From: Pseudorhodobacter sp. E13
Lineage (GTDB): Bacteria > Pseudomonadota > Alphaproteobacteria > Rhodobacterales > Rhodobacteraceae
Reading direction: 5' to 3'
DNA: 64,000 nucleotides
Assembly: GCF_003991405.1 (NCBI RefSeq)
Contig: NZ_RPEN01000159.1
Coordinates: 372,001 to 436,000, forward strand
In this document: positions 1 to 64,000 of the stretch, piece by piece
Numbering within the stretch: position 1 is the stretch's first letter
How the letters are laid out: each line of letters starts with the position of its first letter
Notes under the pieces: model-generated
Told to the model about the DNA's origin: nothing
The model's input: only the letters and a program-made list of their open reading frames with translations
Databases searched by the model: none
Program-made: the position numbers and the translations under genes

Positions 1-26
1 CCCGGGGGGAATGGCCGTAAGGCCAG

Positions 27-41
27 GGGGGCAGCGCCCCC
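27..41 (-). terminator. possible terminator hairpin after the first gene
   Basis: A perfect 6-bp stem (GGGGGC/GCCCCC, loop AGC) lies just downstream of the minus-strand gene ending at 64. A smaller GGCC/GGCC hairpin lies at 13-24. There is no clear U-run on the minus strand, so termination is only inferred. Confidence 0.3.
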
Positions 42-63
42 GCACCGCCCGGCGCGGAAGGGC

Positions 64-438
64 TCAGCCCATCGTCTCCAGACAATGCCGCCTAAACGCG
101 CGTTTCAACATGTCCAGCTCTGCCCGCAGCAGGTCCAGTTCCGCGCGGATGTCATCTTCCATCGCCACCCCGGTGATGATGGTGAAATGCCCCAGCTTGT
201 CACCCGATACCGCATCGCGGATCAAAAACGTCTGCACCCCTTCGGACAACACCTCCACCGGAATCGGCACGCGCACCGCCCAATCGCCGGGACGGTCAGG
301 CATCTCAGTGACGCTGGTGCCCGCCACCGGGGCCTCCAGATGCAGCACCTCCAGCAAGGGCTGGCCGGAGACCCCGCTCAGCACCCCTTCCCAAACGCCT
401 GCCCGCAGCCGCGTCTTGACCAGCTTGGCTTCACCCAT
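64..438 (-). CDS. hypothetical protein with C-terminal helix
   Basis: A 124-residue protein I do not recognise. The first ~90 residues look like beta-rich soluble sequence. The last ~30 residues (EDDIRAELDLLRAELDMLKR) form an amphipathic helix with heptad-like leucines, possibly a short coiled coil. There is no signal peptide or membrane segment. The ATG at 438 is used. The gene lies 24 bp downstream of the larger minus-strand gene at 463-1236 and is probably cotranscribed with it. Confidence 0.6.
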   Translation of the reverse strand: MGEAKLVKTRLRAGVWEGVLSGVSGQPLLEVLHLEAPVAGTSVTEMPDRPGDWAVRVPIPVEVLSEGVQTFLIRDAVSGDKLGHFTIITGVAMEDDIRAELDLLRAELDMLKRAFRRHCLETMG

Positions 439-462
439 CTTGCGGCCCCAATTCTGCTTGCA

Positions 463-1236
463 TCACAATTCCGCCCTCGGCCTGCGCGAGAAGGTCACAT
501 CCCGCAGGATGATCTGGTTCATCTCTGGCCCTTCAAAGATCAGATCGACCCAGATCCGCTCCACCCGCTTTTCATTCAGCTTGGTATAGGCAAGGTCAAA
601 TTCCACCTTCACCTCTTCCTCGTTCAAGGGCAATTCGCGCACGACCTGTTCCACATTGGGCCCGTGCTTGATGTTCAACCGCGCAAAGATTTCCAGCGGT
701 TTTTCCATTTCCACAATCGCATCCAACCGGATCAGATGGGTCAGGCGCAGCCCCTCTACCGCGTCGGGTGGCAGTTCCAGCACCAGCGACAGGAAAGAGC
801 CATCAAACCGGAACACATCCATCCGCACGCCAAACGGCGCCAGATCGGATTCGCGGGTATTGCGGATCTGGCGCACCGTCAATTCACTGCGGCGGCAATC
901 GTGGAACACGGTCGCCCCGTCACAAATCATCGCCTTGTTCAGCACCGAGGAAAACCCCGGCACCGGAATCGGGCCTTTCCACAGCATCGGCCGCCAGGCC
1001 CAATCTGTCCCCATCGGTTTGCGGATCGCGTTAGAGCCGATGACAGGCAGCGCCAGTTGATGCTCGGCCAGATGGATCACCCGGTCCAGATTGCGCCGCA
1101 GCGCCAAGGCTTGCCCGCGATAGCGCCGCAGGCTTTCCAGATCCAGACCATTGGCAAAATCCGCAAGCCTGCGCCAGCGCCGCAAGACACTGCGATGCAT
1201 CAGCTTGTCGATCAGACGGTCGCCTTGTTTTGCCAT
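463..1236 (-). CDS. DUF6478-like conserved hypothetical protein
   Basis: About 257 residues, soluble, with no signal peptide. The sequence resembles an uncharacterised Rhodobacteraceae family (I recall DUF6478; the name is from memory). It has a basic helical N-terminus (residues 1-50, many Arg/Leu) and a beta-rich remainder with conserved-looking Trp and Arg residues around TDWAWRP. The ATG at 1236 is preferred because AGAAGAGAGC precedes it. A GTG at 1251 would add five residues. It is likely the first gene of a two-gene unit with the 124-residue gene downstream. Function unknown. Confidence 0.6.
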   Translation of the reverse strand: MAKQGDRLIDKLMHRSVLRRWRRLADFANGLDLESLRRYRGQALALRRNLDRVIHLAEHQLALPVIGSNAIRKPMGTDWAWRPMLWKGPIPVPGFSSVLNKAMICDGATVFHDCRRSELTVRQIRNTRESDLAPFGVRMDVFRFDGSFLSLVLELPPDAVEGLRLTHLIRLDAIVEMEKPLEIFARLNIKHGPNVEQVVRELPLNEEEVKVEFDLAYTKLNEKRVERIWVDLIFEGPEMNQIILRDVTFSRRPRAEL

Positions 1237-1374
1237 GCTCTCTTCTGTCACTTCCGCTTGTTGCCACAGATATTGTTGATCATATGGAAACGATTCCTTT
1301 ATTCACACAAAATCGTTAAGACTCCACCCCCGCAAACAGCATTACCAAAAAATTAACGCCCGCATCCGCGCGGG

Positions 1375-1968
1375 TCAGGGCCGGTTTGCACCGCGGATCG
1401 CAGCCACAAAACGGCTGATCAAACGGTGACCATCTTGTCGGGGCAAGCTGCCGCCTTGACGGGGCCGCACCGATAGCGTGACCAGCCGCCCGTCCACCTG
1501 CATCAAGGCCCGCCACGAATCCCCCACCTTGGTCTGGCCTTCGCGCGTCAGGCGCAGCACAACCGCGCCGCTCTGGTCTTGCACCTCATGCACGCTGATC
1601 ACGTCTGAATTGCCTTCCCCACGCAAGGCGCGCTGGCCTTCCTCTGTGCCGAAATAAGGTTTCAGCACCGCCGCAGACAGCCGGATGCCTTGGGCGCTGC
1701 CCGCCTCGCCAATCGTCGCGGCCAGAATGGCCCCTTGCGTGCCGCTGCAAGGGGCCAGCGCCACGAAATCGGCATTGCCGACCCGCTGACGCGAGCTTGG
1801 CACCGGGCAAAAGCCTTGCGGCCCGGCCACCTTTACCGTGCCCAGCGCGATGGTGCTGCGCGGGGCTGCGGCTGTGCTGTCGGCAGATGTGGCAGGCCCG
1901 CCGCCGGGTGCCACGCACCCCGACAGAAGAACAGCCGCAACCAGCGCCTTACTGATCCATGTAGACAT
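1375..1968 (-). CDS. putative lipoprotein
   Basis: A 197-residue protein beginning [20 protein letters not shown]. This is a signal peptide with a lipobox (LLSGC) giving a lipidated Cys near residue 18, followed by a short low-complexity linker. The mature domain (~150 residues) is not recognised. The start at 1968 is chosen because it produces the signal peptide, whereas a longer reading would put non-signal sequence in front. Its start overlaps the 3' end of ilvD by 20 bp, so the two are probably cotranscribed. A role in the envelope is inferred only from the lipobox. Confidence 0.7.
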
Positions 1969-3682
1969 GGCGCTCTTTCTTGGCGCCGGGATGGGTGACG
2001 GCACCAAGACGGGCCCCCCCCACAAGCTGCGCATATTTCCACAGCGCGCCGCTGTCATATTCGGTCTGGCGCGGGCCTTTCCAATTGGCTTTTCGCTCCG
2101 CCAGTTCGGCGTCGCTCAGCGCGACCGACAACTCGCCGGTAATGGCGTTCAGCGTGATCATGTCGCCGTTTTGCAGCAAGGCAATCGGGCCGCCATGCGC
2201 CGCCTCTGGCCCGACATGGCCCACGCAGAAACCACGGGTCGCGCCGGAAAAACGACCATCGGTGATCAGCGCCACTTTCTTGCCCATGCCCTGACCCGAC
2301 AGCGCCGCCGTGGTCGACAACATCTCGCGCATACCGGGGCCACCGGCGGGGCCTTCGTTGCGGATAACGATGACTTCGCCTTCCTTATACTGGCGGGCCT
2401 TCACCGCCTCGAATGCATCCTCTTCACATTCGAACACGCGGGCCGGACCGGTAAAGACCTGCTGATCCGCGGACATGCCTGCCACTTTCACAATCGCGCC
2501 TTCGGGCGCAAGGTTGCCCTTCAGGCCAACCACGCCACCGGTCTTGGTGATCGGGGTCGCAACCGGGTGGATCACGCGGCCATCGGCTTCACCCTGAATA
2601 CGGTCCAGTTCCTCACCCATCGAACGGCCGGACGCTGTCATGCAATCTTCGTGCATCAGTCCCGCCTTGCGCAATTCCTTCATCACAACCGGCACGCCGC
2701 CTGCTTCATAAAGGTCTTTGGACACGAACTGCCCACCCGGTTTCAGATCGACGAAATAGGGCGTGTCGCGGAAAATCTCGGCCACGTCGAACAGATCAAA
2801 ATCAATCCCCGCCTCATGCGCGATGGCGGGCAGGTGCAGGGCGGCATTGGTGGAGCCCCCGGTGCAGGCCACAACCCGCGCGGCGTTTTGCAGCGATTTC
2901 AGCGTGACGATATCGCGGGCGCGGATGTTACGCTCAATCAGGTTCATCACGGCCACACCGGACGCCTCGCAGAACTGATCGCGGGATTCGTAAGGCGCGG
3001 GCGCACCCGAGGAATTCATCAGCGCAAGGCCAATCGCTTCGGACACGCAAGCCATGGTGTTGGCGGTGAACTGGCCACCACAGGCCCCAGCCGACGGGCA
3101 AGCGATGCGTTCCAGAATTTCCAGCTCGGCATCCGACATATTACCAGCTTGGTGCTGGCCAACGGCCTCGAACACGTCTTGCACGGTTACGTCCTTGCCG
3201 TTCAACCGGCCCGGCAGGATCGACCCGCCATAGATGAAAACCGAAGGCGTGTTCAACCGCACCATCGCCATCATCATGCCGGGCAGCGATTTGTCACAGC
3301 CCGCAAGGCCCACGATGGCGTCATAACAATGGCCGCGCATGGTCAATTCCACCGTATCGGCAATCGCCTCACGCGAGGCCAGCGACGAACGCATGCCTTC
3401 ATGGCCCATCGCGATACCATCGGTCACGGTGATGGTGGTGAATTCGCGGGGTGTGCCGCCGCCCTTTTTCACGCCACCCTTGACCGATTGCGCCTGACGG
3501 TTCAGCGCGATGTTGCAAGGTGCCGCCTCGTTCCAGCAGGTCGCGACACCAACCCAAGGCTGGTGAATCTCCTCCTCCGAAATCCCCATGGAATAGAAGT
3601 AAGACCGGTGCGGCGCGCGGGCGGGCCCTTCGGTCACATGGCGGGACGGTAGTTTGGATTTGTCGAAACGCTGGTTGGTCAT
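1949..3682 (-). CDS. ilvD: dihydroxy-acid dehydratase
   Basis: A 577-residue IlvD/EDD-family enzyme (EC 4.2.1.9). It dehydrates 2,3-dihydroxyisovalerate and 2,3-dihydroxy-3-methylvalerate in the cytoplasm, the third shared step of valine and isoleucine synthesis. Cysteines expected to bind the Fe-S cluster occur at ~49 (VATCW), ~129 (GCDKSLPGM) and ~201 ([11 protein letters not shown]). The C-terminus carries [17 protein letters not shown], typical of the family. Length matches the shorter bacterial IlvD form. The ATG at 3682 is preceded by GGAGG with good spacing. The putative lipoprotein gene overlaps its 3' end. The divergent gene at 3801 starts 118 bp away. Confidence 0.95.
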
Positions 3683-3800
3683 GGCTGGTCCTCCGGGAAT
3701 TCGCTTGCGCAAAGGGATAAAGGGGCCGCGCGAAAGGGGCAAGACGCGATTGCACGACACACGCCGCCCGCATAGGCTTTGTGCCAAGCAAAGGGGCCAA

Positions 3801-4469
3801 ATGCGCGGGATTACCTCTCTCCATCTGCTGGAACGGCTGGGAAAGACGCGGCTTTCGCGGCATTTCTTCGCACGGGACTTTCTGTATTCCGAGATTGGCA
3901 ATTTCCACGCAATGCAAAACCTGCCCGAAGATGTCGAGCTGTTCCTTGCGGCGGGCCGCGCGTTCTGCACCGAATTGCTGGACCCGATGGTGGAAACCTT
4001 TGGCCCCATTGCCGTGCGATCGGCCTATCGCAGCCCGCAGGTCAACAGGTTCGGCAATGACCATAACCTGAAATGCGCCCGGAACGAGGCGAATTACGCG
4101 GGCCATATCTGGGACAGGCGCGACAGCGCGGGGCGGATGGGGGCCTGCGTGTCGGTGGTGGTGCCGTGGTTTGCCGATCAGTATAATCGGGGCCGCGACT
4201 GGCGTGACCTAGCCTGGTGGGTGCATGACCATCTGCCCTATCACGAGATGTGGTTTTTCCCCACCAATGCCGCCTTCAACCTGACTTGGCGCGAAGGGCC
4301 AGAGCGGGTGATTTCCTCTTATATCGCGCCGCGCGGCAAACTGTTGGCCGCAGGGGCCACGCCTGCGGAACCGCTAGCGGCCCGCCGCGCCCGCTATGCC
4401 GATTTTCCGCCGCTGCGCGGTATCGTCTACCCTGCCATTCCGCCCCGCTGGGCCACAGCCAAGGATTAA
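3801..4469 (+). CDS. hypothetical protein, possible M15-like fold
   Basis: A 222-residue cytoplasmic-looking protein without a signal peptide. The central region has SAYRSPQVN, then [16 protein letters not shown] and PYHEMWFFP. This pattern of Arg-Ser, His, Asp and a second His loosely recalls the Hedgehog/DD-peptidase (M15) fold, but I cannot align the metal ligands with confidence. The ATG at 3801 follows AAAGGGG. An in-frame upstream start at 3654 would overlap ilvD and lacks a signal for translation. The stop is 3 bp before the M23 peptidase gene, so the pair is an operon and may share a role in the cell wall or in modifying a small molecule. Confidence 0.6.
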
Positions 4470-4472
4470 CCC

Positions 4473-5363
4473 ATGCCCGATTACGCCGCCATCGCCGCCC
4501 GCCTTTCCGGCCAGCCAGAGCTTTACGCCTTGCTGCATCGCGCCGCCGCCAATGATGGCCCGATAGAGCTTGCGCCCCTGATGGCGGCTTGTGATGCGCG
4601 GGTGCGCGCACGCTTGGCCTCGGTCGATCAAGGCTTGCTGCGCGCGATTTTGCGGGCTGGTGCGGGGATGGAGGCGGTAGAGGGGTTTGCCGCGATTCTG
4701 GCCCATTTACAGGCCGCAACCCCTGCCCCGATCTTTCGACCCGAAATCATGGCCGGCCCAAGCATCGCCTTGCCAACGGCAGGGCAGCGCGCCGATATGC
4801 CTGCCTTTTCCGACCGCGCCTTTGACGCGTGGTTCGCCCAGCAGGGCGTGCCTTACGGCATCGGGCTTTACGGCGAAAACCGCTCGGTCTATGCCAGTGA
4901 CCAATTTGCCGATATGGCCAGCCATGAACGGCGCACCGTGCATCTGGGGATTGATGTTTTTGCCCCGGCAGGCACCCCGGTATATGCGCCGCTGGCCGGA
5001 ACGGTGCGGCATCTGACCTATCAATCCGATCCGCTGGATTATGGCAATGTGCTGATACTGGAACATGATGACGGCCCCGCCCCATATTTCACGCTTTATG
5101 GCCATCTGGGCGGCAGCTTGCCGGAATTGCTGTCCGAAGGGGCAAGGGTGCAGCCCGGCGACATGATCGCGCATCTGGGCGATTGGCATGAAAACGGCGG
5201 CTGGGCCCCGCATCTGCATTTCCAGATCATGACCTCGATGCTGGAACAAAGCAGCGGCAATTTCTTTGGCGTGGGTCATGCCGGGCTGTGGGGTGTCTGG
5301 GCGCAAATCTGCCCCGACCCGAATATGATCTTGCGGCTGGATGAGGCGCGGTTCAGGGCCTGA
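4473..5363 (+). CDS. M23-family metallopeptidase domain protein
   Basis: A 296-residue protein. The N-terminal ~130 residues are helical and unrecognised. The C-terminal half is an M23 (LytM/lysostaphin-type) domain with the zinc-site motifs HLGIDVFAPAGTPVYAP, LYGHLG and the terminal HLHFQ. M23 enzymes usually cut peptidoglycan cross-bridges in the periplasm, yet no signal peptide or membrane anchor is visible here, so export or a cytoplasmic substrate must be assumed. M23 domains also occur without export signals fused to class III aminotransferases, which is another possible functional setting. It is the second gene of a pair with the 222-residue gene. Confidence 0.8.
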   Translation: MPDYAAIAARLSGQPELYALLHRAAANDGPIELAPLMAACDARVRARLASVDQGLLRAILRAGAGMEAVEGFAAILAHLQAATPAPIFRPEIMAGPSIALPTAGQRADMPAFSDRAFDAWFAQQGVPYGIGLYGENRSVYASDQFADMASHERRTVHLGIDVFAPAGTPVYAPLAGTVRHLTYQSDPLDYGNVLILEHDDGPAPYFTLYGHLGGSLPELLSEGARVQPGDMIAHLGDWHENGGWAPHLHFQIMTSMLEQSSGNFFGVGHAGLWGVWAQICPDPNMILRLDEARFRA

Positions 5364-5401
5364 AACGGCAAGCGGCGGTGCCGTTGCGCAGGCCGGGTAT
5401 A

Positions 5402-5421
5402 GGTATTTTTGCCAAGATGAA
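5402..5421 (-). repeat. dispersed 20-bp intergenic motif, copy 1
   Basis: The complement reads TTCATCTTGGCAAAAATACC, identical to the copy at 23624-23643 and close to copies at 8741-8760, 28421-28440 and 42084-42103. This copy sits between two convergent genes. Confidence 0.6.
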
Positions 5422-5463
5422 GCCCAAGGCGGTGGCTTTTGCGGTGCAGCGGCGGGCAGGGTT

Positions 5464-6612
5464 TCAAGCTTCGGCCACGACCTCAACACAAAGCACAGTG
5501 GGCAGGTGGCGCGCAATCTCGGCCCAGCTTTCGCCTTCATCCAGGCTGGCAAAGACCGAACCGGAATTTGTGCCGAAATAGAGCCCCGTTGGCGTGGCGG
5601 CATCGACCGCCATGGCTTGCCGAAGCACCGTGAAAAAGCAGTTTTCCACCGGCAGCCCCTTGGTTTTCGCCGCCCATGTCGCCCCGGCGTCAGAGGTTTT
5701 ATACACAGCGGCAGAGGCATTTGGCGGGTAGCGGCCTTGCGTGTCGCCGTTCAGCGGCAAGACCCAAGCGGTGGCCGGGTCGGTCGGATGTGCGGCGATG
5801 GGAAAGCCGAAATTGGACGGCAGCCCCGCCGTGATATCCTGCCATGACCGCCCGCCATCGGGGCTGCGAAAGGTGCCGTGGTGGTTTTGCTGATAGATCA
5901 CCTCGCCCGCCCCGGCTGCGCGGGCCATGTTGTGCACGCAATGGCCAATCTCATGGCCGCAGGGCCCATGATCATGCGCCGCATCAGAGGTATTGTCCAA
6001 ACGGTTGCGGCGCTCCCATGAGGTGCCGCCATCCTCACTCGCAAAAACGCCCGCCGCCGAAATCGCCACCCACAGCTTGGCCGGGTCTGCGCGGTCGGCA
6101 AGGATGGTGTGCAGCGTCAGCCCCGCGCCACCGGGTTGCCAACTGTCACCCGAAGGGTGATCCGACAGGCCCTGCACCCGCGCCCAAGTGATGCCGCGAT
6201 CCTTGCTGGCAAACAGCGCGGCGGGTTTTGCCCCGGCATAAAGTGTATCCCCCGCAAGGCACAGCGACCACAGCGCCGCGATCTGCCCCTTGAACGGCGC
6301 GTCCGGGGCCGGGCCATGCCCGACATAAGCGGCAATCTCGGGATCATTGGCGAGCATTTCGTCAAACTGCCCATTGGCAAGCAAGCTCAGCTCCCATGTC
6401 GCGCCGCCATCCTCGGACCGCCAGACGCCTGCGCCGAACATATCATTGCCACCCGCCGCCCAAAGCGTTCCGGTTTCGGGGTCACTGGCGAAATGGTTGA
6501 TCGGCCACCCGTCACACTGCGGGCCAGACAGCTGCCACTGGCCGCGATCGGGGGCCGCCTGCACCAGAAACGCACCTTTGGTCGTGCCAACCAGAATCCG
6601 TGTGCCTGCCAT
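5464..6612 (-). CDS. BNR/sialidase-like beta-propeller repeat protein
   Basis: A 382-residue protein with several Asp-box-like repeats: SEDGGATWE, SKDRGITWA, SEDGGTSWE, SPDGGRSWQ, TSDAGATWA and SLDEGESWA. These are the BNR turns of six- or seven-bladed propellers such as sialidases and VPS10-like domains. No sialidase catalytic set is apparent and there is no signal peptide, so enzymatic activity should not be assumed. A histidine-rich loop (HDHGPCGHEIGHCVH) in the middle could bind metal. The ATG at 6612 follows a G-rich ribosome site. The gene is 50 bp downstream of the TetR gene and probably belongs to the same transcript. Confidence 0.75.
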   Translation of the reverse strand: MAGTRILVGTTKGAFLVQAAPDRGQWQLSGPQCDGWPINHFASDPETGTLWAAGGNDMFGAGVWRSEDGGATWELSLLANGQFDEMLANDPEIAAYVGHGPAPDAPFKGQIAALWSLCLAGDTLYAGAKPAALFASKDRGITWARVQGLSDHPSGDSWQPGGAGLTLHTILADRADPAKLWVAISAAGVFASEDGGTSWERRNRLDNTSDAAHDHGPCGHEIGHCVHNMARAAGAGEVIYQQNHHGTFRSPDGGRSWQDITAGLPSNFGFPIAAHPTDPATAWVLPLNGDTQGRYPPNASAAVYKTSDAGATWAAKTKGLPVENCFFTVLRQAMAVDAATPTGLYFGTNSGSVFASLDEGESWAEIARHLPTVLCVEVVAEA

Positions 6613-6662
6613 TTTGCCCCCCTGCTGATGCCGGGATGCTAGCAAAGCTTTGACGAATCGTC

Positions 6663-7298
6663 TTAGGTTTTTTTGTCCGCACCCGTGCAGTATCGCGCCA
6701 GAAACATGGCAACCGCGCCATTGATGATCCGGTCTTTCTGGGCTTGCGTGACCTTGCTGGCGATGCCGAACAGCATCTGATTGAACAGATCCGCGCGGCA
6801 CATTTCGCCGAACAAGTCAGCGGCAAGCGCTTTGTCGTCGATCTGCACCTCGCCCCGCGCTTCGGCCTCTGTCAGATATTCGACCATACGTTCGCGCGCC
6901 ATCTTCGGGCCGGTTTCGTAAAACTGGCGGCCCAGTTCGGGGAAACGCTCACTTTCCGCGACAACCACGCGGAACATGCGGAGATAAAACTCCGAGGTGA
7001 AAAACTCCACCAGCGTCACGGCGGCGATGGTCAGCGCGTGCTTAAGGCTGACCTCCGGGCCGATCTTGCCCTCGGCCTCATTCACCTGACGGCAACATTC
7101 GGCCTTTGCCACCTCCAGAAACAGCATGCGTTTGTCGCCGAAATAGCTGTAAAGCGTGGCTTTGGAGACGCCTGCGGTGCGGGCAATGTCATCGACGCTG
7201 GCACCTTCAAAGCCCTGCGCCAGAAACACTGTGCGCGCGCCTTCCAGCACATCGTCATATTTGCGGCCCTTCCGGGCGGGCGGTGTGGCTGCGCGCAT
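6663..7298 (-). CDS. TetR/AcrR-family transcriptional regulator
   Basis: 211 residues. The N-terminal helix-turn-helix is clear at residues ~15-60 (FEGASVDDIARTAGVSKATLY followed by SYFGDKRMLF). The C-terminal ligand domain resembles the AcrR C-terminal class. The ATG at 7298 is preceded by GGGGAG. It lies between the 62-residue secreted-protein gene and the BNR-repeat gene on one strand. Two near-palindromic operator-like sites upstream of that small gene (7573-7594 and 7630-7652) make autoregulation of the whole three-gene unit likely. The inducer is unknown. Confidence 0.9.
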   Translation of the reverse strand: MRAATPPARKGRKYDDVLEGARTVFLAQGFEGASVDDIARTAGVSKATLYSYFGDKRMLFLEVAKAECCRQVNEAEGKIGPEVSLKHALTIAAVTLVEFFTSEFYLRMFRVVVAESERFPELGRQFYETGPKMARERMVEYLTEAEARGEVQIDDKALAADLFGEMCRADLFNQMLFGIASKVTQAQKDRIINGAVAMFLARYCTGADKKT

Positions 7299-7362
7299 TG
7301 GTTCTCCCCTTAGCGCGCAGCATAGACCAGACGGTTCAGTTCTCGCAAGCCGTCCCCTTGGG

Positions 7363-7551
7363 TCAGGACCGGGGGCAGCCCTGCGGGGCACCGGGTTGGG
7401 TGGCATCCGTGCAGCCTTGGGTTACGGGCGCTGTGATCGGCGCAGCCTCGGGCCATGTCAGGCGCGGCAAATCCGGGATGGATTGGGCGAAGGTCGGGGC
7501 GGTGGCCCCAAGCGAAACAGCAATAGCAGCGAGCAGGATACGGGGGGTCAT
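7363..7551 (-). CDS. small secreted proline-rich protein
   Basis: A 62-residue protein with a clean Sec signal peptide (MTPRILLAAIAVSLGATAPT, cleaved after FAQ) and a ~40-residue mature part rich in Pro, with two Cys. AAAGG precedes the ATG. It is the first gene after the two operator-like repeats and is followed 64 bp later by the TetR gene. The coding signal is supported by the signal peptide and the position. The function is unknown. Confidence 0.6.
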   Translation of the reverse strand: MTPRILLAAIAVSLGATAPTFAQSIPDLPRLTWPEAAPITAPVTQGCTDATQPGAPQGCPRS

Positions 7552-7572
7552 GGGTTTTACCTTTCCAAGCTA

Positions 7573-7594
7573 AACTAAACTGGTTAGTTCAGTT
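7573..7594. promoter_or_regulatory. TetR-type operator, copy 1
   Basis: An imperfect 22-bp dyad with half-sites AACTAAACT and AGTTCAGTT around a short centre. The same half-site (AACTRAACY) recurs at 7630-7652, with centres ~57 bp apart. The sites lie just upstream of the minus-strand unit containing the TetR gene, so that regulator is the likely ligand. Confidence 0.65.
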
Positions 7595-7629
7595 ATAAAT
7601 GCACTGAGTCGCGCCGATTGGCAAGCAAA

Positions 7630-7652
7630 AACTGAACTGATCGGTTTAGTTT
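7630..7652. promoter_or_regulatory. TetR-type operator, copy 2
   Basis: An imperfect dyad, AACTGAACT - GATC - GGTTTAGTT, with the same half-site as copy 1. It is nearer mbfA and could also affect the plus-strand promoter. Confidence 0.65.
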
Positions 7653-7695
7653 TTTGCGCGCCTCGGGGGTTGCTCTTTTTTGGCAGCCCTACTAA

Positions 7696-7712
7696 CTTAG
7701 AATTATTCTAAA
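7696..7712. promoter_or_regulatory. Irr box (iron control element) upstream of mbfA
   Basis: The sequence CTTAGAATTATTCTAAA matches the rhizobial ICE/Irr-box consensus TTTAGAA-N3-TTCTAAA at all but the first base. It ends 12 bp before the mbfA start codon and touches the AGGAGG ribosome site, a position suited to repression. Irr is known to repress mbfA at low iron in Agrobacterium and Bradyrhizobium. The same control is inferred here. Confidence 0.8.
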
Positions 7713-7724
7713 CAGGAGGCTTCC

Positions 7725-8702
7725 ATGATCCCCGGCTTTTCCAACCGCCGCCGTTTTTCTGATCTGAGCGAACAGGAAATTCTGGCGCTGGCGATTTCAT
7801 CGGAAGAGGATGACGCAAGGATCTATCGAAGCTATGCCGAACGGTTGCGGGCGGATTTTCCGGCCTCGGCGGCGGTGTTTGACGGTATGGCCGAAGAAGA
7901 GGATGGCCATCGCCAGCGCCTGATTGATCTGCATGTTGCGCGCTTCGGCAAGGTGATCCCCTTGATCCGGCGCGAACATGTGGCCGGGTTTTACGCGCGC
8001 CGCCCGGTCTGGTTGACCGAAAACCTCGGGCTGGAGAAAATCCGCGGGGAAGCTGCCGCGATGGAACGCGACGCCCATGATTTCTATCTGCGCGCCGCCG
8101 CCCGCACCAGCGATGCCGAAACCCGCAAATTGCTCGGCGATCTGGCGGCGGCAGAGGCCGCGCATGAAAACCACGCCAAGGAACTGGAAGCCGAACATCT
8201 GCCCGGCGATACCCGAAGCGAGGAGGACCGCAACGCCCACCGGCAATTCGTGCTGACATGGGTGCAGCCGGGGCTTGCCGGGTTGATGGATGGGTCGGTT
8301 TCCACCCTCGCCCCGATTTTCGCGGTGGCCTTTGCCACGCAGGATAACCACACGACTTTGCTGGTCGGCCTTGCAGCAGCCATTGGCGCGGGGATATCAA
8401 TGGGCTTTACCGAGGCCGCATCCGATGACGGGCAGCTTTCAGGGCGCGGATCCCCGATCAAGCGCGGGATTTCGGCGGGGGTGATGACCACGCTGGGCGG
8501 TTTGGGCCATGCCCTGCCCTATCTGATCCCCGATTTCTGGACCGCGACCATCATCGCGATTGCGCTTGTCTTTGTGGAGCTTTGGGCGATTGCGTGGATT
8601 CAGAACCGCTATATGGAAACACCTTTCCTGCGCGCGGCATTTCAGGTGGTGCTGGGCGGCGGGCTGGTGCTGGCTGCCGGGATGCTGATCGGCGCGGGCT
8701 AG
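7725..8702 (+). CDS. mbfA: membrane-bound ferritin MbfA (ferritin-like + VIT1 domains)
   Basis: 325 residues. The N-terminal ~155 residues form a ferritin/rubrerythrin-like four-helix domain with candidate di-iron ligands Glu27/Glu28, Glu58 and His62, then Glu114 and Glu144/His147. The C-terminal ~170 residues are a VIT1/CCC1-type membrane domain (motif VQPGLAGLMDGSVSTLAPIF) with about five hydrophobic helices. MbfA proteins export iron across the inner membrane and protect against iron and peroxide stress. The ATG at 7725 follows AGGAGG. The Irr-box-like site immediately upstream predicts derepression when iron is plentiful. Confidence 0.9.
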   Translation: MIPGFSNRRRFSDLSEQEILALAISSEEDDARIYRSYAERLRADFPASAAVFDGMAEEEDGHRQRLIDLHVARFGKVIPLIRREHVAGFYARRPVWLTENLGLEKIRGEAAAMERDAHDFYLRAAARTSDAETRKLLGDLAAAEAAHENHAKELEAEHLPGDTRSEEDRNAHRQFVLTWVQPGLAGLMDGSVSTLAPIFAVAFATQDNHTTLLVGLAAAIGAGISMGFTEAASDDGQLSGRGSPIKRGISAGVMTTLGGLGHALPYLIPDFWTATIIAIALVFVELWAIAWIQNRYMETPFLRAAFQVVLGGGLVLAAGMLIGAG

Positions 8703-8718
8703 GCCTGGGGCCGAAGGC

Positions 8719-8739
8719 CGGGGGGCATGCCCCCCCCGG
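8719..8739 (+). terminator. hairpin downstream of mbfA
   Basis: CCGGGGGG-CATG-CCCCCC stem after mbfA, followed at 8743 by ATATTTTT, which gives a terminator-like U-rich tail. It also lies 36 bp beyond the end of the convergent LOG gene. Confidence 0.5.
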
Positions 8740-8740
8740 G

Positions 8741-8760
8741 GATATTTTTGACCAGATGAA
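8741..8760 (-). repeat. dispersed 20-bp intergenic motif, copy 2
   Basis: The complement reads TTCATCTGGTCAAAAATATC, a variant of the motif found at 5402, 23624, 28421 and 42084. It overlaps the tail of the mbfA terminator, between convergent genes. Confidence 0.5.
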
Positions 8761-8774
8761 AGCTGAAACCGACT

Positions 8775-9596
8775 TTATATTTTGGTCGGCCAAGCGTCGA
8801 TGATTGCGATGGCTTCCTCGGCGGTTTCGACGAAGCGGAAAAGCTGGAGATCTTCGGGAGATATGGTGCCGGCTTCGGCCAAGGCGTCCCAGTTGATGAT
8901 CTTTTGCCAGAAATCCTTGCCGAACAGCAGGAATGGCACGGGTTTCATTCGCCCGGTCTGAATGAGGGTCAGACTTTCGAACATCTCATCCAGCGTGCCG
9001 AAACCGCCGGGAAAGACGCAGATCGCAGCGGCGCGCATCAGGAAATGCATCTTGCGGATCGCGAAATAGTGGAAATTGAAGCACAGGTCCGGGGTGACAT
9101 ATTCATTCGGGGCCTGCTCATGCGGCAGCACGATATTCAGGCCGATGCTTTGCCCGCCTGCCTCATGCGCGCCGCGGTTTCCTGCCTCCATCACGCCGGG
9201 GCCGCCGCCTGTCACAATCACGTTTTCCCGCCCATAGCTGGCCATGGAACGCTCAGTCATCAGATAGGCGAATTTCTGCGCCTCGGCGTAGTATTTCGTC
9301 AACTCGGCAAGGGTCTTGGTGCGGGCTTTGTCTTTTTGCGCGGGTTCGGGAATACGGGCACCGCCGAACAGCACGATCGTGCTGTCGATGCCGCGTTCAT
9401 CCATCACCAGTTGGGGTTTCAGCAATTCCAGTTGCAGACGCACGGGGCGCAGCTCTTCGCGGCACATGAACTCATTATCGGTGAATGCAAGCCGGTAAGC
9501 CGGGGCGCGGGTTTGCGGCGTGTCGGGAATATCGCGCGCGGCTTTCACGTCTTGCTGGCTGTCACGGAACGGGTGCTTGCGGGTGTCGTCTTTCAT
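8775..9596 (-). CDS. LOG-family protein (TIGR00730-like)
   Basis: 273 residues. It contains the family's nucleotide-site motifs [20 protein letters not shown] and [13 protein letters not shown] (PGGxGTxxE). LOG proteins hydrolyse nucleoside 5'-monophosphates such as cytokinin riboside monophosphates. In bacteria the physiological substrate is often unclear, so a nucleotide phosphoribohydrolase is the most one can say. There is an ~80-residue N-terminal extension before the Rossmann core, as in the longer LOG subgroup. It is divergent from dapD (159 bp between starts), with no operon partner. Confidence 0.85.
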
Positions 9597-9755
9597 CGGG
9601 AACCACTTTCAACGGGCTATTCAAGGACGCACAGGCTAGCGGGCTTTGCCCCCCAAGGAAAGCCATGCGAGGCATTGGGTTGTTGCGCAAAGCCTGCCGC
9701 GCCGTTAAACCCGGCGGGAACTTCATTCCAGGACCCTCAGCCAAGGATAGACGCC

Positions 9756-10580
9756 ATGAGCAATGCCGCATTGGAAGCCGCAATCGAAGCCGCATGGGAG
9801 GCCCGCGACGGGATCAGCCCCGCCACCAAGGGTGAGACCCGCGACGCGATCGAGGCCACTTTGACCGCGCTGGACAGCGGCAGCCTGCGGGTGGCCGAAA
9901 AGCGCGGGGCGGATTGGCATGTCAATCAATGGGCCAAAAAGGCCGTGCTGCTGTCGTTCCGGCTGACCGATATGTATGAAATCTCGGGCTCTAACGGGGG
10001 GACGAACTGGTGGGACAAGGTTCCGTCAAAGTTTCAGGGCTGGACCGAGGCCGATTGGCGCAAGGCAGGCTTTCGCGCGGTTCCGGGCAGCATTGTGCGG
10101 CGGTCGGCCTATATCGCGCCGGGCGTGGTCTTGATGCCGTCTTTCGTCAATATCGGCGCCTATGTCGACGAAGGCTCGATGGTGGATGGCTGGGCCACAG
10201 TTGGGTCATGCGCGCAGATCGGCAAGAATGTGCATCTGTCGGGCGGGGTCGGCATTGGCGGCGTGCTGGAGCCGATGCAGGCCGGGCCGACGATCATCGA
10301 GGATAACTGCTTTATCGGCGCACGGTCCGAGGTGGTCGAGGGCTGTATCGTCCGCGAAGGCTCGGTTCTGGGGATGGGTGTTTTCATCGGCCAGTCCACG
10401 AAAATCGTGGACCGCGAAACCGGCGCGGTCATGTATGGCGAGGTTCCGGCCGGGTCGGTTGTGGTGGCGGGGTCGATGCCGTCGAAGAACGGGATCAACC
10501 TCTATTGCGCGGTAATCGTGAAGAAGGTGGATGCGAAAACGCGGTCCAAAACCTCGATCAACGAGTTGCTGCGCGATTGA
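9756..10580 (+). CDS. dapD: 2,3,4,5-tetrahydropyridine-2,6-dicarboxylate N-succinyltransferase
   Basis: 274 residues, the standard DapD length (EC 2.3.1.117). It transfers succinyl from succinyl-CoA in the lysine/diaminopimelate pathway. After a helical N-terminal domain, hexapeptide repeats of a left-handed beta-helix run from ~100 to ~240 ([40 protein letters not shown]). The ATG at 9756 follows AAGGAT. The reading frame is open far upstream, but that part is antisense to the LOG gene. The gene stands alone and ends at a strong 30-bp palindrome. Lysine synthesis also uses asd, which is at 38.5 kb in this window. Confidence 0.95.
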
Positions 10581-10590
10581 GTGCGAAACC

Positions 10591-10620
10591 GCCCTTGGAA
10601 TCGCGCGCGATTCCAAGGGC
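10591..10620 (+). terminator. dapD terminator, 30-bp perfect palindrome
   Basis: A perfect inverted repeat of 15 bp per arm (GCCCTTGGAATCGCG and its complement), 10 bp after the dapD stop and followed by an AT-rich tail. Its centre, GAATCGCGCGCGATTC, is repeated exactly at 40882-40897. Confidence 0.7.
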
Positions 10621-10725
10621 AATATCTTGATTTTATGAAATTTTCGATTTTAAATTAACGCATTGTTCATACTTTGCGCGACTTCGACCTCGGTGCGGAT
10701 ACGCGTTTTCCCTATGAGGTTTGCA

Positions 10726-11379
10726 ATGGAAGTTTTGGCCGTTGGACTTGTTTTAGGAGTCTGGGTTTTTCGCTTCGTATATCGCGCGGCGCGGAGAACG
10801 GGCCGCCACATTGAGCGACGATCCAGAATGCAACGGCGCGTCAGGCCGGACAGCGATAGCCCCATCAACACAAGCTTTGCGATACCCAGAAAAGCAGACA
10901 GCGCGGCCCCCGACCCTTTTGACGCCCGTGGCGCGGTGGCACTACCGGAAAACCCAATCCTGTCCGGCCCTGCCTATATCATTGATGGCGACAGCTTGGT
11001 CATTCAGAGAACCCAGATCCGGTTGTTCGGGGTGGATGCTCCGGAGATGAACCACCCACTCGGAACCCAAGCCAAATGGGCATTGATCAAACTATGCAAA
11101 GGTCACAGCGTCAGCGCAAAAGTCTTGGCCATTGACACCCATGGCCGCACGGTCGCGCTTTGCACTTTGCCCGATGGCCGCGACCTTTCCGCAGAAATGG
11201 TAAAGGCCGGGCTGGCGCTTGATTGGGCCAAGTTTTCTGGCGGCATCTACCGCAATCTGGAAACGCCCGATGCTCGCCGCAAGCTGTGGCTGGCCGATGC
11301 GCGGCAAAAAGGCCGCATGTATGTTTGGGCGCAGTTTGATGCGAAACAGGCCGCCAAGCAGAGGCAGGACCAACCTTAA
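10726..11379 (+). CDS. membrane-anchored thermonuclease-family protein
   Basis: 217 residues. An N-terminal hydrophobic helix (EVLAVGLVLGVWVFRFVY) is followed by an Arg-rich stretch, which suggests an inner-membrane anchor with the domain on one face. From ~90 on is a staphylococcal-nuclease (SNase) fold with the conserved calcium/catalytic segment IIDGDSLVI...IRLFGVDAPE and later HGRTVALCTLPDGRDLSAEM. The ATG at 10726 is chosen for its GAGGT site. An ATG at 10714 is possible. The exact catalytic Arg/Glu set should be aligned before calling it active. It stands alone after the dapD terminator. Confidence 0.75.
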   Translation: MEVLAVGLVLGVWVFRFVYRAARRTGRHIERRSRMQRRVRPDSDSPINTSFAIPRKADSAAPDPFDARGAVALPENPILSGPAYIIDGDSLVIQRTQIRLFGVDAPEMNHPLGTQAKWALIKLCKGHSVSAKVLAIDTHGRTVALCTLPDGRDLSAEMVKAGLALDWAKFSGGIYRNLETPDARRKLWLADARQKGRMYVWAQFDAKQAAKQRQDQP

Positions 11380-11457
11380 CCCGCTGGGTCGCCTGCCGCG
11401 CCCCAATCCCCGTAATCCCAATGCGCGGTCTTATAGCAGCGCAGCCATGCGACGGCC

Positions 11458-11991
11458 TCACGATGCGGTGCGGGTGCTCCATGTCTGATAGGCGGCTTTG
11501 CTGGCGTCGCAGGGTTCCAGTGTCAGGGCCTTGATCTGGTTCGCATCGCTGCGACCGCTGCGCGTGTCCTCTGCCACGGTAAGGCACATATCGGGCGCAG
11601 AGGCCGGAGTTATCGTGCCATTGCCGGAAAACACAAAGCCTTGTGCCGCGCTGCCATCACACGCGGCAAGATCAATCGTGCTACCCGTCTCTGACGACAG
11701 CGCCAGAGCGCAAACATCAAATTCCGGCATGTAAAGCTGGCCATCAGCAAATTTTGTGCTGTCGAATATCTGATCCACCATCAATTCGCCCAAGGGGCTG
11801 TAGCAGGTGTGGCCTTGCAAACCGTCATCGGGATTGGCCTGCGCCCCCTGTGCGCGGGCAATATCAAGGCAATAGCCGTTCTGCGTATTGTCCAACATAT
11901 CTGTCAGGTAAATCTCAACCGGCTCTGCCATCGCGGTGCCAGCAATGAGCACTGCGCCGAAAAGGGTGGCGAGGGTGCAGCGTGAAAACAT
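11458..11991 (-). CDS. secreted protein, possible ricin-B-like fold
   Basis: 177 residues. It has a Sec signal peptide (MFSRCTLATLFGAVLIAGTA, then MA/EPVE) and about six Cys in the mature protein, which suggests disulfides. The segment MCLTVAEDTRSGRSDANQIK and the C-terminal YQTWS resemble beta-trefoil (ricin-B, QxW) repeats, but the match is loose. The start at 11991 is preceded by AAAGGATATCC. No functional partner is nearby. It is probably an extracytoplasmic binding protein of unknown ligand. Confidence 0.6.
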   Translation of the reverse strand: MFSRCTLATLFGAVLIAGTAMAEPVEIYLTDMLDNTQNGYCLDIARAQGAQANPDDGLQGHTCYSPLGELMVDQIFDSTKFADGQLYMPEFDVCALALSSETGSTIDLAACDGSAAQGFVFSGNGTITPASAPDMCLTVAEDTRSGRSDANQIKALTLEPCDASKAAYQTWSTRTAS

Positions 11992-12144
11992 GGGGATATC
12001 CTTTATGACGTATTTGCTTCGTTTGCTTGCGCAGTGATGCTTGGCTTTAAGGCTTGCAAGTCCAACTGCCTTTGACATTGCCCGTCAAACGCCCGCCGCC
12101 CGCCTTTCCGTCGCAGATGCGCAGCGATTGACGCATGAACGGAC

Positions 12145-14946
12145 CTATTGTGGCGGGTTTACGGGTGGGTGCCCCGATCTTCCTGATCCCCCCGCCTCCC
12201 CCCGATCCCATTGCGCGGTCATTTTGCGGTTCAGCCACGCCAATGCCACCAGCGACAGGCCCAGCCCCATGAAGGACATCACGCGGATCAGGCCCGACAG
12301 GCCCGACATATCGACAAGGAACACCTTGGCCACCGTCAGCGCCACGCCTGCCATCGCGATTTTGCGCAGGATGTCCGAGCGGCGCGCGAAGGCAAAGACC
12401 AGCAGCGCCACCGAGGCGATCAGCATCGCGATGGTGTAGTTGTAAAGCTCCGGGTCAGAGAAACCGGGCACCGAAAGGTCGCGGCCACGCCAGAGCCTGC
12501 GGATTTCGGTGCCGATATACATCGCCCCCAGAAAGGCTGCGACCACCGTAAAGCCAAGGCGCGGCAGGCGGCCAAAATGGCGGATTTTCCACGCGCCCAC
12601 GGCAAACACCGCCGCAAGCGGCAGATAGGCCAGCAAAAGGCTGTCAAACACCGGCGGGCCAACCACCAGCCCGCCATAGGCAAAGGGGCTGAGCGCGGTA
12701 AACAAGGCGATCATGGTGCCAAGCGCTGTGAGCGTATAAAGCGCCGTCAGCAACCCGCGCAGCACGGTGCTGAACCGCCCGCCGCCTTGCATCCGGTAAA
12801 GCTGGTTCAGCGCGAGGGCGACCCATATGGTCGACAAAAGGCCCATCATCCAATGGGTATCCACATCGCTTTGCCCGACCGCGCGGATCATGCTGACGGC
12901 AAGGAAGATGCCAAAGATCGTCCAGCAGGCGCTTTCCAGCACCAGCGCGGTTTTCAGCCGTTGCCCGCGTGACAGCCACCATGCGGCCCCCAGCAGGGCA
13001 AGCGTGGCGAGAAAGGCAAAGGCGACCTCGGGGTAAGGCACAAGGTTGGCGGGGCCGTTCCAGCCGATATCCAGCGCCCAAGGCAGGCCGGGCCAGACCA
13101 CCAGCCGGAAGGTGATGATGGCCACGGCGATCTGGATGAACCATGTCAGGGGCGGCAACGGCGTGCGCCTGTCCAGATAGGCGGTGCCCAGCACCATGAC
13201 CGACAGCGCCACCGTCAAGGCGGCTTTGGTCAGCACAAGGAAAACCGCCAGCGTGATCAGCGTCAGCGCGCCCACGGCGAAAAGCCCGGTGCGCAGGGCG
13301 CGGCCGTCGTCCGTGGCGGTGGCCGCGCGGGTGGCCAGCAACACCATCAGCGCGGCCATAGCGATGGCGGCCAGCGCCCAAGGATAGTCGCCCAGCACCG
13401 CGCCGGGGCCCCACATGAATTCAAGGATCAGCAAGGTAGCGGGGGCGAAAATGGTGGAACACAGCGCCCAATAGGCCGGGGCCAGCGGGGCCGAGGGTTC
13501 GCCCTGCAACGCCCAGTTCATCCGCGCGAACATCAGCACGCTGCCCAGCGCGCCAAGGCCCGACAGCACCCAGATCGTCATCGGAAGGGCGGGGGCTGGC
13601 CCATCGGTGACAGGCAGTGCCGCATTCTGAAACGCGCGATACAGCGGGCCGTAGCCAAGGCTTTCAAAGGCCAGCAGCAAAAGGATAGCGATGCCGGGGA
13701 TCAGCGCGTGATCGTAAAGCGCGGGGGCCTGTCGCGCCCAGACAACCGTGGCGGCCAACAGGAGGGTCAGCGCAAGGATGGCAAGCCAGACGGTATCGGG
13801 CGTGGTGGCATCCTGCATCACCAGAACCGCCGCAAGCGTGGCCGCGAAGGTGGTGCCAAGCGTCAGCCGGGTGGGGAACTCGGGGCGCAGCTTGCCCCGG
13901 CTCCAGATCGCGTCCAGCAGCGAGGCACCGGATTGCCGCGGGATCAGCCCGCGCTCGGGGATGGTGAAGGCGCCGAAAGCGATGATCAGCGTGGCGGCAA
14001 GGAAATGCAGGTCCGCCCCTTTGGCTGCATAAAGCACCGCATTGCCGCCCAAGGTCGCCAGCAAGCCCAGCGCGGAAATCCACGCCCAACGCTTGATGGT
14101 ATCAACGCCCAAAGCGGTCAGCGCGATCAGGGCCAGATAGTAATGCACCATCCAGGAATTATTGGAGCTGCTGCCCACCACGAAGGGGGCCAGCGTGGCA
14201 CCCAATATCCCCACCGCCGCCAGCACCGGGCCAGAGAACCAGCCCAGCACCAAGGACACGACCGACACGCCCGCAAGCCCGATCAGCGTGGTCAGCGGCC
14301 CGATCAGATCATAAAGCGCGCGGGCGGAAAAGACGGCGACATAAAGCACGATGATCCCGGCCCCCGACAGGGTAGAGGGCAGGTGCCGCGTGGCCCCCAC
14401 GGCGTCGCCATCCTCCACCTCATCGCCGCCTTTGCGCCGGATATATTCGCCGCCACCGATAAGGGCCGCACCAAAGGCCAGCGCCCCCATGACGCGCCAG
14501 AACGGCGTGATCAGACCGTTTTCAATGCCATATTGCACCATAAACACCCCCGCCAAAGCGAGAGAGGCCGCCGCAATCGCCAGCACCCAGTTTTCGCGCA
14601 ACCACGCCGACAGCTTGTCAACCAGATCGGCCTTGAACACAAAGGCGGCAGGGGTTTCCGGCTCTGGCTCCGGCTGCGGCTCTGGCACGACAGCGGCGGG
14701 CTTTGGGGCCCAAGGTTGCAGCGGTTCTTGCGTTTGCGCCGGGGTCTCCGTTGCCGCGCTCGCGGGCCGGGGTGCGGTGGTTTGCGGCCTTGCCTCAGGG
14801 GCCCGTGCCCCGCGCATCACCAAAGCCTCCAGATCCCGCACCTTGGCTTTCAGCCCCAGATGCGAAATCAGCAGGAAGGGCACCGCCAGCACGCTGAACA
14901 CCGCAACCAGACCAAGCAATATCGCCAGTGCTTCCAGCCCATCCAT
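12145..14946 (-). CDS. DUF2339 polytopic membrane protein
   Basis: About 933 residues. The N-terminal helix (LEALAILLGLVAVFSVLAVP) is followed by a Pro/Ala/Glu-rich linker (~50-125). The remaining ~800 residues are almost continuous transmembrane helices with the motif ENWVLAIAAASLALAGVFMV typical of DUF2339 proteins. The ATG at 14946 is better placed relative to AAGGGG than the one at 14952. The family is widespread in bacteria and has no established function. It lies 104 bp downstream of the eight-gene operon ending at 15051 and may be read through from it. Confidence 0.8.
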   Translation of the reverse strand: MDGLEALAILLGLVAVFSVLAVPFLLISHLGLKAKVRDLEALVMRGARAPEARPQTTAPRPASAATETPAQTQEPLQPWAPKPAAVVPEPQPEPEPETPAAFVFKADLVDKLSAWLRENWVLAIAAASLALAGVFMVQYGIENGLITPFWRVMGALAFGAALIGGGEYIRRKGGDEVEDGDAVGATRHLPSTLSGAGIIVLYVAVFSARALYDLIGPLTTLIGLAGVSVVSLVLGWFSGPVLAAVGILGATLAPFVVGSSSNNSWMVHYYLALIALTALGVDTIKRWAWISALGLLATLGGNAVLYAAKGADLHFLAATLIIAFGAFTIPERGLIPRQSGASLLDAIWSRGKLRPEFPTRLTLGTTFAATLAAVLVMQDATTPDTVWLAILALTLLLAATVVWARQAPALYDHALIPGIAILLLLAFESLGYGPLYRAFQNAALPVTDGPAPALPMTIWVLSGLGALGSVLMFARMNWALQGEPSAPLAPAYWALCSTIFAPATLLILEFMWGPGAVLGDYPWALAAIAMAALMVLLATRAATATDDGRALRTGLFAVGALTLITLAVFLVLTKAALTVALSVMVLGTAYLDRRTPLPPLTWFIQIAVAIITFRLVVWPGLPWALDIGWNGPANLVPYPEVAFAFLATLALLGAAWWLSRGQRLKTALVLESACWTIFGIFLAVSMIRAVGQSDVDTHWMMGLLSTIWVALALNQLYRMQGGGRFSTVLRGLLTALYTLTALGTMIALFTALSPFAYGGLVVGPPVFDSLLLAYLPLAAVFAVGAWKIRHFGRLPRLGFTVVAAFLGAMYIGTEIRRLWRGRDLSVPGFSDPELYNYTIAMLIASVALLVFAFARRSDILRKIAMAGVALTVAKVFLVDMSGLSGLIRVMSFMGLGLSLVALAWLNRKMTAQWDRGEAGGSGRSGHPPVNPPQ

Positions 14947-15050
14947 GCCCATACCCCTTATCTGCCTGCGGCGTCACCCGCCCCTTGGCCCAAGGCTACT
15001 GCCAAACGCCCAAAATCCGCAACGCAAACGCGCGGCCCCCAAAAGGGCCT

Positions 15051-15701
15051 TTAGCGGCGCGGCTTGCCTGTCCATGTCGCCAGCCACGCCTTGAACCGCG
15101 CCCAAAGCCCATCGGCGCGGGCGTCCACCTCGTCAATCGTGTCGCCAATGCTTTCCAGCGCCGGGTCAATCGTGCGCTCGCGGAACTGCGCCCACATCCG
15201 CCACAGCAGCAGCAAAACGCCCCCCAACACCACAAAGAAGATCACATTGAACCACGGGAAGATGCTGGCATCCGGCCCCTCTACCGGGCGCATGCTGATC
15301 GCATTGGGGAAAATCGTCAGAAACTCATTGCGCCAACCGTAATGAGTGATCGCGACCCAGCGCGGGTTGTCGACGCTGGACACCATGCCCTGCGCCTCGG
15401 CTTGCAGGTTGGAACTGTCCAGCTTGAAATAGGGCGGCCAGCCCCAGCCGGTATCTTCATTGCGATACACCATCGGCTTGCCATCGGCGCGGAAGGTCTG
15501 AATGAAAAACACATCGCGGTTCTTGTCCACCGCCGTGCCGACATCAGGGCTGGCCCAGAAAAACGAATTCTCGCCAAAATCAATGCGCCGGTTTTCCGTG
15601 CCCACCACCCGCGCGATATCGGTTTGCGGCAAGGTGTAGTGAAAGAACGAAAACAGCAGCAAAGCGATGAGGCTAAGGAAGGTCCATTTTACATAGCGCA
15701 T
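15051..15701 (-). CDS. DUF1523-family membrane protein (operon gene 8)
   Basis: 216 residues with an N-terminal helix (residues ~5-22), a ~130-residue probably periplasmic domain rich in Trp and Tyr (GWGWPPYF, HYGWRNEF), then a second helix (~150-170, FFVVLGGVLLLLWRMWA) and a charged cytoplasmic tail. This fits DUF1523 proteins of Rhodobacterales as I recall them. It is the last gene of the tight operon beginning at 22157, 13 bp after the preceding small membrane gene. Function unknown. Confidence 0.7.
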   Translation of the reverse strand: MRYVKWTFLSLIALLLFSFFHYTLPQTDIARVVGTENRRIDFGENSFFWASPDVGTAVDKNRDVFFIQTFRADGKPMVYRNEDTGWGWPPYFKLDSSNLQAEAQGMVSSVDNPRWVAITHYGWRNEFLTIFPNAISMRPVEGPDASIFPWFNVIFFVVLGGVLLLLWRMWAQFRERTIDPALESIGDTIDEVDARADGLWARFKAWLATWTGKPRR

Positions 15702-15714
15702 GGGCGGCCCCTTT

Positions 15715-15981
15715 TCAGGCGAAGTTCAAAAGATACACAGCCGCTATCACGGCGATGGTCGGGATAACATAGACAAGCCAGATGAGTTTCTTGCGCAGCC
15801 CCTTTTCATATTGCGCCATGCCCGCCGCGATATAGTCCTCACGCTCCCCCGGGCCTTGGGCGGCATCCCATTCCTTCTCCAGCTCCTCCCGCTGGGTGGA
15901 CCGGGAATAGATGCTGACCAGAACATAAAGCACGGTCAGCCCGATCAGGCCAAAGACGGCAAGACGCATGAAACCGATCAT
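15715..15981 (-). CDS. small two-helix membrane protein (operon gene 7)
   Basis: 88 residues. A TM helix at ~5-22 (LAVFGLIGLTVLYVLVSIYS), a central charged loop (REELEKEWDAAQGPGERED) and a second TM at ~68-86. The ATG at 15981 overlaps the stop of the 453-residue gene as ATGA, which indicates translational coupling. A longer upstream reading would enter the preceding gene. No known family is recognised. Confidence 0.75.
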   Translation of the reverse strand: MIGFMRLAVFGLIGLTVLYVLVSIYSRSTQREELEKEWDAAQGPGEREDYIAAGMAQYEKGLRKKLIWLVYVIPTIAVIAAVYLLNFA

Positions 15982-17339
15982 CGCTGGGCCTTTCGCACGG
16001 CACCCCATGGGCCGACAAGGTCAACCATCTTGGGGGCGGGTTTGGGTTCTGGCCGCTCTGCCTCATCCATGCCGGGTTCGGCACCGAACAAGGCCGCGCG
16101 CGCGCCTGCCTTATCCACCTGATACTCCCGTTCCAGAAAATCGGCAACATAGCCGCGCTTGCGGTCCGACCAGCGGGCATAGCTGGCGTAGAACAATTCC
16201 TTATGCGTGATGAACATCTGCCGCACATCCAAAGGCGCAAGCTGGCTCAGCAGCATGTTCACCAGATCGCGGTCCGCATGCGGGCGCGCGCGCAGCGTAT
16301 AGAAATAGGCCGGATGTTCCGACGTGATGCGCGGCCAGTCGCCGCCACCTTCGACCCAGGTCAGCAAGCGCGCAAGGCCAAGGAATTCATCCGGCAGGCT
16401 GGCCCCCAACCGCTGCGCGATCTTGCGCAGATCGTTGCGGGTGGCCGCGCCCAGATCAAGGTTCAGCGCATCCGCCGCCTCGACCAGAATGAAATCCATC
16501 TTTTGCCGCAACACCGCCGCACTATCCATGCCGCGCGCCTTGACGATGGGTTCCACCAGCCCGTTCCGCTCCATCCAATCCGCGATATGGTTGCGGTTGG
16601 TCAGGTCCATCACCTCGATCTTCGGCAAACTGCCGAGAGAGGCTTTGGGCATGACCGAAATCACCGCCGGCACCTTCACATCCCGAAACACATACAGCCC
16701 GCCGAAATGCGAGGTCCAGAAATTCGCCTGTTCAAAGGTCATCTTTGGCAAGGCAATCGGCACCCGCGTCACATCACCGGTTTTCTTGGCCAAACCGATC
16801 ATCTCGGCGATCAGAACATCATCGCGCCAGCCCTTTGGGTCGCGGCGAAACTGGTCGATCTTTTGCGCCAGCTTGCCTGCATCGGCCACATGGCCCCCGA
16901 TCGTATCCGCCTCGATGGTGATCCGGCGAATGTCCAGCAGCCGCGCGGGGTTGGACACTTCATAAACGCTGTTGAACAATTCCCCCGCCACGGCATCCCG
17001 CGCGGTCAGCGCAAACAGTTGCGCCTCATTCGCCTCGATAAATTGCCGCAAAATCCCGCGAGAGGTGGAAAAGGTGACATTCAGCAAAGGCGCGGTTTTC
17101 TGCGCCGTGGTCAGCAAGATGAACTGCCGGTTGCAGCCATTGGGGTTAAGGTAACGATCATCGCCCAATTCATCCCCGATCTCTGGGGAATAGCCGGAAA
17201 TATCAATGTGAAAATCGGTAAGCGCGGTGCGCTTGCCCGCCAGATGCTCCAACGCGCGGTTATAGCGTTCGATCAACGCGGGCGAGGACACCTCGACCAG
17301 ATTGCCGAACATCAGACCTTTCTGGATCAGCCGTTTCAT
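15978..17339 (-). CDS. uncharacterised soluble protein, DUF6638-like (operon gene 6)
   Basis: 453 residues with no signal peptide or TM helix. It resembles a Rhodobacteraceae family that I recall as DUF6638 (from memory, to be verified). Conserved-looking segments include LTDFHIDISGYSPEIGDELGD near the N-terminus and HFGGLYVFRDV in the middle. The C-terminal ~30 residues are Pro/Glu-rich. The start at 17339 overlaps the previous gene as ATGA and the stop overlaps the next gene as ATGA, so it is embedded in the operon with the AAA+ ATPase. Role unknown. Confidence 0.75.
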   Translation of the reverse strand: MKRLIQKGLMFGNLVEVSSPALIERYNRALEHLAGKRTALTDFHIDISGYSPEIGDELGDDRYLNPNGCNRQFILLTTAQKTAPLLNVTFSTSRGILRQFIEANEAQLFALTARDAVAGELFNSVYEVSNPARLLDIRRITIEADTIGGHVADAGKLAQKIDQFRRDPKGWRDDVLIAEMIGLAKKTGDVTRVPIALPKMTFEQANFWTSHFGGLYVFRDVKVPAVISVMPKASLGSLPKIEVMDLTNRNHIADWMERNGLVEPIVKARGMDSAAVLRQKMDFILVEAADALNLDLGAATRNDLRKIAQRLGASLPDEFLGLARLLTWVEGGGDWPRITSEHPAYFYTLRARPHADRDLVNMLLSQLAPLDVRQMFITHKELFYASYARWSDRKRGYVADFLEREYQVDKAGARAALFGAEPGMDEAERPEPKPAPKMVDLVGPWGAVRKAQR

Positions 17340-17662
17340 GGCATGTCCTTCGGCTTGGTCGCCATCACACTCTCCGCCCGACGACTGAACAGAACCAGAT
17401 AGACAGGCAACCAGAACACCGCCGAAAATCCGGCCAGCGCCAGCGATTCCCAAAACCGCGACTTGATCTCTGTCAGATGGTCGGGGTTAACGATGAACAA
17501 CAGCGCCACCGCCGTAAACCCGATCAGAAAAATCCCCTTCATCCGCGCATGCGCCGGCCCGCGCGAAAACAGACTGGCGGGGCGGGTGACAAAAGGCACA
17601 ATAACAAAGGCGACATAAAGGAAAGCCAAGATCACAATGGCCGCAACAATCAGATAGGTCAT
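17336..17662 (-). CDS. small three-helix membrane protein (operon gene 5)
   Basis: 108 residues with about three hydrophobic helices (residues 1-24, ~44-60 and ~75-93). The ATG at 17662 is chosen because the protein then begins directly with a TM helix (TYLIVAAIVILAFLYVAFVI) and GGGTGG precedes it. It overlaps the next gene by four bases (ATGA). It is separated from the AAA+ gene upstream by 106 bp containing a strong hairpin. Confidence 0.7.
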   Translation of the reverse strand: MTYLIVAAIVILAFLYVAFVIVPFVTRPASLFSRGPAHARMKGIFLIGFTAVALLFIVNPDHLTEIKSRFWESLALAGFSAVFWLPVYLVLFSRRAESVMATKPKDMP

Positions 17663-17727
17663 CCAACCACCCCGCAAATGTGAAACCGCGTCCCGCTTTC
17701 TTTTCGGCACAAATATCCTCGGGGGGT

Positions 17728-17750
17728 GCGGGGGGCAGACAGCCCCCCGC
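17728..17750. terminator. GC-rich hairpin inside the eight-gene operon
   Basis: A perfect 9-bp stem GCGGGGGGC/GCCCCCCGC with loop AGACA, in the 106-bp gap after the AAA+ gene. There is no U-run on the minus strand. It may be an mRNA-processing or partial-termination site setting different levels for genes 1-4 and 5-8. Beside it, at 17706-17718, is a partial copy of the dispersed motif (GGCACAAATATCC). Confidence 0.45.
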
Positions 17751-17768
17751 CGCTGGTCCAAATACCCA

Positions 17769-19703
17769 TCATTTCCCCTCCAGATAGCGCCGCTTGGCTT
17801 CTTCCTGCCGGCCAAAATCGCGGACCATGTTGGAAATCGCGACCTCATCCGATTTATCGGCATAGCGGAACTCACTATCCGCATAGCGGTTGATTTCCTG
17901 TATCACCATCTCCACCGTGATCTTCTGCGTCATGCCCCGGATCATCGCCAGCTTCTCGTCATAGGGTTTGAACAGGAACAAATCCGGCTGTTCCATCCAT
18001 TCATCCGGCAGCTCAAAATCCATCGCCCGCACTTTCACAGCATCGGTGATGTTCTTGATCGCGCGGCCGGTAAAGCGGGGGTCGGCCTCTTGGATCGCCT
18101 TCAGATAGGTCCCGAGTTTGGCAATGGTGTCCAGCTTGCCGATATCGCGGCCCACTTGGTCCCAGACGCGCAGCAAGCCGTCCTCATGCGGGCGGGAATG
18201 GCCTTCAAAACTGGCGGCAACGGCGCGTTTCATTTCCTGCGCGGCGAACAGCTCATGCGCGCCCACCGGGATCTCATGGTTCTTGCCCATCAGCAACGCA
18301 AGGATATCAATGTAATCCTCGCGGGTTTGCGGGCCGTCGACCAGAAACCGCGCCCCAGACCGTTGGCGCAAGGCGTCATCCACATTCTCGGGATAGTTGG
18401 AAAACATCCCGAAGGTGCAATTGCCACGCACCACCGTATTGGCCCCGGCAAAGGCCTCCATGAAAACCGCCGTCACCTCTTGCTGCCCCGCGCTGGACTG
18501 TTTGTCCCCGCGTTTCCCTGCGATCTGGTCGATGTCATCAATCGTGCCGAACCCGATCACGCCGGGGTCCAGCACATTGTTGATAAAGGCCTTGGCGTTT
18601 TGCCCCGATTTGCCCTGATAGCTGTCGATCTGATCAATCGAGAAGTTCTGATAGCGGAACGGATAGCCCGCCACCTTGCAGTAATCATTCAACAATCCCG
18701 CCATCATCTGGATCAGCGTGGTTTTCCCCGTCCCCGGCGCGCCATCCCCCATGAAGGTAAAGATGAACCCGCCCATCTCGGCAAAAGGGTTCAGCTTGCG
18801 GTCAAAATCATAGGCCATCAGCATCTTGGCCAAACGCAGGCTTTGGTATTTGGCGATATGGTTGCCGACAACCTCATTCGGCTTTTTGAAGGTCATCGTC
18901 AGGGCGGTGCCCTTGGCGGCCAGCGCGGGTTTGAACCCGGCAATCGTCAGCTTGTCCGCCTCCACCCGCCAGCTTGCAGCGGTAAAGCCGCTGATACGGG
19001 GGGCCTCTTGCCCGCGCAAGGCAACCTTGGCCATAAGCTGCTCGGCATAGGCCAACACGGTGGCGACCAGCGTTGCGTCATCTTGCGCATGGGCGGCGAT
19101 AGCTTGGTCCAGCTCCCACAGCGCGCCATGCAGGGCGAGGGGGGCGTTATCGGTCAGCACTTCTTCGACGGGGCCAATCTCGGCGGTGCGTTCGCTGGCA
19201 TGCGGGGCCAACAGGAATGCGGTGGCATTGCCGAAAGTGTAAAGCACGGCCAGCGCCTCGGCGGCCAGAAGCTCGGTAAACTCGGGCTTGCGATCAGCGG
19301 GCAGGCGCCCTTCAAGATTGGCTTTCTTCAACTCCACCAGCGGGGTCTGGCGGGCATATTCCTGCCCCACGGCCAGTGCGATGGACAACGCGCGGCGCAG
19401 GGCCTGCCCCACGGTCGCCTGAAGCGGCGAGGTCAGCGGGTCGTCATCATCCTGTTCCGCGATCCGCTCCAGCAGCCGCACCCCGTCTGCCCGCGCGGTA
19501 GAGCGTGTCACCAACCCCGGCGTGGTGGACCGAAAGCGCCGCCCCGTGGCCGCCACCCCCGGTGATCTTTCGGCCACGACAGGGGCATGGCGCGCGGTGC
19601 CGATGCGCGGCGTATGGTCCACACCCATCAACATCTCGGTCGCGGCCAGATAATGCGATCGGATATCGTCTTCGCGCAGTTCCATCGTGTCACGGGTCGT
19701 CAT
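17769..19703 (-). CDS. AAA+ ATPase (operon gene 4)
   Basis: 644 residues. The N-terminal ~280 residues are helical and unrecognised. The AAA+ module follows: Walker A GDGAPGTGKTT (~319-329), Walker B VIGFGTIDDID (~382-392), a sensor-1-like SNYPE (~435-439) and candidate arginine fingers in ALRQRSGARF (~446-448). The C-terminal helical lid extends to ~640. Walker B has Asp-Asp where most AAA+ proteins have Asp-Glu. No protease, helicase or DNA-binding domain is fused. The start at 19703 follows AGGAATTTGAC. It is the central gene of the operon and is probably a remodelling ATPase acting on the coiled-coil or membrane partners, by inference from context only. Confidence 0.85.
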   Translation of the reverse strand: MTTRDTMELREDDIRSHYLAATEMLMGVDHTPRIGTARHAPVVAERSPGVAATGRRFRSTTPGLVTRSTARADGVRLLERIAEQDDDDPLTSPLQATVGQALRRALSIALAVGQEYARQTPLVELKKANLEGRLPADRKPEFTELLAAEALAVLYTFGNATAFLLAPHASERTAEIGPVEEVLTDNAPLALHGALWELDQAIAAHAQDDATLVATVLAYAEQLMAKVALRGQEAPRISGFTAASWRVEADKLTIAGFKPALAAKGTALTMTFKKPNEVVGNHIAKYQSLRLAKMLMAYDFDRKLNPFAEMGGFIFTFMGDGAPGTGKTTLIQMMAGLLNDYCKVAGYPFRYQNFSIDQIDSYQGKSGQNAKAFINNVLDPGVIGFGTIDDIDQIAGKRGDKQSSAGQQEVTAVFMEAFAGANTVVRGNCTFGMFSNYPENVDDALRQRSGARFLVDGPQTREDYIDILALLMGKNHEIPVGAHELFAAQEMKRAVAASFEGHSRPHEDGLLRVWDQVGRDIGKLDTIAKLGTYLKAIQEADPRFTGRAIKNITDAVKVRAMDFELPDEWMEQPDLFLFKPYDEKLAMIRGMTQKITVEMVIQEINRYADSEFRYADKSDEVAISNMVRDFGRQEEAKRRYLEGK

Positions 19704-19718
19704 GTCAAATTCCTAACG

Positions 19719-20843
19719 TCAACGCTGCGGCAGCACGCGGCCACCCGCGCCCACCACGAATTTACGAACATCGGCAAAGCCTGCGGGGCGCTTTTCCGCC
19801 AGCGCCTGAAACGGGCGTTCCGGCATGATCAGCATCCGCTCCATGCTGGTCGCGCCAATATCGGCAAGGGTTTTGCCGACAAAGGGGCTGGAGGCAAAAA
19901 TCTGCCGTTCGGAGGAGGAGAACCAACCGGTTTTCACGGTTTCCTCGCGCTCGGCGCGCAAATCCTCGACCGTCCAGACCAGCGCCCAATCCTGCCCCGG
20001 TTCAGGGCGGGCTGCGGCCAACACCTCGGAAATCGGGCCGGTTTGCAGCGTGAAACTGCTGGAATACATCGGCCCCAGATGGATGCGGCGCAGGCGTTTG
20101 GGGTGCAGATCGTCGAAATCGGTGTCGAACCCCTTGGCAATCGTCACCAGTTTCAACCCGTTCAGCGATTGCGCCATCAGATGCGCCTGCACCTGCGGCC
20201 AGCGCCGGTTGTCCTTGGGCAAGGGGGTTCTGCCGCTGTCCTCAAGGTTCAGCATATAGATCACGGGCAGATTGGTTTGCGTGTCATACACCGCCCAATG
20301 CACGAGCCATGACTTCCGCTCCCGCGTTTCGCCCAGCCATTGCACATCGGCATCATTGCGCGCCCAGAATTGCTGCCCATTGCGCAGGCTTTCATAGTAA
20401 AGCCGCTGCGACAGGGTGAATTGCAGTCTGGTCGGGATCGCCAACTCCCCGACGATCTGGCGGATCATCGCATCCTTGATCTCGGTTTCCGAGGGCAATT
20501 GCGCCAGATGCCTGTCGGCCTGCTGCGCATCATTGGCCATGACCAGCAATTCCTGCGCGATGGGAAAGCCGGATTCGTGCCGATCAAAGGTCAGCTTGCC
20601 GGGCAAAGGGCCATCCACCCGGCCCGTCATCAGGTATTTATACCCCAAAGACTGAAACGTCAGGTTGAGCCGCTGGACATAAGCCCCGATCACCCGCGCT
20701 TCCAGCTTGGTCAGATGGCCTTCGCTTTCCAGTTCCGCCGCAACACGGCCCAGATGCCCGGTGATCTTGTCAAACTTGTCGAAATAGCGCCGGACAACAG
20801 CGGTATCATACAGCTCTGCATGGTCATCGGTCAGCGTGTTCAC
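19719..20843 (-). CDS. uncharacterised soluble protein (operon gene 3)
   Basis: 374 residues with no membrane segment. The N-terminus (1-60) is helical (YFDKFDKITGHLGRVAAELE). The middle contains aromatic-rich beta segments (SWLVHWAVYDT, LPVIYMLNLED). I do not recognise the family. The start is GTG at 20843, overlapping the stop of the 80-residue gene as GTGA. The AAA+ gene starts 15 bp after its stop. The fixed position next to the ATPase suggests a partner or adaptor, which is inference. Confidence 0.75.
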   Translation of the reverse strand: MNTLTDDHAELYDTAVVRRYFDKFDKITGHLGRVAAELESEGHLTKLEARVIGAYVQRLNLTFQSLGYKYLMTGRVDGPLPGKLTFDRHESGFPIAQELLVMANDAQQADRHLAQLPSETEIKDAMIRQIVGELAIPTRLQFTLSQRLYYESLRNGQQFWARNDADVQWLGETRERKSWLVHWAVYDTQTNLPVIYMLNLEDSGRTPLPKDNRRWPQVQAHLMAQSLNGLKLVTIAKGFDTDFDDLHPKRLRRIHLGPMYSSSFTLQTGPISEVLAAARPEPGQDWALVWTVEDLRAEREETVKTGWFSSSERQIFASSPFVGKTLADIGATSMERMLIMPERPFQALAEKRPAGFADVRKFVVGAGGRVLPQR

Positions 20844-21082
20844 TGCTCATCTTTCCTTTTGCGCCGCAGATACACACCCGCAGCGCTGATCGCCACAAAA
20901 ACCGCGACAAAGCCCAACTGCCCCGGATTGGGCGCCACCGCAAAGCCATCGGTGGCCGCGCCAAGATAAAGCGCGGCCAGAATCGCCATGACCACGGCCC
21001 AGACCGACCAGCGATCCCCCTCGCCAAAGAACATGATGTAAATCACGTTCAGCGCGCGCAGCGTGGCCTGCCACAGCCGCAT
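20840..21082 (-). CDS. small two-helix membrane protein (operon gene 2)
   Basis: 80 residues with TM helices at ~22-40 (VWAVVMAILAALYLGAATDG) and ~53-70, ending in a basic tail (LRRKRKDEQ). It starts at 21082 directly after the coiled-coil gene's stop (one base between). A longer reading frame extends into the coiled-coil gene and is less likely. It could anchor the soluble partners to the inner membrane. Confidence 0.7.
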   Translation of the reverse strand: MRLWQATLRALNVIYIMFFGEGDRWSVWAVVMAILAALYLGAATDGFAVAPNPGQLGFVAVFVAISAAGVYLRRKRKDEQ

Positions 21083-21083
21083 A

Positions 21084-22157
21084 TCAGCCGCCGTATTGGT
21101 TCTTGTCGTGTTTCTCGACAATCGCGGCAAAGCGGCGGGCAAAGCGTTCATCCGCCTTGGCCTTGGCCTCCAGCACCTTGCGGGCGTAAACCATATGATC
21201 CTCATGCGCTTCCATCATGTCGGCCATACGGTTGTTGGTGGCGGTGCCAATGGCGGCCATGGCGGCCTGTGCCTCTTGGTCGGTTTTCACCCCGATTTCA
21301 TTGATGCGATGCGCCACATCCTGCTGCTGCGCGGTTTTCAAGCTGGAGGTCAGCGCATCATACAGCACCACTCGCTGCTTGGTATCGGTTTGCAGCTTGT
21401 TGATCAGAACCATCTGGGTGGCGGCTTGGTTTTGCAAGCTGTCCATCCAGGTTTTACCCTTTTCGATATAGCGTTCCAGCGTCTGCGATTTTGCCAGATC
21501 AACCTGCTCTTGCTGCACCAGTGCGTTATAGCGGGTGTTCAACTCGGCCAATTCGCTTTCCAGCTTGGTGCGCTTGGCGGCGTCCTGTTCGACGCTGATC
21601 TTGTTTTCCAATTCGATGATCTTGGGGTCCATCCCCGCAATCTCGGCCCGCACCGCTTCCAGCGCGCCCACGGTGGCCTCGCGCTCTTCCAGCGTTGCGC
21701 TCAGGTTGCTTTCCACGCTGTCTTTTTGGGTGTTCAGCATATCCAACTGGCCCTGCAACAGCTTGACGATGATATCGGATTTGCCGATCAGATCCTGCAA
21801 CTTGTCGTCGATGGAGGCCGAGCGCATCCGCTCCTGCCGCATGGATTCCGCCTTGGCGTTGGAGAAGATGCCGATAAAGCTTTCCATCCCGGTCTTGTTG
21901 CGCATTTCATCAAAATCGCGGCTGAAGCCTGCGGTCACATCATCCAGACCCATGATCAGATCGGCGATATTGGCATTCATCAGGTCGGTATGCTTATGCA
22001 CATCGTCCAACGTGGCGTTTTCCACGTCAATCGCCGCTTCGCCCGCTTCGATCTTGGCCCGCGCGGTTTCAATCCTGCTGGTAATCTCAGAGATTTTGGC
22101 CTGCGCCTTTGCCACTTGATCCTGACTTTCGCGGATCTTGCTGTCGAAATCTGCCAT
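21084..22157 (-). CDS. coiled-coil protein (operon gene 1)
   Basis: 357 residues, almost entirely alpha-helical and highly charged. Heptad-like stretches run at ~1-55, ~115-200 and ~205-240, with no TM helix or signal peptide. A Met/Ile-rich section (residues ~60-110) may be a hinge. The architecture recalls PspA/TelA-like filamentous cytoplasmic proteins, but I see no specific signature. The ATG at 22157 is preceded by GGAGG with seven-base spacing and is preferred over the ATG at 22187. It is the promoter-proximal gene of the eight-gene operon and may be the main substrate or scaffold of the AAA+ ATPase. Confidence 0.8.
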   Translation of the reverse strand: MADFDSKIRESQDQVAKAQAKISEITSRIETARAKIEAGEAAIDVENATLDDVHKHTDLMNANIADLIMGLDDVTAGFSRDFDEMRNKTGMESFIGIFSNAKAESMRQERMRSASIDDKLQDLIGKSDIIVKLLQGQLDMLNTQKDSVESNLSATLEEREATVGALEAVRAEIAGMDPKIIELENKISVEQDAAKRTKLESELAELNTRYNALVQQEQVDLAKSQTLERYIEKGKTWMDSLQNQAATQMVLINKLQTDTKQRVVLYDALTSSLKTAQQQDVAHRINEIGVKTDQEAQAAMAAIGTATNNRMADMMEAHEDHMVYARKVLEAKAKADERFARRFAAIVEKHDKNQYGG

Positions 22158-22283
22158 ATCGGCCTCCGATGTAAATACATGTAACATATGGGTGAGGGCG
22201 CAGGATCATTCCAGCCCCCGGCGCGAAATAATGTCGCAGACGGGGGTGCCCTCGGTCGCAGCCAAATTGCGACACGGGGGCGG

Positions 22284-22295
22284 GAATTGCAATTC
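22284..22295. promoter_or_regulatory. 12-bp palindrome between divergent genes
   Basis: GAATTGCAATTC is a perfect dyad in the 184-bp space between the coiled-coil operon and the M20 peptidase gene. It is a possible regulator site, with no regulator gene nearby. Confidence 0.25.
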
Positions 22296-22341
22296 TTTTG
22301 CGTTCTTGCAGGCCGGGGAAATGCGCGGCTAAACTGAGGCC

Positions 22342-23622
22342 ATGCAAACCGAACCGCGCCTGATGCAGGAAATTGACCAACGCCGCAGCGATCTGGTGGC
22401 GCTGACGCAAGGCTTGATCCGTATTCCCACGCTGAACCCGCCGGGGCAGCAGTATCGCGAGATTTGCGACTACCTTGGCGCGCGGCTGGAACGCAGCGGC
22501 TTTGCGGTGGAACTGCTGCGCGCCCATGGCAGCCCCGGTGACAGCGACCGCTTTCCGCGTTGGAACATGGTGGCGCGGCGCAACGGTGCCCGGCCCGGTG
22601 ATTGCGTGCATTTCAACAGCCATCATGACGTGGTCGAAGTGGGCCACGGCTGGACCCGTGACCCCTTTGGCGGCGCTATGGAAGGCGACCGCATCTATGG
22701 CCGTGGGGCCTGCGATATGAAAGGCGGGCTTGCCGCCAGCGTGATCGCGGCAGAGGCCTTCATTGCCGCCTATCCCGACCATGCCGGGGCCATCGAAATC
22801 TCGGCCACGGCGGATGAGGAGTCTGGCGGCTTCGGCGGCGTGGCATGGCTGGCCGAACGTGGCTATTTCAACCCCGAACGCGTGCAACATGTCATCATCC
22901 CCGAACCCTTGCACAAGGATCGCATCTGCCTTGGCCATCGTGGCGTCTGGTGGGCCGAGGTGGAAACCCATGGCCGCATCGCCCATGGCTCCATGCCCTT
23001 TCTGGGCGACAGCGCGATCCGCCACATGGGCGCCGTGCTGGCCGAGATCGAGGAACGGCTTTACCCGCTGCTGGCCACCAAACGCACCCAGATGCCCGTG
23101 GTCCCCGAAGGGGCAAAGCAATCCACGCTGAACATCAACTCCATCCACGGCGGCGAGGCGGAACCGGAACCCGGCTCCACCGCCCTGCCCGCGCCCTGCG
23201 TGGCCGATCGCTGCCGCATCATCCTCGACCGCCGCTTCCTGATCGAAGAAGACATCGCGCAGGTGAAACAGGAAATCACCGATGTGCTGGACCGCGTCAA
23301 AGCCCGGCGCCCCGGCTTTTCCTATGACATCCGCGACCTGTTCGAGGTGCAACCCACCATGGCCAGCCCCGACGCGCCTATCGTCCGCTCCACCGCAGCG
23401 GCCATCGAACGTGTGCTTGCCAAAACCGCCGATTATGTCGTCTCTCCCGGCACCTATGACCAGAAACATATCGACCGTATCGGGCGGCTGAAAAACTGCA
23501 TCGCCTATGGCCCCGGCCTGCTGCATCTGGCCCATCAGCCGGATGAATGGGTGGGGATTCAGGATATGCAGGACAGCGCAAAGGTCATGGCCCTCGTGCT
23601 GGCCGACCTGCTCAGCGCCTGA
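22342..23622 (+). CDS. M20-family metallopeptidase (ArgE/DapE type)
   Basis: 426 residues. Dinuclear zinc-site motifs are present: SHHDVVE (His94, Asp96), GACDMKGG (Asp125), and the catalytic pair DEE (Glu159/Glu160). A C-terminal His sits in GPGLLHLAHQPDEW. Such enzymes hydrolyse N-acyl amino acids or dipeptides. The annotation acetylornithine deacetylase/succinyl-diaminopimelate desuccinylase family is appropriate. The true substrate is uncertain, because the gene stands alone and the sequence does not look like core DapE. It is divergent from the coiled-coil operon and followed by a copy of the dispersed motif. Confidence 0.85.
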   Translation: MQTEPRLMQEIDQRRSDLVALTQGLIRIPTLNPPGQQYREICDYLGARLERSGFAVELLRAHGSPGDSDRFPRWNMVARRNGARPGDCVHFNSHHDVVEVGHGWTRDPFGGAMEGDRIYGRGACDMKGGLAASVIAAEAFIAAYPDHAGAIEISATADEESGGFGGVAWLAERGYFNPERVQHVIIPEPLHKDRICLGHRGVWWAEVETHGRIAHGSMPFLGDSAIRHMGAVLAEIEERLYPLLATKRTQMPVVPEGAKQSTLNINSIHGGEAEPEPGSTALPAPCVADRCRIILDRRFLIEEDIAQVKQEITDVLDRVKARRPGFSYDIRDLFEVQPTMASPDAPIVRSTAAAIERVLAKTADYVVSPGTYDQKHIDRIGRLKNCIAYGPGLLHLAHQPDEWVGIQDMQDSAKVMALVLADLLSA

Positions 23623-23623
23623 T

Positions 23624-23643
23624 TTCATCTTGGCAAAAATACC
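23624..23643 (+). repeat. dispersed 20-bp intergenic motif, copy 3
   Basis: TTCATCTTGGCAAAAATACC begins immediately after the M20 stop codon, between convergent genes. It is identical to the complement of copy 1. Confidence 0.6.
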
Positions 23644-23685
23644 TGCGCCGCAGGCAACGATTTTTCAACGAAAAATCGTAACCGC

Positions 23686-24528
23686 TTACACCGCGATATT
23701 GTCGATCATGCGCACGCCATCAATCCGGGCCGCCGCCAGCATCCGGGCGGGGGCGTCCAGCGTCGAGACCCGCTCCAGCATCGCGGCAGAGCGGAGCTCG
23801 ATATATTCCACCTCTTCGAACCCGGCCGCCAGAATCTCGGCCCGCGCGGCCTTCATCGCCTTGGGCACGGCCACACCGCCACGAATGGCCGCCGCCGCCG
23901 TTTGCATCGCGGCGTAAAGCGCGGGGGCCTTGGCCCGGCCCGCCGCTGTCAGCCGCACATTGCGCGATGACATGGCAAGCCCGTCCGCCTCGCGGATGGT
24001 TTCACAGCCAATCACTTCAACCGGGATGTTCAGATCGGCGGCCATGCGACGGATCACCTGCAATTGCTGCCAGTCCTTCTGCCCGAAATAGCCACGATCC
24101 GCCTGCGTGATGCCGAACAGCTTGGCCACCACCGTCGCCACCCCGTTGAAATGGCCGGGGCGATGCGCGCCTTCCAAAGGGCCGGAAACGCCCGACACCG
24201 AAACCTTGGTCGCAAACCCATCGGGATACATCTCGGTCGGTGCAGGCACAAAAACCACATCCACCCCCAAAGGCGCCAACAGCGCGGTATCGGCGGCCTC
24301 TGTCCTTGGGTATTTCGCCAGATCTTCCAAATTGTTGAACTGCTTGGGGTTGACGAAAATCGTCACGATCACGCGCTGACACTCGGCTTGCGCGGCGCGC
24401 ACAAGGCTCAGATGCCCGTCATGCAGCGCGCCCATGGTCGGCACCACGCCCACCACCTCGCCAGCGGCTTTCCAGCCCGCGACAACCCGGCGCAGCGCCG
24501 CAATCTCGCGCAAGACTTGCGGTGTCAC
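23686..24528 (-). CDS. panC: pantoate--beta-alanine ligase
   Basis: 280 residues. It joins pantoate and beta-alanine using ATP (EC 6.3.2.1), the last step of pantothenate synthesis. Nucleotidyltransferase motifs are clear: [17 protein letters not shown] (HIGH-type), [22 protein letters not shown] and the KMSKS-like MSSRN. The start is GTG at 24528, overlapping the panB stop as GTGA, so translation is coupled. It forms the panBC operon on the minus strand. Confidence 0.95.
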
Positions 24529-25364
24529 GGTTTGGTCCCTTTCGCGGGCAGCACATCGGGAAAGGAATGTTCCGGCCCCGGAAAGCTGCGCCCGCGCACC
24601 TCCTCGGCATAGGCGGCAATCGCCTTGGAGGCCTCATCCCCCAGATGGCCATAGCGTTTCACGAATTTCGGGCGGAAATCGGTGAACAGGCCCAGCATAT
24701 CGTCGATCACCAGAATTTGCCCGTCACAGCCCACACCCGCACCGATCCCGATGGTGGGAATCGTCAACTGTTCCGTGATGCGGCGCGACAGGCCTTCGGG
24801 TGTCTTTTCCAGCACGACCGAGAACGCCCCCGCCGCCTGCACCGCCTCGGCATCTGCCATCACGCGCGCGGCTTCATCGGCGCGGCCCACCACCTTATAG
24901 CCGCCCAGCGTGTTCACCGCCTGCGGCGTCAGCCCGATATGCGCCATCACCGGCACGCCGCGCGCGGTCAGAAAGGCAATCGTTTCGGCCATATGCTGCC
25001 CGCCTTCCAGCTTGATCGCAGGTGCGCCGGTTTCGCGCATTAAGCGGCTGGCGTTGCGAAAGGCTTGCTGCGGGCTTTCCTCATAGCTGCCAAAGGGCAT
25101 ATCAATCACCGGCATCGCGCGCGTGATCCCGCGCATCACCGCCTGACCATGCAGGATCATCATTTCCATCGTCACCCCGATGGTCGAGGGCAAACCATGC
25201 AGCACCATGCCCAGACTGTCGCCCACCAAAACCACATCGCAATGCGGGTCGGCCAGTCGGGCAATCGGCGTGGTATAGGCTGTCAGGCAAACCAGAGGAT
25301 CCCCCCCCTTGCGGGCCAGAATATCAACCGGAAGGGTCGGGCGAACGGGTGTTGATGCGCTCAT
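24525..25364 (-). CDS. panB: 3-methyl-2-oxobutanoate hydroxymethyltransferase
   Basis: 279 residues (EC 2.1.2.11). It transfers a hydroxymethyl group from 5,10-methylene-THF to ketoisovalerate in pantothenate synthesis. Signature segments are [31 protein letters not shown] and [20 protein letters not shown]. The ATG at 25364 is used. A longer upstream frame lacks family similarity. First gene of panBC. Its substrate is also the product of the branched-chain pathway containing ilvD (1.9-3.7 kb). Confidence 0.95.
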
Positions 25365-25534
25365 GTCTCTCTTGCTCTCCCTCAAGAGGAATGGTTTTCC
25401 CCTTATACCGCCCCGCCCCAGAACGCACCAGCAAGAATCTTGCGCGCCGGGCCAAAGCGCCCGCTTTGCGCTTGACCTTGGCGCGGACAAGCCTTTGACT
25501 TTGCAAGATCACACATAACAACCCGGATTTTCCT

Positions 25535-25885
25535 ATGCCCCATGCCCCGCTTCTGTTGCCGCTGTCCTGGGATGGCGTCCCGCCCGAAACAGCTCGGCCT
25601 GCGGCGGAAAAGGTGCTGGCGGGTGACCCCGTGCATACCACCTGGAACCTTGAGGACAGCGATGGGCTGTATTGCGGTATCTGGCAATCCACGCCGGGCA
25701 AGTGGCGCGTATCTTATGCGGAATGGGAATATATCCGCATCCTGCAAGGCGTCTCGGTGCTGACAGACGCGACGGGCAAAGCCGTGACCTTGCGCGCAGG
25801 CGATAGCTGGATCATCCGCCCCGGTTTTGAAGGGACATGGGAGGTGCTGGAAACCACCGTGAAGGATTATGTGATCCGGTTGTAA
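25535..25885 (+). CDS. cupin-domain protein (DUF861/Cupin_3 type)
   Basis: 116 residues forming a single cupin barrel. The second cupin half is visible as LRAGDSWIIRPGFEGTWEV, and the first around AEWEYIRILQGVSVL. There is no signal peptide. Proteins of this kind bind small ligands, often a (S)-ureidoglycine- or polyol-related metabolite, but the substrate is unknown here. It is transcribed alone and ends at a strong hairpin shared with the convergent L,D-transpeptidase gene. Confidence 0.8.
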   Translation: MPHAPLLLPLSWDGVPPETARPAAEKVLAGDPVHTTWNLEDSDGLYCGIWQSTPGKWRVSYAEWEYIRILQGVSVLTDATGKAVTLRAGDSWIIRPGFEGTWEVLETTVKDYVIRL

Positions 25886-25892
25886 ACCGGGG

Positions 25893-25925
25893 TTGGGGCC
25901 GCGCCCAAGAAAAAGGCGGCCCCAA
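25893..25925. terminator. bidirectional terminator hairpin
   Basis: A perfect 10-bp stem TTGGGGCCGC/GCGGCCCCAA with a 13-base loop, between the convergent cupin and L,D-transpeptidase genes. Confidence 0.6.
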
Positions 25926-25961
25926 AGGGACCGCTTTGATGCCATGACTTTGCGCCCCGCC

Positions 25962-26783
25962 TTACAGCGGCACATTGCCTTCATCTGCGCCGGGCACCGT
26001 GCCATCGCGCGGATCATCAAAGATCGGCGGCGGATCAGCGGCGATTGCCTCTTCGCTATAGATCAGATCAGGATCGACGCGGCGGGCCGGAACCTCTACC
26101 CCGCGGTTGAAGTTTTCCGGGTCAACCCGCAGCGATTCCGCCTCGGACCGCACATGCACCCGCGTGCCAATCGGCACCATTTCATACAATGCGATCACAT
26201 CATGGTTGAACATGCGGATACAGCCGGCAGAACTGGAGTTGCCGATGCTGTCCAGCGCATTGGTGCCATGGATGCGGTAGAACGTATCGCGCCCGCCCTT
26301 ATACAGATACAGCGCCCGCGCGCCCAAGGGGCTGCGCAACCCGCCGCGAATACCGCGCGCAAAGGGGCCATAGATTTCCGGCTCAGTGCGCAGCATGTTC
26401 TTGGTCGGGGTCCATCCCGGCCACTTCTTCTTGACCTGAATCGTGCCTTCGCCCGCAAAACTGCGCCCGGCGCGGCCTGCCCCGATGGGAAAGCGCACGG
26501 AATTGGCCCCTTCGCGCACGAAATACAAAAACTTGGCATAGGGGTCGACGTCAATCGTGCCGGGGGGCTGTTCACCCAGATAGGTGCCGGTGATCCGCCG
26601 GTTGACCCCTTGCAGATATTCTGTCGGCACGGCTGCCAGTTTATAGCCGCTGTCATAAATCGGGCCATAGCCTTCGACGAAACCTGCGCTTGGTGCAGGG
26701 GCCTCGGGTGCCGCGCAGGCACCCAACAGGGCCGACCCTGTCAGCGTCAGAAAGGTGCGGCGATTCACGGGAAGTTGGGTCAC
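25962..26783 (-). CDS. L,D-transpeptidase (YkuD) lipoprotein/Tat-type precursor
   Basis: 273 residues. The N-terminus [19 protein letters not shown] combines a twin-arginine motif with a lipobox (LLGAC). The YkuD catalytic site is [13 protein letters not shown] followed by [11 protein letters not shown], with the active Cys in GCIRM. It would form 3-3 peptidoglycan cross-links or attach lipoproteins in the periplasm. The C-terminal ~60 residues after the domain are acidic and Pro-rich. The start is GTG at 26783 after a GAGAG sequence, so the exact start is somewhat uncertain. Confidence 0.9.
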
Positions 26784-26961
26784 AATGCGCTCTCGTCAGT
26801 TAATTCGCGTTACCGCAGCACGGCCATTTCTACCCGGCAAGGTCAAGGGATTCGGCCGGATTAAGAAACCCTTACCACAGAAAAGCGGGGGAGCGTTGCA
26901 CTTGTGAACCAGTCGGCTCGCCCGCAGGGCAGACGCGACAAGCGCCGCCGCCACGCGCCGC

Positions 26962-26997
26962 CCCGATTGCCAAAGCCCCAAAGGCAAGGCAATCGGG
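26962..26997 (-). terminator. candidate creatinase terminator
   Basis: A 10-bp perfect stem CCCGATTGCC/GGCAATCGGG with a 16-base spacer that includes a further GGGGCTTT run, 17 bp beyond the creatinase stop. No long U-tract follows. Confidence 0.45.
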
Positions 26998-27013
26998 ACG
27001 GGGAAAGGGGGCC

Positions 27014-28237
27014 TTAGCCCACCACGTTGAACTCCGGGCCGTAAGGATAGGCGGTGATGTTTTCATTCCCGTCCTCGGTGATGACCAGAATGTCATGCTC
27101 GCGGTAGCCGCCCGCACCCGGCTTGCCATCGGCAATCGTCAGCATCGGCTCCATCGAGATCACCATGCCGGGTTCCAGCGCGGTGTCGATATCCTCGCGC
27201 AGTTCCAGCCCGGCCTCGCGGCCATAGAAATGCGACAGAATCCCAAAGGAATGGCCATAGCCAAAGGTGCGGTATTGCAGCAAATCCCGCTCGGCCAGAA
27301 ACGCATTGATCTGCGCGGTCACGCCCGAACAGGTCGCGCCCGGCTTCAGCAGGCTCATGCCATATTCATGCGCCGCGACATTGGCCTCCCAGATCTTCAG
27401 GCTGGCCTCATCGACCGTGCCCAGAAACATCGTGCGCTCCAACGCGGTGTAATAGCCCGAGATCATCGGAAAACAGTTGAGGCTGAGGATATCACCCTTC
27501 TGCAAAACACGCCCCGTGACCGGGTTATGCGCGCCATCGGTGTTCAACCCCGACTGGAACCAGACCCAGGTGTCGCGGTATTCGGCCTCGGGAAAGCGCT
27601 TGGCAATCTCCAGCTCCATCGCATCGCGGCCCGCCATGGCCACGTCAATCTCGCGCAGGCGCTTGCCCTTGCCCGCGATCAGACAATCGCGGATGGCATA
27701 GCCCCCCACATCGGCCACCTGCGCCCCGTGCCGGATCAAGGCCACCTCGGCCTCTGATTTCACCATGCGCTGCGCCATGGTCGCAGGCGCAATATCCATC
27801 CCGCGCGTGGGTTTCAGAAAATGGTTCAGCTTTTCAGATTGCATCAGGGTCAGATGGTCGCCCTCGCACCCCACCGATTTGCCATTGCCCACAACCCCGG
27901 CCACCACGCGCCAGAAATTGTCGCGCTGCCAGTCGGTATAGGTGATGTTGTCGCCAATGCTGCGCCGCCACGGCTGGCCCGCATCAATCCCGGCACTGAC
28001 CGTCACGCATTGCGTGGGCGTCACAACACAGGCATAGGGCCGCCCAAAGGAACAATACAAAAAGCCCGAGTAATAGGCGACATTGTGCATAGAGGTCAGC
28101 ACAATGGCATCCAGCCCATGCATCTCCATGATATCGCGCAGCCCTTCCAGCCGCGCCTCATATTCCTCGGGGGCAAAGGGCATCGCGTCCTTGCTGCCAT
28201 TGTGAAAACGGTAATTCTCGGGACGGGTAAGCGTCAT
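27014..28237 (-). CDS. creatinase (creatine amidinohydrolase)
   Basis: 407 residues with a pita-bread (M24-like) fold. The sequence follows characterised Pseudomonas-type creatinases over its whole length: FLYCSFGRPYA, GQPWRR, YTDWQRDN, TWVWFQSGLNTDGAHNPVT, NCFPMISGYYTALERTMFLG, YRTFGYGHSFGILSHFYGRE and PMLTIADGKPGAGGYREHDI. His237 in GAHNP is the likely catalytic base. The enzyme converts creatine to sarcosine and urea (EC 3.5.3.3) without a metal. The ATG at 28237 follows GAGGT. No creatininase, sarcosine oxidase or urease gene is adjacent. Confidence 0.9.
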   Translation of the reverse strand: MTLTRPENYRFHNGSKDAMPFAPEEYEARLEGLRDIMEMHGLDAIVLTSMHNVAYYSGFLYCSFGRPYACVVTPTQCVTVSAGIDAGQPWRRSIGDNITYTDWQRDNFWRVVAGVVGNGKSVGCEGDHLTLMQSEKLNHFLKPTRGMDIAPATMAQRMVKSEAEVALIRHGAQVADVGGYAIRDCLIAGKGKRLREIDVAMAGRDAMELEIAKRFPEAEYRDTWVWFQSGLNTDGAHNPVTGRVLQKGDILSLNCFPMISGYYTALERTMFLGTVDEASLKIWEANVAAHEYGMSLLKPGATCSGVTAQINAFLAERDLLQYRTFGYGHSFGILSHFYGREAGLELREDIDTALEPGMVISMEPMLTIADGKPGAGGYREHDILVITEDGNENITAYPYGPEFNVVG

Positions 28238-28420
28238 CGTCAGACCTCATGTGAAAAGGGGCCGCACCGCGCCAGACCCCCGAAAAGGCCCCGGCGTACA
28301 GGACGAAAATTTTGGGCCAGCGCTGCATCTGCCGCCCCGCAACGACGCCATCGCTGCTGCGCCATCCTTGCCGCTTTCGGCCGCCCCGCGCAAGCCCCCC
28401 TTCCTGCACAGCGCTGCAAT

Positions 28421-28440
28421 TTCATTTTGGCATAAATACC
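28421..28440 (+). repeat. dispersed 20-bp intergenic motif, copy 4
   Basis: TTCATTTTGGCATAAATACC, three mismatches from copies 1 and 3. It lies 43 bp upstream of the SDR start codon in the divergent creatinase/SDR region, so here it could overlap a promoter. Confidence 0.5.
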
Positions 28441-28483
28441 TCATTCCGCCCTATGCTACAGGCGCAACGGGAAGGGGATCGCA

Positions 28484-29224
28484 ATGCGACTGGCACAGAA
28501 ACGGGCAATCGTAACGGGGGGCGGCTCGGGCTTTGGCGCGGGTATCGCGGCCAAATTCGCCGCCGAAGGCGCGCAGGTCATCGTCGCCGACATCAACGAA
28601 ACAGCCGCCGAAGCCGTTGCCCTGCGCATCGGCGGGCAGGCGATACAGGTCGATGTGGCGCGCAATGACAGTGTGGCCGCGATGATCAACGCGGTGCAGG
28701 CCCAGCATGGCCGCATTGATATTCTGGTCAATAACGCGGGCATCACCCATCTGCCCAAACCGATGGAGGAGGTGACCGAAGATGAATTTGACCGCGTCTT
28801 GGCGGTGAATGCCAAATCGGTCTATCTGACCGCGCGGCATCTGGTGCCCTTGATGAAAGCCGCCCGCCAAGGCGTCATCCTGAATGTGGCCTCCACCGCT
28901 GGCGTCTCGCCCCGGCCCCGGCTGAACTGGTATAACGCCTCCAAAGGCTGGATGATTACCGCAACCAAGGCGATGGCGGTGGAACTGGCCCCCTTTGGCA
29001 TCCGCATCAATGCCATCAACCCGGTGGCAGGCGAAACGCCGTTGCTGGCCAGTTTCATGGGCGAGGATACGCCGGAAATGCGCGCGAAATTCCTGTCCAC
29101 CATCCCCTTGGGCCGGTTCTCCACGCCCGAGGATATGGGCAATGCCGCCTGTTTCCTCTGCTCGGATGAGGCCAGCATGATCACCGGCATCGCGATGGAG
29201 GTGGACGGCGGGCGCTGTATCTGA
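28484..29224 (+). CDS. SDR-family oxidoreductase
   Basis: 246 residues, classical short-chain dehydrogenase. The nucleotide motif is TGGGSGFGAGIA, the acidic residue in VIVADIN suggests NAD preference, and NNAG and the YNASK active site are present with the upstream Ser in NVASTAG. The C-terminus AMEVDGGRCI is usual for the family. The ATG at 28484 follows GGAAGGGG. Substrate unknown. It is divergent from creatinase, 246 bp away, which may or may not mean a shared pathway. Confidence 0.85.
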   Translation: MRLAQKRAIVTGGGSGFGAGIAAKFAAEGAQVIVADINETAAEAVALRIGGQAIQVDVARNDSVAAMINAVQAQHGRIDILVNNAGITHLPKPMEEVTEDEFDRVLAVNAKSVYLTARHLVPLMKAARQGVILNVASTAGVSPRPRLNWYNASKGWMITATKAMAVELAPFGIRINAINPVAGETPLLASFMGEDTPEMRAKFLSTIPLGRFSTPEDMGNAACFLCSDEASMITGIAMEVDGGRCI

Positions 29225-29233
29225 CCCCCGCGC

Positions 29234-29929
29234 TCAGGGGTTCGTGTCGTTGACGATCCGGCCTTCTTCCAGCGTGATGATACGGTCGGCAAGTTCCATG
29301 ATCCGGTTGTCATGCGTTACCATCACGGTGGTGACGCCACGGCTTTGGCCCAGCGCTTTCAGCATCTCGACCACCACACGGCCCGAATCCTTGTCCAGCG
29401 CTGCGGTTGGTTCATCGGCAAAGACCACCTCGGGGTTGGATACCAGCGCACGGGCCACGGCCACCCGCTGCTTTTGCCCGCCGGACAGATTGGCAGGCAG
29501 GTAATCCAGCCGATCCGCAAGGCCCAGCAGCCCCAGCATGTGCCGTGCGGCGCCTTGCTGCTTGGCAGCATTCCCCGGCCCATGCACCTGCAACCCCATC
29601 AGCACATTCTGCATCGCTGTCAGGCTTTCATGCAGGTTATGCGCCTGAAAGATGAACCCCAGACGGCGGCGCAACTGCACCAGTTGCGCCTCGGTCGCGC
29701 CGTGCAGCGCATGGCCCAGCAGGCGCACCTGGCCTTCCTGCACCTCACGCAGGCACCCCATCAGCGTCAGCACCGTGGTTTTGCCCGACCCGGAGGGGCC
29801 CATCAGAATGGTCAGCGTGCCGCGTTTGATCGACAGGTTCAGATCAAAGATCGCCTGTTTGCGCGCCTCGCCTGTGCCGAAATAATGGTTCAGCCCCTGC
29901 ACCGCGATGGGAAAATCTGCGCCCGCCAT
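29234..29929 (-). CDS. DevA-type ABC exporter ATP-binding protein
   Basis: 231 residues. Walker A GPSGSGKTT (~44-52), signature LSGGQKQRVA and Walker B VVFADEPTAALD are intact. The N-terminal GLNHYFGTGEARKQAIFDL matches the DevA subgroup of MacB/LolD-like ATPases. It would energise the DevC permease. It is the last gene of devBCA, sharing one base with devC. DevBCA exports glycolipids in heterocyst-forming cyanobacteria. The cargo in this bacterium is unknown. Confidence 0.9.
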   Translation of the reverse strand: MAGADFPIAVQGLNHYFGTGEARKQAIFDLNLSIKRGTLTILMGPSGSGKTTVLTLMGCLREVQEGQVRLLGHALHGATEAQLVQLRRRLGFIFQAHNLHESLTAMQNVLMGLQVHGPGNAAKQQGAARHMLGLLGLADRLDYLPANLSGGQKQRVAVARALVSNPEVVFADEPTAALDKDSGRVVVEMLKALGQSRGVTTVMVTHDNRIMELADRIITLEEGRIVNDTNP

Positions 29930-31104
29930 CAGAACAGATCCGCCGGATCAGCCGCCGCCAGCCGCCGCGTGGCAATCGCCCCTGACAGGGTGCAGGCCCC
30001 CAAAGTGCCCACAAAGACCAGCACCGCGCGGGTTGCATCCATGGCCACCGGCAGGCCCGTCACCGCGACCAGCCCGGCATAAAGCCCCATCGACACCACC
30101 AGCCCCGGCACAAAGCCAAACACCGCCAGCACGATCGCCTCCTCGAACACGATGCCAAGGAAGAACCGCTGGCCATAGCCCATGGCCTTGAAGGTGGCAT
30201 ATTCGCGCAAATGGTCCGCCACATCGGTGGACAATACCTGATAGACGATCACCAAGCCCACCAGAATCCCCATGAACACGCCAAAGCCAAAGATGATGCC
30301 CGTGGGCCGCTCGGTCGCCATGAAGGACAGATCGGCGGCGCGGGCCTCGGCCACGGTTTGCACCTTGACCACGGCGGCGGGCAGCGCGGCGCGCAACCGT
30401 TCCGCCACGATATCGGGCGACAGGCCATCGCCCACCCGCAGCAAGATATGATCCGGCGCGCCGCTGCTGCGACTGCCGAAAAACCGCAGGAAGGTCTGAT
30501 CCGATGTCACCATCATGCCATCGGCCAGAAACCCACCCCCGACCGACATGGACCCCACCGCCGTCAGCGTTTTGCCATTCGCCTCAAAGGTAAAGCTGCC
30601 GCCACTGGCCAGACTGTCCAACGCTTCGGCAGGCATGCCGCGCGTGTCCTTGTCCAGCAGCACGGTGTTTTCCAACGCCAACCCTGCCACGCTGGGGGCC
30701 AAGGCCGGTGCCATAAACCCGGCTTTTGCAGCATCCACGCCAAAGCTGAGCAAGGACACCGAACTGCCATCCTCCAGCGTCAGCGGCAGATTGCCAATGA
30801 ACAACGGGGTCGCCGCCACCACCCCCGGCACGGCCAGCGCCTGATATTGATAGGTGCGGGCGATATTGCCGCTGTCGGTCAGGGTATTCCCCTCTTGCGA
30901 GGACAGGATGATATCGGCGTTCAGCAGCGCATAGGGGGCCACGGTGGAATTGTTCAGCGCGCCCATGATGCCAAGCTGCATGAAGACCAGAAGATTGGCA
31001 AAAGCCACCCCCGCCACCGCCGCAATCAAGCGCGTGCGGTTATGCGACAGTTGCAACCAGCCAATCGGCAAGCGCCCGAACAGCGCGGTCAGCAGCCGGA
31101 TCAT
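29929..31104 (-). CDS. DevC-type ABC exporter permease
   Basis: 391 residues with FtsX/MacB-like topology: an N-terminal TM helix (~23-45), a large periplasmic domain, and three C-terminal TM helices (~270-385). GWLQLSHNRTRLIAAVAGVAFA at the start is typical of DevC. It overlaps devB by ATGA and devA by one base. With DevB and DevA it would form a tripartite exporter that needs an outer-membrane channel from elsewhere in the genome. Confidence 0.88.
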   Translation of the reverse strand: MIRLLTALFGRLPIGWLQLSHNRTRLIAAVAGVAFANLLVFMQLGIMGALNNSTVAPYALLNADIILSSQEGNTLTDSGNIARTYQYQALAVPGVVAATPLFIGNLPLTLEDGSSVSLLSFGVDAAKAGFMAPALAPSVAGLALENTVLLDKDTRGMPAEALDSLASGGSFTFEANGKTLTAVGSMSVGGGFLADGMMVTSDQTFLRFFGSRSSGAPDHILLRVGDGLSPDIVAERLRAALPAAVVKVQTVAEARAADLSFMATERPTGIIFGFGVFMGILVGLVIVYQVLSTDVADHLREYATFKAMGYGQRFFLGIVFEEAIVLAVFGFVPGLVVSMGLYAGLVAVTGLPVAMDATRAVLVFVGTLGACTLSGAIATRRLAAADPADLF

Positions 31105-32330
31105 TCGGTCCGCCCCGGATCAATGCCCGCATCAATCCGCACGATGGTTTCCAGATTGGTGTAATTGCGCGCCAAGGCGCTGCTGGTTTCGTCCAGCGTC
31201 ACGATCACATCCACCACCCGAGCATCAGTATTTTCCGCCGGGTCGCTGGAGGTGATGGATTGCCGCCCAATCTCCAACCCGATGGCGGTGACGCTGCCCG
31301 TCAATTCCTGCGCGAAGGCTTCGGCAGAAACCTTCACCGGATCACCGATGGCCACGCGCCCGATCAGGGTTTGATAGACTTCCACCTCAACCGTCATTTC
31401 CGAAGTGTCGCCCAGATCAATGATCCCCGCCGATCCGGGCCGCTCACCCGCGCGGGCGTTAATGTCCAGCACCATGCCCGCGATGGGCGCGCGGACGAAG
31501 GCCCGCTCCAGATCCTGCGTTGCGCGGGCCAGATCCACCTCGGCGGCGGCCAGATTGGCCTCGGCCACGGCAATATCGGCCTGCGTGGTTTCCCCCGAGG
31601 CATAGCGTGACAGCGTGGCGATGGCGCGTTCCACATCGCGGCTGGCCTCGGTGGCGCGGGCGACGGCTGTATCCAGATCGGCGCGGGTGGCAACGCCGCG
31701 TTCAAACAGCGATGTCACGCGACCGCGGTCGGTTTCCGCAGCGGCGGCGGTGGTCTGCGCCCGCTCAAGCGCGGCCTGCGCCTCCTCTCGGCTGGCGCGG
31801 ATGGTGGCTTGGGTTTGTGCAAGGGTGGCCTTGCGCACCGCAATCACCGCCTTCGCTGTCGCAATCCCGGTTTCAAGCTGGCCCAGATTGTCCAGCACCG
31901 CCAACACATCCCCCCGCGCGACCTGATCGCCCACCGCGACGCGAATTTCGGCCAACCGGGCATCACCCGCGCCCGAAGGTGTCGCAACCGAGATCACATC
32001 GCCTTTCGGGATCACCCGGCCCAGTGCCACAACATCGCCTTCGCTGACAATCGCCACTTCTTCCTGCGCCTTGACCTTCTGGATCGCCACAGCAATCGGC
32101 GTGTCGGTGCCTGCACCCGGCTGCAAACCTGTGACCCCAAAAAAGACGCGCAGGCCGGGGGGCTGGAAATACATGCCGATCACCGCCCCGGTAAACAGCG
32201 TCAGCATCAGCAGCGGCACCAGCCACAGCTTTGTGCGTTTGCGCGGCGCGGCCTGACCCGCCGCCCCCTGATCTGACGCCTTGCCATTATCGACCAAGGG
32301 CAATTCCGGCGCTTGCGGGTCTTTGGTCAT
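31101..32330 (-). CDS. DevB-type HlyD membrane-fusion protein
   Basis: 409 residues. A cytoplasmic N-terminus with one TM helix (~33-52) is followed by a lipoyl/biotinyl-like half-motif, a long coiled-coil hairpin (~130-270, Ala/Arg/Glu-rich) and a beta-barrel domain. This is the periplasmic adaptor of a DevBCA exporter. Its start lies 71 bp from the divergent TetR gene with a perfect palindrome between, so the operon is very likely under that repressor. Confidence 0.88.
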   Translation of the reverse strand: MTKDPQAPELPLVDNGKASDQGAAGQAAPRKRTKLWLVPLLMLTLFTGAVIGMYFQPPGLRVFFGVTGLQPGAGTDTPIAVAIQKVKAQEEVAIVSEGDVVALGRVIPKGDVISVATPSGAGDARLAEIRVAVGDQVARGDVLAVLDNLGQLETGIATAKAVIAVRKATLAQTQATIRASREEAQAALERAQTTAAAAETDRGRVTSLFERGVATRADLDTAVARATEASRDVERAIATLSRYASGETTQADIAVAEANLAAAEVDLARATQDLERAFVRAPIAGMVLDINARAGERPGSAGIIDLGDTSEMTVEVEVYQTLIGRVAIGDPVKVSAEAFAQELTGSVTAIGLEIGRQSITSSDPAENTDARVVDVIVTLDETSSALARNYTNLETIVRIDAGIDPGRTE

Positions 32331-32354
32331 CGGCTTGTCCTTCCGGCTCGACAG

Positions 32355-32376
32355 TTACTGACATATATGTCATTAA
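32355..32376. promoter_or_regulatory. TetR operator between devBCA and its regulator
   Basis: The core TGACATATATGTCA (32359-32372) is a perfect 14-bp palindrome, extending as an imperfect 22-bp dyad with TTAC/TTAA flanks. It is centred in the 71-bp divergent space, so a bound repressor would block both genes. Confidence 0.75.
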
Positions 32377-32401
32377 AGCCCGCAAACGCAAGGCCAGCCA
32401 A

Positions 32402-33025
32402 ATGACAGAACCGCAACGCCGCCGCCGCAAAGACGCCCGCCCCGAAGAAATCCTGTCGGCGGGACTGGCAGAGTTTGGCGAAAAAGGCTTTGCGGCGGCC
32501 AGCATCGGCAGTATCGCCGCGCGCGCGGGCATCGCGCGGCCCACGGTTTATCTGTATTTCACCAGCAAGGACGCGATATTTGAGGCCGCCGTGATGGACC
32601 GCATCGGCGGCATGGTTGCCCGCGCAAATGACATTCTGGCCGATGATGCGCCCTTTGACGAAACGCTGGAACAGGTGCTGCGCAACTATTACGACCGGAT
32701 CGTCGGCACCGATGCCGCTGTGCTGATCCGGGTGCTGGTGGCCGAAGGTGGGCGCTTCCCACAGCTTGCAGCCTTTTTCCGCAGCAAGATGCTTGGCTCG
32801 GTCGAAACACTGCTGGCGCAACTGGTGGCCAAAGGCATCGCGCGCGGCGAGGTGCGGCCAGAGGTGCAGGCGCTGGACCTAAAGGTGATCATCGCCCCGG
32901 CTGTGTTTTCCATCATCTTCGGGCTGATCTTTGGCCCCATGCCAAGCGAGGCGCGGGACCGGTTTATCCGCTCTCACCTCACGATCATCCTGCACGGGCT
33001 TAGGCCAGACGCCGCCGCGCCGTAA
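32402..33025 (+). CDS. TetR-family repressor of the DevBCA exporter
   Basis: 207 residues. The N-terminal HTH is FAAASIGSIAARAGIARPTV followed by YLYFTSKDAIF. The remainder is a helical ligand-binding domain of the TetR_C class. The ATG at 32402 is used; an upstream in-frame extension would cross the operator. It is divergent from devBCA and the palindrome at 32355-32376 is its likely site. The 3' end overlaps the convergent NlpC/P60 gene by 26 bp. Confidence 0.88.
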   Translation: MTEPQRRRRKDARPEEILSAGLAEFGEKGFAAASIGSIAARAGIARPTVYLYFTSKDAIFEAAVMDRIGGMVARANDILADDAPFDETLEQVLRNYYDRIVGTDAAVLIRVLVAEGGRFPQLAAFFRSKMLGSVETLLAQLVAKGIARGEVRPEVQALDLKVIIAPAVFSIIFGLIFGPMPSEARDRFIRSHLTIILHGLRPDAAAP

Positions 33026-33824
33026 CCGCGCCGCCGTTACTGTCGCGGATACGGGCAATCGCCTCCTCGGCGGGTTCAATGACGGTGGCCATGAAGGCCC
33101 CGGTGGCATGGATCATCAGATCCGCATCCACCATCATCGCCACATGCCCCTTCCAGAACAGCAGATCACCGCGTTGCAAGGGCGCGCCTTCCGGCACCTC
33201 TTGGCCCAGCGCCTGCTGCATATCGCTGTCACCGGGGCAGGCCCGCCCGCAGGCCAGTAGCGAAAGTTGCACAAGGCCGGAACAATCCAACCCCGCATGG
33301 CTGTTGCCGCCCCAAAGGTAGGGCACGCCCAGAAACAGGCCCGCCACCTCGACCGGGTCGCCATACCAGCGGCCCAGCATCTGCAAATGGCTGGCCGGCA
33401 CAAAGCCATGCGGCGTTTCGGCAAATTGCCCGCTTTGCCCCAGCACGCGCAACCGGCTGCCAAAGCTGATGCCCACCGACTGCGGGGCCTGCGCGCGCGG
33501 TTCGGAATAAAGATGGCTGGCAGGTGCTGCGAGCCAATGGCTCACCTTTGTCGGCTCACACAGCGCGCCTTCGGGGATATAGCCGCAATAGCCATCCTTG
33601 CTGCTGCGCCCAAAGGCGAAACCGTCCCGCTCCTCTATCACGTCGAACCCGTCACCCAGCAAAAGCTGGCGGTCGCGCGGGCCATCGGGGCTGCGCAACA
33701 AATCGACCACGGGCACAGCCACCTCATTGGGTATGGCATCGGCGAATTGCGGAGCCTCCACCTGCCCCTCCAACGAGATATGGGCCACACGGTCATTGGC
33801 AAAGGTTAGACGACGGTCGGTCAT
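33000..33824 (-). CDS. NlpC/P60-family peptidase with SH3-like domains
   Basis: 274 residues. The first ~150 residues contain two SH3b-like segments. The C-terminal NlpC/P60 domain has the catalytic Cys181 in GLDCSGL and His227 in WKGHVAMM, with His239 as the third residue. These enzymes cleave D-Glu-diaminopimelate bonds in murein peptides. No signal peptide is visible, so a cytoplasmic recycling role with the aminopeptidase upstream is plausible. Its start overlaps the leucyl aminopeptidase stop as ATGA, so the two form an operon. Confidence 0.88.
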   Translation of the reverse strand: MTDRRLTFANDRVAHISLEGQVEAPQFADAIPNEVAVPVVDLLRSPDGPRDRQLLLGDGFDVIEERDGFAFGRSSKDGYCGYIPEGALCEPTKVSHWLAAPASHLYSEPRAQAPQSVGISFGSRLRVLGQSGQFAETPHGFVPASHLQMLGRWYGDPVEVAGLFLGVPYLWGGNSHAGLDCSGLVQLSLLACGRACPGDSDMQQALGQEVPEGAPLQRGDLLFWKGHVAMMVDADLMIHATGAFMATVIEPAEEAIARIRDSNGGAVTARRRLA

Positions 33825-35212
33825 AGCGCACCCCCCAACAGGCCCGGCAAGGCCGCCAGCAGCGCCCGCGCACCCTGGCCCACACCGCCTTTGGGCCGGG
33901 CGGGCGCGGCTGCGGGCTGATGGCCGTAAATATCGAAATGCACATAGGCCGGATTGGCCACAAAGCGCCGCAAGAACAGCGCCGCCGTGGTCGACCCCGC
34001 AAAGCCGCCTGACGGCGCATTGTCCAGATCGGCAATGCCGGGTTCGATCATCGCCTCATACCCCGGCCACAGCGGCAAGCGCCAAACCGGATCGCGCGCA
34101 GTCCTGCCCGCCTGCGACAAGGCATTGGCGAAACCGTCATCATCGGTGAAAAACGGCGCAAGGTCGGGGCCAACCGCCACCCGCGCCGCCCCCGTCAGCG
34201 TCGCCATGGAGACGATCAGATCGGCCTCCCCCTCATCCGCAAGGGCAAGCGCATCGGCCAGCACAAGGCGGCCTTCGGCATCGGTATTGTTCACCTCAAC
34301 CGTCAACCCCTTGCGCGAGGTCAGGATATCGCGCGGCCGCATCGCAGAGCCTGAGATCGCGTTTTCCACCGCCGGGATCAGCACCCGCAAGCGCAGCTTC
34401 AGGCCCAGCGCCATGATCATATGCGCAAGGCCCAGCACCGTGGCCGCCCCGCCCATATCCTTTTTCATCAACAACATGCCGGAGGAAGGCTTGATATCCA
34501 GCCCACCGGTATCAAAACACACCCCCTTGCCCACCAGCACCAGTTGCGGCCCGGCATCGCCCCAGCGCATATCCAGCAAGCGCGGCGCGCGGGTCGAGGC
34601 GCGGCCAACCGCGTGGATCATCGGAAAGTTCTGCACCAGCAGATCGTCACCGCGCACCACCGTAACACTGGCGCCATGCGTCTCGGCCAGCGTGCGGAAC
34701 GCGACCTCCAGCTCATCCGGGCCCATATCCGACGCGGGGGTGTTGATCAGATCGCGCGTCAGGCATTCCCCTGCGGCGATGATCGCCAGTCGCTGCGCAT
34801 CGACCCCTTGCGGGGCTTTCAGGCGCGGCAAGATCGGCGCGGGCTTGCCGGGGCGGTAAGCATCAAAGCGGTATTGGCCCAGCAGCCACGCCAGCGCGGC
34901 CTCATCCGCCTCCTCAGGGGACAGGTTGCCATCAAGATGCCAATCACCAGCAGGCAAGGCCGTTGCCGCCGGAGCCAGACCAAAGCGCGTGCGTTTGCGC
35001 GCGGTTTCCGACCCATAGCCGATGACAGCCGCCGCAACATGGCCCTGCGCATCCGGCAACAGCCGCAGATCACCCAAGCCCGCCTTGAACCCGGTGGCCG
35101 CCAGCCACGCCCCGGTGGCCGCAGGTTGCGCGGCAAGCCACGCGTCCAGATCAGGTTCCGCCACGATATGCAGCGGACGAGACACCGCATCGGCAGGGGC
35201 AAATTCGGGCAT
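33821..35212 (-). CDS. M17 leucyl aminopeptidase family protein
   Basis: 463 residues. The M17 metal/catalytic signature NNTDAEGRLVLADAL is intact, with GKGVCFDTGGLDIKPSSGM and KKDMGGAA upstream supplying the Lys/Asp ligands. It is a cytoplasmic, probably hexameric, zinc or manganese aminopeptidase trimming peptides from their N-terminus. It is coupled to the NlpC/P60 peptidase by a four-base overlap, as in many alphaproteobacteria, which suggests joint breakdown of murein or other peptides. Confidence 0.92.
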   Translation of the reverse strand: MPEFAPADAVSRPLHIVAEPDLDAWLAAQPAATGAWLAATGFKAGLGDLRLLPDAQGHVAAAVIGYGSETARKRTRFGLAPAATALPAGDWHLDGNLSPEEADEAALAWLLGQYRFDAYRPGKPAPILPRLKAPQGVDAQRLAIIAAGECLTRDLINTPASDMGPDELEVAFRTLAETHGASVTVVRGDDLLVQNFPMIHAVGRASTRAPRLLDMRWGDAGPQLVLVGKGVCFDTGGLDIKPSSGMLLMKKDMGGAATVLGLAHMIMALGLKLRLRVLIPAVENAISGSAMRPRDILTSRKGLTVEVNNTDAEGRLVLADALALADEGEADLIVSMATLTGAARVAVGPDLAPFFTDDDGFANALSQAGRTARDPVWRLPLWPGYEAMIEPGIADLDNAPSGGFAGSTTAALFLRRFVANPAYVHFDIYGHQPAAAPARPKGGVGQGARALLAALPGLLGGAL

Positions 35213-35360
35213 AAGGCAGGCTCCTCCAGCAAGATCATTGCTGCCAAGCCTACGGTGTTTTTCGCCGCGCCTTAAAGCCTAAATCAGGGCCAGACAAAGA
35301 AATCTTTGCACCCGTTGCCTTTCGCCGTTCCCCCCGCAACCGCCTTGGCAAGACCCAGCA

Positions 35361-35744
35361 TCAGCGCTGCTGATCCAATGTGGCCCTGTCCGTCGCAAGC
35401 GAGCTTTCGGCCACCCGGATCAACCGCGCCCAGACGGCGGAAAAAGCCGTCAGGTCGCCGCCTTCCAGACAGGCGCGCACGTCACAGGCCACGCGGCCAA
35501 GGCTGACAAGGCCCAACTGTTCCGCCATGCGTTCCAGCCGCCGTAACTGCCGCGCCAGATTGGCGGTTTCCTTGCCGCGCACCTGATCGGCAAGCCCCGA
35601 CATCGTCAGCGCCAATTCGCCCAGCGCGCGCGTCACCACTTCTTCCGCCGCAGCGGTGCCCATGGACCGGTAAATCAAGGCAATCGGTTCTGCATCCTGG
35701 CAAATCCTGTCCTTGGGTCGAAAATTCAATATCGTCGCGGTCAT
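35361..35744 (-). CDS. hypothetical helical protein
   Basis: 127 residues, all predicted helical with no membrane segment. The central segment (LARQLRRLERMAEQLGLVSL) looks like part of a helical bundle, possibly a phosphotransfer-like fold, but no His motif can be assigned. The ATG at 35744 has GGAGG about ten bases upstream. The ATG at 35753 would be too close to that site. It is transcribed alone and divergent from the carbonic anhydrase gene. Family not recognised. Confidence 0.6.
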   Translation of the reverse strand: MTATILNFRPKDRICQDAEPIALIYRSMGTAAAEEVVTRALGELALTMSGLADQVRGKETANLARQLRRLERMAEQLGLVSLGRVACDVRACLEGGDLTAFSAVWARLIRVAESSLATDRATLDQQR

Positions 35745-35881
35745 AACACCCATGCCTCCATTCACACCCAAGGCCAGTTTCCGCGCTGGTGCTGAAGAAA
35801 AGGTTGCGATCAGAACAGGAAACCCCTCGAATTTTCGTAAAGCCCCGCATAAGAGAGGGGAGAGAAGAACAGGAGTGCCCG

Positions 35882-36529
35882 ATGAACCACGCCAAACTGC
35901 TGCCCTCTTACCTTATTCAGCGCTATCACGGCTGGAAGGCAACGGCCTATGCCGAGAACAAGGCCTGGTATCGCCGTTTGGCGGAATCCGGCCAGCACCC
36001 GCGCGCGATGGTGATTTCCTGCTGCGACAGCCGCGTGCATGTCACCTCGATCTTTGGCGCGGATGAGGGCGAGTTTTTCATTCACCGCAATATCGCCAAT
36101 CTGGTGCCGCCCTATACGCCGGATGGCAAGAACCACGGCACCTCTGCCACCATCGAATATGCGGTTCAGGCGCTTGGCGTGGCGCATATCGTGGTGCTGG
36201 GCCATTCCAACTGCGGCGGCGTCAAGGGCTGCCATGACATGTGCTCGGGCCATGCGCCGGAACTGCTGGAGGAATCCAGCTTTGTGGGCCGCTGGATGGA
36301 TATTCTGCGCCCCGGCTATGAACGCGTTGCCCATGTTGATGAAAGCCTGCGCGCCCGTGCGCTGGAAAAGGAAGCGGTGCTTGTCAGCCTTGAAAACCTG
36401 ATGACCTTTCCTTTCGTCAAATCCGCGGTGGAGGATGACAGGTTGACCCTGCACGGGCTTTGGACCGATGTGGGCGAAGGCGGGCTGGAACAATACGACG
36501 CCCAGCAAAAGGCGTTTGTCAGCGTCTGA
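35882..36529 (+). CDS. beta-carbonic anhydrase
   Basis: 215 residues, cytoplasmic. Zinc ligands are Cys48, His108 and Cys111, in ISCCDSRV and GHSNCGG, with the catalytic Asp49-Arg51 dyad. It interconverts CO2 and bicarbonate (EC 4.2.1.1). The ATG at 35882 is preceded by AGGAG; an in-frame region upstream lacks family similarity. It is transcribed alone, with a hairpin ~40 bp downstream. Confidence 0.93.
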   Translation: MNHAKLLPSYLIQRYHGWKATAYAENKAWYRRLAESGQHPRAMVISCCDSRVHVTSIFGADEGEFFIHRNIANLVPPYTPDGKNHGTSATIEYAVQALGVAHIVVLGHSNCGGVKGCHDMCSGHAPELLEESSFVGRWMDILRPGYERVAHVDESLRARALEKEAVLVSLENLMTFPFVKSAVEDDRLTLHGLWTDVGEGGLEQYDAQQKAFVSV

Positions 36530-36568
36530 TACGGCTGTGATATGCTGTAGTCTGCTGGGGGGCAAACC

Positions 36569-36587
36569 GGGGGCAGCCAATGCCCCC
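36569..36587 (+). terminator. hairpin between carbonic anhydrase and the DUF4139 gene
   Basis: A 7-bp stem GGGGGCA/TGCCCCC with a five-base loop, in the 72-bp space between convergent genes. No U-run is evident. Confidence 0.4.
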
Positions 36588-36601
36588 AGACCCAAACCGC
36601 G

Positions 36602-38233
36602 TTAATACCGCCCGCCGTTCAGCACCTTACCCTCGGGCCAGCTTTCCTGCGTGGTCAGCGAGATCACCTGCGTCGATTGCGCCGGAACCGTCAGATCCCA
36701 TGCCAGCACGCCGCGCCGCCCATCGACATCCTGTTCGCTGACAGGCGGGGTCGCGGTAAAGGTGATCTGCAAATCCTCCTGCTCGGAATAGGGGATGGTA
36801 TCCATCACCCGCACCGGCCAATCCTCGGCTGTCAGGTTCTCGATGCTCAGGCGGGCTTCCTCGACAATCTGGTTGGATTTGGTGAACACCCCCCGGTCGC
36901 CTTCGGCCCGGCTGGGCAATGTGCGCTTCAGCCGCAAACCTTCAATCGCACCAAAGCCAAGCGTTGCTACCGCCTCGGGGGCCAGCGGCTCCAGCATCGT
37001 GCCACCGATGAAGGCCCCGTCGCGCGTCAGAAACGCGGGGCCGGGCAGCAATATCTGGCCGCTGCTATTGCGGAATTCCGCCATCAGAAACGCGGTCGCA
37101 TCGGCCCGAGGGATCGCCCGCGCCCGCGCATCAGCGTCAAAGACCAACTGATCCAAGCTCAACCGCAGGTTCGTCACCCCATCGGCAATATCGACGGGCT
37201 GCGGATAGGTATAAGTCACCGTATCGCCCTGAAATGCCACCGTGGTCTTGGCAAAGGCATCGCTGACGACCATCGGTTCCGCTGCCACCGGGGCCAGCGC
37301 GCCTGCTTCCAGACTGCGCTCTGTCTCAAAGCTTTGCGGGTCGTCGATCCGGTGCAATTGCGGCCACAACTCTGACGGAGAGGCCAGATTGCCGGGCTGC
37401 GCGGTGGATAGCGTCAGCGCCACCCCCTCCCAATCCTCGCCGGTGGATTGCGACACCAGCAGCGACCGGTCCAGCACGAGTTTTCCGGTCTGCCGCGTCA
37501 GCGCAATGTCATAAAGCGGCGACCAAGTGGCGGCAGGCATGAACTGGTTGATCTCAATCGTGGCAGGGCCCGGCGTTTCCACCGAAATCGCCAAGGACAA
37601 GGCGGCATAATCGTCGCGCGGGGCGGTCAGCGCCTGCAACGCGGCCTCTGCCTTGGCCCGCGCCTCTTGCGCATCGCGCAGCGCCCGTTGTGCGGCAGGC
37701 AGGTCCGCCCGCGCGGCAATCGCGGTTTGCGAGGCGGCCAGCACCTCGGCCCCGATCATGCGGGCGGTGGCTTGCAGCATCTCGGTGTCGGCCTTGGCAT
37801 CACTGGCCCCCAGACGGCCCAGATAGGCGATCTGCGCCTGCGCCGCCTCGATCCGCGCAGTCACCGCATCCAGCGCCAGTTGCGCCGTGGTTTCAGCATC
37901 CTGCGCCGCCTCCAACGCCGTTTTGGCAGCGGTATATTCGGCCGAGGGCGCAAGGTCAGGCCGGGGCGGCAGACGGTCTGTCCGCAAGGCATAGGCCCCG
38001 ATCTGCACCGCCGCTGCCGCCGTCAGCCGCAGGGTTTGCGGGTCGGTATATTGCGGCAAATCGGTGATCAGCAAATCATGCAGCCCGGCAGGTGCGTCAA
38101 ATTCCACCCGCCGCGTCAGCATCGCCCCCTCGGGGTAAACCGTGACCGCCGTGATCTTGCTGCCGGCCTGCAAGGTTTCGGCCTGCAACGGCGCGGCAAG
38201 AAGCAGTGAAAACAGACAAATGACACGACGCAT
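36602..38233 (-). CDS. secreted DUF4139/DUF4140 (mucoidy-inhibitor-like) protein
   Basis: 543 residues. It has a Sec signal peptide (MRRVICLFSLLLAAPLQA). DUF4140 follows (~25-125, ITAVTVYPEGAMLTRRVEF), then a long coiled-coil region (~125-225, Ala/Glu/Arg-rich) and DUF4139 (~230-540), ending in a YPQPVDIADG and STQVISLTTQE region. Proteins of this type are periplasmic or surface proteins of unknown function, named after a mucoidy inhibitor homologue. The ATG at 38233 gives the signal peptide. A longer frame upstream would not. Transcribed alone. Confidence 0.85.
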   Translation of the reverse strand: MRRVICLFSLLLAAPLQAETLQAGSKITAVTVYPEGAMLTRRVEFDAPAGLHDLLITDLPQYTDPQTLRLTAAAAVQIGAYALRTDRLPPRPDLAPSAEYTAAKTALEAAQDAETTAQLALDAVTARIEAAQAQIAYLGRLGASDAKADTEMLQATARMIGAEVLAASQTAIAARADLPAAQRALRDAQEARAKAEAALQALTAPRDDYAALSLAISVETPGPATIEINQFMPAATWSPLYDIALTRQTGKLVLDRSLLVSQSTGEDWEGVALTLSTAQPGNLASPSELWPQLHRIDDPQSFETERSLEAGALAPVAAEPMVVSDAFAKTTVAFQGDTVTYTYPQPVDIADGVTNLRLSLDQLVFDADARARAIPRADATAFLMAEFRNSSGQILLPGPAFLTRDGAFIGGTMLEPLAPEAVATLGFGAIEGLRLKRTLPSRAEGDRGVFTKSNQIVEEARLSIENLTAEDWPVRVMDTIPYSEQEDLQITFTATPPVSEQDVDGRRGVLAWDLTVPAQSTQVISLTTQESWPEGKVLNGGRY

Positions 38234-38428
38234 GAAAACACCCTGATCTGGAATACACGCCCAGCTTAGCGCCCCTTGCAAAGCGCGCAAGCCATCGCAG
38301 CGCCGGGTGGCGGGAAACAGCCCGAATGAAAACGCCCCGCCCGGATCAGGGGCGAGGCGTTGGGACATATCAGGAAAAAGCAGCGCATTTTATCCGGCGC
38401 GGTGCGGTGGCTCCGCGCGTGATCTGCT

Positions 38429-38453
38429 CAAAACGGTCCACTGGACCGTTTTG
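38429..38453 (-). terminator. candidate asd terminator
   Basis: A perfect 11-bp stem CAAAACGGTCC/GGACCGTTTTG with a three-base loop, 27 bp beyond the asd stop. The arm ends in TTTT on either strand, giving a terminator-like structure. Confidence 0.55.
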
Positions 38454-38480
38454 CCCCCGGCCTCTGGCCGGGGTCGCAGA

Positions 38481-39503
38481 TCACCCCTTCTTCAAGCAGC
38501 GTTGGCCCAGCACTTCGGCGATCTGCACCGCGTTCAATGCAGCACCCTTGCGCAGGTTGTCCGACACGCACCACAGGCTGATGCCGTTATCAATCGTGCT
38601 GTCCTGACGGATGCGGCTGATGAAGGTTGCGTAATCGCCCACACATTCCACCGGCGTCACATAGCCACCGTTCTCGCGCTTGTCGACAACCATGATCCCC
38701 GGCGCCTCGCGCAGAATATCGCGGGCCTCATGCTCGTCCAGAAACTCCTCAAACTCGATATTGATGGATTCCGAATGGCCCACAAACACCGGCACGCGCA
38801 CACAGGTCGCCGTGACCTTGATGTTCTTGTCGAGGATCTTCTTGGTTTCCGCGACCATCTTCCACTCTTCTTTGGTGGAGCCATCGTCAAGGAACACATC
38901 AATATGCGGAATCACGTTGAACGCGATCTGCTTGGTGAACTTCTTGGGCGGCTGGTTGTCGGTCGGGTTGTAGATGCTCTTGGTCTGATCCCACAGCTCA
39001 TCAATGCCTTCCTTGCCGGCACCCGACACGGATTGATAGGTGCTCACCACCACGCGCTTGATCTTGGCGCGGTCATGCAAGGGCTTCAGCGCCACAACCA
39101 TCTGCGCGGTGGAGCAGTTGGGGTTCGCGATGATATTGCGCTTGGTATAGCCGTAAACCGCATCGGCATTCACTTCCGGCACGATCAACGGCACATCGGC
39201 GTCATAGCGGTAAAGGCTGGAGTTATCGATGACAACGCAGCCCTGGCTTGCGGCCTTGGGCGCATAAACCTTCGTCGCCTCCGAGCCGACAGCAAACAGC
39301 GCAATATCCCAGCCGGTGAAGTCAAAGGTGTCGAGGTCTTTGCATTTCAGGGTCTGGTCACCAAAGCTGATCTCTGTCCCCATGGATTTGCGCGACGCCA
39401 GCGCCACAATCTCATCCACCGGAAACTCGCGCTCAGCGAGGATATTCAGCATTTCGCGGCCCACGTTCCCCGTGGCCCCAACGACAGCGACTCTATAGCC
39501 CAT
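38481..39503 (-). CDS. asd: aspartate-semialdehyde dehydrogenase
   Basis: 340 residues (EC 1.2.1.11). It makes aspartate semialdehyde for lysine/diaminopimelate, threonine and methionine synthesis. Evidence is the NADP motif VVGATGNVGREML, the catalytic Cys130 in NPNCSTAQM, and the conserved GAGKEGIDEL and HSESINIEF. Start choice: GGAGG precedes three ATGs, and the one at 39503 has the best spacing. It stands alone and is followed by a stable hairpin. dapD (9.8 kb) uses its downstream product. Confidence 0.93.
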   Translation of the reverse strand: MGYRVAVVGATGNVGREMLNILAEREFPVDEIVALASRKSMGTEISFGDQTLKCKDLDTFDFTGWDIALFAVGSEATKVYAPKAASQGCVVIDNSSLYRYDADVPLIVPEVNADAVYGYTKRNIIANPNCSTAQMVVALKPLHDRAKIKRVVVSTYQSVSGAGKEGIDELWDQTKSIYNPTDNQPPKKFTKQIAFNVIPHIDVFLDDGSTKEEWKMVAETKKILDKNIKVTATCVRVPVFVGHSESINIEFEEFLDEHEARDILREAPGIMVVDKRENGGYVTPVECVGDYATFISRIRQDSTIDNGISLWCVSDNLRKGAALNAVQIAEVLGQRCLKKG

Positions 39504-39807
39504 CATGGCCTCCATTTATGCGGTCAGCGCGCCATAACGCAAAGGCGCGGCAGGGGGAAGGGGGCCTGCGCCGAGGGCCGGAAACAGTGCCCATTTTGGC
39601 GCAATGTGCAGGGTGGCTGAAACCTGTGCAGGGCAAATGGCTGGGACAGGCCGAAGCCGAACATCAGGCAATGTGCAGCGAATGGCGGGTTTGCGCCCTG
39701 AGTTTCCGATGCTGCGGTTTGTGCGAGCAGCGGCGATGCGAAGGAAGCGGCCCTTGGCAAACGACAAACCTCAGTTGTGCCGAAAACAGGAACTTCAAAG
39801 AGTTCAA
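39504..39807. other. non-coding stretch upstream of asd
   Basis: A ~300-bp region between the asd start and the end of the DUF2971 gene. Short open frames exist on both strands but none has a ribosome site or recognisable product. Base composition drops from the GC-rich norm toward AT-rich sequence near 39780. It probably contains the asd promoter. No defined element is seen. Confidence 0.5.
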
Positions 39808-40518
39808 CTATTTTTTCAGGCTTGAATGTAGTTGTGGGACCATCTCAAATCGGCGAAACGATGGGCGGGCTGTGGTAAATTTAACATTGTCCTCAGGGCG
39901 AAGAAGTGTCCTGAAGGTTTCGGAGGTATGGATCGAATTAACGCCGAATATGACTTCTCTAAGAACAAGATTTGTGTCGAAATTAGCGAAGAATAGTTCG
40001 CCCAGTTTCGTTTGCTTCATCTTCTTTTCTTCGCCGGAAAGCGAAAACCAGCAGCGCCACTCTTGCTCATAAGACCAATGGCTACTCTTGGTCTTGCGAG
40101 CGATTTCGACCATGCTCGCGTTGTACGCGGCATCGGTAAAGACGCGCTCATTCATCGGGTGCAGCTGATCAACATATTCGATTCTTTCAGCAAATGCAGC
40201 GTCATCATCGCGAAGAATGGGAATATCAAACCCGAGACAAATACCTTTATGGTTGTTTGCATAGTGCCCCCACATTGTCGGCACAGACCAACTCTTTGCG
40301 AACGAAATAAACCCTTGCGTCATGGAGTGTGTTTCTATCGCCTTGTTCCAAGCCAGACGGCGCAACCGCCCCTGTTCGCCTTCGCCAAAATCAAATGGCC
40401 GGAGTTCGAATACGTCGTTAACAAGACTAGGGAAGGACAGTTTCAACCGGCGTTTTTCGACGTTTTCTTTCCCCCATTGATCGTTGGTAAAGTAATAAAG
40501 TCTCACCGTTTTTGACAT
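39808..40518 (-). CDS. DUF2971-like protein, AT-rich
   Basis: 236 residues of soluble sequence. The segment SFAKSWSVPTMWGHYANNHK followed by GICLGFDI, and later HWSYEQEWRCWF, match the DUF2971 family (conserved Trp/His/Tyr pattern), whose function is unknown. Base composition is visibly lower in GC than all neighbours and codon use includes many A/T-ending codons, so horizontal acquisition is likely. It is flanked by non-coding sequence on both sides. Some DUF2971 proteins sit in accessory regions, but no role in defence can be claimed from this sequence. Confidence 0.75.
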   Translation of the reverse strand: MSKTVRLYYFTNDQWGKENVEKRRLKLSFPSLVNDVFELRPFDFGEGEQGRLRRLAWNKAIETHSMTQGFISFAKSWSVPTMWGHYANNHKGICLGFDIPILRDDDAAFAERIEYVDQLHPMNERVFTDAAYNASMVEIARKTKSSHWSYEQEWRCWFSLSGEEKKMKQTKLGELFFANFDTNLVLREVIFGVNSIHTSETFRTLLRPEDNVKFTTARPSFRRFEMVPQLHSSLKK

Positions 40519-40904
40519 CGAGTTGCCTTCTCCGGACTGGTAGTTTCAGCGCTAGTTCTGGGCTGTAAGGAGTCAATTTTCAATCCGCCCCTTCTTGGTG
40601 TCGCGTTTGGCAGAATGCTGTATCAAGAACTTCTTAGGTCAAAGTCCGCTCCGTCCGCATACTTGCCATTGCAAAGACCGTAATCGAGGTCCGGATTGAG
40701 TCATAAATGCTCTGCGTTTGCGTCAGTGTTGCAGAAGATGGCCCTGCCCATCTTAAAACGCCCGTAGGTCGGGGTTCACCTCGACACTGCCCCCGGAATG
40801 ACGCGAACACCCACCCCCACCCGCATTAAAAATCAGTTAACAAAAACCACGACACGCCTTTAAATCAAAGCCTTACCAAATGAATCGCGCGCGATTCTGC
40901 GGCT
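40519..40904. other. AT-enriched non-coding stretch
   Basis: 386 bp between the DUF2971 start and the MFS gene's end. No open frame with a credible start, tRNA or inverted terminal repeat is visible. It has a lower-GC composition and contains runs such as AAAAATCAGTTAACAAAAACC. The GAATCGCGCGCGATTC palindrome lies near its end. It may be a remnant of an acquired segment. Confidence 0.4.
40882..40897. repeat. GAATCGCGCGCGATTC palindrome, copy 2
   Basis: A perfect 16-bp palindrome identical to the centre of the dapD terminator (10598-10613). It contains two GANTC sites, the CcrM methylation sequence of alphaproteobacteria. It lies 7 bp beyond the stop of the MFS gene, where it could help termination. 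Confidence 0.6.
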
Positions 40905-42071
40905 CTAATCCACACGATCCTCGGCAAACAGATAGATCACCAACCCCAGAACCATCGCCAGCGCAAAGAACCCGAAAATCGCGACATAGCCTGCCTCCAC
41001 ACTGACAGCGGCGGCCTTCAGATGCCCGGTATAAACCTGCGCCAAACCGGTCGCCCCGATACCAAACAGGTTCATCACCGTCACCCCGCGCCCCACCAGA
41101 TGCGCCGGAAAAAACGCCCGGCCATGCGCCATGACCATGGGAAAGGACGCGCCGAAAAACCCGATCCCGGCCAGCAAAAGCGCGGCAAAACCCATGCCCT
41201 GCCCGGGGGCCGCCCAAAGCACCAGCAAAGCCACCGCAACGATCGCGTTGCCGCCAAAAATCAACCATTTCCGCGTGCCCAACACCCGGTCCAGCGGGCC
41301 ATAGGCAAGGTTTCCCAAAACCATCGCCACCCCCATCGCCAGCGTCACCCGCCCGATACCGCCCGCGTCCAGCCCATAAATATCGGCCATATAGGGGCCC
41401 ACCCACAGCCCCCGCAGCGCGCCCGCAGGCAGGTAATTCACCGCCATGATCGGCAAGATCAACCACAAGGCCCGGATGCGGAACACATCCAGAACCGACC
41501 CGCGCGGCCCCACCGTCAACCGCACCGGATCGCGGACCAGAATGGCAATCCCAAGCGCCACCAAAAGGCTGATCGCGGCCAAGCCCCACAAGGTTCCACG
41601 CCAGCCCAACAGCTCCACCGCATAGGCCAACGGCAACGAACTGGCGATATTGCCCAAAGAGCCGATGCCAATCACCACACCCGCCAAAGTGCCAAAAACC
41701 GCAGGCGAAAACTCCCGCGCGAAAATGTAGTAATTGGCCATCAACACAGGCGAACACCCAACCCCGATCAGAGCCATGGCCAGCTTCACCTCCAACGCGC
41801 TGCCCGCCAGCGCAAACAACACCGCCCCACCAGCCCCGCCCAAAGCAAACAAAACCGCCGAGGTCAGGCGCGGCCCTACCCGGTCCAGCGCCACCCCAAC
41901 CGGAATTTGCATCGCCGCAAAGGTCAGAAACCACAGCCCCGAGGCATCTGCCAGATCCCCGGCAGAGATACCGAGATTCGCCATCAGAACCGGGCTCATC
42001 ACAGCCAGAAAGGCCCGGTAGAACTGGCTCAGCACATAGGCCAGAACCAGACTGAAAATTCCCGCCTTCAT
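40905..42071 (-). CDS. MFS transporter
   Basis: 388 residues with about 12 hydrophobic helices. The early loop carries an MFS-like GVALDRVGPRLT (position of the DRxGRR signature). It resembles YNFM/oxalate-type or cyanate-like permeases, but the substrate cannot be read from the sequence. The ATG at 42071 follows GGGAGTGGGG. An ATG at 42083 is possible. A copy of the dispersed motif lies directly upstream. The MFS gene at 42196-43431 is on the same strand, 124 bp upstream. Confidence 0.8.
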   Translation of the reverse strand: MKAGIFSLVLAYVLSQFYRAFLAVMSPVLMANLGISAGDLADASGLWFLTFAAMQIPVGVALDRVGPRLTSAVLFALGGAGGAVLFALAGSALEVKLAMALIGVGCSPVLMANYYIFAREFSPAVFGTLAGVVIGIGSLGNIASSLPLAYAVELLGWRGTLWGLAAISLLVALGIAILVRDPVRLTVGPRGSVLDVFRIRALWLILPIMAVNYLPAGALRGLWVGPYMADIYGLDAGGIGRVTLAMGVAMVLGNLAYGPLDRVLGTRKWLIFGGNAIVAVALLVLWAAPGQGMGFAALLLAGIGFFGASFPMVMAHGRAFFPAHLVGRGVTVMNLFGIGATGLAQVYTGHLKAAAVSVEAGYVAIFGFFALAMVLGLVIYLFAEDRVD

Positions 42072-42083
42072 CCCCACTCCCAT

Positions 42084-42103
42084 TTCATCTTGGCTTAAAT
42101 ACC
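42084..42103 (+). repeat. dispersed 20-bp intergenic motif, copy 5
   Basis: TTCATCTTGGCTTAAATACC, two mismatches from copies 1 and 3. It lies between two minus-strand MFS genes, next to the ribosome site of the downstream one. Confidence 0.5.
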
Positions 42104-42195
42104 TGATACCGCGGCCACCACGCCCCACCGATCAAAGGCCGGGCCGCGACAGCGCCGCACATGGGGGTTCGATGCCCCCATGGGCGGCTCCCCCC

Positions 42196-43431
42196 TCACG
42201 CCACCGCCAAATTCACCCGTTTTTCCCTGATCGGCAAATGCACCAGCGCGGAAAACGCGCCCACCCCCACGCCAATCCACCAGACCAGCGTATAATCGCC
42301 CGTCAGGTCATACATTTTGCCACCCAGCCAGACCCCAAGGAACGACCCAAGCTGATGGCTGAAAAACACAAACCCGTAAAGCGTGCCCATATAGCGCAGC
42401 CCGTAAAGATGCGCGACAAGGCCCGAGGTCAGCGGCACCGTCGCCAGCCACAAAGAGCCCATCACAAGCGAAAAGATCAGCACAGTCGCAGGCGTCATCG
42501 GCAACAGAATGAACGTTGCCGCCGCAATCGTGCGACCCGCGTAAATCGCCGCCAGCAGGTATTTCTTGGAATAGCGTTTGCCCAGCCAGCCTGCATAAAT
42601 CGCTCCGGCGATATTGGCGATGCCGATCACCGAAATCGCCACCGCGCCAAGGATCGAGGTGCTGGAAATCCCGATCCCCGCCAGATAGCCCGAAGGGTCT
42701 ATCGGGCCGCACATCTCGGTTACAAAGGCGGGGAAATGCGCGGTGATAAAGCCAAGCTGATAACCGCAGGAAAAGAATCCCACGAAGATCATGATATAGC
42801 TGGGGTCGCGAAAGGCGCGGGTCAGCACTGTGCCAAGACTTTCCTGCAACTCTACCTTGCTTGCCGTGATCGGCGCGCGCAAAAACGGCAGTGCGAACAG
42901 CACGCACAGGATCAGCACCGCAAAGATCAGAAACACCGTCTGCCAGCTATAGCTTTGCAGCAAAAACTCGGCCGTAGGGGCACCAAACACCTGCCCCGCA
43001 GACCCCGCAGCCGTGGCAATCCCCAGCGACAGGCTGCGGTTTTCATCCGATGTGGCCCGGCCCACAATCGCCAGAATGACACCAAAGCCCGTGCCCGCGA
43101 TGCCAAAGCCCACAAGGATTTCCAGCAACCAGTGCTGCCCCGGCGTCACCGCCATCGACGACAGCACCAGCCCCAACGCATAAAGCAGCGCCCCCGCGAT
43201 GATCGCGCGGCGGTCGCCAAAGCGTTCGGCCAAAGCGCCAAAGATCGGCTGGCCCACGCCCCAAGCAAGGTTCTGAATCGCAATCGCCATGGAAAAATCG
43301 GCGCGCAACCAGCCAAATTCCGTCGCAATCGGAATCTGAAACACCCCGAAACTGGCCCGGATGGCGAAATTCACCAGCAAGATCGCACAACCGGCAATCA
43401 GAACGGGGGTGAACAGGGCAGATTTGGTCAT
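42196..43431 (-). CDS. MFS transporter (monocarboxylate/oxalate-antiporter type)
   Basis: 411 residues, 12 predicted TM helices. The N-terminal SFGVFQIPIATEFGWLRADF and the loop GALAERFGDRRAI resemble the OFA/MCT branch of the MFS. It starts at ATG 43431, with its start 98 bp beyond the end of the GH42 gene, so it could be a late part of the galactoside locus, although nothing in the sequence says it carries sugar. Substrate unknown. Confidence 0.8.
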   Translation of the reverse strand: MTKSALFTPVLIAGCAILLVNFAIRASFGVFQIPIATEFGWLRADFSMAIAIQNLAWGVGQPIFGALAERFGDRRAIIAGALLYALGLVLSSMAVTPGQHWLLEILVGFGIAGTGFGVILAIVGRATSDENRSLSLGIATAAGSAGQVFGAPTAEFLLQSYSWQTVFLIFAVLILCVLFALPFLRAPITASKVELQESLGTVLTRAFRDPSYIMIFVGFFSCGYQLGFITAHFPAFVTEMCGPIDPSGYLAGIGISSTSILGAVAISVIGIANIAGAIYAGWLGKRYSKKYLLAAIYAGRTIAAATFILLPMTPATVLIFSLVMGSLWLATVPLTSGLVAHLYGLRYMGTLYGFVFFSHQLGSFLGVWLGGKMYDLTGDYTLVWWIGVGVGAFSALVHLPIREKRVNLAVA

Positions 43432-43528
43432 GGCAAAGCTCCGGGAAGTCAGCCCGGAACCTTTGCGCGGCGGGGTGCAGCGGGTCAATCGTTGAATTGT
43501 GTCGGGTGCAAACACAACCCGTGATGGA

Positions 43529-45418
43529 TCAGTCCCACGCAACCCCGGCCGGTGGCAGGGTCCGCCCGGCAAAATCGGCGGGCTCGGCCCCATAGTTGAA
43601 CCAGAACCGATGCGGCCCGGATTGGCGGCAGCGCAGGCCTTCGGGCAGCGGCGTGGCCTCTATCCCTTGGCTGTCGCACAGCGCGGTCAATATCCGCGCC
43701 AATGCCGCCTCATCCGGCAAGCCTGCCAGATAGTGCAACCCGCCTGCGGCAACCAAGGCGGGCCAGCCATCGGCGGTTTCCTCGACCACCTGCGCCGCGC
43801 CTTCCAGCTTTTCGCGCCACAGCGTGAAAGCCCCCCCGCGCGCCAGCGGCACAGGCAGATCGGGGGGCAAGGTTTCCACCCGCGACACCACCGCCGCCAA
43901 GCCCGGCAGGTTCGGCGGCAAAGGGGTCGGGATACTGAACTCCGCCGTCTTGGCATTGCTGCGCGGGCCAATCAGGGACGCACCCTGATGCGCGGCAAGG
44001 GCGGCCAGAAGGGCTGGCGGCAGCGTGGCGATGGCCGGGGCCAAAACCAGCTTATAGGCCGACAGATCGGCAGTCTCGGGCGGCAGGATATCCACCGACA
44101 GGCCCAGCTTGCGCAGCCCTTTGTAAAAGGAAAAGGCGATGTTGAAATAGTCAAAGCCACGGCCCTGCGGCTGCGTGGCCCAAGCCCAGGCGCTGCCATA
44201 ATCAAAGATCAGCGCGACCGGGGCGGCGGTGGTTTCCACCTCTGGCATGGCGGCCAACTCGCGCGCAACTTCGGCAGCGGCGTGATAGGCGGGCGCGGGT
44301 TCACTATCGGGGCGCAGCATACCTGCGTGCATCTGTTCCTGTGCAAAGGGCGCCTGACGCCAGCGGAAATAGCACACCGCCTCGGCCCCATGGGCAAACG
44401 CCTCCCACGCCCAAAGCCGGGCCATACCGGGTGCGGGGTCGGGGTTGTAGGGGGCCCAATTCACCGGGCCGGGTTGTTGTTCCATGATCCACCAACGCCC
44501 CCGCCCGACAGCGCGATAAAGGTCATGGTGGAAGGCCTGAAAATCCGGGTCGCCTTGGCGGGCAAAGGCGCGTTTATGGTCGGCGCTGGCCGCGATCCGG
44601 TCTGACAAAAAGCCCAGCGGGTAGCTGTCCCATGTGGCGATATCCAGATCGGCCCCGGTCGCGAAATGGTCAAAATCCACCACCGCGCCCATATAGTTAT
44701 GCGATATCGGCGCGGGCGAGTGGCGGCGGATGATCTCTGTCTGAACGCGGTTGAAGCGCGCGACCTGATCGGATGAAAAGCGGCGGAAATCCATCACATG
44801 CGCGGGGTTCGCCTCGGTCACGGTCAGGTTGGGCAGGCCAACCTCGGCAAAGTCGTGATATTCCATCGACCAGAACACATTGCCCCAGGCCCGGTTCAGC
44901 GCATCGGGGGATTGGTATTTCTGCGCCAGCCAATCGCGAAACGCGTCCCGCGCGGCATCGGAATAGCTGACCGTCGTGTCATGGCAGCCATATTCATTGT
45001 CGGTTTGCCACGCGGCCACCTTCTGGCCATAGCGCTTGGCCAGTTCCGTGGTGATCCGGGCAGATTCGGCGCGATAACCTGCATGGCTGAAGCAATAATG
45101 CCTGCGCGAGCCAAAGCCCCGCGGGCGGCCCTGCGCATCCAGCGCCAGCATGTCGGGGTGACGGTCCAGCATCCAGCGCGGCGGCGTGGCGGTGGGCGTG
45201 CCCAGCACCACTTTCAGCCCCTGCCCGGTCAGGGTGTCAATCGCGCGGTCCAACCAGCCCCAGTCATACTGGCCGGGGGTGGGTTCCATCCGGCTCCATG
45301 CAAATTCACCGATGCGCACCCATGTCAGGCCAATCTCGGCCATGCGGGCGGCATCCTCGGCCCATTGCGCCTCGGGCCAATGTTCGGGGTAATAACAGGT
45401 GCCAAGCGTGCGTTTCAT
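43529..45418 (-). CDS. GH42 beta-galactosidase
   Basis: 629 residues without a signal peptide. Family-42 features are the N-terminal GTCYYPEHWPEAQW, the acid/base Glu142 in TDNEYGCH, and the nucleophile Glu313 in IMEQQPGPVN. The GH42 trimerisation (A-B-A) domain follows. It releases galactose from beta-galactosides such as lactose in the cytoplasm. It is the last gene of the galactoside operon, its start overlapping the SMP-30 gene's stop as ATGA. Confidence 0.92.
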   Translation of the reverse strand: MKRTLGTCYYPEHWPEAQWAEDAARMAEIGLTWVRIGEFAWSRMEPTPGQYDWGWLDRAIDTLTGQGLKVVLGTPTATPPRWMLDRHPDMLALDAQGRPRGFGSRRHYCFSHAGYRAESARITTELAKRYGQKVAAWQTDNEYGCHDTTVSYSDAARDAFRDWLAQKYQSPDALNRAWGNVFWSMEYHDFAEVGLPNLTVTEANPAHVMDFRRFSSDQVARFNRVQTEIIRRHSPAPISHNYMGAVVDFDHFATGADLDIATWDSYPLGFLSDRIAASADHKRAFARQGDPDFQAFHHDLYRAVGRGRWWIMEQQPGPVNWAPYNPDPAPGMARLWAWEAFAHGAEAVCYFRWRQAPFAQEQMHAGMLRPDSEPAPAYHAAAEVARELAAMPEVETTAAPVALIFDYGSAWAWATQPQGRGFDYFNIAFSFYKGLRKLGLSVDILPPETADLSAYKLVLAPAIATLPPALLAALAAHQGASLIGPRSNAKTAEFSIPTPLPPNLPGLAAVVSRVETLPPDLPVPLARGGAFTLWREKLEGAAQVVEETADGWPALVAAGGLHYLAGLPDEAALARILTALCDSQGIEATPLPEGLRCRQSGPHRFWFNYGAEPADFAGRTLPPAGVAWD

Positions 45419-46260
45419 AGTCTGACCTGTGGTTCATCGCGGCCCTGCCCCACGCCTTGCAGCGCAAAGGTCTGGCCCGCCTGCGGGAATTGCGCCAGTG
45501 CTGCGGCATCCATGTCTTGCGTGGCCGAAGTGACGTAAAGCGTGCTGCCCGCAAAGGCGGGGCAAGTGATATGGGGCGCGGGCAGCGGGTGGTGGCCCAG
45601 CTTGCTGCCATCGGGGGCAAAGACCGCCACGCAAGACGCCCCCCAAAGCGCCAGCCACAGATTGCCGGCGGCATCCGTCACCGCGCCATCCGGGTTCAGC
45701 CCCGCGTCGCGCAGATCAAGGAACACTTCGGGCACGGCATCGGGCCAGCCTTCGGAATCCAGCGCCACACGGTTGACGATCCGGGTCGTGGTATCGGTGA
45801 AATAGGCGGCGCGGCCATCCGGGGCAAAGCAGATCGCGTTGGGGATGGTGATATTGGGGAAAAGCTGCCGCAGTTCGCCTTTGTGCAGACGGTAAATCGC
45901 CCCGGCACCCGCCTCTGCCGCCTTGCCCATCGTGCCGATCCAAAAGCCGCCCATCGGGTCGGCGCGGCCATCGTTGGAGCGGGTGACGCGGTTGTCAGCC
46001 TCTAGCAGCGCGACGGTTTCGCAGGCGGTGCTGGACAGATTGAACGTGGACAGCGCGGTTTCCGAGGCGATCAACAGCGTATCGTGATCCACCCATCCCG
46101 CCGCCGAAACCATTTCGTCGAAATGCCATTCCTCGGGGCCTGCATCGGACAGGGACATCAGGCGCTTTCCCAGAATATCAAACCAAAACAATTGCTTGCG
46201 CAGCGGGTGCCACAAGGCCCCTTCGCCCAAGGCGCATTGGCGTCCGTCAAAGACCGTCAT
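45415..46260 (-). CDS. SMP-30/gluconolactonase-family lactonase
   Basis: 281 residues, six-bladed propeller. Metal-site segments are LGEGALW (Glu13), [15 protein letters not shown], and [10 protein letters not shown]. In this setting it most likely hydrolyses D-galactono-lactone to galactonate, but related enzymes act on arabinono- and gluconolactones. The start is ATG 46260, overlapping the aldolase stop as ATGA, and the stop overlaps the GH42 start as ATGA. It is an integral part of the galactose oxidation pathway encoded here. Confidence 0.88.
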
Positions 46261-46859
46261 CCCAGCGCATCCCATGCCGCCACCAGCGCGCGGGCGCGGG
46301 TGGACACTTCGGCCACCGACATGCCGGGCGTATAAAGCGCAGAGCCGATGCCAAAGCCGTTCACACCCGCATCGCGCCATTGCGCAAGGTTGGACAGGCC
46401 CGCCCCGCCCACGGCATACACCTTGGTTTGCGGCGGCAGAACCGCGCGCATCGCCTTCACCCCCGAAGGCCCGATGATAGAGGCCGGGAAAATCTTGAGC
46501 CCGGTCGCCCCTGCCGCCAGCGCGGCAAAACATTCCGTCGGCGTCAGCGCGCCGGGCCAGCTTTGCATTCCGGCGGCGATGGTGGCCCGGATCACAGCCG
46601 GGTCGGTATTGGGCGACACCACCAGCTTGCCCCCCGCCGCAGCCACTTGCGCCACCTGTTCCACCGTCAGCACCGTGCCCGCCCCGATCAGTGCGCGGTC
46701 GCCAAACGCCTGCGCCATGGCCGCGATAGAGGCGAACGGGTCCGGAGAGTTCAGCGGCACCTCGATCGAGGTCAGCCCGGCGTCGATCAGGGCCTTGGTG
46801 ATGGGCAGCGCCTCGGCAGGGGTGATGCCGCGCAGAATCGCGATCAGAGGGCGGGTCAT
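46257..46859 (-). CDS. dgoA: 2-dehydro-3-deoxy-6-phosphogalactonate aldolase
   Basis: 200 residues (EC 4.1.2.21). A KDPG/KDPGal-aldolase TIM barrel with the Schiff-base Lys122 in GLKIFPAS and Glu33 in SIEVPLNS. It splits KDPGal into pyruvate and glyceraldehyde 3-phosphate. KDPG aldolase would look similar, but adjacency to the KDGal kinase supports galactonate use. The start is ATG 46859. Four-base overlaps join it to dgoK and the lactonase gene. Confidence 0.9.
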
Positions 46860-47770
46860 AGCGCACCTTTCAGTTTGGACAGGCCAGCCAGCGTGCAATC
46901 CGCCGCCGTCAGGGTGGAGGGGGCAAGCCCTTGGGCGCGCAAGGCACGGGCATAATGGTCGCACAGGGTTTCGGCCCCGATCAAGGTCACGGGTTGGCCC
47001 AACCAATAGGGTTTGGCGGCGGCCAGTTCGATCCCGATCAAAAGGCCCGACAAACGGCTGCGGGCCACGATGGGCGCAGCATCTGTCAGCAGGCTTTGGG
47101 CGCGCAGGGTGAACAGGCGCGCGGCAATCCGTTCGGGGCGCGACAGGGCATCCGACACAGCGGTATCAAACGCGGCATCGTCGAACCCCTCCGCCGCGAT
47201 GGAATGGCGCAGCACCGATTGCGTGGACAGCAGGGCAAACAACTCTCCGGTCATGAAGGTTTGAAAACTGACCACCTCACCCGCGCTGACATGGACCCAT
47301 TTCGAATGGGTGCCGGGCAAGCAGAACACGCCGTCAAATTCCGGGTGCAGGGCCAGCGCGCCCGCGATCTGGGTTTCCTCGCCGCGCATCACATCGGCGG
47401 GGCTGTCTTGGCGCAGCCCCGGCGCGATATGCACCGTGATGCGGCTGTCTTTTGTGGCCACGCGGGTCAGCGCATCGGCGGCAACAGGCGTGCAAGGCAC
47501 CGCGCGATATTTCGCCTCGGCCCAGCCTTGACGCGAGCCGACCATGCCGCAGGCGATGACCGGGGTGACGGGGGCTGTCAGCCACGGACCGATCAGCGCC
47601 AGCAGCGCCGCCTCAAACTGGTCGGGTTTCAGGCTGCCCATGCCATCGGCACTACCCGCCTGTGCCAAGGGGCCAGCGCCGCCCATGGCCGTGGCGCGCA
47701 GATGGGTCGTGCCCCAATCCACCGCAATCCATGCGGGCGCTTGGGGCAAAGGGTGCGCGGGCTGGCTCAT
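46856..47770 (-). CDS. dgoK: 2-dehydro-3-deoxygalactonokinase
   Basis: 304 residues, DgoK family (EC 2.7.1.58). The N-terminal ATP motif [13 protein letters not shown] and the segments [25 protein letters not shown] and [12 protein letters not shown] are characteristic. It phosphorylates 2-keto-3-deoxygalactonate with ATP before aldol cleavage. It overlaps dgoA and the dehydrogenase gene by four bases each. Confidence 0.93.
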
Positions 47771-48531
47771 CCCGTCACCACTACGCCGCCGTCAATCACC
47801 AGCGCCTGCCCGGTCATCATTTTCGACGCGGAGGAGGCAAGGAACAACACGCCGCCCACGATATCCGCAGGTTCCAGCGCATCCTTCAGGCATTGGCGAT
47901 CCAGATGCGCGGCAAGGCCTTCGGGCGTGACCCAGAGGTCTTTTTGCTTTTGCGTCAGCACCCAACCGGGGGCCAAAGCATTGACGCGGATACGGTCTGG
48001 CCCGAATTCCCGCGCAAGGCTGCGCGACATCCCGTTGATCGCGGAGTTGGCCGCCGTATACAGCGGATAGCCCGCGTTCCCCATCATGTAACTGATCGAC
48101 GAAAAGTTGATGATCGACCCACCGCCTGCTGCTTTCATCCCCGCCACCACGGCCTGCGCGGTGAAGAAATAGGCCTTGAGGTTGATATCCATCATCCAAG
48201 TATAGAAATCCTCGGTCACTTCGGCGGTGCTGTGGCGTTTGTCATTGGCGGCATTGTTGACCAGCGTGGTGATGGGGCCATGCGCCGCTGCGGCCTGCGC
48301 GATGGCCGCTTGCAGCGCCGGGATATCGGTGATGTCACATGGGATGAACAGCGGGCGGCTGCCCGTGGCCTGCGCCATCTCCTCGACAAAGGCGCTGGCA
48401 TCGGACCGCTGCACAAAGGCCACCTTTGCCCCTTGGCGCAAGAAGCCTTCGGTCAGGGCCGCGCCAATGCCAGAGCCGCCCCCGGTGATGAAAACGGACG
48501 TGCCGGAAAGGTCGGTATAGGTTGCGGTCAT
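47767..48531 (-). CDS. SDR dehydrogenase, probable D-galactose 1-dehydrogenase
   Basis: 254 residues, short-chain dehydrogenase. The NAD motif TGGGSGIGAAL and NNAA are present, with Ser144/Ser145 in NFSSIS and Tyr158 in PLYTAANSAINGM. The classical Lys four residues after Tyr is Asn here (Asn162, codon AAC), which is unusual. The C-terminus ends GGVVVTG. Its place between dgoK and the alpha-galactosidase gene makes oxidation of galactose to galactonolactone the likely reaction. Related enzymes also act on arabinose or fucose. Activity depends on how the subfamily compensates for the missing Lys. Confidence 0.8.
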   Translation of the reverse strand: MTATYTDLSGTSVFITGGGSGIGAALTEGFLRQGAKVAFVQRSDASAFVEEMAQATGSRPLFIPCDITDIPALQAAIAQAAAAHGPITTLVNNAANDKRHSTAEVTEDFYTWMMDINLKAYFFTAQAVVAGMKAAGGGSIINFSSISYMMGNAGYPLYTAANSAINGMSRSLAREFGPDRIRVNALAPGWVLTQKQKDLWVTPEGLAAHLDRQCLKDALEPADIVGGVLFLASSASKMMTGQALVIDGGVVVTG

Positions 48532-48549
48532 GGCAGGCTCCGTTTGCGG

Positions 48550-50634
48550 TTACAGGCGGGTGCCTTCCAGCACCCACATGGTTTCGGGGAAATGCCACGG
48601 CAGCGTGACGCCATGGCCCATAAGATACGCCCCCGACAGCACCAGCGGCCCTTGTTTCAACGCGGGCTTCCCGCGGGACAGGTTGGGCGCTGTGGCGCGG
48701 TTGATCAGATCGACGCGGTAGGTCGCTGCCGGGTCCAGCCCGGTCAGGCGCAAGGGGCGCGGGGCAATCTGCGCCGAGGTCGCGGCCTTGCCCGCAAAGG
48801 TGACAAAGCGGCTGCCATCCCGTGCCAATTGCTGTTCGGCAATCACCGCCGGATCGGCGCTATCGAGCCGCAGGATATCGGCGCGCATCATCCAGCCGCG
48901 ATTGGCCTTCCACCAGCCTGTCACCTCGGTCAGCACCGCCGCTTCATGGTCGGTCAATTCGCGGGGGTCCATCTCAAAGCCCATGTGACGTTGGGCGGCG
49001 ACCCATGCGCGCATGGAAATATCAATCACCCGGCCAGAGGTATGGCAATGGCGCGGGCCGACATGGCTGCCCGTCACACTGGCGGGCAAGAACAGCGCCG
49101 CATCATGCTGAATACGCAAGCGTTCCAGCGCATCGTTACTGTCCGACAGCCAAACCCGATGCGTGCGCCGCAAGATGCCCAGATCAATCCGCCCGCCACC
49201 CGAGGCACAGCTTTCAATCTCTACCAGCGGGAAATCGGCGCGCAAGCGGTCGATCAGCGCATAAGACCCACGGGTCTGTGCGGCATCCGGCATCGGCAAC
49301 ACGCGGTTATGATCCCATTTGATATAGTCGATGGCATGGGCCGACAGGATCGCCGACATCCGGTCATAAAGAAAATCGCGCACCTCGGGCAGCGCCATGT
49401 TCAGCGCCTTTTGCTGGCGGCCAAGGGTCTGATCTTCGCTGCCCAGCGCCCAATCGGGGTGGGCGCGGTGGATATCGCTGTCGGGGTTGATCATTTCCGG
49501 TTCGAACCACAGGCCGAAGCTCATGCCCAGACTATGCACATGGTCGATCAGCGGGGTCAGCCCGTCGGGGTATTTGCGCGGGTCCACCGTCCAGTCGGAC
49601 AAGGATCGCGTGTCATCGTCGCGGGTGCCGAACCAGCCGTCATCCAGCACGAAACGCTCGGCCCCCAAAGCCGCCGCGCGGGTGGCAATATCTTGCAGCA
49701 CCGGCAGCTTGTGGTCGAAATACACCGCCTCCCAGCAGTTGTAATGCACGGGGCGCGGGCGGTCGGGCCGTGGCATCTGCACGATCCGGTCGCGGGTATG
49801 GCGCTGAAACGCCACCGCGCAACCGTTCAGGCCCGCATTGGAATAGGTGATATACAGCGGTGCGGTGCGAAATTCGGTGCCGGGCGCGGTTTCCATCCGG
49901 GCCGCATGCCCGAACTGCACCTGGCGGCGGCCATCTGGCAATTCCTCCGCCAACATGCGGTGACCGCCGGACCAGCCGTAGTGAAAGGCATAGGCCTCTC
50001 CGCTGCAATTGGTGGTGCCGCGCGTGGGAATGATCAGGCCGGGAAAATGCTCATGCCCGGTGCGGCCCGTGCGGTTTTCGCGGTAACGCATGCCCGCAGA
50101 CCATGGCGTGCGCGCAAGCTGAAATTCACCGCACCAGCGCCCCGAGACATCAATCATCTCATCCGACAATTGCGGCGCGGGCAGCACCGGGGCGGCAAGC
50201 CAATGCAGATGCACCGGGCGATCGGCGGTCAGCGTGGTGTCACAGGTGATGACATGGGTTTCCGGGTCGGCCACGAAACCAAAGGTCAGGCCAAGCCGCG
50301 CGTCATCATCGCGGTAGGTCAGATAAAGCGCGTGGTCTTCCTCGCGCGCCTCGGCAAAGCAGAACTTTGGCAGCAAGGGCGTGCTGTCGGTATCGCGCAG
50401 GATCAGGCCGGGCTGGCCGGGAAAGCTGCGCACCGCTTCGGGGCAAAGCGACAGGTCCGGGTTTTCATCCAGCATCCCGCCCGTGACATCAATACCATGC
50501 GCGGCCAGCAGCGTGCCAAGGTCTTCGCGCGCAGGCAGGGCCGCACCCCAATACACACATTCCGGCAAACGCCCACGCCGGGCCGCCAGCACCAAAGTTT
50601 GCTGGCCGTCATCCAGCCGCCATTCTTGTATCAC
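48550..50634 (-). CDS. GH36 alpha-galactosidase
   Basis: 694 residues without a signal peptide, so intracellular. The TIM-barrel segments are FVLDDGWFGTRDDD, GLWFEPEMINPDSD, the nucleophile Asp441 in DYIKWDHNR, and the acid/base region WLSDSND (Asp498 or neighbouring Asp). It removes alpha-linked galactose from melibiose, raffinose and related oligosaccharides. The start is GTG 50634, overlapping the permease stop as GTGA. The large N-terminal beta-sandwich (~1-300) is normal for GH36. Confidence 0.93.
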   Translation of the reverse strand: MIQEWRLDDGQQTLVLAARRGRLPECVYWGAALPAREDLGTLLAAHGIDVTGGMLDENPDLSLCPEAVRSFPGQPGLILRDTDSTPLLPKFCFAEAREEDHALYLTYRDDDARLGLTFGFVADPETHVITCDTTLTADRPVHLHWLAAPVLPAPQLSDEMIDVSGRWCGEFQLARTPWSAGMRYRENRTGRTGHEHFPGLIIPTRGTTNCSGEAYAFHYGWSGGHRMLAEELPDGRRQVQFGHAARMETAPGTEFRTAPLYITYSNAGLNGCAVAFQRHTRDRIVQMPRPDRPRPVHYNCWEAVYFDHKLPVLQDIATRAAALGAERFVLDDGWFGTRDDDTRSLSDWTVDPRKYPDGLTPLIDHVHSLGMSFGLWFEPEMINPDSDIHRAHPDWALGSEDQTLGRQQKALNMALPEVRDFLYDRMSAILSAHAIDYIKWDHNRVLPMPDAAQTRGSYALIDRLRADFPLVEIESCASGGGRIDLGILRRTHRVWLSDSNDALERLRIQHDAALFLPASVTGSHVGPRHCHTSGRVIDISMRAWVAAQRHMGFEMDPRELTDHEAAVLTEVTGWWKANRGWMMRADILRLDSADPAVIAEQQLARDGSRFVTFAGKAATSAQIAPRPLRLTGLDPAATYRVDLINRATAPNLSRGKPALKQGPLVLSGAYLMGHGVTLPWHFPETMWVLEGTRL

Positions 50635-51476
50635 TTCACCGCTCCGAGTGTCAGGCCCGCAATGAAATGCTTTTGCATCAGAAAGAACATCAACACCGGG
50701 GGCAGCGCCGCCAGTATAGACCCCGCCGAAACCAGATGCCACGCCGCCACCCATTGCCCGTTAAGCGAGGACAGGCCCGCCGTGATCGGCTGGGTTTCCT
50801 TGGTTGTGGTCAGCACCGTGGCCCAGAAAAAGTCGTTCCAGATGAAGGTGAAGATCAACACCGACAGCGCCGCGATGGCGGGCTTCATCAGAGGCAGCAC
50901 GATATACCAGAAGATGCGGATTTCCGACACACCTTCGACCCGCGCCGCCTCGATCAATTCAAAGGGCAGGGCCTTGATGAAATTGCGCATGAACAAGGTG
51001 CAGAACCCGGTTTGAAAAGCGATGTGGAACATCGCAAGCCCGGTCCATGAATTATACATGCCAAGGTCCAGCGTCAGGTCACGCACCGGAACCATCAGGA
51101 TCTGGAACGGCACAAAGTTGCCCGCGACGAACAGAAAGAACACCAGCAGGTTTGATTTGAACTTGTAAATCCCCAGCGCAAAGCCCGTCATGCAAGACAG
51201 CGCCACCGCCCCGATCACCGTGGGAATGGTCACCTTCAGCGAGTTGACCATATAGCTGCCCAGATCGCTGTCACGGAACACCGAGATATAGTTTTCAAAG
51301 GCGATATAGCTGGGCATCCCGAAATAATTGCCCTGCGCCAAGTCGGACGCGGGCCGCACCGAAGTGACAGCCACACCGATCAGCGGCAACAGCCACAGGA
51401 TCAGCGCGATGGGCAGGGCCAGCGTATACAGCCACTGCGTTGTGGGGCGGGTTTGTTCTATCGGGCGTGGAAACAT
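50631..51476 (-). CDS. sugar ABC transporter permease (MalG type)
   Basis: 281 residues with six TM helices. The EAA loop ELIEAARVEGVSEIRIFWYI (then VLPLMKPAIAAL) couples to the ATPase. The N-terminal helix precedes a periplasmic loop of ~45 residues. It pairs with the MalF-type permease 3 bp upstream and overlaps the GH36 gene as GTGA. A member of the CUT1 family of oligosaccharide importers. Confidence 0.92.
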   Translation of the reverse strand: MFPRPIEQTRPTTQWLYTLALPIALILWLLPLIGVAVTSVRPASDLAQGNYFGMPSYIAFENYISVFRDSDLGSYMVNSLKVTIPTVIGAVALSCMTGFALGIYKFKSNLLVFFLFVAGNFVPFQILMVPVRDLTLDLGMYNSWTGLAMFHIAFQTGFCTLFMRNFIKALPFELIEAARVEGVSEIRIFWYIVLPLMKPAIAALSVLIFTFIWNDFFWATVLTTTKETQPITAGLSSLNGQWVAAWHLVSAGSILAALPPVLMFFLMQKHFIAGLTLGAVK

Positions 51477-51479
51477 GGG

Positions 51480-52367
51480 TCAGCGCTCCGTCTCGTCGCG
51501 CCACATCTTCCAGATGAAGCCCGAAATGAAAACCATCATGATCGCGAACAGCACCACGGCAATCGCCGCGCCATAGCCCATGCGGAAGCCGTATTCCGAC
51601 AGCGCCTGTTCATACATGTAGAAAGACAACACGCGGGACGACCCGTAGGGCCCGCCATCGGTCATGATCGACACAAGGTCAAAGCTGCGCAGCGCGCCGA
51701 TCACCGTGACGACCACGGCGATGAACGTGGCCGGGCGCAATTGCGGCAAGATCACATGCCACAGCATTTTCCAGCCTTTCGCGCCATCCAGCCGCGCCGC
51801 CTCTACCTGATCGGGGGCGATGTTGTTCAGCCCGGTGATATAGAGGATCATCACATAGGCAATCTGCGGCCACAGCCCCGCGGCGATGATGCCATAAGTC
51901 ACATAATCCTCATCCGCGAGGATGGCGATGCCGTTGCCCGTAACCAGTTCGATCAGCTTATACAGCAGCCCGAAATTGGGCGCATAGAACCATGAAAACA
52001 TCAGGCCCACCACGACCTGCGAAATCACGAAGGGAAAGAAGAACAGCGATTTATAGATACGAATCCCGCGCACGGTTTGATTGAGGAAGATCGCAATCAT
52101 CAACCCGGCAGGCACGGCCAGCATGTAAAGAACCAGCCAGATCAGGTTATTCTTGAGCGAGGTGTAAAAGGCTTCATCATCCATCAGTTCGACATAGTTG
52201 TCGGTGCCGATATAGACCGCCTCGCCCAAGCCATCCCAATCGTAGAACGAAATGGAAAGCGACTGAAAGATCGGGATGATGACGTAAACCAGAAACATGA
52301 TCGCGCCGGGGGCCAGAAACAGCCATGGCGCAAGCCGCAGTTGGTTTCGTTTCCAATAGCTGGACAT
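51480..52367 (-). CDS. sugar ABC transporter permease (MalF type)
   Basis: 295 residues with six TM helices. The EAA motif reads EAARLDGAKGWKMLWHVILP. The ATG at 52367 follows GGAGGGGGG. It forms the heterodimeric channel with the MalG-type permease. A hairpin at 52403-52428 separates it from the binding-protein gene. Confidence 0.92.
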   Translation of the reverse strand: MSSYWKRNQLRLAPWLFLAPGAIMFLVYVIIPIFQSLSISFYDWDGLGEAVYIGTDNYVELMDDEAFYTSLKNNLIWLVLYMLAVPAGLMIAIFLNQTVRGIRIYKSLFFFPFVISQVVVGLMFSWFYAPNFGLLYKLIELVTGNGIAILADEDYVTYGIIAAGLWPQIAYVMILYITGLNNIAPDQVEAARLDGAKGWKMLWHVILPQLRPATFIAVVVTVIGALRSFDLVSIMTDGGPYGSSRVLSFYMYEQALSEYGFRMGYGAAIAVVLFAIMMVFISGFIWKMWRDETER

Positions 52368-52402
52368 GATCGCCCCCCTCCGTGCGGTCAGAACAGGTGA
52401 AA

Positions 52403-52428
52403 AGGCCCCGCATTTGCACGCGGGGCCT
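52403..52428 (-). terminator. intra-operon hairpin after the binding-protein gene
   Basis: A 9-bp stem AGGCCCCGC/GCGGGGCCT with an eight-base loop. On the minus strand it is followed by TTTT. It lies in the 69-bp gap between the binding-protein and permease genes, where such structures usually allow partial read-through and higher binding-protein expression. Confidence 0.65.
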
Positions 52429-52436
52429 ATCGTTAT

Positions 52437-53669
52437 TTACTGATAGATCTTGCCGCGTGCTTTTTCGAGACGGTCCAGAATGGCATCCAGACGATCCGGC
52501 TTCACCATGAATTCCTGGAAGCCTTCCATCCCCATCTTGGCCATTTCCGCCGGGGCGTCACGGTCAAAGAACTGTGCCAGAGCATAGGCCGAGGACAAGG
52601 ATTCAAACCCGGCCGAGATGAACGGATCAGCCGCATCAACAGAGCTGTCCTTGTTGGTGGGCAGTTGCCCCAAGGCAGCGTTCAGCTTGGTCTGCACATC
52701 GGCACGCGCCACGAAAGCGAGGAACTTCTTGGCATCATCCACATTCTTGGCACCTGCCGGAATGTGGATCGTGTCTGTCGGTGCTTCTTCGGCGCGCGGC
52801 AGGCCGGGGGTGATTTCCGGGAAGACCATGAAACCAAGGTTGTCATTGGTCATGCCACCTTCCTTGAAGGTTGCCACGGCAAAGTTGCCCATCACATAGT
52901 TGGCAGCCTTGCCCTGCACCAGCAGCGCTGCGGCATCCTGCCAATCAATCGCGGCATGGTTTTCGGTGATGAAGGGCTGCACTTTTGCCCATTCGGCAAA
53001 GGTCGCCTTCACCTTGTCATCCGTCCACGCCACTTTGCCCGCGGTCAGGTCCATGTGGAACTCATACCCGTTGGTGCGCATGTTCAGATAATCGAAAATC
53101 CCGGCAGCGGGCCACAGCGCCTTGGACCCCGTGGTCAGGCAATCAATGCCCGCCTCTTTGAACTTGGCGCAGTTTTCCACGAACCCGTCCCAAGTGGTCG
53201 GCACTTCAACACCAGCCGCTTTGTAAGCGTCTTTGTTGTAGTAAATGCCCCACTGGTAATAGGTATAGGGCACGCCCCATTGCTTGCCGTCGATGGTCAT
53301 CGACGCCTTGGCCGAGGCGAGTTGGTCACCAAGGCCGTTGGCCTCCCACACATCCGAGACATCCATGAACTGGCCCGAAGTGACAAAGGGGGCCATGCGG
53401 TTGCCGGCATACCAGTTGGCAAGATCCGGGCTGTCAGCCGTCAGGAAGTTGCGAATCGCGGTCTTGTAACCTTCGTGGTCAAAGTTGTTCAGATTGACCT
53501 TGATATCCGGGTTCTCGGCCTCGAAATCCGCGATCAGGGCCTGAAAGGCGGCCAGCGGCGTCGGGTCAAAATCGGCATTATAGTTCAGCATACGCTGCTG
53601 CGCGAAGGCCGAGCCAGACATCAGCAAGGCCGCCGCGAACGCAACTGCGCCCGTTTTCAGATGGGTCAT
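52437..53669 (-). CDS. sugar ABC transporter substrate-binding protein
   Basis: 410 residues. It has a Sec signal peptide (MTHLKTGAVAFAAALLMSGS, then AFA/QQR), no lipobox, and the COG1653 cluster-B solute-binding fold. It is the periplasmic capture protein of the CUT1 importer. Genetic context indicates galactosides such as melibiose, raffinose or lactose. A strong GGGAGG precedes the ATG at 53669. It is the first gene of the minus-strand operon, divergent from the IclR gene. Confidence 0.92.
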   Translation of the reverse strand: MTHLKTGAVAFAAALLMSGSAFAQQRMLNYNADFDPTPLAAFQALIADFEAENPDIKVNLNNFDHEGYKTAIRNFLTADSPDLANWYAGNRMAPFVTSGQFMDVSDVWEANGLGDQLASAKASMTIDGKQWGVPYTYYQWGIYYNKDAYKAAGVEVPTTWDGFVENCAKFKEAGIDCLTTGSKALWPAAGIFDYLNMRTNGYEFHMDLTAGKVAWTDDKVKATFAEWAKVQPFITENHAAIDWQDAAALLVQGKAANYVMGNFAVATFKEGGMTNDNLGFMVFPEITPGLPRAEEAPTDTIHIPAGAKNVDDAKKFLAFVARADVQTKLNAALGQLPTNKDSSVDAADPFISAGFESLSSAYALAQFFDRDAPAEMAKMGMEGFQEFMVKPDRLDAILDRLEKARGKIYQ

Positions 53670-53698
53670 TTAGGTTCCTCCCTTAGATCCATACTTAG

Positions 53699-53715
53699 GT
53701 TTCATTATTTGAAAC
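53699..53715. promoter_or_regulatory. candidate IclR operator
   Basis: A perfect inverted repeat GTTTCA-TTATT-TGAAAC between the divergent binding-protein and iclR genes. Nearby TTTGAATATTGAAA partly repeats the half-site. The AT-rich sequence stands out from its surroundings. Confidence 0.6.
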
Positions 53716-53785
53716 TAGGTTTTGAATATTGAAAGTATGCCGAGATTAGGCTAACCTGTCAACAACGCGTTGAAGGGGAGGGGCT

Positions 53786-54583
53786 GTGACGAAGGCGATT
53801 ACAGACGGGGCCGCAAGCGGCGATGGGACGGTGGGTAAAGCGCTGGATGTGCTGGATATGGTGGCCAACCACGGCGCGCCTGTGCGCTTTACCGAACTGC
53901 TGACGCAATCGCCCTTCCCCAAAGCCACGCTTTACCGTTTCCTGCAAACCCTGACGCATCAGAACCTGCTCAGTTATGACGCCGAGCGGCAAACCTATGC
54001 TTTGGGGATGCGGCTGGTGCGGCTGGCCCATACCGCCTGGGCGCAATCCAGCCTTGCCCCCTTGGCGCGCCCGCATCTTGATGCGCTGTCGGCAAAGCTG
54101 GGCGAAACCATCCATCTTGCGCAACTCGATCAGGGCCAGGTGCTGTATGTCGACAAGCGCAACGCGGCCCAACCGGTCGAGATGTTCTCCTCGGCGGGCA
54201 AAGTGGGGCCGGCCTATTGCACCGGGGTCGGCAAGGCGATGATGGCTTTTCTGCCGCCGGAGGCGCTGGAACAGGCCCTGAACCGCCAAAGCTTTTACCA
54301 ATTCACCCCGCATACCTATGTCAACCGCGATCAGCTTTGCGCCGAGCTGGAGGCGATTCGTGCGCGCGGTTATGCCTTTGACCGCGAAGAGCATGAACCC
54401 AACATCATCTGCGTCGCAGCGCCGATTCTGACAGACCGGGGGCGGCCCATCGGGGCAATCTCGGTAACGTCCACCTTGCTGCGCACAAACCTGACAGAAC
54501 TGGAAACACTCGCCCCGCAACTGCTGGCGGTGGCAAACAACATCGCCATGGAAGCGCGCGACTGGCGCTTTCCAGAACAATAA
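53786..54583 (+). CDS. IclR-family transcriptional regulator
   Basis: 265 residues. The N-terminal winged HTH is at ~15-75 (SPFPKATLYRFLQTLTHQNL). The C-terminal effector domain is GAF-like (AYCTGVGKAMMAF). The start is GTG 53786 after AGGGGAGGGG. It is divergent from the importer operon and cotranscribed with the ABC ATPase gene 17 bp downstream, so it probably controls both directions through the site at 53699-53715. The effector is probably galactose, galactonate or a galactoside, by inference. Confidence 0.9.
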   Translation: MTKAITDGAASGDGTVGKALDVLDMVANHGAPVRFTELLTQSPFPKATLYRFLQTLTHQNLLSYDAERQTYALGMRLVRLAHTAWAQSSLAPLARPHLDALSAKLGETIHLAQLDQGQVLYVDKRNAAQPVEMFSSAGKVGPAYCTGVGKAMMAFLPPEALEQALNRQSFYQFTPHTYVNRDQLCAELEAIRARGYAFDREEHEPNIICVAAPILTDRGRPIGAISVTSTLLRTNLTELETLAPQLLAVANNIAMEARDWRFPEQ

Positions 54584-54600
54584 ACAGGGAGGGGACCGCC

Positions 54601-55662
54601 ATGACAGGCGTAAATTTGCAGGCCGTGACAAAGAAGTTCGGCGATATTCAGGTGATCCACGGGGTCGATCTGAAGGTAGAGGATGGCGAATTCTGCGTCT
54701 TTGTCGGGCCGTCGGGCTGCGGCAAATCCACCTTGCTGCGCATGATCGCCGGGTTGGAAAAGACCAGCGGCGGCAAGATCGCCATCGGCGACCGTGACGT
54801 GACCGATGCCGACCCCGCCGATCGTGGCGTGGCGATGGTGTTCCAGACCTATGCGCTTTATCCGCATATGACGGTGGCCGAAAACATGGGCTTTGGCCTG
54901 AAGATGACCGGCCACCCCAAGGCCGAGATTGACACGAAAGTGGCCGAGGCAAGCCGCATCCTGAAGCTGGATGACTACCTGACGCGCAAGCCCAAGGCCC
55001 TGTCAGGTGGGCAGCGGCAACGCGTGGCCATTGGCCGGGCGATTGTGCGCGGGCCAGAGGTGTTCTTGTTTGACGAACCGCTGTCCAACCTCGATGCCGA
55101 ATTGCGCGTCGAAATGCGGGTAGAGATTGCCCGCCTGCACCGCGAAATCGGCGCCACGATGATCTATGTGACGCATGATCAGGTCGAGGCGATGACGCTG
55201 GCCGACAAGATCGTCGTGCTGCGCAAAGGGGTTATCGAACAAGTCGGCGCCCCGCTGGACTTGTATCACAACCCCGACAACCGCTTTGTCGCGGGGTTTA
55301 TCGGGTCGCCTGCGATGAACTTTGTGGCAGGTGTGGTGGAAAAGGCCGGGCTGGTGCTGTCCGAAGGCTTGGTCGGGTCGGTCGCGACCGATGCGGCCTT
55401 GCCCGGTGCCGGGGCAAAGGTGGTGGTGGGCCTGCGCCCGCAGCACCTGCGCGTGACCGAAGGCGCCACCCACCGGGTTGAAATGACCGAAGCCTTGGGC
55501 GGCGTGACCTATATTCACCTGACCGCTGGCAATGGCGAAAAGCTGGTGATCGAGGCGCATGACGATACGCGGTTGAAGCTGGGCGATCAGGTCGGCCTGT
55601 CCTTTGAGGCCGATAAAGCCATGTTCTTTGAAGACAGCGAGCGTGGTTTGCGGCTGCGCTAA
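54601..55662 (+). CDS. sugar ABC transporter ATP-binding protein (UgpC/MalK type)
   Basis: 353 residues. Walker A GPSGCGKST, signature LSGGQRQRVA, Walker B VFLFDEPLSNLD, and a C-terminal TOBE domain (~235-350). It drives the CUT1 importer on the opposite strand, completing the transporter with the binding protein and two permeases. GGAGGGG precedes the ATG. It ends 6 bp from the convergent thiQ stop. Confidence 0.93.
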   Translation: MTGVNLQAVTKKFGDIQVIHGVDLKVEDGEFCVFVGPSGCGKSTLLRMIAGLEKTSGGKIAIGDRDVTDADPADRGVAMVFQTYALYPHMTVAENMGFGLKMTGHPKAEIDTKVAEASRILKLDDYLTRKPKALSGGQRQRVAIGRAIVRGPEVFLFDEPLSNLDAELRVEMRVEIARLHREIGATMIYVTHDQVEAMTLADKIVVLRKGVIEQVGAPLDLYHNPDNRFVAGFIGSPAMNFVAGVVEKAGLVLSEGLVGSVATDAALPGAGAKVVVGLRPQHLRVTEGATHRVEMTEALGGVTYIHLTAGNGEKLVIEAHDDTRLKLGDQVGLSFEADKAMFFEDSERGLRLR

Positions 55663-55668
55663 GCGCGC

Positions 55669-56361
55669 CTAGCCCAGATAGGCCGCAAGCGCGGGGGGCG
55701 GGTTGTCCAGCAGCGCGGCGGTCGGCTGCGGCGGATGGGCCACGCCATTCGCGACAAGGCAGGTCAGAGGGGCAAAGCGCAGCGCATCTTGCGGGTCATG
55801 CGTCACCATCAGCACCGTGGCCCCGGTGCGATCCGCCAGCGCGGTGACAAGGCCCAACATCTCACCCTTCAGCGCGGGGCCGAGGGCGGCGAAGGGCTCA
55901 TCCAGCAGCAACAAGGGCTTGTCGCGCAACAGGGCCCGCGCAAGGGCAGCTCGGCTTTGCTGCCCGCCCGAAAGGGCTGCGGGTTTGCGCGGGCCAAAGC
56001 CTGACAGCCCGGTCTGCTCCAACGCCGCCTCAATCCGCGCGTGGTCGGCGGGTGTCAGCCGCAAGCTGGGCGAAACGCCAAGGCCAAGGTTTTGCGCGAT
56101 GGTCAGATGCGGGAACAGGTTCTGATCCTGAAACAGCGTGGTGACCGGGCGCGCGCCGGGGTCTTGCGGCGTCAGGTCTTGGCCATCCCACAGAATCCGG
56201 CCCTGTGTGGGGCGTAAAAAGCCACCAATCGCGGCCAGCAGCGTCGATTTCCCGGCCCCTGACGGGCCGATCAGCGCGATCCGCGCGCCTTTCTGCGCCT
56301 GCCAATCCGCCGTCAGCCGGAACGCGCCTTGCGCCAGTGTCAGGGTGTCAAATTGCAGCAT
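55669..56361 (-). CDS. thiQ: thiamin ABC transporter ATP-binding protein
   Basis: 230 residues. Walker A GPSGAGKST, signature LSGGQQSRAALARAL and Walker B LLLLDEPFAALGP. It is shorter than MalK-type ATPases because it lacks a TOBE domain, as in ThiQ. The ATG at 56361 overlaps the thiP 3' end by 14 bp. It is the last gene of the riboswitch-controlled thi operon and energises thiamin/TMP/TPP uptake through ThiP. Confidence 0.9.
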   Translation of the reverse strand: MLQFDTLTLAQGAFRLTADWQAQKGARIALIGPSGAGKSTLLAAIGGFLRPTQGRILWDGQDLTPQDPGARPVTTLFQDQNLFPHLTIAQNLGLGVSPSLRLTPADHARIEAALEQTGLSGFGPRKPAALSGGQQSRAALARALLRDKPLLLLDEPFAALGPALKGEMLGLVTALADRTGATVLMVTHDPQDALRFAPLTCLVANGVAHPPQPTAALLDNPPPALAAYLG

Positions 56362-57886
56362 GGCGGCGGCCCCATTGGTCAAAGGCCCAGAACAGGGCAA
56401 AGGAAAGTGCAACGAGCAACAGCGCGGCACTGGCGGCGGTTTCCATCCGGTAGGCCCCCATCAGACGTTGCACCAGCAGCGGCAAGGTTGCCTCGGCCTC
56501 GCCTGCGAACAGCGCGATCACCCCAAGGTCGCCCATCGACAGCGCCGCCACAAGCCCGGCCGCAAAACCCAAGGGCCGGGACAGCCGGGGCAAAACCACC
56601 CAACGCGCCCGCGCCCATGGCGTCATCCCAAGCGAGCGGCTGAGCCGATTGTAATCACTGTAAAGGCTGCGCGCCTCTGGTGCCAGAATGCGAAAGGCAA
56701 AGGGCAGCGCCAGCGCCGCGTTGATCACGACTGTCACGGGCAGCGCAAGGCTGGACGGGCGCACATAGGGTTGTAGCAGCAAGAACAATCCCGTGCCCAG
56801 CACAAGGCTGGAGGCCGCCAGCGGCAAGGTGGCCGCCAAAGCAGGCCAGCCCCGCCCCCGCGCCGCCGCCAGCGCCAGCAGCAAAGCCGCCGAAATGCAC
56901 AGCGCCGTAGACGCCCCCGCCACCGCCAAGGACCGCCCCGCCGCCTGCCAGACCTGCACCGGCAAATCGCCAAGACCGGGCAGCCCCGCCAGCACCACCG
57001 CCAACAAGGGCAAGGCGATGAACAAGCCAGCCAGCGCAATGGCCACAGCATCCACGCCGCGCCGCCAGCCGCCCGGTGCAGGCGGCCCCCCTGCCCGCCC
57101 CTGCCCCGCGCCAAAGCTGGACGGCAGCGTCAGCCGCGTGGCCAGCAGATAGGCCGCCGCGCACAGCGCAAATTGCAACAGCGCCAGCCGTGCCGCCGTG
57201 GGCAGATCAAAATCAAAGCGCAGCGCCTGATAGATCGCCAGCTCAATCGTCGTGGCGCGCGGCCCGCCCCCAAGGGTCAAAGCCACGGCAAAGCTGGTCA
57301 GGCAGATCACAAAGATCACCAGCGCGGCACCCGGCAACACCGCCCGCAGCATCGGCCATTCCAGATGCCGAAGCGTATCGGCGGGCGAAAACCCAAGGCT
57401 TTGCGCAAGGCGGAACCGCTCTGCCGGGATGGCTTGCCAGCCTTGTAACACCATCCGCACCGCCAGCGGCATGTTGAAAAACACATGCGCCAACACCACG
57501 CCTTGCAACCCGTAAATCGTGAATTCCGGCAGGCCCAGCGCGCCAAGGCTGCTATTCACCCAACCTGCGCGCCCGAACACCGCCAAAAGCCCCAGCACCG
57601 CCACGATCACCGGCAGAATGAACGGCGCACCAAGGGTGGAGATCAACACCCCCCGCCCCCGGAACCGCCGCCGCGCCAAGGCCCGCGCCACCGGCACCGC
57701 CAGCCCCACCGAGATCAGCGCCGACAACATGGCCTGCCACAGCGTAAAGCGCAGCGCCGCAGCCTCGGCCGCGCCAAGGGTCAGCCCGTCAAACGACAGG
57801 CCCAAAGCCACCAGCGGGGCCAGCAGCAGCGCAAACAGCGCCGCCGCCAGCCCTGCCGCGCTTAGCGAGAGAGCGCGGTCAGCCAT
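56348..57886 (-). CDS. thiP: thiamin ABC transporter permease
   Basis: 512 residues. A fused permease with ~12 TM helices and two EAA-like loops (IPAERFRLAQSLGFSPADTL and YNRLSRSLGMTPWARARWVV), the layout of ThiP. It is Ala/Leu-rich with a short Gly/Pro linker near the middle. It overlaps thiB by 25 bp and thiQ by 14 bp. It carries substrate delivered by the two thiB products. Confidence 0.9.
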   Translation of the reverse strand: MADRALSLSAAGLAAALFALLLAPLVALGLSFDGLTLGAAEAAALRFTLWQAMLSALISVGLAVPVARALARRRFRGRGVLISTLGAPFILPVIVAVLGLLAVFGRAGWVNSSLGALGLPEFTIYGLQGVVLAHVFFNMPLAVRMVLQGWQAIPAERFRLAQSLGFSPADTLRHLEWPMLRAVLPGAALVIFVICLTSFAVALTLGGGPRATTIELAIYQALRFDFDLPTAARLALLQFALCAAAYLLATRLTLPSSFGAGQGRAGGPPAPGGWRRGVDAVAIALAGLFIALPLLAVVLAGLPGLGDLPVQVWQAAGRSLAVAGASTALCISAALLLALAAARGRGWPALAATLPLAASSLVLGTGLFLLLQPYVRPSSLALPVTVVINAALALPFAFRILAPEARSLYSDYNRLSRSLGMTPWARARWVVLPRLSRPLGFAAGLVAALSMGDLGVIALFAGEAEATLPLLVQRLMGAYRMETAASAALLLVALSFALFWAFDQWGRRHAAI

Positions 57887-58848
57887 TCGTCCAGCGCGTT
57901 TTTGCGCGCGGCCTGCGCCTCATCCGCGCTGAGCAACAGGGCCTTGGCCGGGGTGATCATCTGCGCAAACCCTTCGGGCAAGCCTGCCTCCGGCATATGC
58001 GCCGGATACATCCAGTTCGTCGTCGGGATCACCGATTGGAAGGCATCGGTTGCCATGAAGGCAAGGAATTGATCGGCCAATTCCGGCTGCGGCGCGGCGG
58101 CCAGCTTGCCCGCCACTTCGACCTGCATGTAATGCCCTTCGTCAAAGGCAGCGGCGGATTTGCCTGCATCCTCCTCGGCGATCAGGTGATAGGCGGGCGA
58201 GGTGGTGTAGGACAGCACCATATCCGCCTCACCGGCTGTGAACATGCCATAGGCCTCGGACCAGCCGGGGGTCACGGTGAGGATATTATCGGCCAAAGCG
58301 GCCCAAATCTCGGGCGCGCGGTCGCCATATGCCGCCTTGACCCACAGCAAAAGCCCAAGGCCGGGGGTAGAGGAGCGCGGGTCTTGAATCACGATCTTCA
58401 GGTCTGACGCGGCCAGCGCCTCAAAGCTGGTGGGCGGCGTGGCCAGTTTGGTGTTGTCATAGACAAAGGCGAAATAGCCCCAGTCATAGGGCAGGAAGAT
58501 CGGATCATCGAAGGGCACCGGCAGGTCATTGCCACCCGTCTGCCCATGCGGTGCAAACAGCCCCGTAGCTGCGGCCTGCGCGGTCAGGTTGGTATCCAGC
58601 CCCAAGACCACCGAAGCCTCGGACTTGGCCCCTTCAAGCTGCACGCGCGCCAGAAGCTCCGCCCCATCGCCCACGGCAGAAAACACCAGATCACAGGCGC
58701 AAACCGCCTCGAACGCGGTTTCAATCGCGGGGCCGGGGCCCCATTCCGAGGTAAAGCTGTCATAGGTCAGCACGTTCAGCACCGGGGTCTGCGCCTGCGC
58801 GGCGGTTGTCAGCAGGGCAAGGGCGGCGGCGGGAAAAAGGCGGTTCAT
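57862..58848 (-). CDS. thiB: thiamin-binding periplasmic protein, copy A
   Basis: 328 residues with a Sec signal peptide (MNRLFPAAALALLTTAAQA). ThiB family segments are LTYDSFTSEWGPGPAIETAF, FVYDNTKLATPP, IVIQDPRSS, GWSEAYGMF and SYTTSPAYHLI. The ATG at 58848 is chosen among three consecutive ATGs for its spacing from GGAG. It is next to thiP and probably the original partner. It is a tandem paralogue of the upstream copy. Confidence 0.9.
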   Translation of the reverse strand: MNRLFPAAALALLTTAAQAQTPVLNVLTYDSFTSEWGPGPAIETAFEAVCACDLVFSAVGDGAELLARVQLEGAKSEASVVLGLDTNLTAQAAATGLFAPHGQTGGNDLPVPFDDPIFLPYDWGYFAFVYDNTKLATPPTSFEALAASDLKIVIQDPRSSTPGLGLLLWVKAAYGDRAPEIWAALADNILTVTPGWSEAYGMFTAGEADMVLSYTTSPAYHLIAEEDAGKSAAAFDEGHYMQVEVAGKLAAAPQPELADQFLAFMATDAFQSVIPTTNWMYPAHMPEAGLPEGFAQMITPAKALLLSADEAQAARKNALDEWLTALSR

Positions 58849-58900
58849 CATCATCTCCAATTCTGCGGGGGTGGGGCCGCACAGCGGCGGCCCGCTTGGG

Positions 58901-59878
58901 TTATTGGCTGAGCGCGCGCTGCCATTCGGCGACAGCGGTATCGCGCAAGGCGGCCACATCGGACTCGGAATAGAACAGCGATTTCGGCGGCAGGTTCAGC
59001 TTGTCAAATTCCGGCGGCATCAGCTTTGGGTCCAGCTTGACTGGAAAGCCGAAATTCACACGCGGGATCATCTCCTGAAATGTCTCGGACAGGATGAAAT
59101 CCATGAAGGCCTGCGCCAGTTCGGGCTGGTCGGTGCCGGCAATCTGGCCCACCACTTCGGCGGTGAAATAATGGCCTTCGTCAAAGATCGCCGCGACCTT
59201 GGTGTCATCCTTCTCGACGATCAGGTGATAGGCGGGCGAGGTGATATAGGACATCACCAGATCCGCCTCACCCCGCGTAAACAACCCATAGGCCTCGGAC
59301 CAGCCTTTGGTCACGGTCAGGATGCGGGGGGCAAGGCGGCGCCAGTAATCCTCGGCCTGATCGCCGTAAACCGACTTGACCCAGAGCACCAAGGCCAGCC
59401 CCGCCCCGGATGAGCGCGGGTCCTGAATCACGATTTTCACGTCCTCGGGCAGTGCTGCCAGCGATTCGAAATCATGCGGCGGGGTGGCCAGTTTGGTGTT
59501 GTCATAGATGAACGCCGTATCGCCATAGTTGAAGGGCAAGAAGGTTTCATCCGTCCAATCCACCGGCAAAGACAAAGTGGAAAGGTCCTGATTATGCGGG
59601 CCGAACAGCCCGGTTTCGCGCGCGCGCAAGGTTTCATCGGTGGAAATGCCGATGACCACATCGGCCTCGGTATTCGCGCCTTCCAGCATCAGGCTGGGGA
59701 TCAGATCGGTGTTGCGATATTGCAGGTCGCAGCCGCAAACCGCCTCGAACGCGGTTTCAATCGCAGGCCCCGGCCCCCATTCCGACGCAAAGGAACTGGA
59801 GGCATAGACCGTCAGCACAGGCGTATCGGCCAGCACCGGGGTTGCAAACAGGGATAAAGTGATAAGTCGTTTCAGCAT
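58901..59878 (-). CDS. thiB: thiamin-binding periplasmic protein, copy B
   Basis: 325 residues with a signal peptide (MLKRLITLSLFATPVLA). It shares with copy A the blocks SEWGPGPAIETAFEAVC, IYDNTKLATPP, KIVIQDPRSS, TKGWSEAYG and TSPAYHLI, but differs between them. It is the first gene after the TPP riboswitch, 52 bp upstream of copy A. The duplication may give different affinity or ligand choice (thiamin, TMP, TPP), which is inference. Confidence 0.88.
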   Translation of the reverse strand: MLKRLITLSLFATPVLADTPVLTVYASSSFASEWGPGPAIETAFEAVCGCDLQYRNTDLIPSLMLEGANTEADVVIGISTDETLRARETGLFGPHNQDLSTLSLPVDWTDETFLPFNYGDTAFIYDNTKLATPPHDFESLAALPEDVKIVIQDPRSSGAGLALVLWVKSVYGDQAEDYWRRLAPRILTVTKGWSEAYGLFTRGEADLVMSYITSPAYHLIVEKDDTKVAAIFDEGHYFTAEVVGQIAGTDQPELAQAFMDFILSETFQEMIPRVNFGFPVKLDPKLMPPEFDKLNLPPKSLFYSESDVAALRDTAVAEWQRALSQ

Positions 59879-59927
59879 GGCTCTCTCCAAAAACGACGGC
59901 AAAAAGTCGGGATGGATTATTCCATGC

Positions 59928-60014
59928 ACCTTCCCTCCGCCGGTCCTAACCGGTTCAGGTTCAACGGGTCTTTGGCTTTTGCCAGATCTCAGCCCCACAC
60001 AGGGCCCCCCGAGG
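59928..60014 (-). promoter_or_regulatory. TPP riboswitch (THI element)
   Basis: On the minus strand the conserved THI-box elements are in order: GGGGCTGAGATC, a variable stem, ACCCGTTGAACCTGA, and CCGGCGGAGGGAAGG. It lies 50 bp upstream of the first thiB. A weak CGAC/GTCG hairpin followed by TTTTT at about 59890-59905 may be the expression platform. TPP binding should lower thi expression. Confidence 0.95.
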
Positions 60015-60054
60015 TAAGCAGCAATTTAGCGTCTATCGTGGCAGAGGCAAGGGG

Positions 60055-60597
60055 CTATGGCCGCGCAATCGCGTAGCGAGAGGAAACGATGCCCGAAGGA
60101 AAGCTGCGGCTTTCCAGCAAGGTCAACGCCACGTCGCCCGCCACAGGGCCAAACAGCGGGCGGCCTTGGCCCAAAAGCAGCGGCACGCGCGTCAGTGTGA
60201 TATCGGTCAGCAGGCCTGCGTTGATAAAGGACTGGATCACCTGTCCACCATCGACATAGGCGCTTTGCCAGCCTTCCTCGGCCAAAGCGGCATGCAGCTC
60301 CGCCGGGTCCATATCGGTGATGGCGACATGATCGGCAAGGCTGTCAGGGATATCATCCACCGTCAGGCTTTGGCTGAGGACAATCACGGGCAGGCGGTAA
60401 GGCCAATGGCCAAAACCCAGCACGGTTTCATAGGTGCCACGGCCCATGATGATGCCATCCATCCGCGCGATAAACGCGTCATAGCCGTGATCTTCCTCGG
60501 CGGCGTTGAAAGGTTCCAACCAATCCAACCCGCCATCCGGGCGGGCGATAAAGCCATCAAGGCTGGCAGCAACAAAGGCGTGGCAGGAAAGCGGCAT
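60055..60597 (-). CDS. dihydrofolate-reductase-like (RibD C-terminal) protein
   Basis: 180 residues. The fold signature is AASLDGFIARPDGGLDWL at the start, GRGTYETVL, and YVDGGQVIQSFINAGL, as in the RibD-C/DHFR-like family. These are NADPH-binding reductases of mostly unknown substrate and not the essential folate enzyme. The gene lies on the same strand between the petC terminator and the TPP riboswitch. It may share no transcript with either. Confidence 0.82.
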   Translation of the reverse strand: MPLSCHAFVAASLDGFIARPDGGLDWLEPFNAAEEDHGYDAFIARMDGIIMGRGTYETVLGFGHWPYRLPVIVLSQSLTVDDIPDSLADHVAITDMDPAELHAALAEEGWQSAYVDGGQVIQSFINAGLLTDITLTRVPLLLGQGRPLFGPVAGDVALTLLESRSFPSGIVSSRYAIARP

Positions 60598-60625
60598 AGG
60601 GGCGTGGCCTTGGTCAAATAGGAAA

Positions 60626-60654
60626 AAGGCCCCACCGTTACGGGCGGGGCCTTT
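60626..60654 (-). terminator. rho-independent terminator of petABC
   Basis: On the minus strand AAAGGCCCC...GGGGCCTTTTT forms a stable GC stem with a U-run, 18 bp beyond the petC stop. This is the clearest intrinsic terminator in the window. Confidence 0.85.
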
Positions 60655-60672
60655 GGATCGCGTTGGATCAGA

Positions 60673-61473
60673 TCAAGCGTGCTTTTTCTTGGGGCCTTTG
60701 ACAGCCGCCCAGATACGCTTGTTGGTCAGATACAGCAGAACCGACAGAACCGTCAGGAAGATTACAGCGGTAAAGCCTGCTTGCTTGCGCGCCATCATTT
60801 TCGGTTCAGCCGTCCACATCAGGAAGGCGGTCACGTCTTCGGACAGGTGGTGCAGGCTGTTGTCATGACCATCCTGATATTCCACCAGACCATCCGACAG
60901 CGGCGGGGCCATGGCGATCCAGCCACCGGGGAACGCGGTGTTACCGTAGAAGGTTGTCCCGGCTTCTTCTTTCTCCTCACCGGTGTAACCGGTCAGGACC
61001 GAGACGATATATTCGGGGCCACCAATACCATTGACCAACTGGCTGATCCCCGTGCCCGCAGGGCCGTGGAACCCGGCGCGGGCCTTGGCCATCAAGCTCA
61101 GGTCAGGGGCGTTGGACAAGCCTGACTCCGGGAAGTGATCTGTGGGCTTGCGCGGACGCGTGTCGTCCAATTCGGCATCAAAGATATCGAACTGGGCGGC
61201 ATAGGCGCGCACCTGATCTTCCGGCAGATGCGGGCCACCTTCATCCGACAAGCTGCGGATCGGCACGAATTTCAACCCATGACAGGCCGAGCAAACCTCG
61301 GTGTAGACCTGAAGCCCGCGCTGAAGCTGGTGCTCATCATAGGTGCCAAACGGCCCTTCAAAGCTGAACGCCGTGTCATGGACATGGCCTTCAGACCCGG
61401 CTGCCATTGCCGAACCGGCCCCAAGAACGAGGGCGGAAACGGCGCTGATTGCGATTTTACGAAACATAATCAT
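60673..61473 (-). CDS. petC: cytochrome c1 of the bc1 complex
   Basis: About 266 residues. A signal peptide ([20 protein letters not shown], then A) is followed by haem-binding CSACHG (Cys61, Cys64, His65). The Met ligand is likely in [13 protein letters not shown], and a C-terminal TM anchor (~235-252) is present. It passes electrons from the Rieske protein to cytochrome c on the periplasmic side. The start is probably ATG 61473 after AAAGGAA, with 61467 an alternative. Third gene of petABC, 14 bp after petB. Confidence 0.93.
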
Positions 61474-61487
61474 CAGTTCCTTTGTCC

Positions 61488-62807
61488 TCACTCGGCCGGA
61501 TTCGGATCGGCATAATGCGATTTGAAGTCTTCCTCGATGGTCGCAGGGGCTGCCTGCGGCTTTTCGATCACGCCAAGCAGCGGCAAGATCACGAGGAAAT
61601 AGGCGAACCAGTAGGCCGAAGCGATCAGCGAAATCCAGTCATAAGGGAACTCTGCCGGGCGCGCGCCAACCCACATCAGCACCATGAAGTCGATGCACAG
61701 CAGCAGGAACCACATCTTGAACATCGGGCGATAGCGACCCGAACGCACCGACGAGGTATCCAGCCAGGGCGCCAACGCCATGACAGCAATCGCCCCAAAC
61801 ATCGCCAACACGCCAAAGAACTTGGCATCGACGATCCCGAAGGTGACAAAGCTGGTCAGCTGCACAACCCAGACATCTGCGGTGAAGGCACGCAAAATGG
61901 CGTAGAAGGGCAAGAAATACCATTCCGGCACAATATGCGCAGGCGTCGCCAGCGGGTTCGCCTCGATATAGTTGTCGGGGTGGCCCAGATAGTTCGGCAT
62001 GAAGCCCACAACCGCAAAGAACACCACCAGGATCACGGCCAGCGCAAACAGGTCCTTGATCACGAAGTAGGGCCAGAAGGGCAAAGTATCTTTCTCGGCT
62101 TCGGCCTTCGAGGTGCGGCGCACTTCAACACCGGTGGGATTGTTGTTGCCGGTCGAATGGAAGGCCCAGATGTGAATGGCAACCAAGGCCGCAATCACGA
62201 AGGGCAGCAGATAGTGCAACGAGAAGAAGCGGTTCAGCGTGGCGTTATCCACGGCAGGGCCGCCCAACAGCCAAGTCTGGATCGACTCGCCAATGCCCGG
62301 AATAGCGCCGAACAGGCCGGTGATCACAGTCGCCCCCCAGAAGGACATTTGCCCCCATGGCAGAACGTAACCCATGAACGCTGTGCCCATCATCGCCAGA
62401 TAGATCAGCATGCCGATGATCCACGTAATCTCGCGCGGGGCTTTGTAAGAGCCGTAGTAAAGGCCGCGGAAAATATGCAGATACACAGCGATAAAGAACA
62501 GCGACGCACCGTTTGCGTGCAGATAACGCAGCATATGCCCGCCATTCACGTTGCGCATAATGTGTTCAACGCTGGCAAAGGCCAGATCGACATGCGGCGT
62601 GTAATGCATCGCCAAGACGATGCCGGTGGCGATTTGCAGCACCAGACAGAAGGTCAGAACGATACCCCAGATCCACATCCAGTTCAGGTTCTTGGGCGTG
62701 GGGATCATCAGCGTGTCATACAGCAGGCCCACAATCGGCAGGCGCTTGTGAAGCCACTTTTCTGCGCCCGTTTTGGGCTCGTAATGGTCGTGCGGAATTC
62801 CGGCCAT
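61488..62807 (-). CDS. petB: cytochrome b of the bc1 complex
   Basis: 439 residues with eight or nine TM helices. Haem ligand histidines lie in helices B and D ([10 protein letters not shown]... region and [20 protein letters not shown]). The Qo-site motif [13 protein letters not shown] is present. It is a fused, full-length cytochrome b as in Rhodobacter, not split as in b6f. AAGGACATATC precedes the ATG. It carries both quinone sites of the complex. Confidence 0.95.
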
Positions 62808-62816
62808 GATATGTCC

Positions 62817-63380
62817 TTACCCGAGCTTGAGAGTTGATTCGTCGGTGAATTCAGCCACCGGGATATGCAGGTTCTGCGGGGCGGGGCCTTTGCGGATGCG
62901 GCCCGCCGTATCATAGTGCGACCCGTGGCAAGGGCAGAACCAGCCGCCAAACTCACCCGCGCCGTCACCAATCGGCACGCAACCCAAATGGGTGCAAACA
63001 CCGATCATCACCAGCCATTCGCCCGCCTCGTCCATCGTGCGGTTCTGGTCAGACGCATCGGTTGCCGGCTTGTTGGGGTTCTGCGACAGCTTGTCGATCG
63101 CCAGCTCCTCGGCAGGAACAGCGCGCGCAGCCTCGATTTCCTCGGGCGTGCGGCGGCGAATGAAAACCGGCTTGCCCAGATATTTCACCGTCAGCTGGGT
63201 TCCCGGCTCAACCGCCGAGATATCAACGAAGATCGAGGACAAGGCCTGCACATCTGCCGATGGGTTCATCTGATTGGCGAGCGGCCAAACGGCAGCCCCG
63301 GTGGCTACAGCACCTGCGCCTGCGGTGGCGTAATACAGGAAATCCCTGCGGGTGCCTGCGTGTTCGTCTGCGTGGGACAC
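62817..63380 (-). CDS. petA: Rieske iron-sulfur protein of the bc1 complex
   Basis: 187 residues. It has a Tat-type N-terminus ([19 protein letters not shown]) kept as a membrane anchor. The [2Fe-2S] ligands are Cys129/His131 in CTHLGC and Cys149/His152 in CPCHGSHYD, with the disulfide Cys134/Cys151. These positions match those of Rhodobacter Rieske proteins. The start is GTG 63380 after GGGAG. It is the first gene of petABC; the 210 bp upstream holds no gene and probably the promoter. Confidence 0.95.
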
Positions 63381-63590
63381 GAGAATTCTCCCTTCCGAAG
63401 GCCGCATGATACGGCCCATGTCATGACCGGGCCACGTGTGATGCGCAGCCTTACAAGCGGGGTATTTAGCGATGGATGCGGCCCACGTCCAGCGGACAAA
63501 GCGGCGCATGTGGGTGTTGCGCGACTGAAATGCAACGGCGAGCCTGTGAAAATGCGTGCAAATCGACGCAGGTCGCCAAAATCCGCAGAA

Positions 63591-64000
63591 TCAACCCCAG
63601 ACAAGCCGCGAAATCATGCCCGCCGCCAAGACCGCGAAAAACACGCCCGAGATCAGATAAATCACCCAACCCGCGCGCAAATAGAATCGCACCATCGGCC
63701 CGGTGGAAAACAGCGTGGCGTAAGTGCTGTGGAAAAACAGCCCGATAAGCGCCGACACTCCGGCCAGCAAAGCCACATCCGCCGCCCCGGCCCGCGCCAC
63801 CGGAAACAAGGTCGCAATCGACAACCATGTCGTCAGAACCTTGGGGTTGGTGGCACTGATCATCACTGCCCGCACCAGTGCCGCCCCATAAGACAACACC
63901 GCCGGGGCCTGCGGCAATCCGCGCTGCGCTTCGCGGTAATTGCGCCACGCAAAGCGCAGCGCCCGCAGCGCCAGCCAGCTCATCAGCGCCGCCGCCACCA
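63591..64000 (-). CDS. LysE-family transporter, partial (5' end beyond the window)
   Basis: The visible 136 C-terminal residues have hydrophobic helices with RAVMISATNPKVLTTWLSIA (the conserved N-P-K region of the LysE/RhtB family), followed by two or three helices ending RLVWG. The frame is open to the window edge, so the N-terminus is missing. It exports amino acids or related small molecules. Substrate unknown. Confidence 0.8.
   Translation of the reverse strand, partial: VAAALMSWLALRALRFAWRNYREAQRGLPQAPAVLSYGAALVRAVMISATNPKVLTTWLSIATLFPVARAGAADVALLAGVSALIGLFFHSTYATLFSTGPMVRFYLRAGWVIYLISGVFFAVLAAGMISRLVWG

Follow-up and report, generated by a model that had tools for sequence, protein, structure and literature searches.

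A conserved operon coding for a divergent AAA+ ATPase and a coiled-coil protein: a candidate membrane-linked remodelling machine with an embedded cargo slot

Examination of a 64,000-nucleotide stretch of the genome of Pseudorhodobacter sp. E13 (hereafter the window) points to an operon whose core genes might code for a membrane-linked AAA+ machine that remodels a coiled-coil protein, with a slot for exchangeable genes embedded within the operon. We regard this reading as an even call. It draws on the conserved order of the genes, the clade and motifs of the ATPase, the diversity of the genes found in the slot and the natural loss of the ATPase module in a group of related genomes.

Organization and conservation of the operon

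The operon comprises eight tightly packed genes in the same direction on the minus strand of the window, from position 22157 to 15051: A (21084..22157; 357 aa), B (20840..21082; 80 aa), C (19719..20843; 374 aa, with a GTG start), D (17769..19703; 644 aa), E (17336..17662; 108 aa), F (15978..17339; 453 aa), G (15715..15981; 88 aa) and H (15051..15701; 216 aa). The successive intergenic gaps from A to H are 1, -4, 15, 106, -4, -4 and 13 nt; the gaps of -4 nt at B/C, E/F and F/G thus confirm the GTGA or ATGA overlaps that had been claimed between several of the genes. Hydropathy indicates two membrane segments each in B, G and H (about 120 aa apart in H), three in E and none in A, C, D and F. In strand, gene lengths, spacing and the presence of four small membrane proteins (80, 108, 88 and 216 residues), the operon is therefore as described in the original prediction, and a Pfam scan of the eight proteins agrees with it in recovering no protease, kinase or DNA-acting family above the curated cut-off. 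The soluble proteins of 374 and 453 residues had been called unrecognised; this holds for C, which has no match in the Pfam scan, but F is a DUF6638 protein (PF20343; E 1.9e-215, profile positions 1-439 of 439). The 216-residue membrane protein H likewise belongs to a named family, DUF1523 (PF07509; E 1.5e-72, profile positions 1-176 of 176).

Six of the genes (A, C, D, F, G and H) form a conserved ordered operon, which is complete and in order in 67 of the 80 named loci retained; 10 of the others are cut by contig ends and 3 are incomplete otherwise. At two loci (L055 and L079) F, G and H are absent from the stretch examined, though these loci are not obviously cut short. The smallest common core is A-C-D-F, which is also present in Sinorhizobium and Vibrio records. 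Other genera and families show six of the eight genes again in the same order and on the same strand, which makes the operon more than a chance association. Gene-neighbourhood comparison, which had been proposed as a check on the operon, was run, and the order held across distant genera for these six genes. The idea of a dedicated set of AAA+, coiled-coil and membrane proteins accordingly stands, whereas that of a full set of eight does not: B, at the A-C junction, is matched in 3 of 84 loci, and E, which fills an exchangeable slot between D and F, in 4 of 84. The B and E of the window are lineage-specific extras.

Of 398 genomes in one sample, 26 contain D, and the same 26 contain A at E<=2.5e-169, with far weaker matches to A in 4 more. 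DUF6638, which serves as a marker of the operon, is patchy in the family of the window (90 of 198 genomes, with each genus represented once). The AAA region of D has no match in phage records and matches 10 plasmid records, every replicon being at least 0.88 Mb. Clustering of the neighbours of 92 loci yielded no single family common to most: the biggest cluster (43 loci) mixes aldehyde-dehydrogenase types located on differing sides of the operon, and the second (22 loci) is a YkuD-type protein. In 12 of the 76 loci with A, an M20 peptidase gene lies no more than 1.5 kb away from it in divergent orientation.

The AAA+ ATPase and its soluble partners

D combines an N-terminal region of its own (residues ~1-280) with a AAA module (Pfam AAA, PF00004; E 3.8e-12, 47.2 bits against a cut-off of 21.2). 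A 12-member D profile searched against the PDB recovered, at E<=0.01, AAA proteins of the classical clade, namely an i-AAA protease, VCP-like proteins, Rpt and AFG2, and in the two alignments examined the YQG of D falls on the pore loop and its IDDID on IDELD/IDEID. D is, on these sequence comparisons, a divergent classical-clade AAA+ ATPase. Its AAA region is highly conserved among 93 sequences, all of which retain the pore-loop-1 equivalent Y362-Q363-G364 (18612..18620, minus strand) as well as K327, N436, R446, R448 and R452; from the alignment we take K327 to represent Walker A, N436 sensor-1 and the three arginines the arginine-finger region. In the Walker B motif (I-D-D-I-D; 18528..18542, minus strand) aspartate (D390) stands in place of the catalytic glutamate in all 93 sequences, so that D departs at this position from active members. 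That glutamate is a trait of active AAA members rather than one that defines the family, and the substitution could mean that the ATPase activity is weak or regulatory. A 5-member D profile also matched one non-AAA chain, 5y05 (msmeg_4306; E 0.0014), over the N-terminal region; this match was set aside, being absent among the best 60 of 64 matches of the 12-member profile.

The predicted model of C (mean pLDDT 87.8) is of the alpha/beta type and has no fold match at E<=0.001 in the PDB or BFVD. T-fold proteins (QueF-like, GTP cyclohydrolase and uricase) turn up repeatedly among its PDB matches, but with E values of 0.3 or worse, and we give them no weight. Comparison of the sequences of C, F and H with solved structures yielded nothing useful.

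The coiled-coil protein and natural loss of the ATPase module

A is a cytoplasmic, all-helical coiled-coil protein outside any Pfam family and a predicted scaffold or substrate of the machine. Its predicted model, which is of low confidence (mean pLDDT 60.5), has helices at residues 2-37, 50-88, 98-189, 193-288 and 293-353. Pfam gives only sub-threshold coiled-coil matches, the fold search only generic coiled-coils and none at E<=0.001, and a sequence search against solved structures nothing useful.

In four genomes from two genera of one family, f160 (G710, G518, G576 and G722), C, D and F have been lost and A is retained beside DUF2333, with the gene order thymidine kinase, A, DUF2333, formate-THF ligase kept; C and D have no match in these genomes at E<=1 and F none above the cut-off. 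The A proteins of these genomes are 22-32% identical to A of S. meliloti, and those of four f160 loci with C-D-F 80-90%. The neighbouring genes are as conserved without C-D-F as with it: identities are 73-76% against 64-78% in the C-D-F relatives for tdk (not found in L121), 80-82% against 81-87% for fhs and 58-61% against 51-72% for DUF2333. A alone diverges fast. Together with C-D-F loss, a segment of A at residues ~270-318 (21204..21350, minus strand) is missing or replaced in all four genomes and kept in the aligned C-D-F loci; identity over residues 273-326 is 0.04-0.24 in the former, whereas Vibrio A, with an identity of just 0.28-0.36 across residues 1-240, retains 0.46 over this stretch. 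That this short segment disappeared in nature along with C-D-F suggests that it contacts the AAA module, and we predict it to be a handle by which that module engages A. The segment is not the sole change, since the entire protein has diverged and A of G722 is also without the stretch 151-200 (0.06), and the four losses may represent one or two events, as they are limited to two genera of one family. The earlier view of the coiled-coil protein as a partner or substrate thus gains an argument from the segment loss and divergence of A where C-D-F is lost, and the persistence of A with DUF2333 without the ATPase suggests an ATPase-independent role for A.

From the length and helical layout of A we had considered a homology to TelA (PF05816). 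It was rejected: profile comparison with hhalign gave a probability of 0.4%, and TelA is absent among the Pfam families listed for A (in one listing, the best 25 of 54). Within the order, 60 of 61 genomes contain TelA; an association with the operon was dropped, because only 3 of 10 operon-bearing f160 genomes contain it. Two apparent bridge proteins for A were read as a membrane-anchored coiled-coil frame (G862) and a chemoreceptor-like protein (G375). That the operon is a bacterial system homologous to ESCRT-III/Vps4 or PspA appears highly improbable: A compared with PspA_IM30 gave an hhalign probability of 1.1% (P 0.047), while the A proteins of the C-D-F-less genomes, an easy positive control, gave 99.9%, and the Pfam scan of A has no PspA match. 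What speaks for it is a resemblance in how the parts might work, a modelled helical-hairpin protein beside a classical-clade AAA+, along with the PspA-AAA+ operons discussed in the available part of PMC11237479.

Membrane partners and a proposed mechanism

G is present in most Rhodobacterales loci and unmatched in L010, L122, the f160 loci and the Vibrio and Sinorhizobium records. The position equivalent to H is taken in Sinorhizobium and f160 by DUF2333, which by hydropathy carries membrane segments, as do G and H. In Vibrio neither DUF1523 nor DUF2333 lies within the annotated stretch; the membrane link therefore does not extend to every lineage. In S. meliloti the tag SMc02733 may, by its numbering, belong to the operon, and a ChvI-bound DNA fragment reported inside SMc02733 in the available part of one source is thus a lead only. 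The available part of another source mentions DUF2333 at a T6SS locus with no function given.

We propose that A, C, D and F encode one machine. D would form a ring, as expected of classical-clade AAA+ proteins, and together with the soluble C and F might grip A through the segment at ~270-318, and so remodel assemblies of A, or take them apart, at the inner membrane. The machine would be tied to the membrane and periplasm by partners that differ between lineages: G and H/DUF1523 in Rhodobacterales, DUF2333 in Rhizobiaceae. B and E of the window would lie outside it, E being a guest of the slot, some of whose guests appear to be of the defence type. An improbable alternative is that D, C and F act as a dedicated MoxR- or CbbX-style chaperone that builds or mends one particular envelope complex, with A serving as a structural cofactor and not as the substrate. 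It would account for the conservation of membrane partners (DUF1523, G or DUF2333) and for A persisting beside DUF2333 without the ATPase; however, the nearest PDB relatives of D are classical-clade unfoldases and severing enzymes, CbbX matches D at E 0.08 only, and the 92 loci lack a neighbour family common to most.

A slot for exchangeable genes

The D-F junction, the site of E, is a slot repeatedly refilled by horizontally acquired genes. A gap longer than 180 nt separates D from F in 73 of 84 loci, as against 0 of 78 for F-G and 0 of 77 for G-H; in the other 11 the D-F gap is 180 nt or less, with 48 nt in Vibrio. Cargo is not obligatory, as the core occurs without it in several distant loci. 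The candidate cargo (77 ORFs in 66 loci) falls into 36 BLAST families and includes unrelated genes for Mrr, AbiJ, AbiC-like, Schlafen, PIN and DUF559 proteins and for small membrane proteins. Among 78 slot proteins, Pfam and PADLOC matches comprise DUF559 (7), Mrr (2), AbiJ_NTD4 (2), one each of putAbiC, PIN_10, Schlafen AlbA_2 and a DEDDh exonuclease, and several PDC candidates, these being raw counts for slot proteins only. From these similarities, part of the slot genes are probably anti-phage.

The slot may be no more than an insertion hot spot, passive and functionally unconnected to the core, a tentative but plausible reading that is compatible with the proposed machine. Close relatives carry different cargo: of 100 pairs of loci whose D proteins are at least 95% identical, only 9 have a cargo family in common; soluble cargo lies a median of 11 GC points under the core; and loci without cargo exist. 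Against this, all 34 ORFs passing the codon model run in the direction of the operon (26 at D-F, 6 at A-C and 2 at C-D). In 33 of 66 loci the cargo shares exactly 4 nt with F, and in 14 with D, though exact 4-nt overlaps with F come easily given its own ATGA start. No recombinase family is found among the Pfam matches of slot proteins, though the Sinorhizobium slot holds an IS4-like element.

With defence-type genes in the slot, the entire operon could be a defence system. An anti-phage or conflict system, in which the A-C-D-F(-G-H) core would act as a sensor of infection or membrane damage and the co-translated slot gene as an interchangeable effector, seems to us somewhat unlikely. It is favoured by the long gaps at D-F, as opposed to F-G and G-H, the nuclease and Abi-type matches among the diverse cargo, its exchange between loci with near-identical D, its overlaps with F and D and the patchiness of DUF6638. 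However, cargo-free cores occur in several distant loci, and one lineage has a stable slot, where all 19 pairs whose D proteins are 88-92% identical share a cargo family. In f160 and Sinorhizobium, moreover, the locus keeps its place next to tdk and fhs, none of the annotated neighbours in these groups or in Vibrio has a name that points to defence, and the AAA region is strongly conserved. PADLOC-DB 2.0.0 offers no convincing system match for the core proteins: D gives weak matches to TRIP13 (E 2.1e-4) and IetA (0.005), A to LmuB (3e-4) and REase_II (0.015), and C, F, G and H none. We likewise consider it unlikely that the operon is a modular conflict or defence system in which a membrane-tied AAA+/coiled-coil/DUF6638 core is combined with unrelated co-translated effectors swapped faster than the core diverges.

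Of 198 genera sampled in the family of the window, 90 contain the marker of the operon, and the core extends beyond this family, with proteins that are unnamed or DUFs. The D-F slot could serve as a marker for finding new small membrane protein and nuclease genes, and poses the question of whether its occupants are guests or effectors of the ATPase core.

Comparison with known systems

The original prediction knew of no described system with the full set; in agreement with this, no description of the gene set, and no paper on DUF6638, was found in the literature searched. A study of Zorya modularity and a hot-spot study reportedly describe defence loci in which some genes can be swapped or are guests. 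The operon resembles such loci in combining a conserved set with exchangeable defence-type genes, and differs in that its core is unmatched in PADLOC-DB and its cargo is not obligatory. With ESCRT-III/Vps4 it shares a long, helical-hairpin protein (A) encoded beside a classical-clade AAA+ (D) and a membrane link; unlike in that system, A is without detectable PspA homology, D is without an MIT domain in Pfam and the operon of the window has the extra core proteins C and F. The PspA-AAA+ operons of PMC11237479, in its available part, similarly unite a coiled-coil protein, a AAA+ and membrane proteins in one operon; the AAA+ types named there are a two-domain AAA, a Vps4-like protein and a beta-propeller fusion, none of which D fits, and A lacks PspA homology. 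D is closest in the sequence of its AAA module to classical-clade AAA+ proteins (FtsH-type i-AAA, p97/VCP-like, Rpt, AFG2 and katanin), with which it shares Walker A, the pore-loop tyrosine, the sensor-1 asparagine and the arginines of the arginine-finger region. It is set apart from them by the Walker-B aspartate, an N-terminal region of its own, the lack of a detected protease domain and its fixed partners A, C and F.

Organization and conservation of the operon

All eight genes of the original prediction are present in the window, on the minus strand. They encode, in order, a coiled-coil protein (A, 357 aa), a small membrane protein (B, 80 aa), a soluble core protein (C, 374 aa), an AAA+ ATPase (D, 644 aa), a second small membrane protein (E, 108 aa), F (453 aa) and two two-TM proteins (G, 88 aa; H, 216 aa), with successive spacings of 1, -4, 15, 106, -4, -4 and 13 nt. 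D matches the Pfam AAA family (47.2 bits, cut-off 21.2), and F and H cover the entire Pfam DUF6638 and DUF1523 profiles, respectively; no Pfam family was found for C, and A gave only sub-threshold Pfam matches.

A pattern scan of named genomes with the D alignment confirmed 562 of 589 stretches among the matches listed. The best 80 of these at least 562, ranked by similarity to D and hence biased toward close relatives, are titled as Rhodobacterales or unclassified alphaproteobacterial bins. A-C-D-F-G-H occur in the same order on a single strand in 67 of these best 80 loci, while of the other 13, contig ends truncate 10 and the remaining 3 deviate in other ways: L055 and L079 have only A-C-D within the stretch, and H of L078 falls below the coverage limit used. 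With four further loci (L007-L010) included, 84 in all, B has a match in 3 and E in 4. Thus, B and E fall outside the conserved set, and the predicted eight-gene unit stands as one of six genes.

More distantly, A-C-D-F-H is found in another family (L010) and in L122, all six genes in another class (L123), and A-C-D-F in named Sinorhizobium meliloti and Vibrio records and in four loci (L119, L120, L121 and L126) of family f160, which is taken to be Rhizobiaceae given the synteny of its locus with that of S. meliloti. DUF6638 occurs in 90 of 198 genomes of the window's family (one per genus) and in 6 of 289 class-wide genomes, 5 of them over the cut-off. In one phylum sample D is found in 26 of 398 genomes; A is found in the same 26 (E<=2.5e-169) and, more weakly (E 3e-43 to 2e-11), in 4 others. 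The most economical account is that A-C-D-F would constitute a membrane-linked AAA+ machine, joined by lineage-specific membrane partners and bearing a slot for variable cargo genes between D and F.

Several neighbors flank the operon. A gene for a 935-aa multi-TM DUF2339 protein (12145-14952, minus strand) lies 98 nt after H; as it adjoins H in only 3 of 84 loci (L019, L020 and L022), all from Pseudorhodobacter, this lineage may co-transcribe it as a ninth gene. The start of a divergent M20-type peptidase gene (22342-23622, plus strand) is 184 nt upstream of A; in 12 of 76 named loci the same divergent neighbor is found no more than 1.5 kb from A. Also upstream is a gene read as YkuD-like (L,D-transpeptidase type; 25962-26783, minus strand); a family of this type forms the second largest neighbor cluster (22/92 loci).

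A variable slot between D and F

The gap exceeds 180 nt at the D-F junction in 73 of the 84 loci holding both genes, at A-C in 47 of 86 (median 233 nt), at C-D in 7 of 88, and at F-G and G-H in none of 78 and 77, respectively. In L088 the normally short C-D junction is occupied by a protein of 521 aa (8386-9951, plus strand) that has about ten hydrophobic segments. Cargo was collected from D-F gaps no shorter than about 250 nt, as same-strand ORFs of at least 95 aa or with at least two hydrophobic segments, to a maximum of two per gap. This gave 77 ORFs from 66 loci in 36 BLAST families, 27 of them single ORFs; 48 of the 77 have at least two hydrophobic segments. The longest ORF in the gap runs in the operon direction in 54 loci and opposite to it in 12. 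Some cargo ORFs are probably spurious frames, since a codon model accepted only 34 ORFs over the three gap-bearing junctions, 26 of them at D-F and all oriented with the operon; genes of foreign composition would likewise be rejected by it.

Pfam scans of the 78 slot proteins (the cargo plus the window's E) recovered DUF559 (7), Mrr_cat (2), AbiJ_NTD4 (2) and one each of putAbiC, PIN_10, RNase_T, SLFN_AlbA_2, DUF2971 and DUF433; PADLOC recovered type IV restriction, PDC-S02, S31, S37, S48 and others. By these counts the majority match neither database. Our impression, formed from scans of the slot proteins, is that the slot may be enriched for defense genes. Alternatively, the core could itself be part of a conflict system, a live but less favored reading than a membrane-linked machine. 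One slot protein (L059, 12807-13439, plus strand) weakly matches PDC-S35 in PADLOC (E 0.001), and its start may resemble that of a nucleotide-binding type of defense protein.

Where D is at least 95% identical, 9 of 100 locus pairs have a cargo family in common; the figures are 20 of 61 at 92-95%, 19 of 19 at 88-92%, 21 of 62 at 80-88% and, at 70-80%, 103 of 1494, the pairs not being independent. Exchange is therefore fast in some groups, such as the 13 Ruegeria-titled loci with ten cargo families, but slow elsewhere; the Yoonia/Loktanella group, for instance, carries a single three-TM family. Soluble cargo has a median GC 11 points under the core, which suggests foreign origin; the 3-point deficit of membrane cargo does not count, as the fixed gene G is itself 6 points under. 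An overlap of exactly 4 nt joins cargo to D in 14 and to F in 33 of the 66 loci, the latter carrying little weight because F's own ATGA start makes such overlap easy. Were the slot essential to the core, it should not be as short as 180 nt or less in 11 of 84 loci, or just 48 nt in the Vibrio records. The slot is probably passive in part; that it is passive altogether is quite possible, if not favored, and as this concerns the slot alone and is compatible with the A-C-D-F machine, the confidences in these readings need not sum to one.

Divergence of A where C-D-F is absent

The four genomes in which A is matched only weakly (G710, G518 and G576, all from one genus, and G722, from a second) share the order thymidine kinase, A, DUF2333 (a membrane protein at the place of H), formate-THF ligase; S. 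meliloti has the same order with C-D-F inserted between A and DUF2333. Searches of these four gave no match to C or D at E<=1 and none to F over the cut-off, while two control relatives score strongly in all three. Their A proteins are 30, 32, 31 and 22% identical to that of S. meliloti; in four f160 loci that have C-D-F the figure is 80-90%. The neighbors retain their identity to S. meliloti: 73-76% without versus 64-78% with C-D-F for thymidine kinase (not found in the f160 comparison locus L121), 80-82% versus 81-87% for formate-THF ligase and 58-61% versus 51-72% for DUF2333. Hence A alone has diverged fast where C-D-F is gone, an argument spanning two genera of one family and perhaps one or two loss events.

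Over residues 273-326 of the window's A, identity in the four falls to 0.20, 0.17, 0.24 and 0.04, and the alignment opens a gap of some 22 residues, whereas Vibrio A, which has C-D-F, retains 0.46 here yet only 0.28-0.36 over 1-240. The C-terminal end (327-357) shows no comparable loss (0.26-0.35). The lost segment is not the sole change, as G722 also lacks residues 151-200 (0.06). We propose from these alignments that A residues ~270-318 serve C-D-F, the remainder of A having, together with DUF2333, a role independent of that module. The A-DUF2333 pair without C-D-F (L188-L191), an orphan coiled-coil and membrane protein, is of interest in its own right.

Predicted structures and relationship to known systems

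AlphaFold2, run with close relatives only, models A as five helices, two of which (98-189 and 193-288) form a long hairpin (mean pLDDT 60.5), and predicts a confident alpha/beta fold for C (mean pLDDT 87.8). Foldseek gave no match at E<=0.001 for A against PDB or for C against PDB and BFVD. A has no detectable relation to PspA or TelA (an easy positive control scored 99.9%). Separately, PspA/IM30 and a YiaAB two-helix protein are encoded in L122 (5099-6115, minus strand) just downstream of the operon, past an opposite-strand gene. TelA (PF05816) is near universal in the order (60/61 genomes; source genome copy G000:C151:95848-96843), and in L149 is followed by genes read as SPFH-like and zinc-ribbon-like.

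Of the best 60 of 64 PDB matches to a 12-member profile of D, those at E<=0.01 comprise i-AAA protease, VCP-like ATPases, Rpt subunits and AFG2, with katanin, PAN and PEX6 at weaker E-values. All 93 aligned D proteins preserve the Walker A motif G-x-P-G-T-G-K-T, Y362-Q363-G364 at the pore-loop position, and N436, R446, R448 and R452, whose roles we assign by combining the alignment with what is generally known of AAA+ proteins. In the same 93, aspartate replaces the catalytic Walker-B glutamate, a real departure that predicts slow or specially regulated hydrolysis by D.
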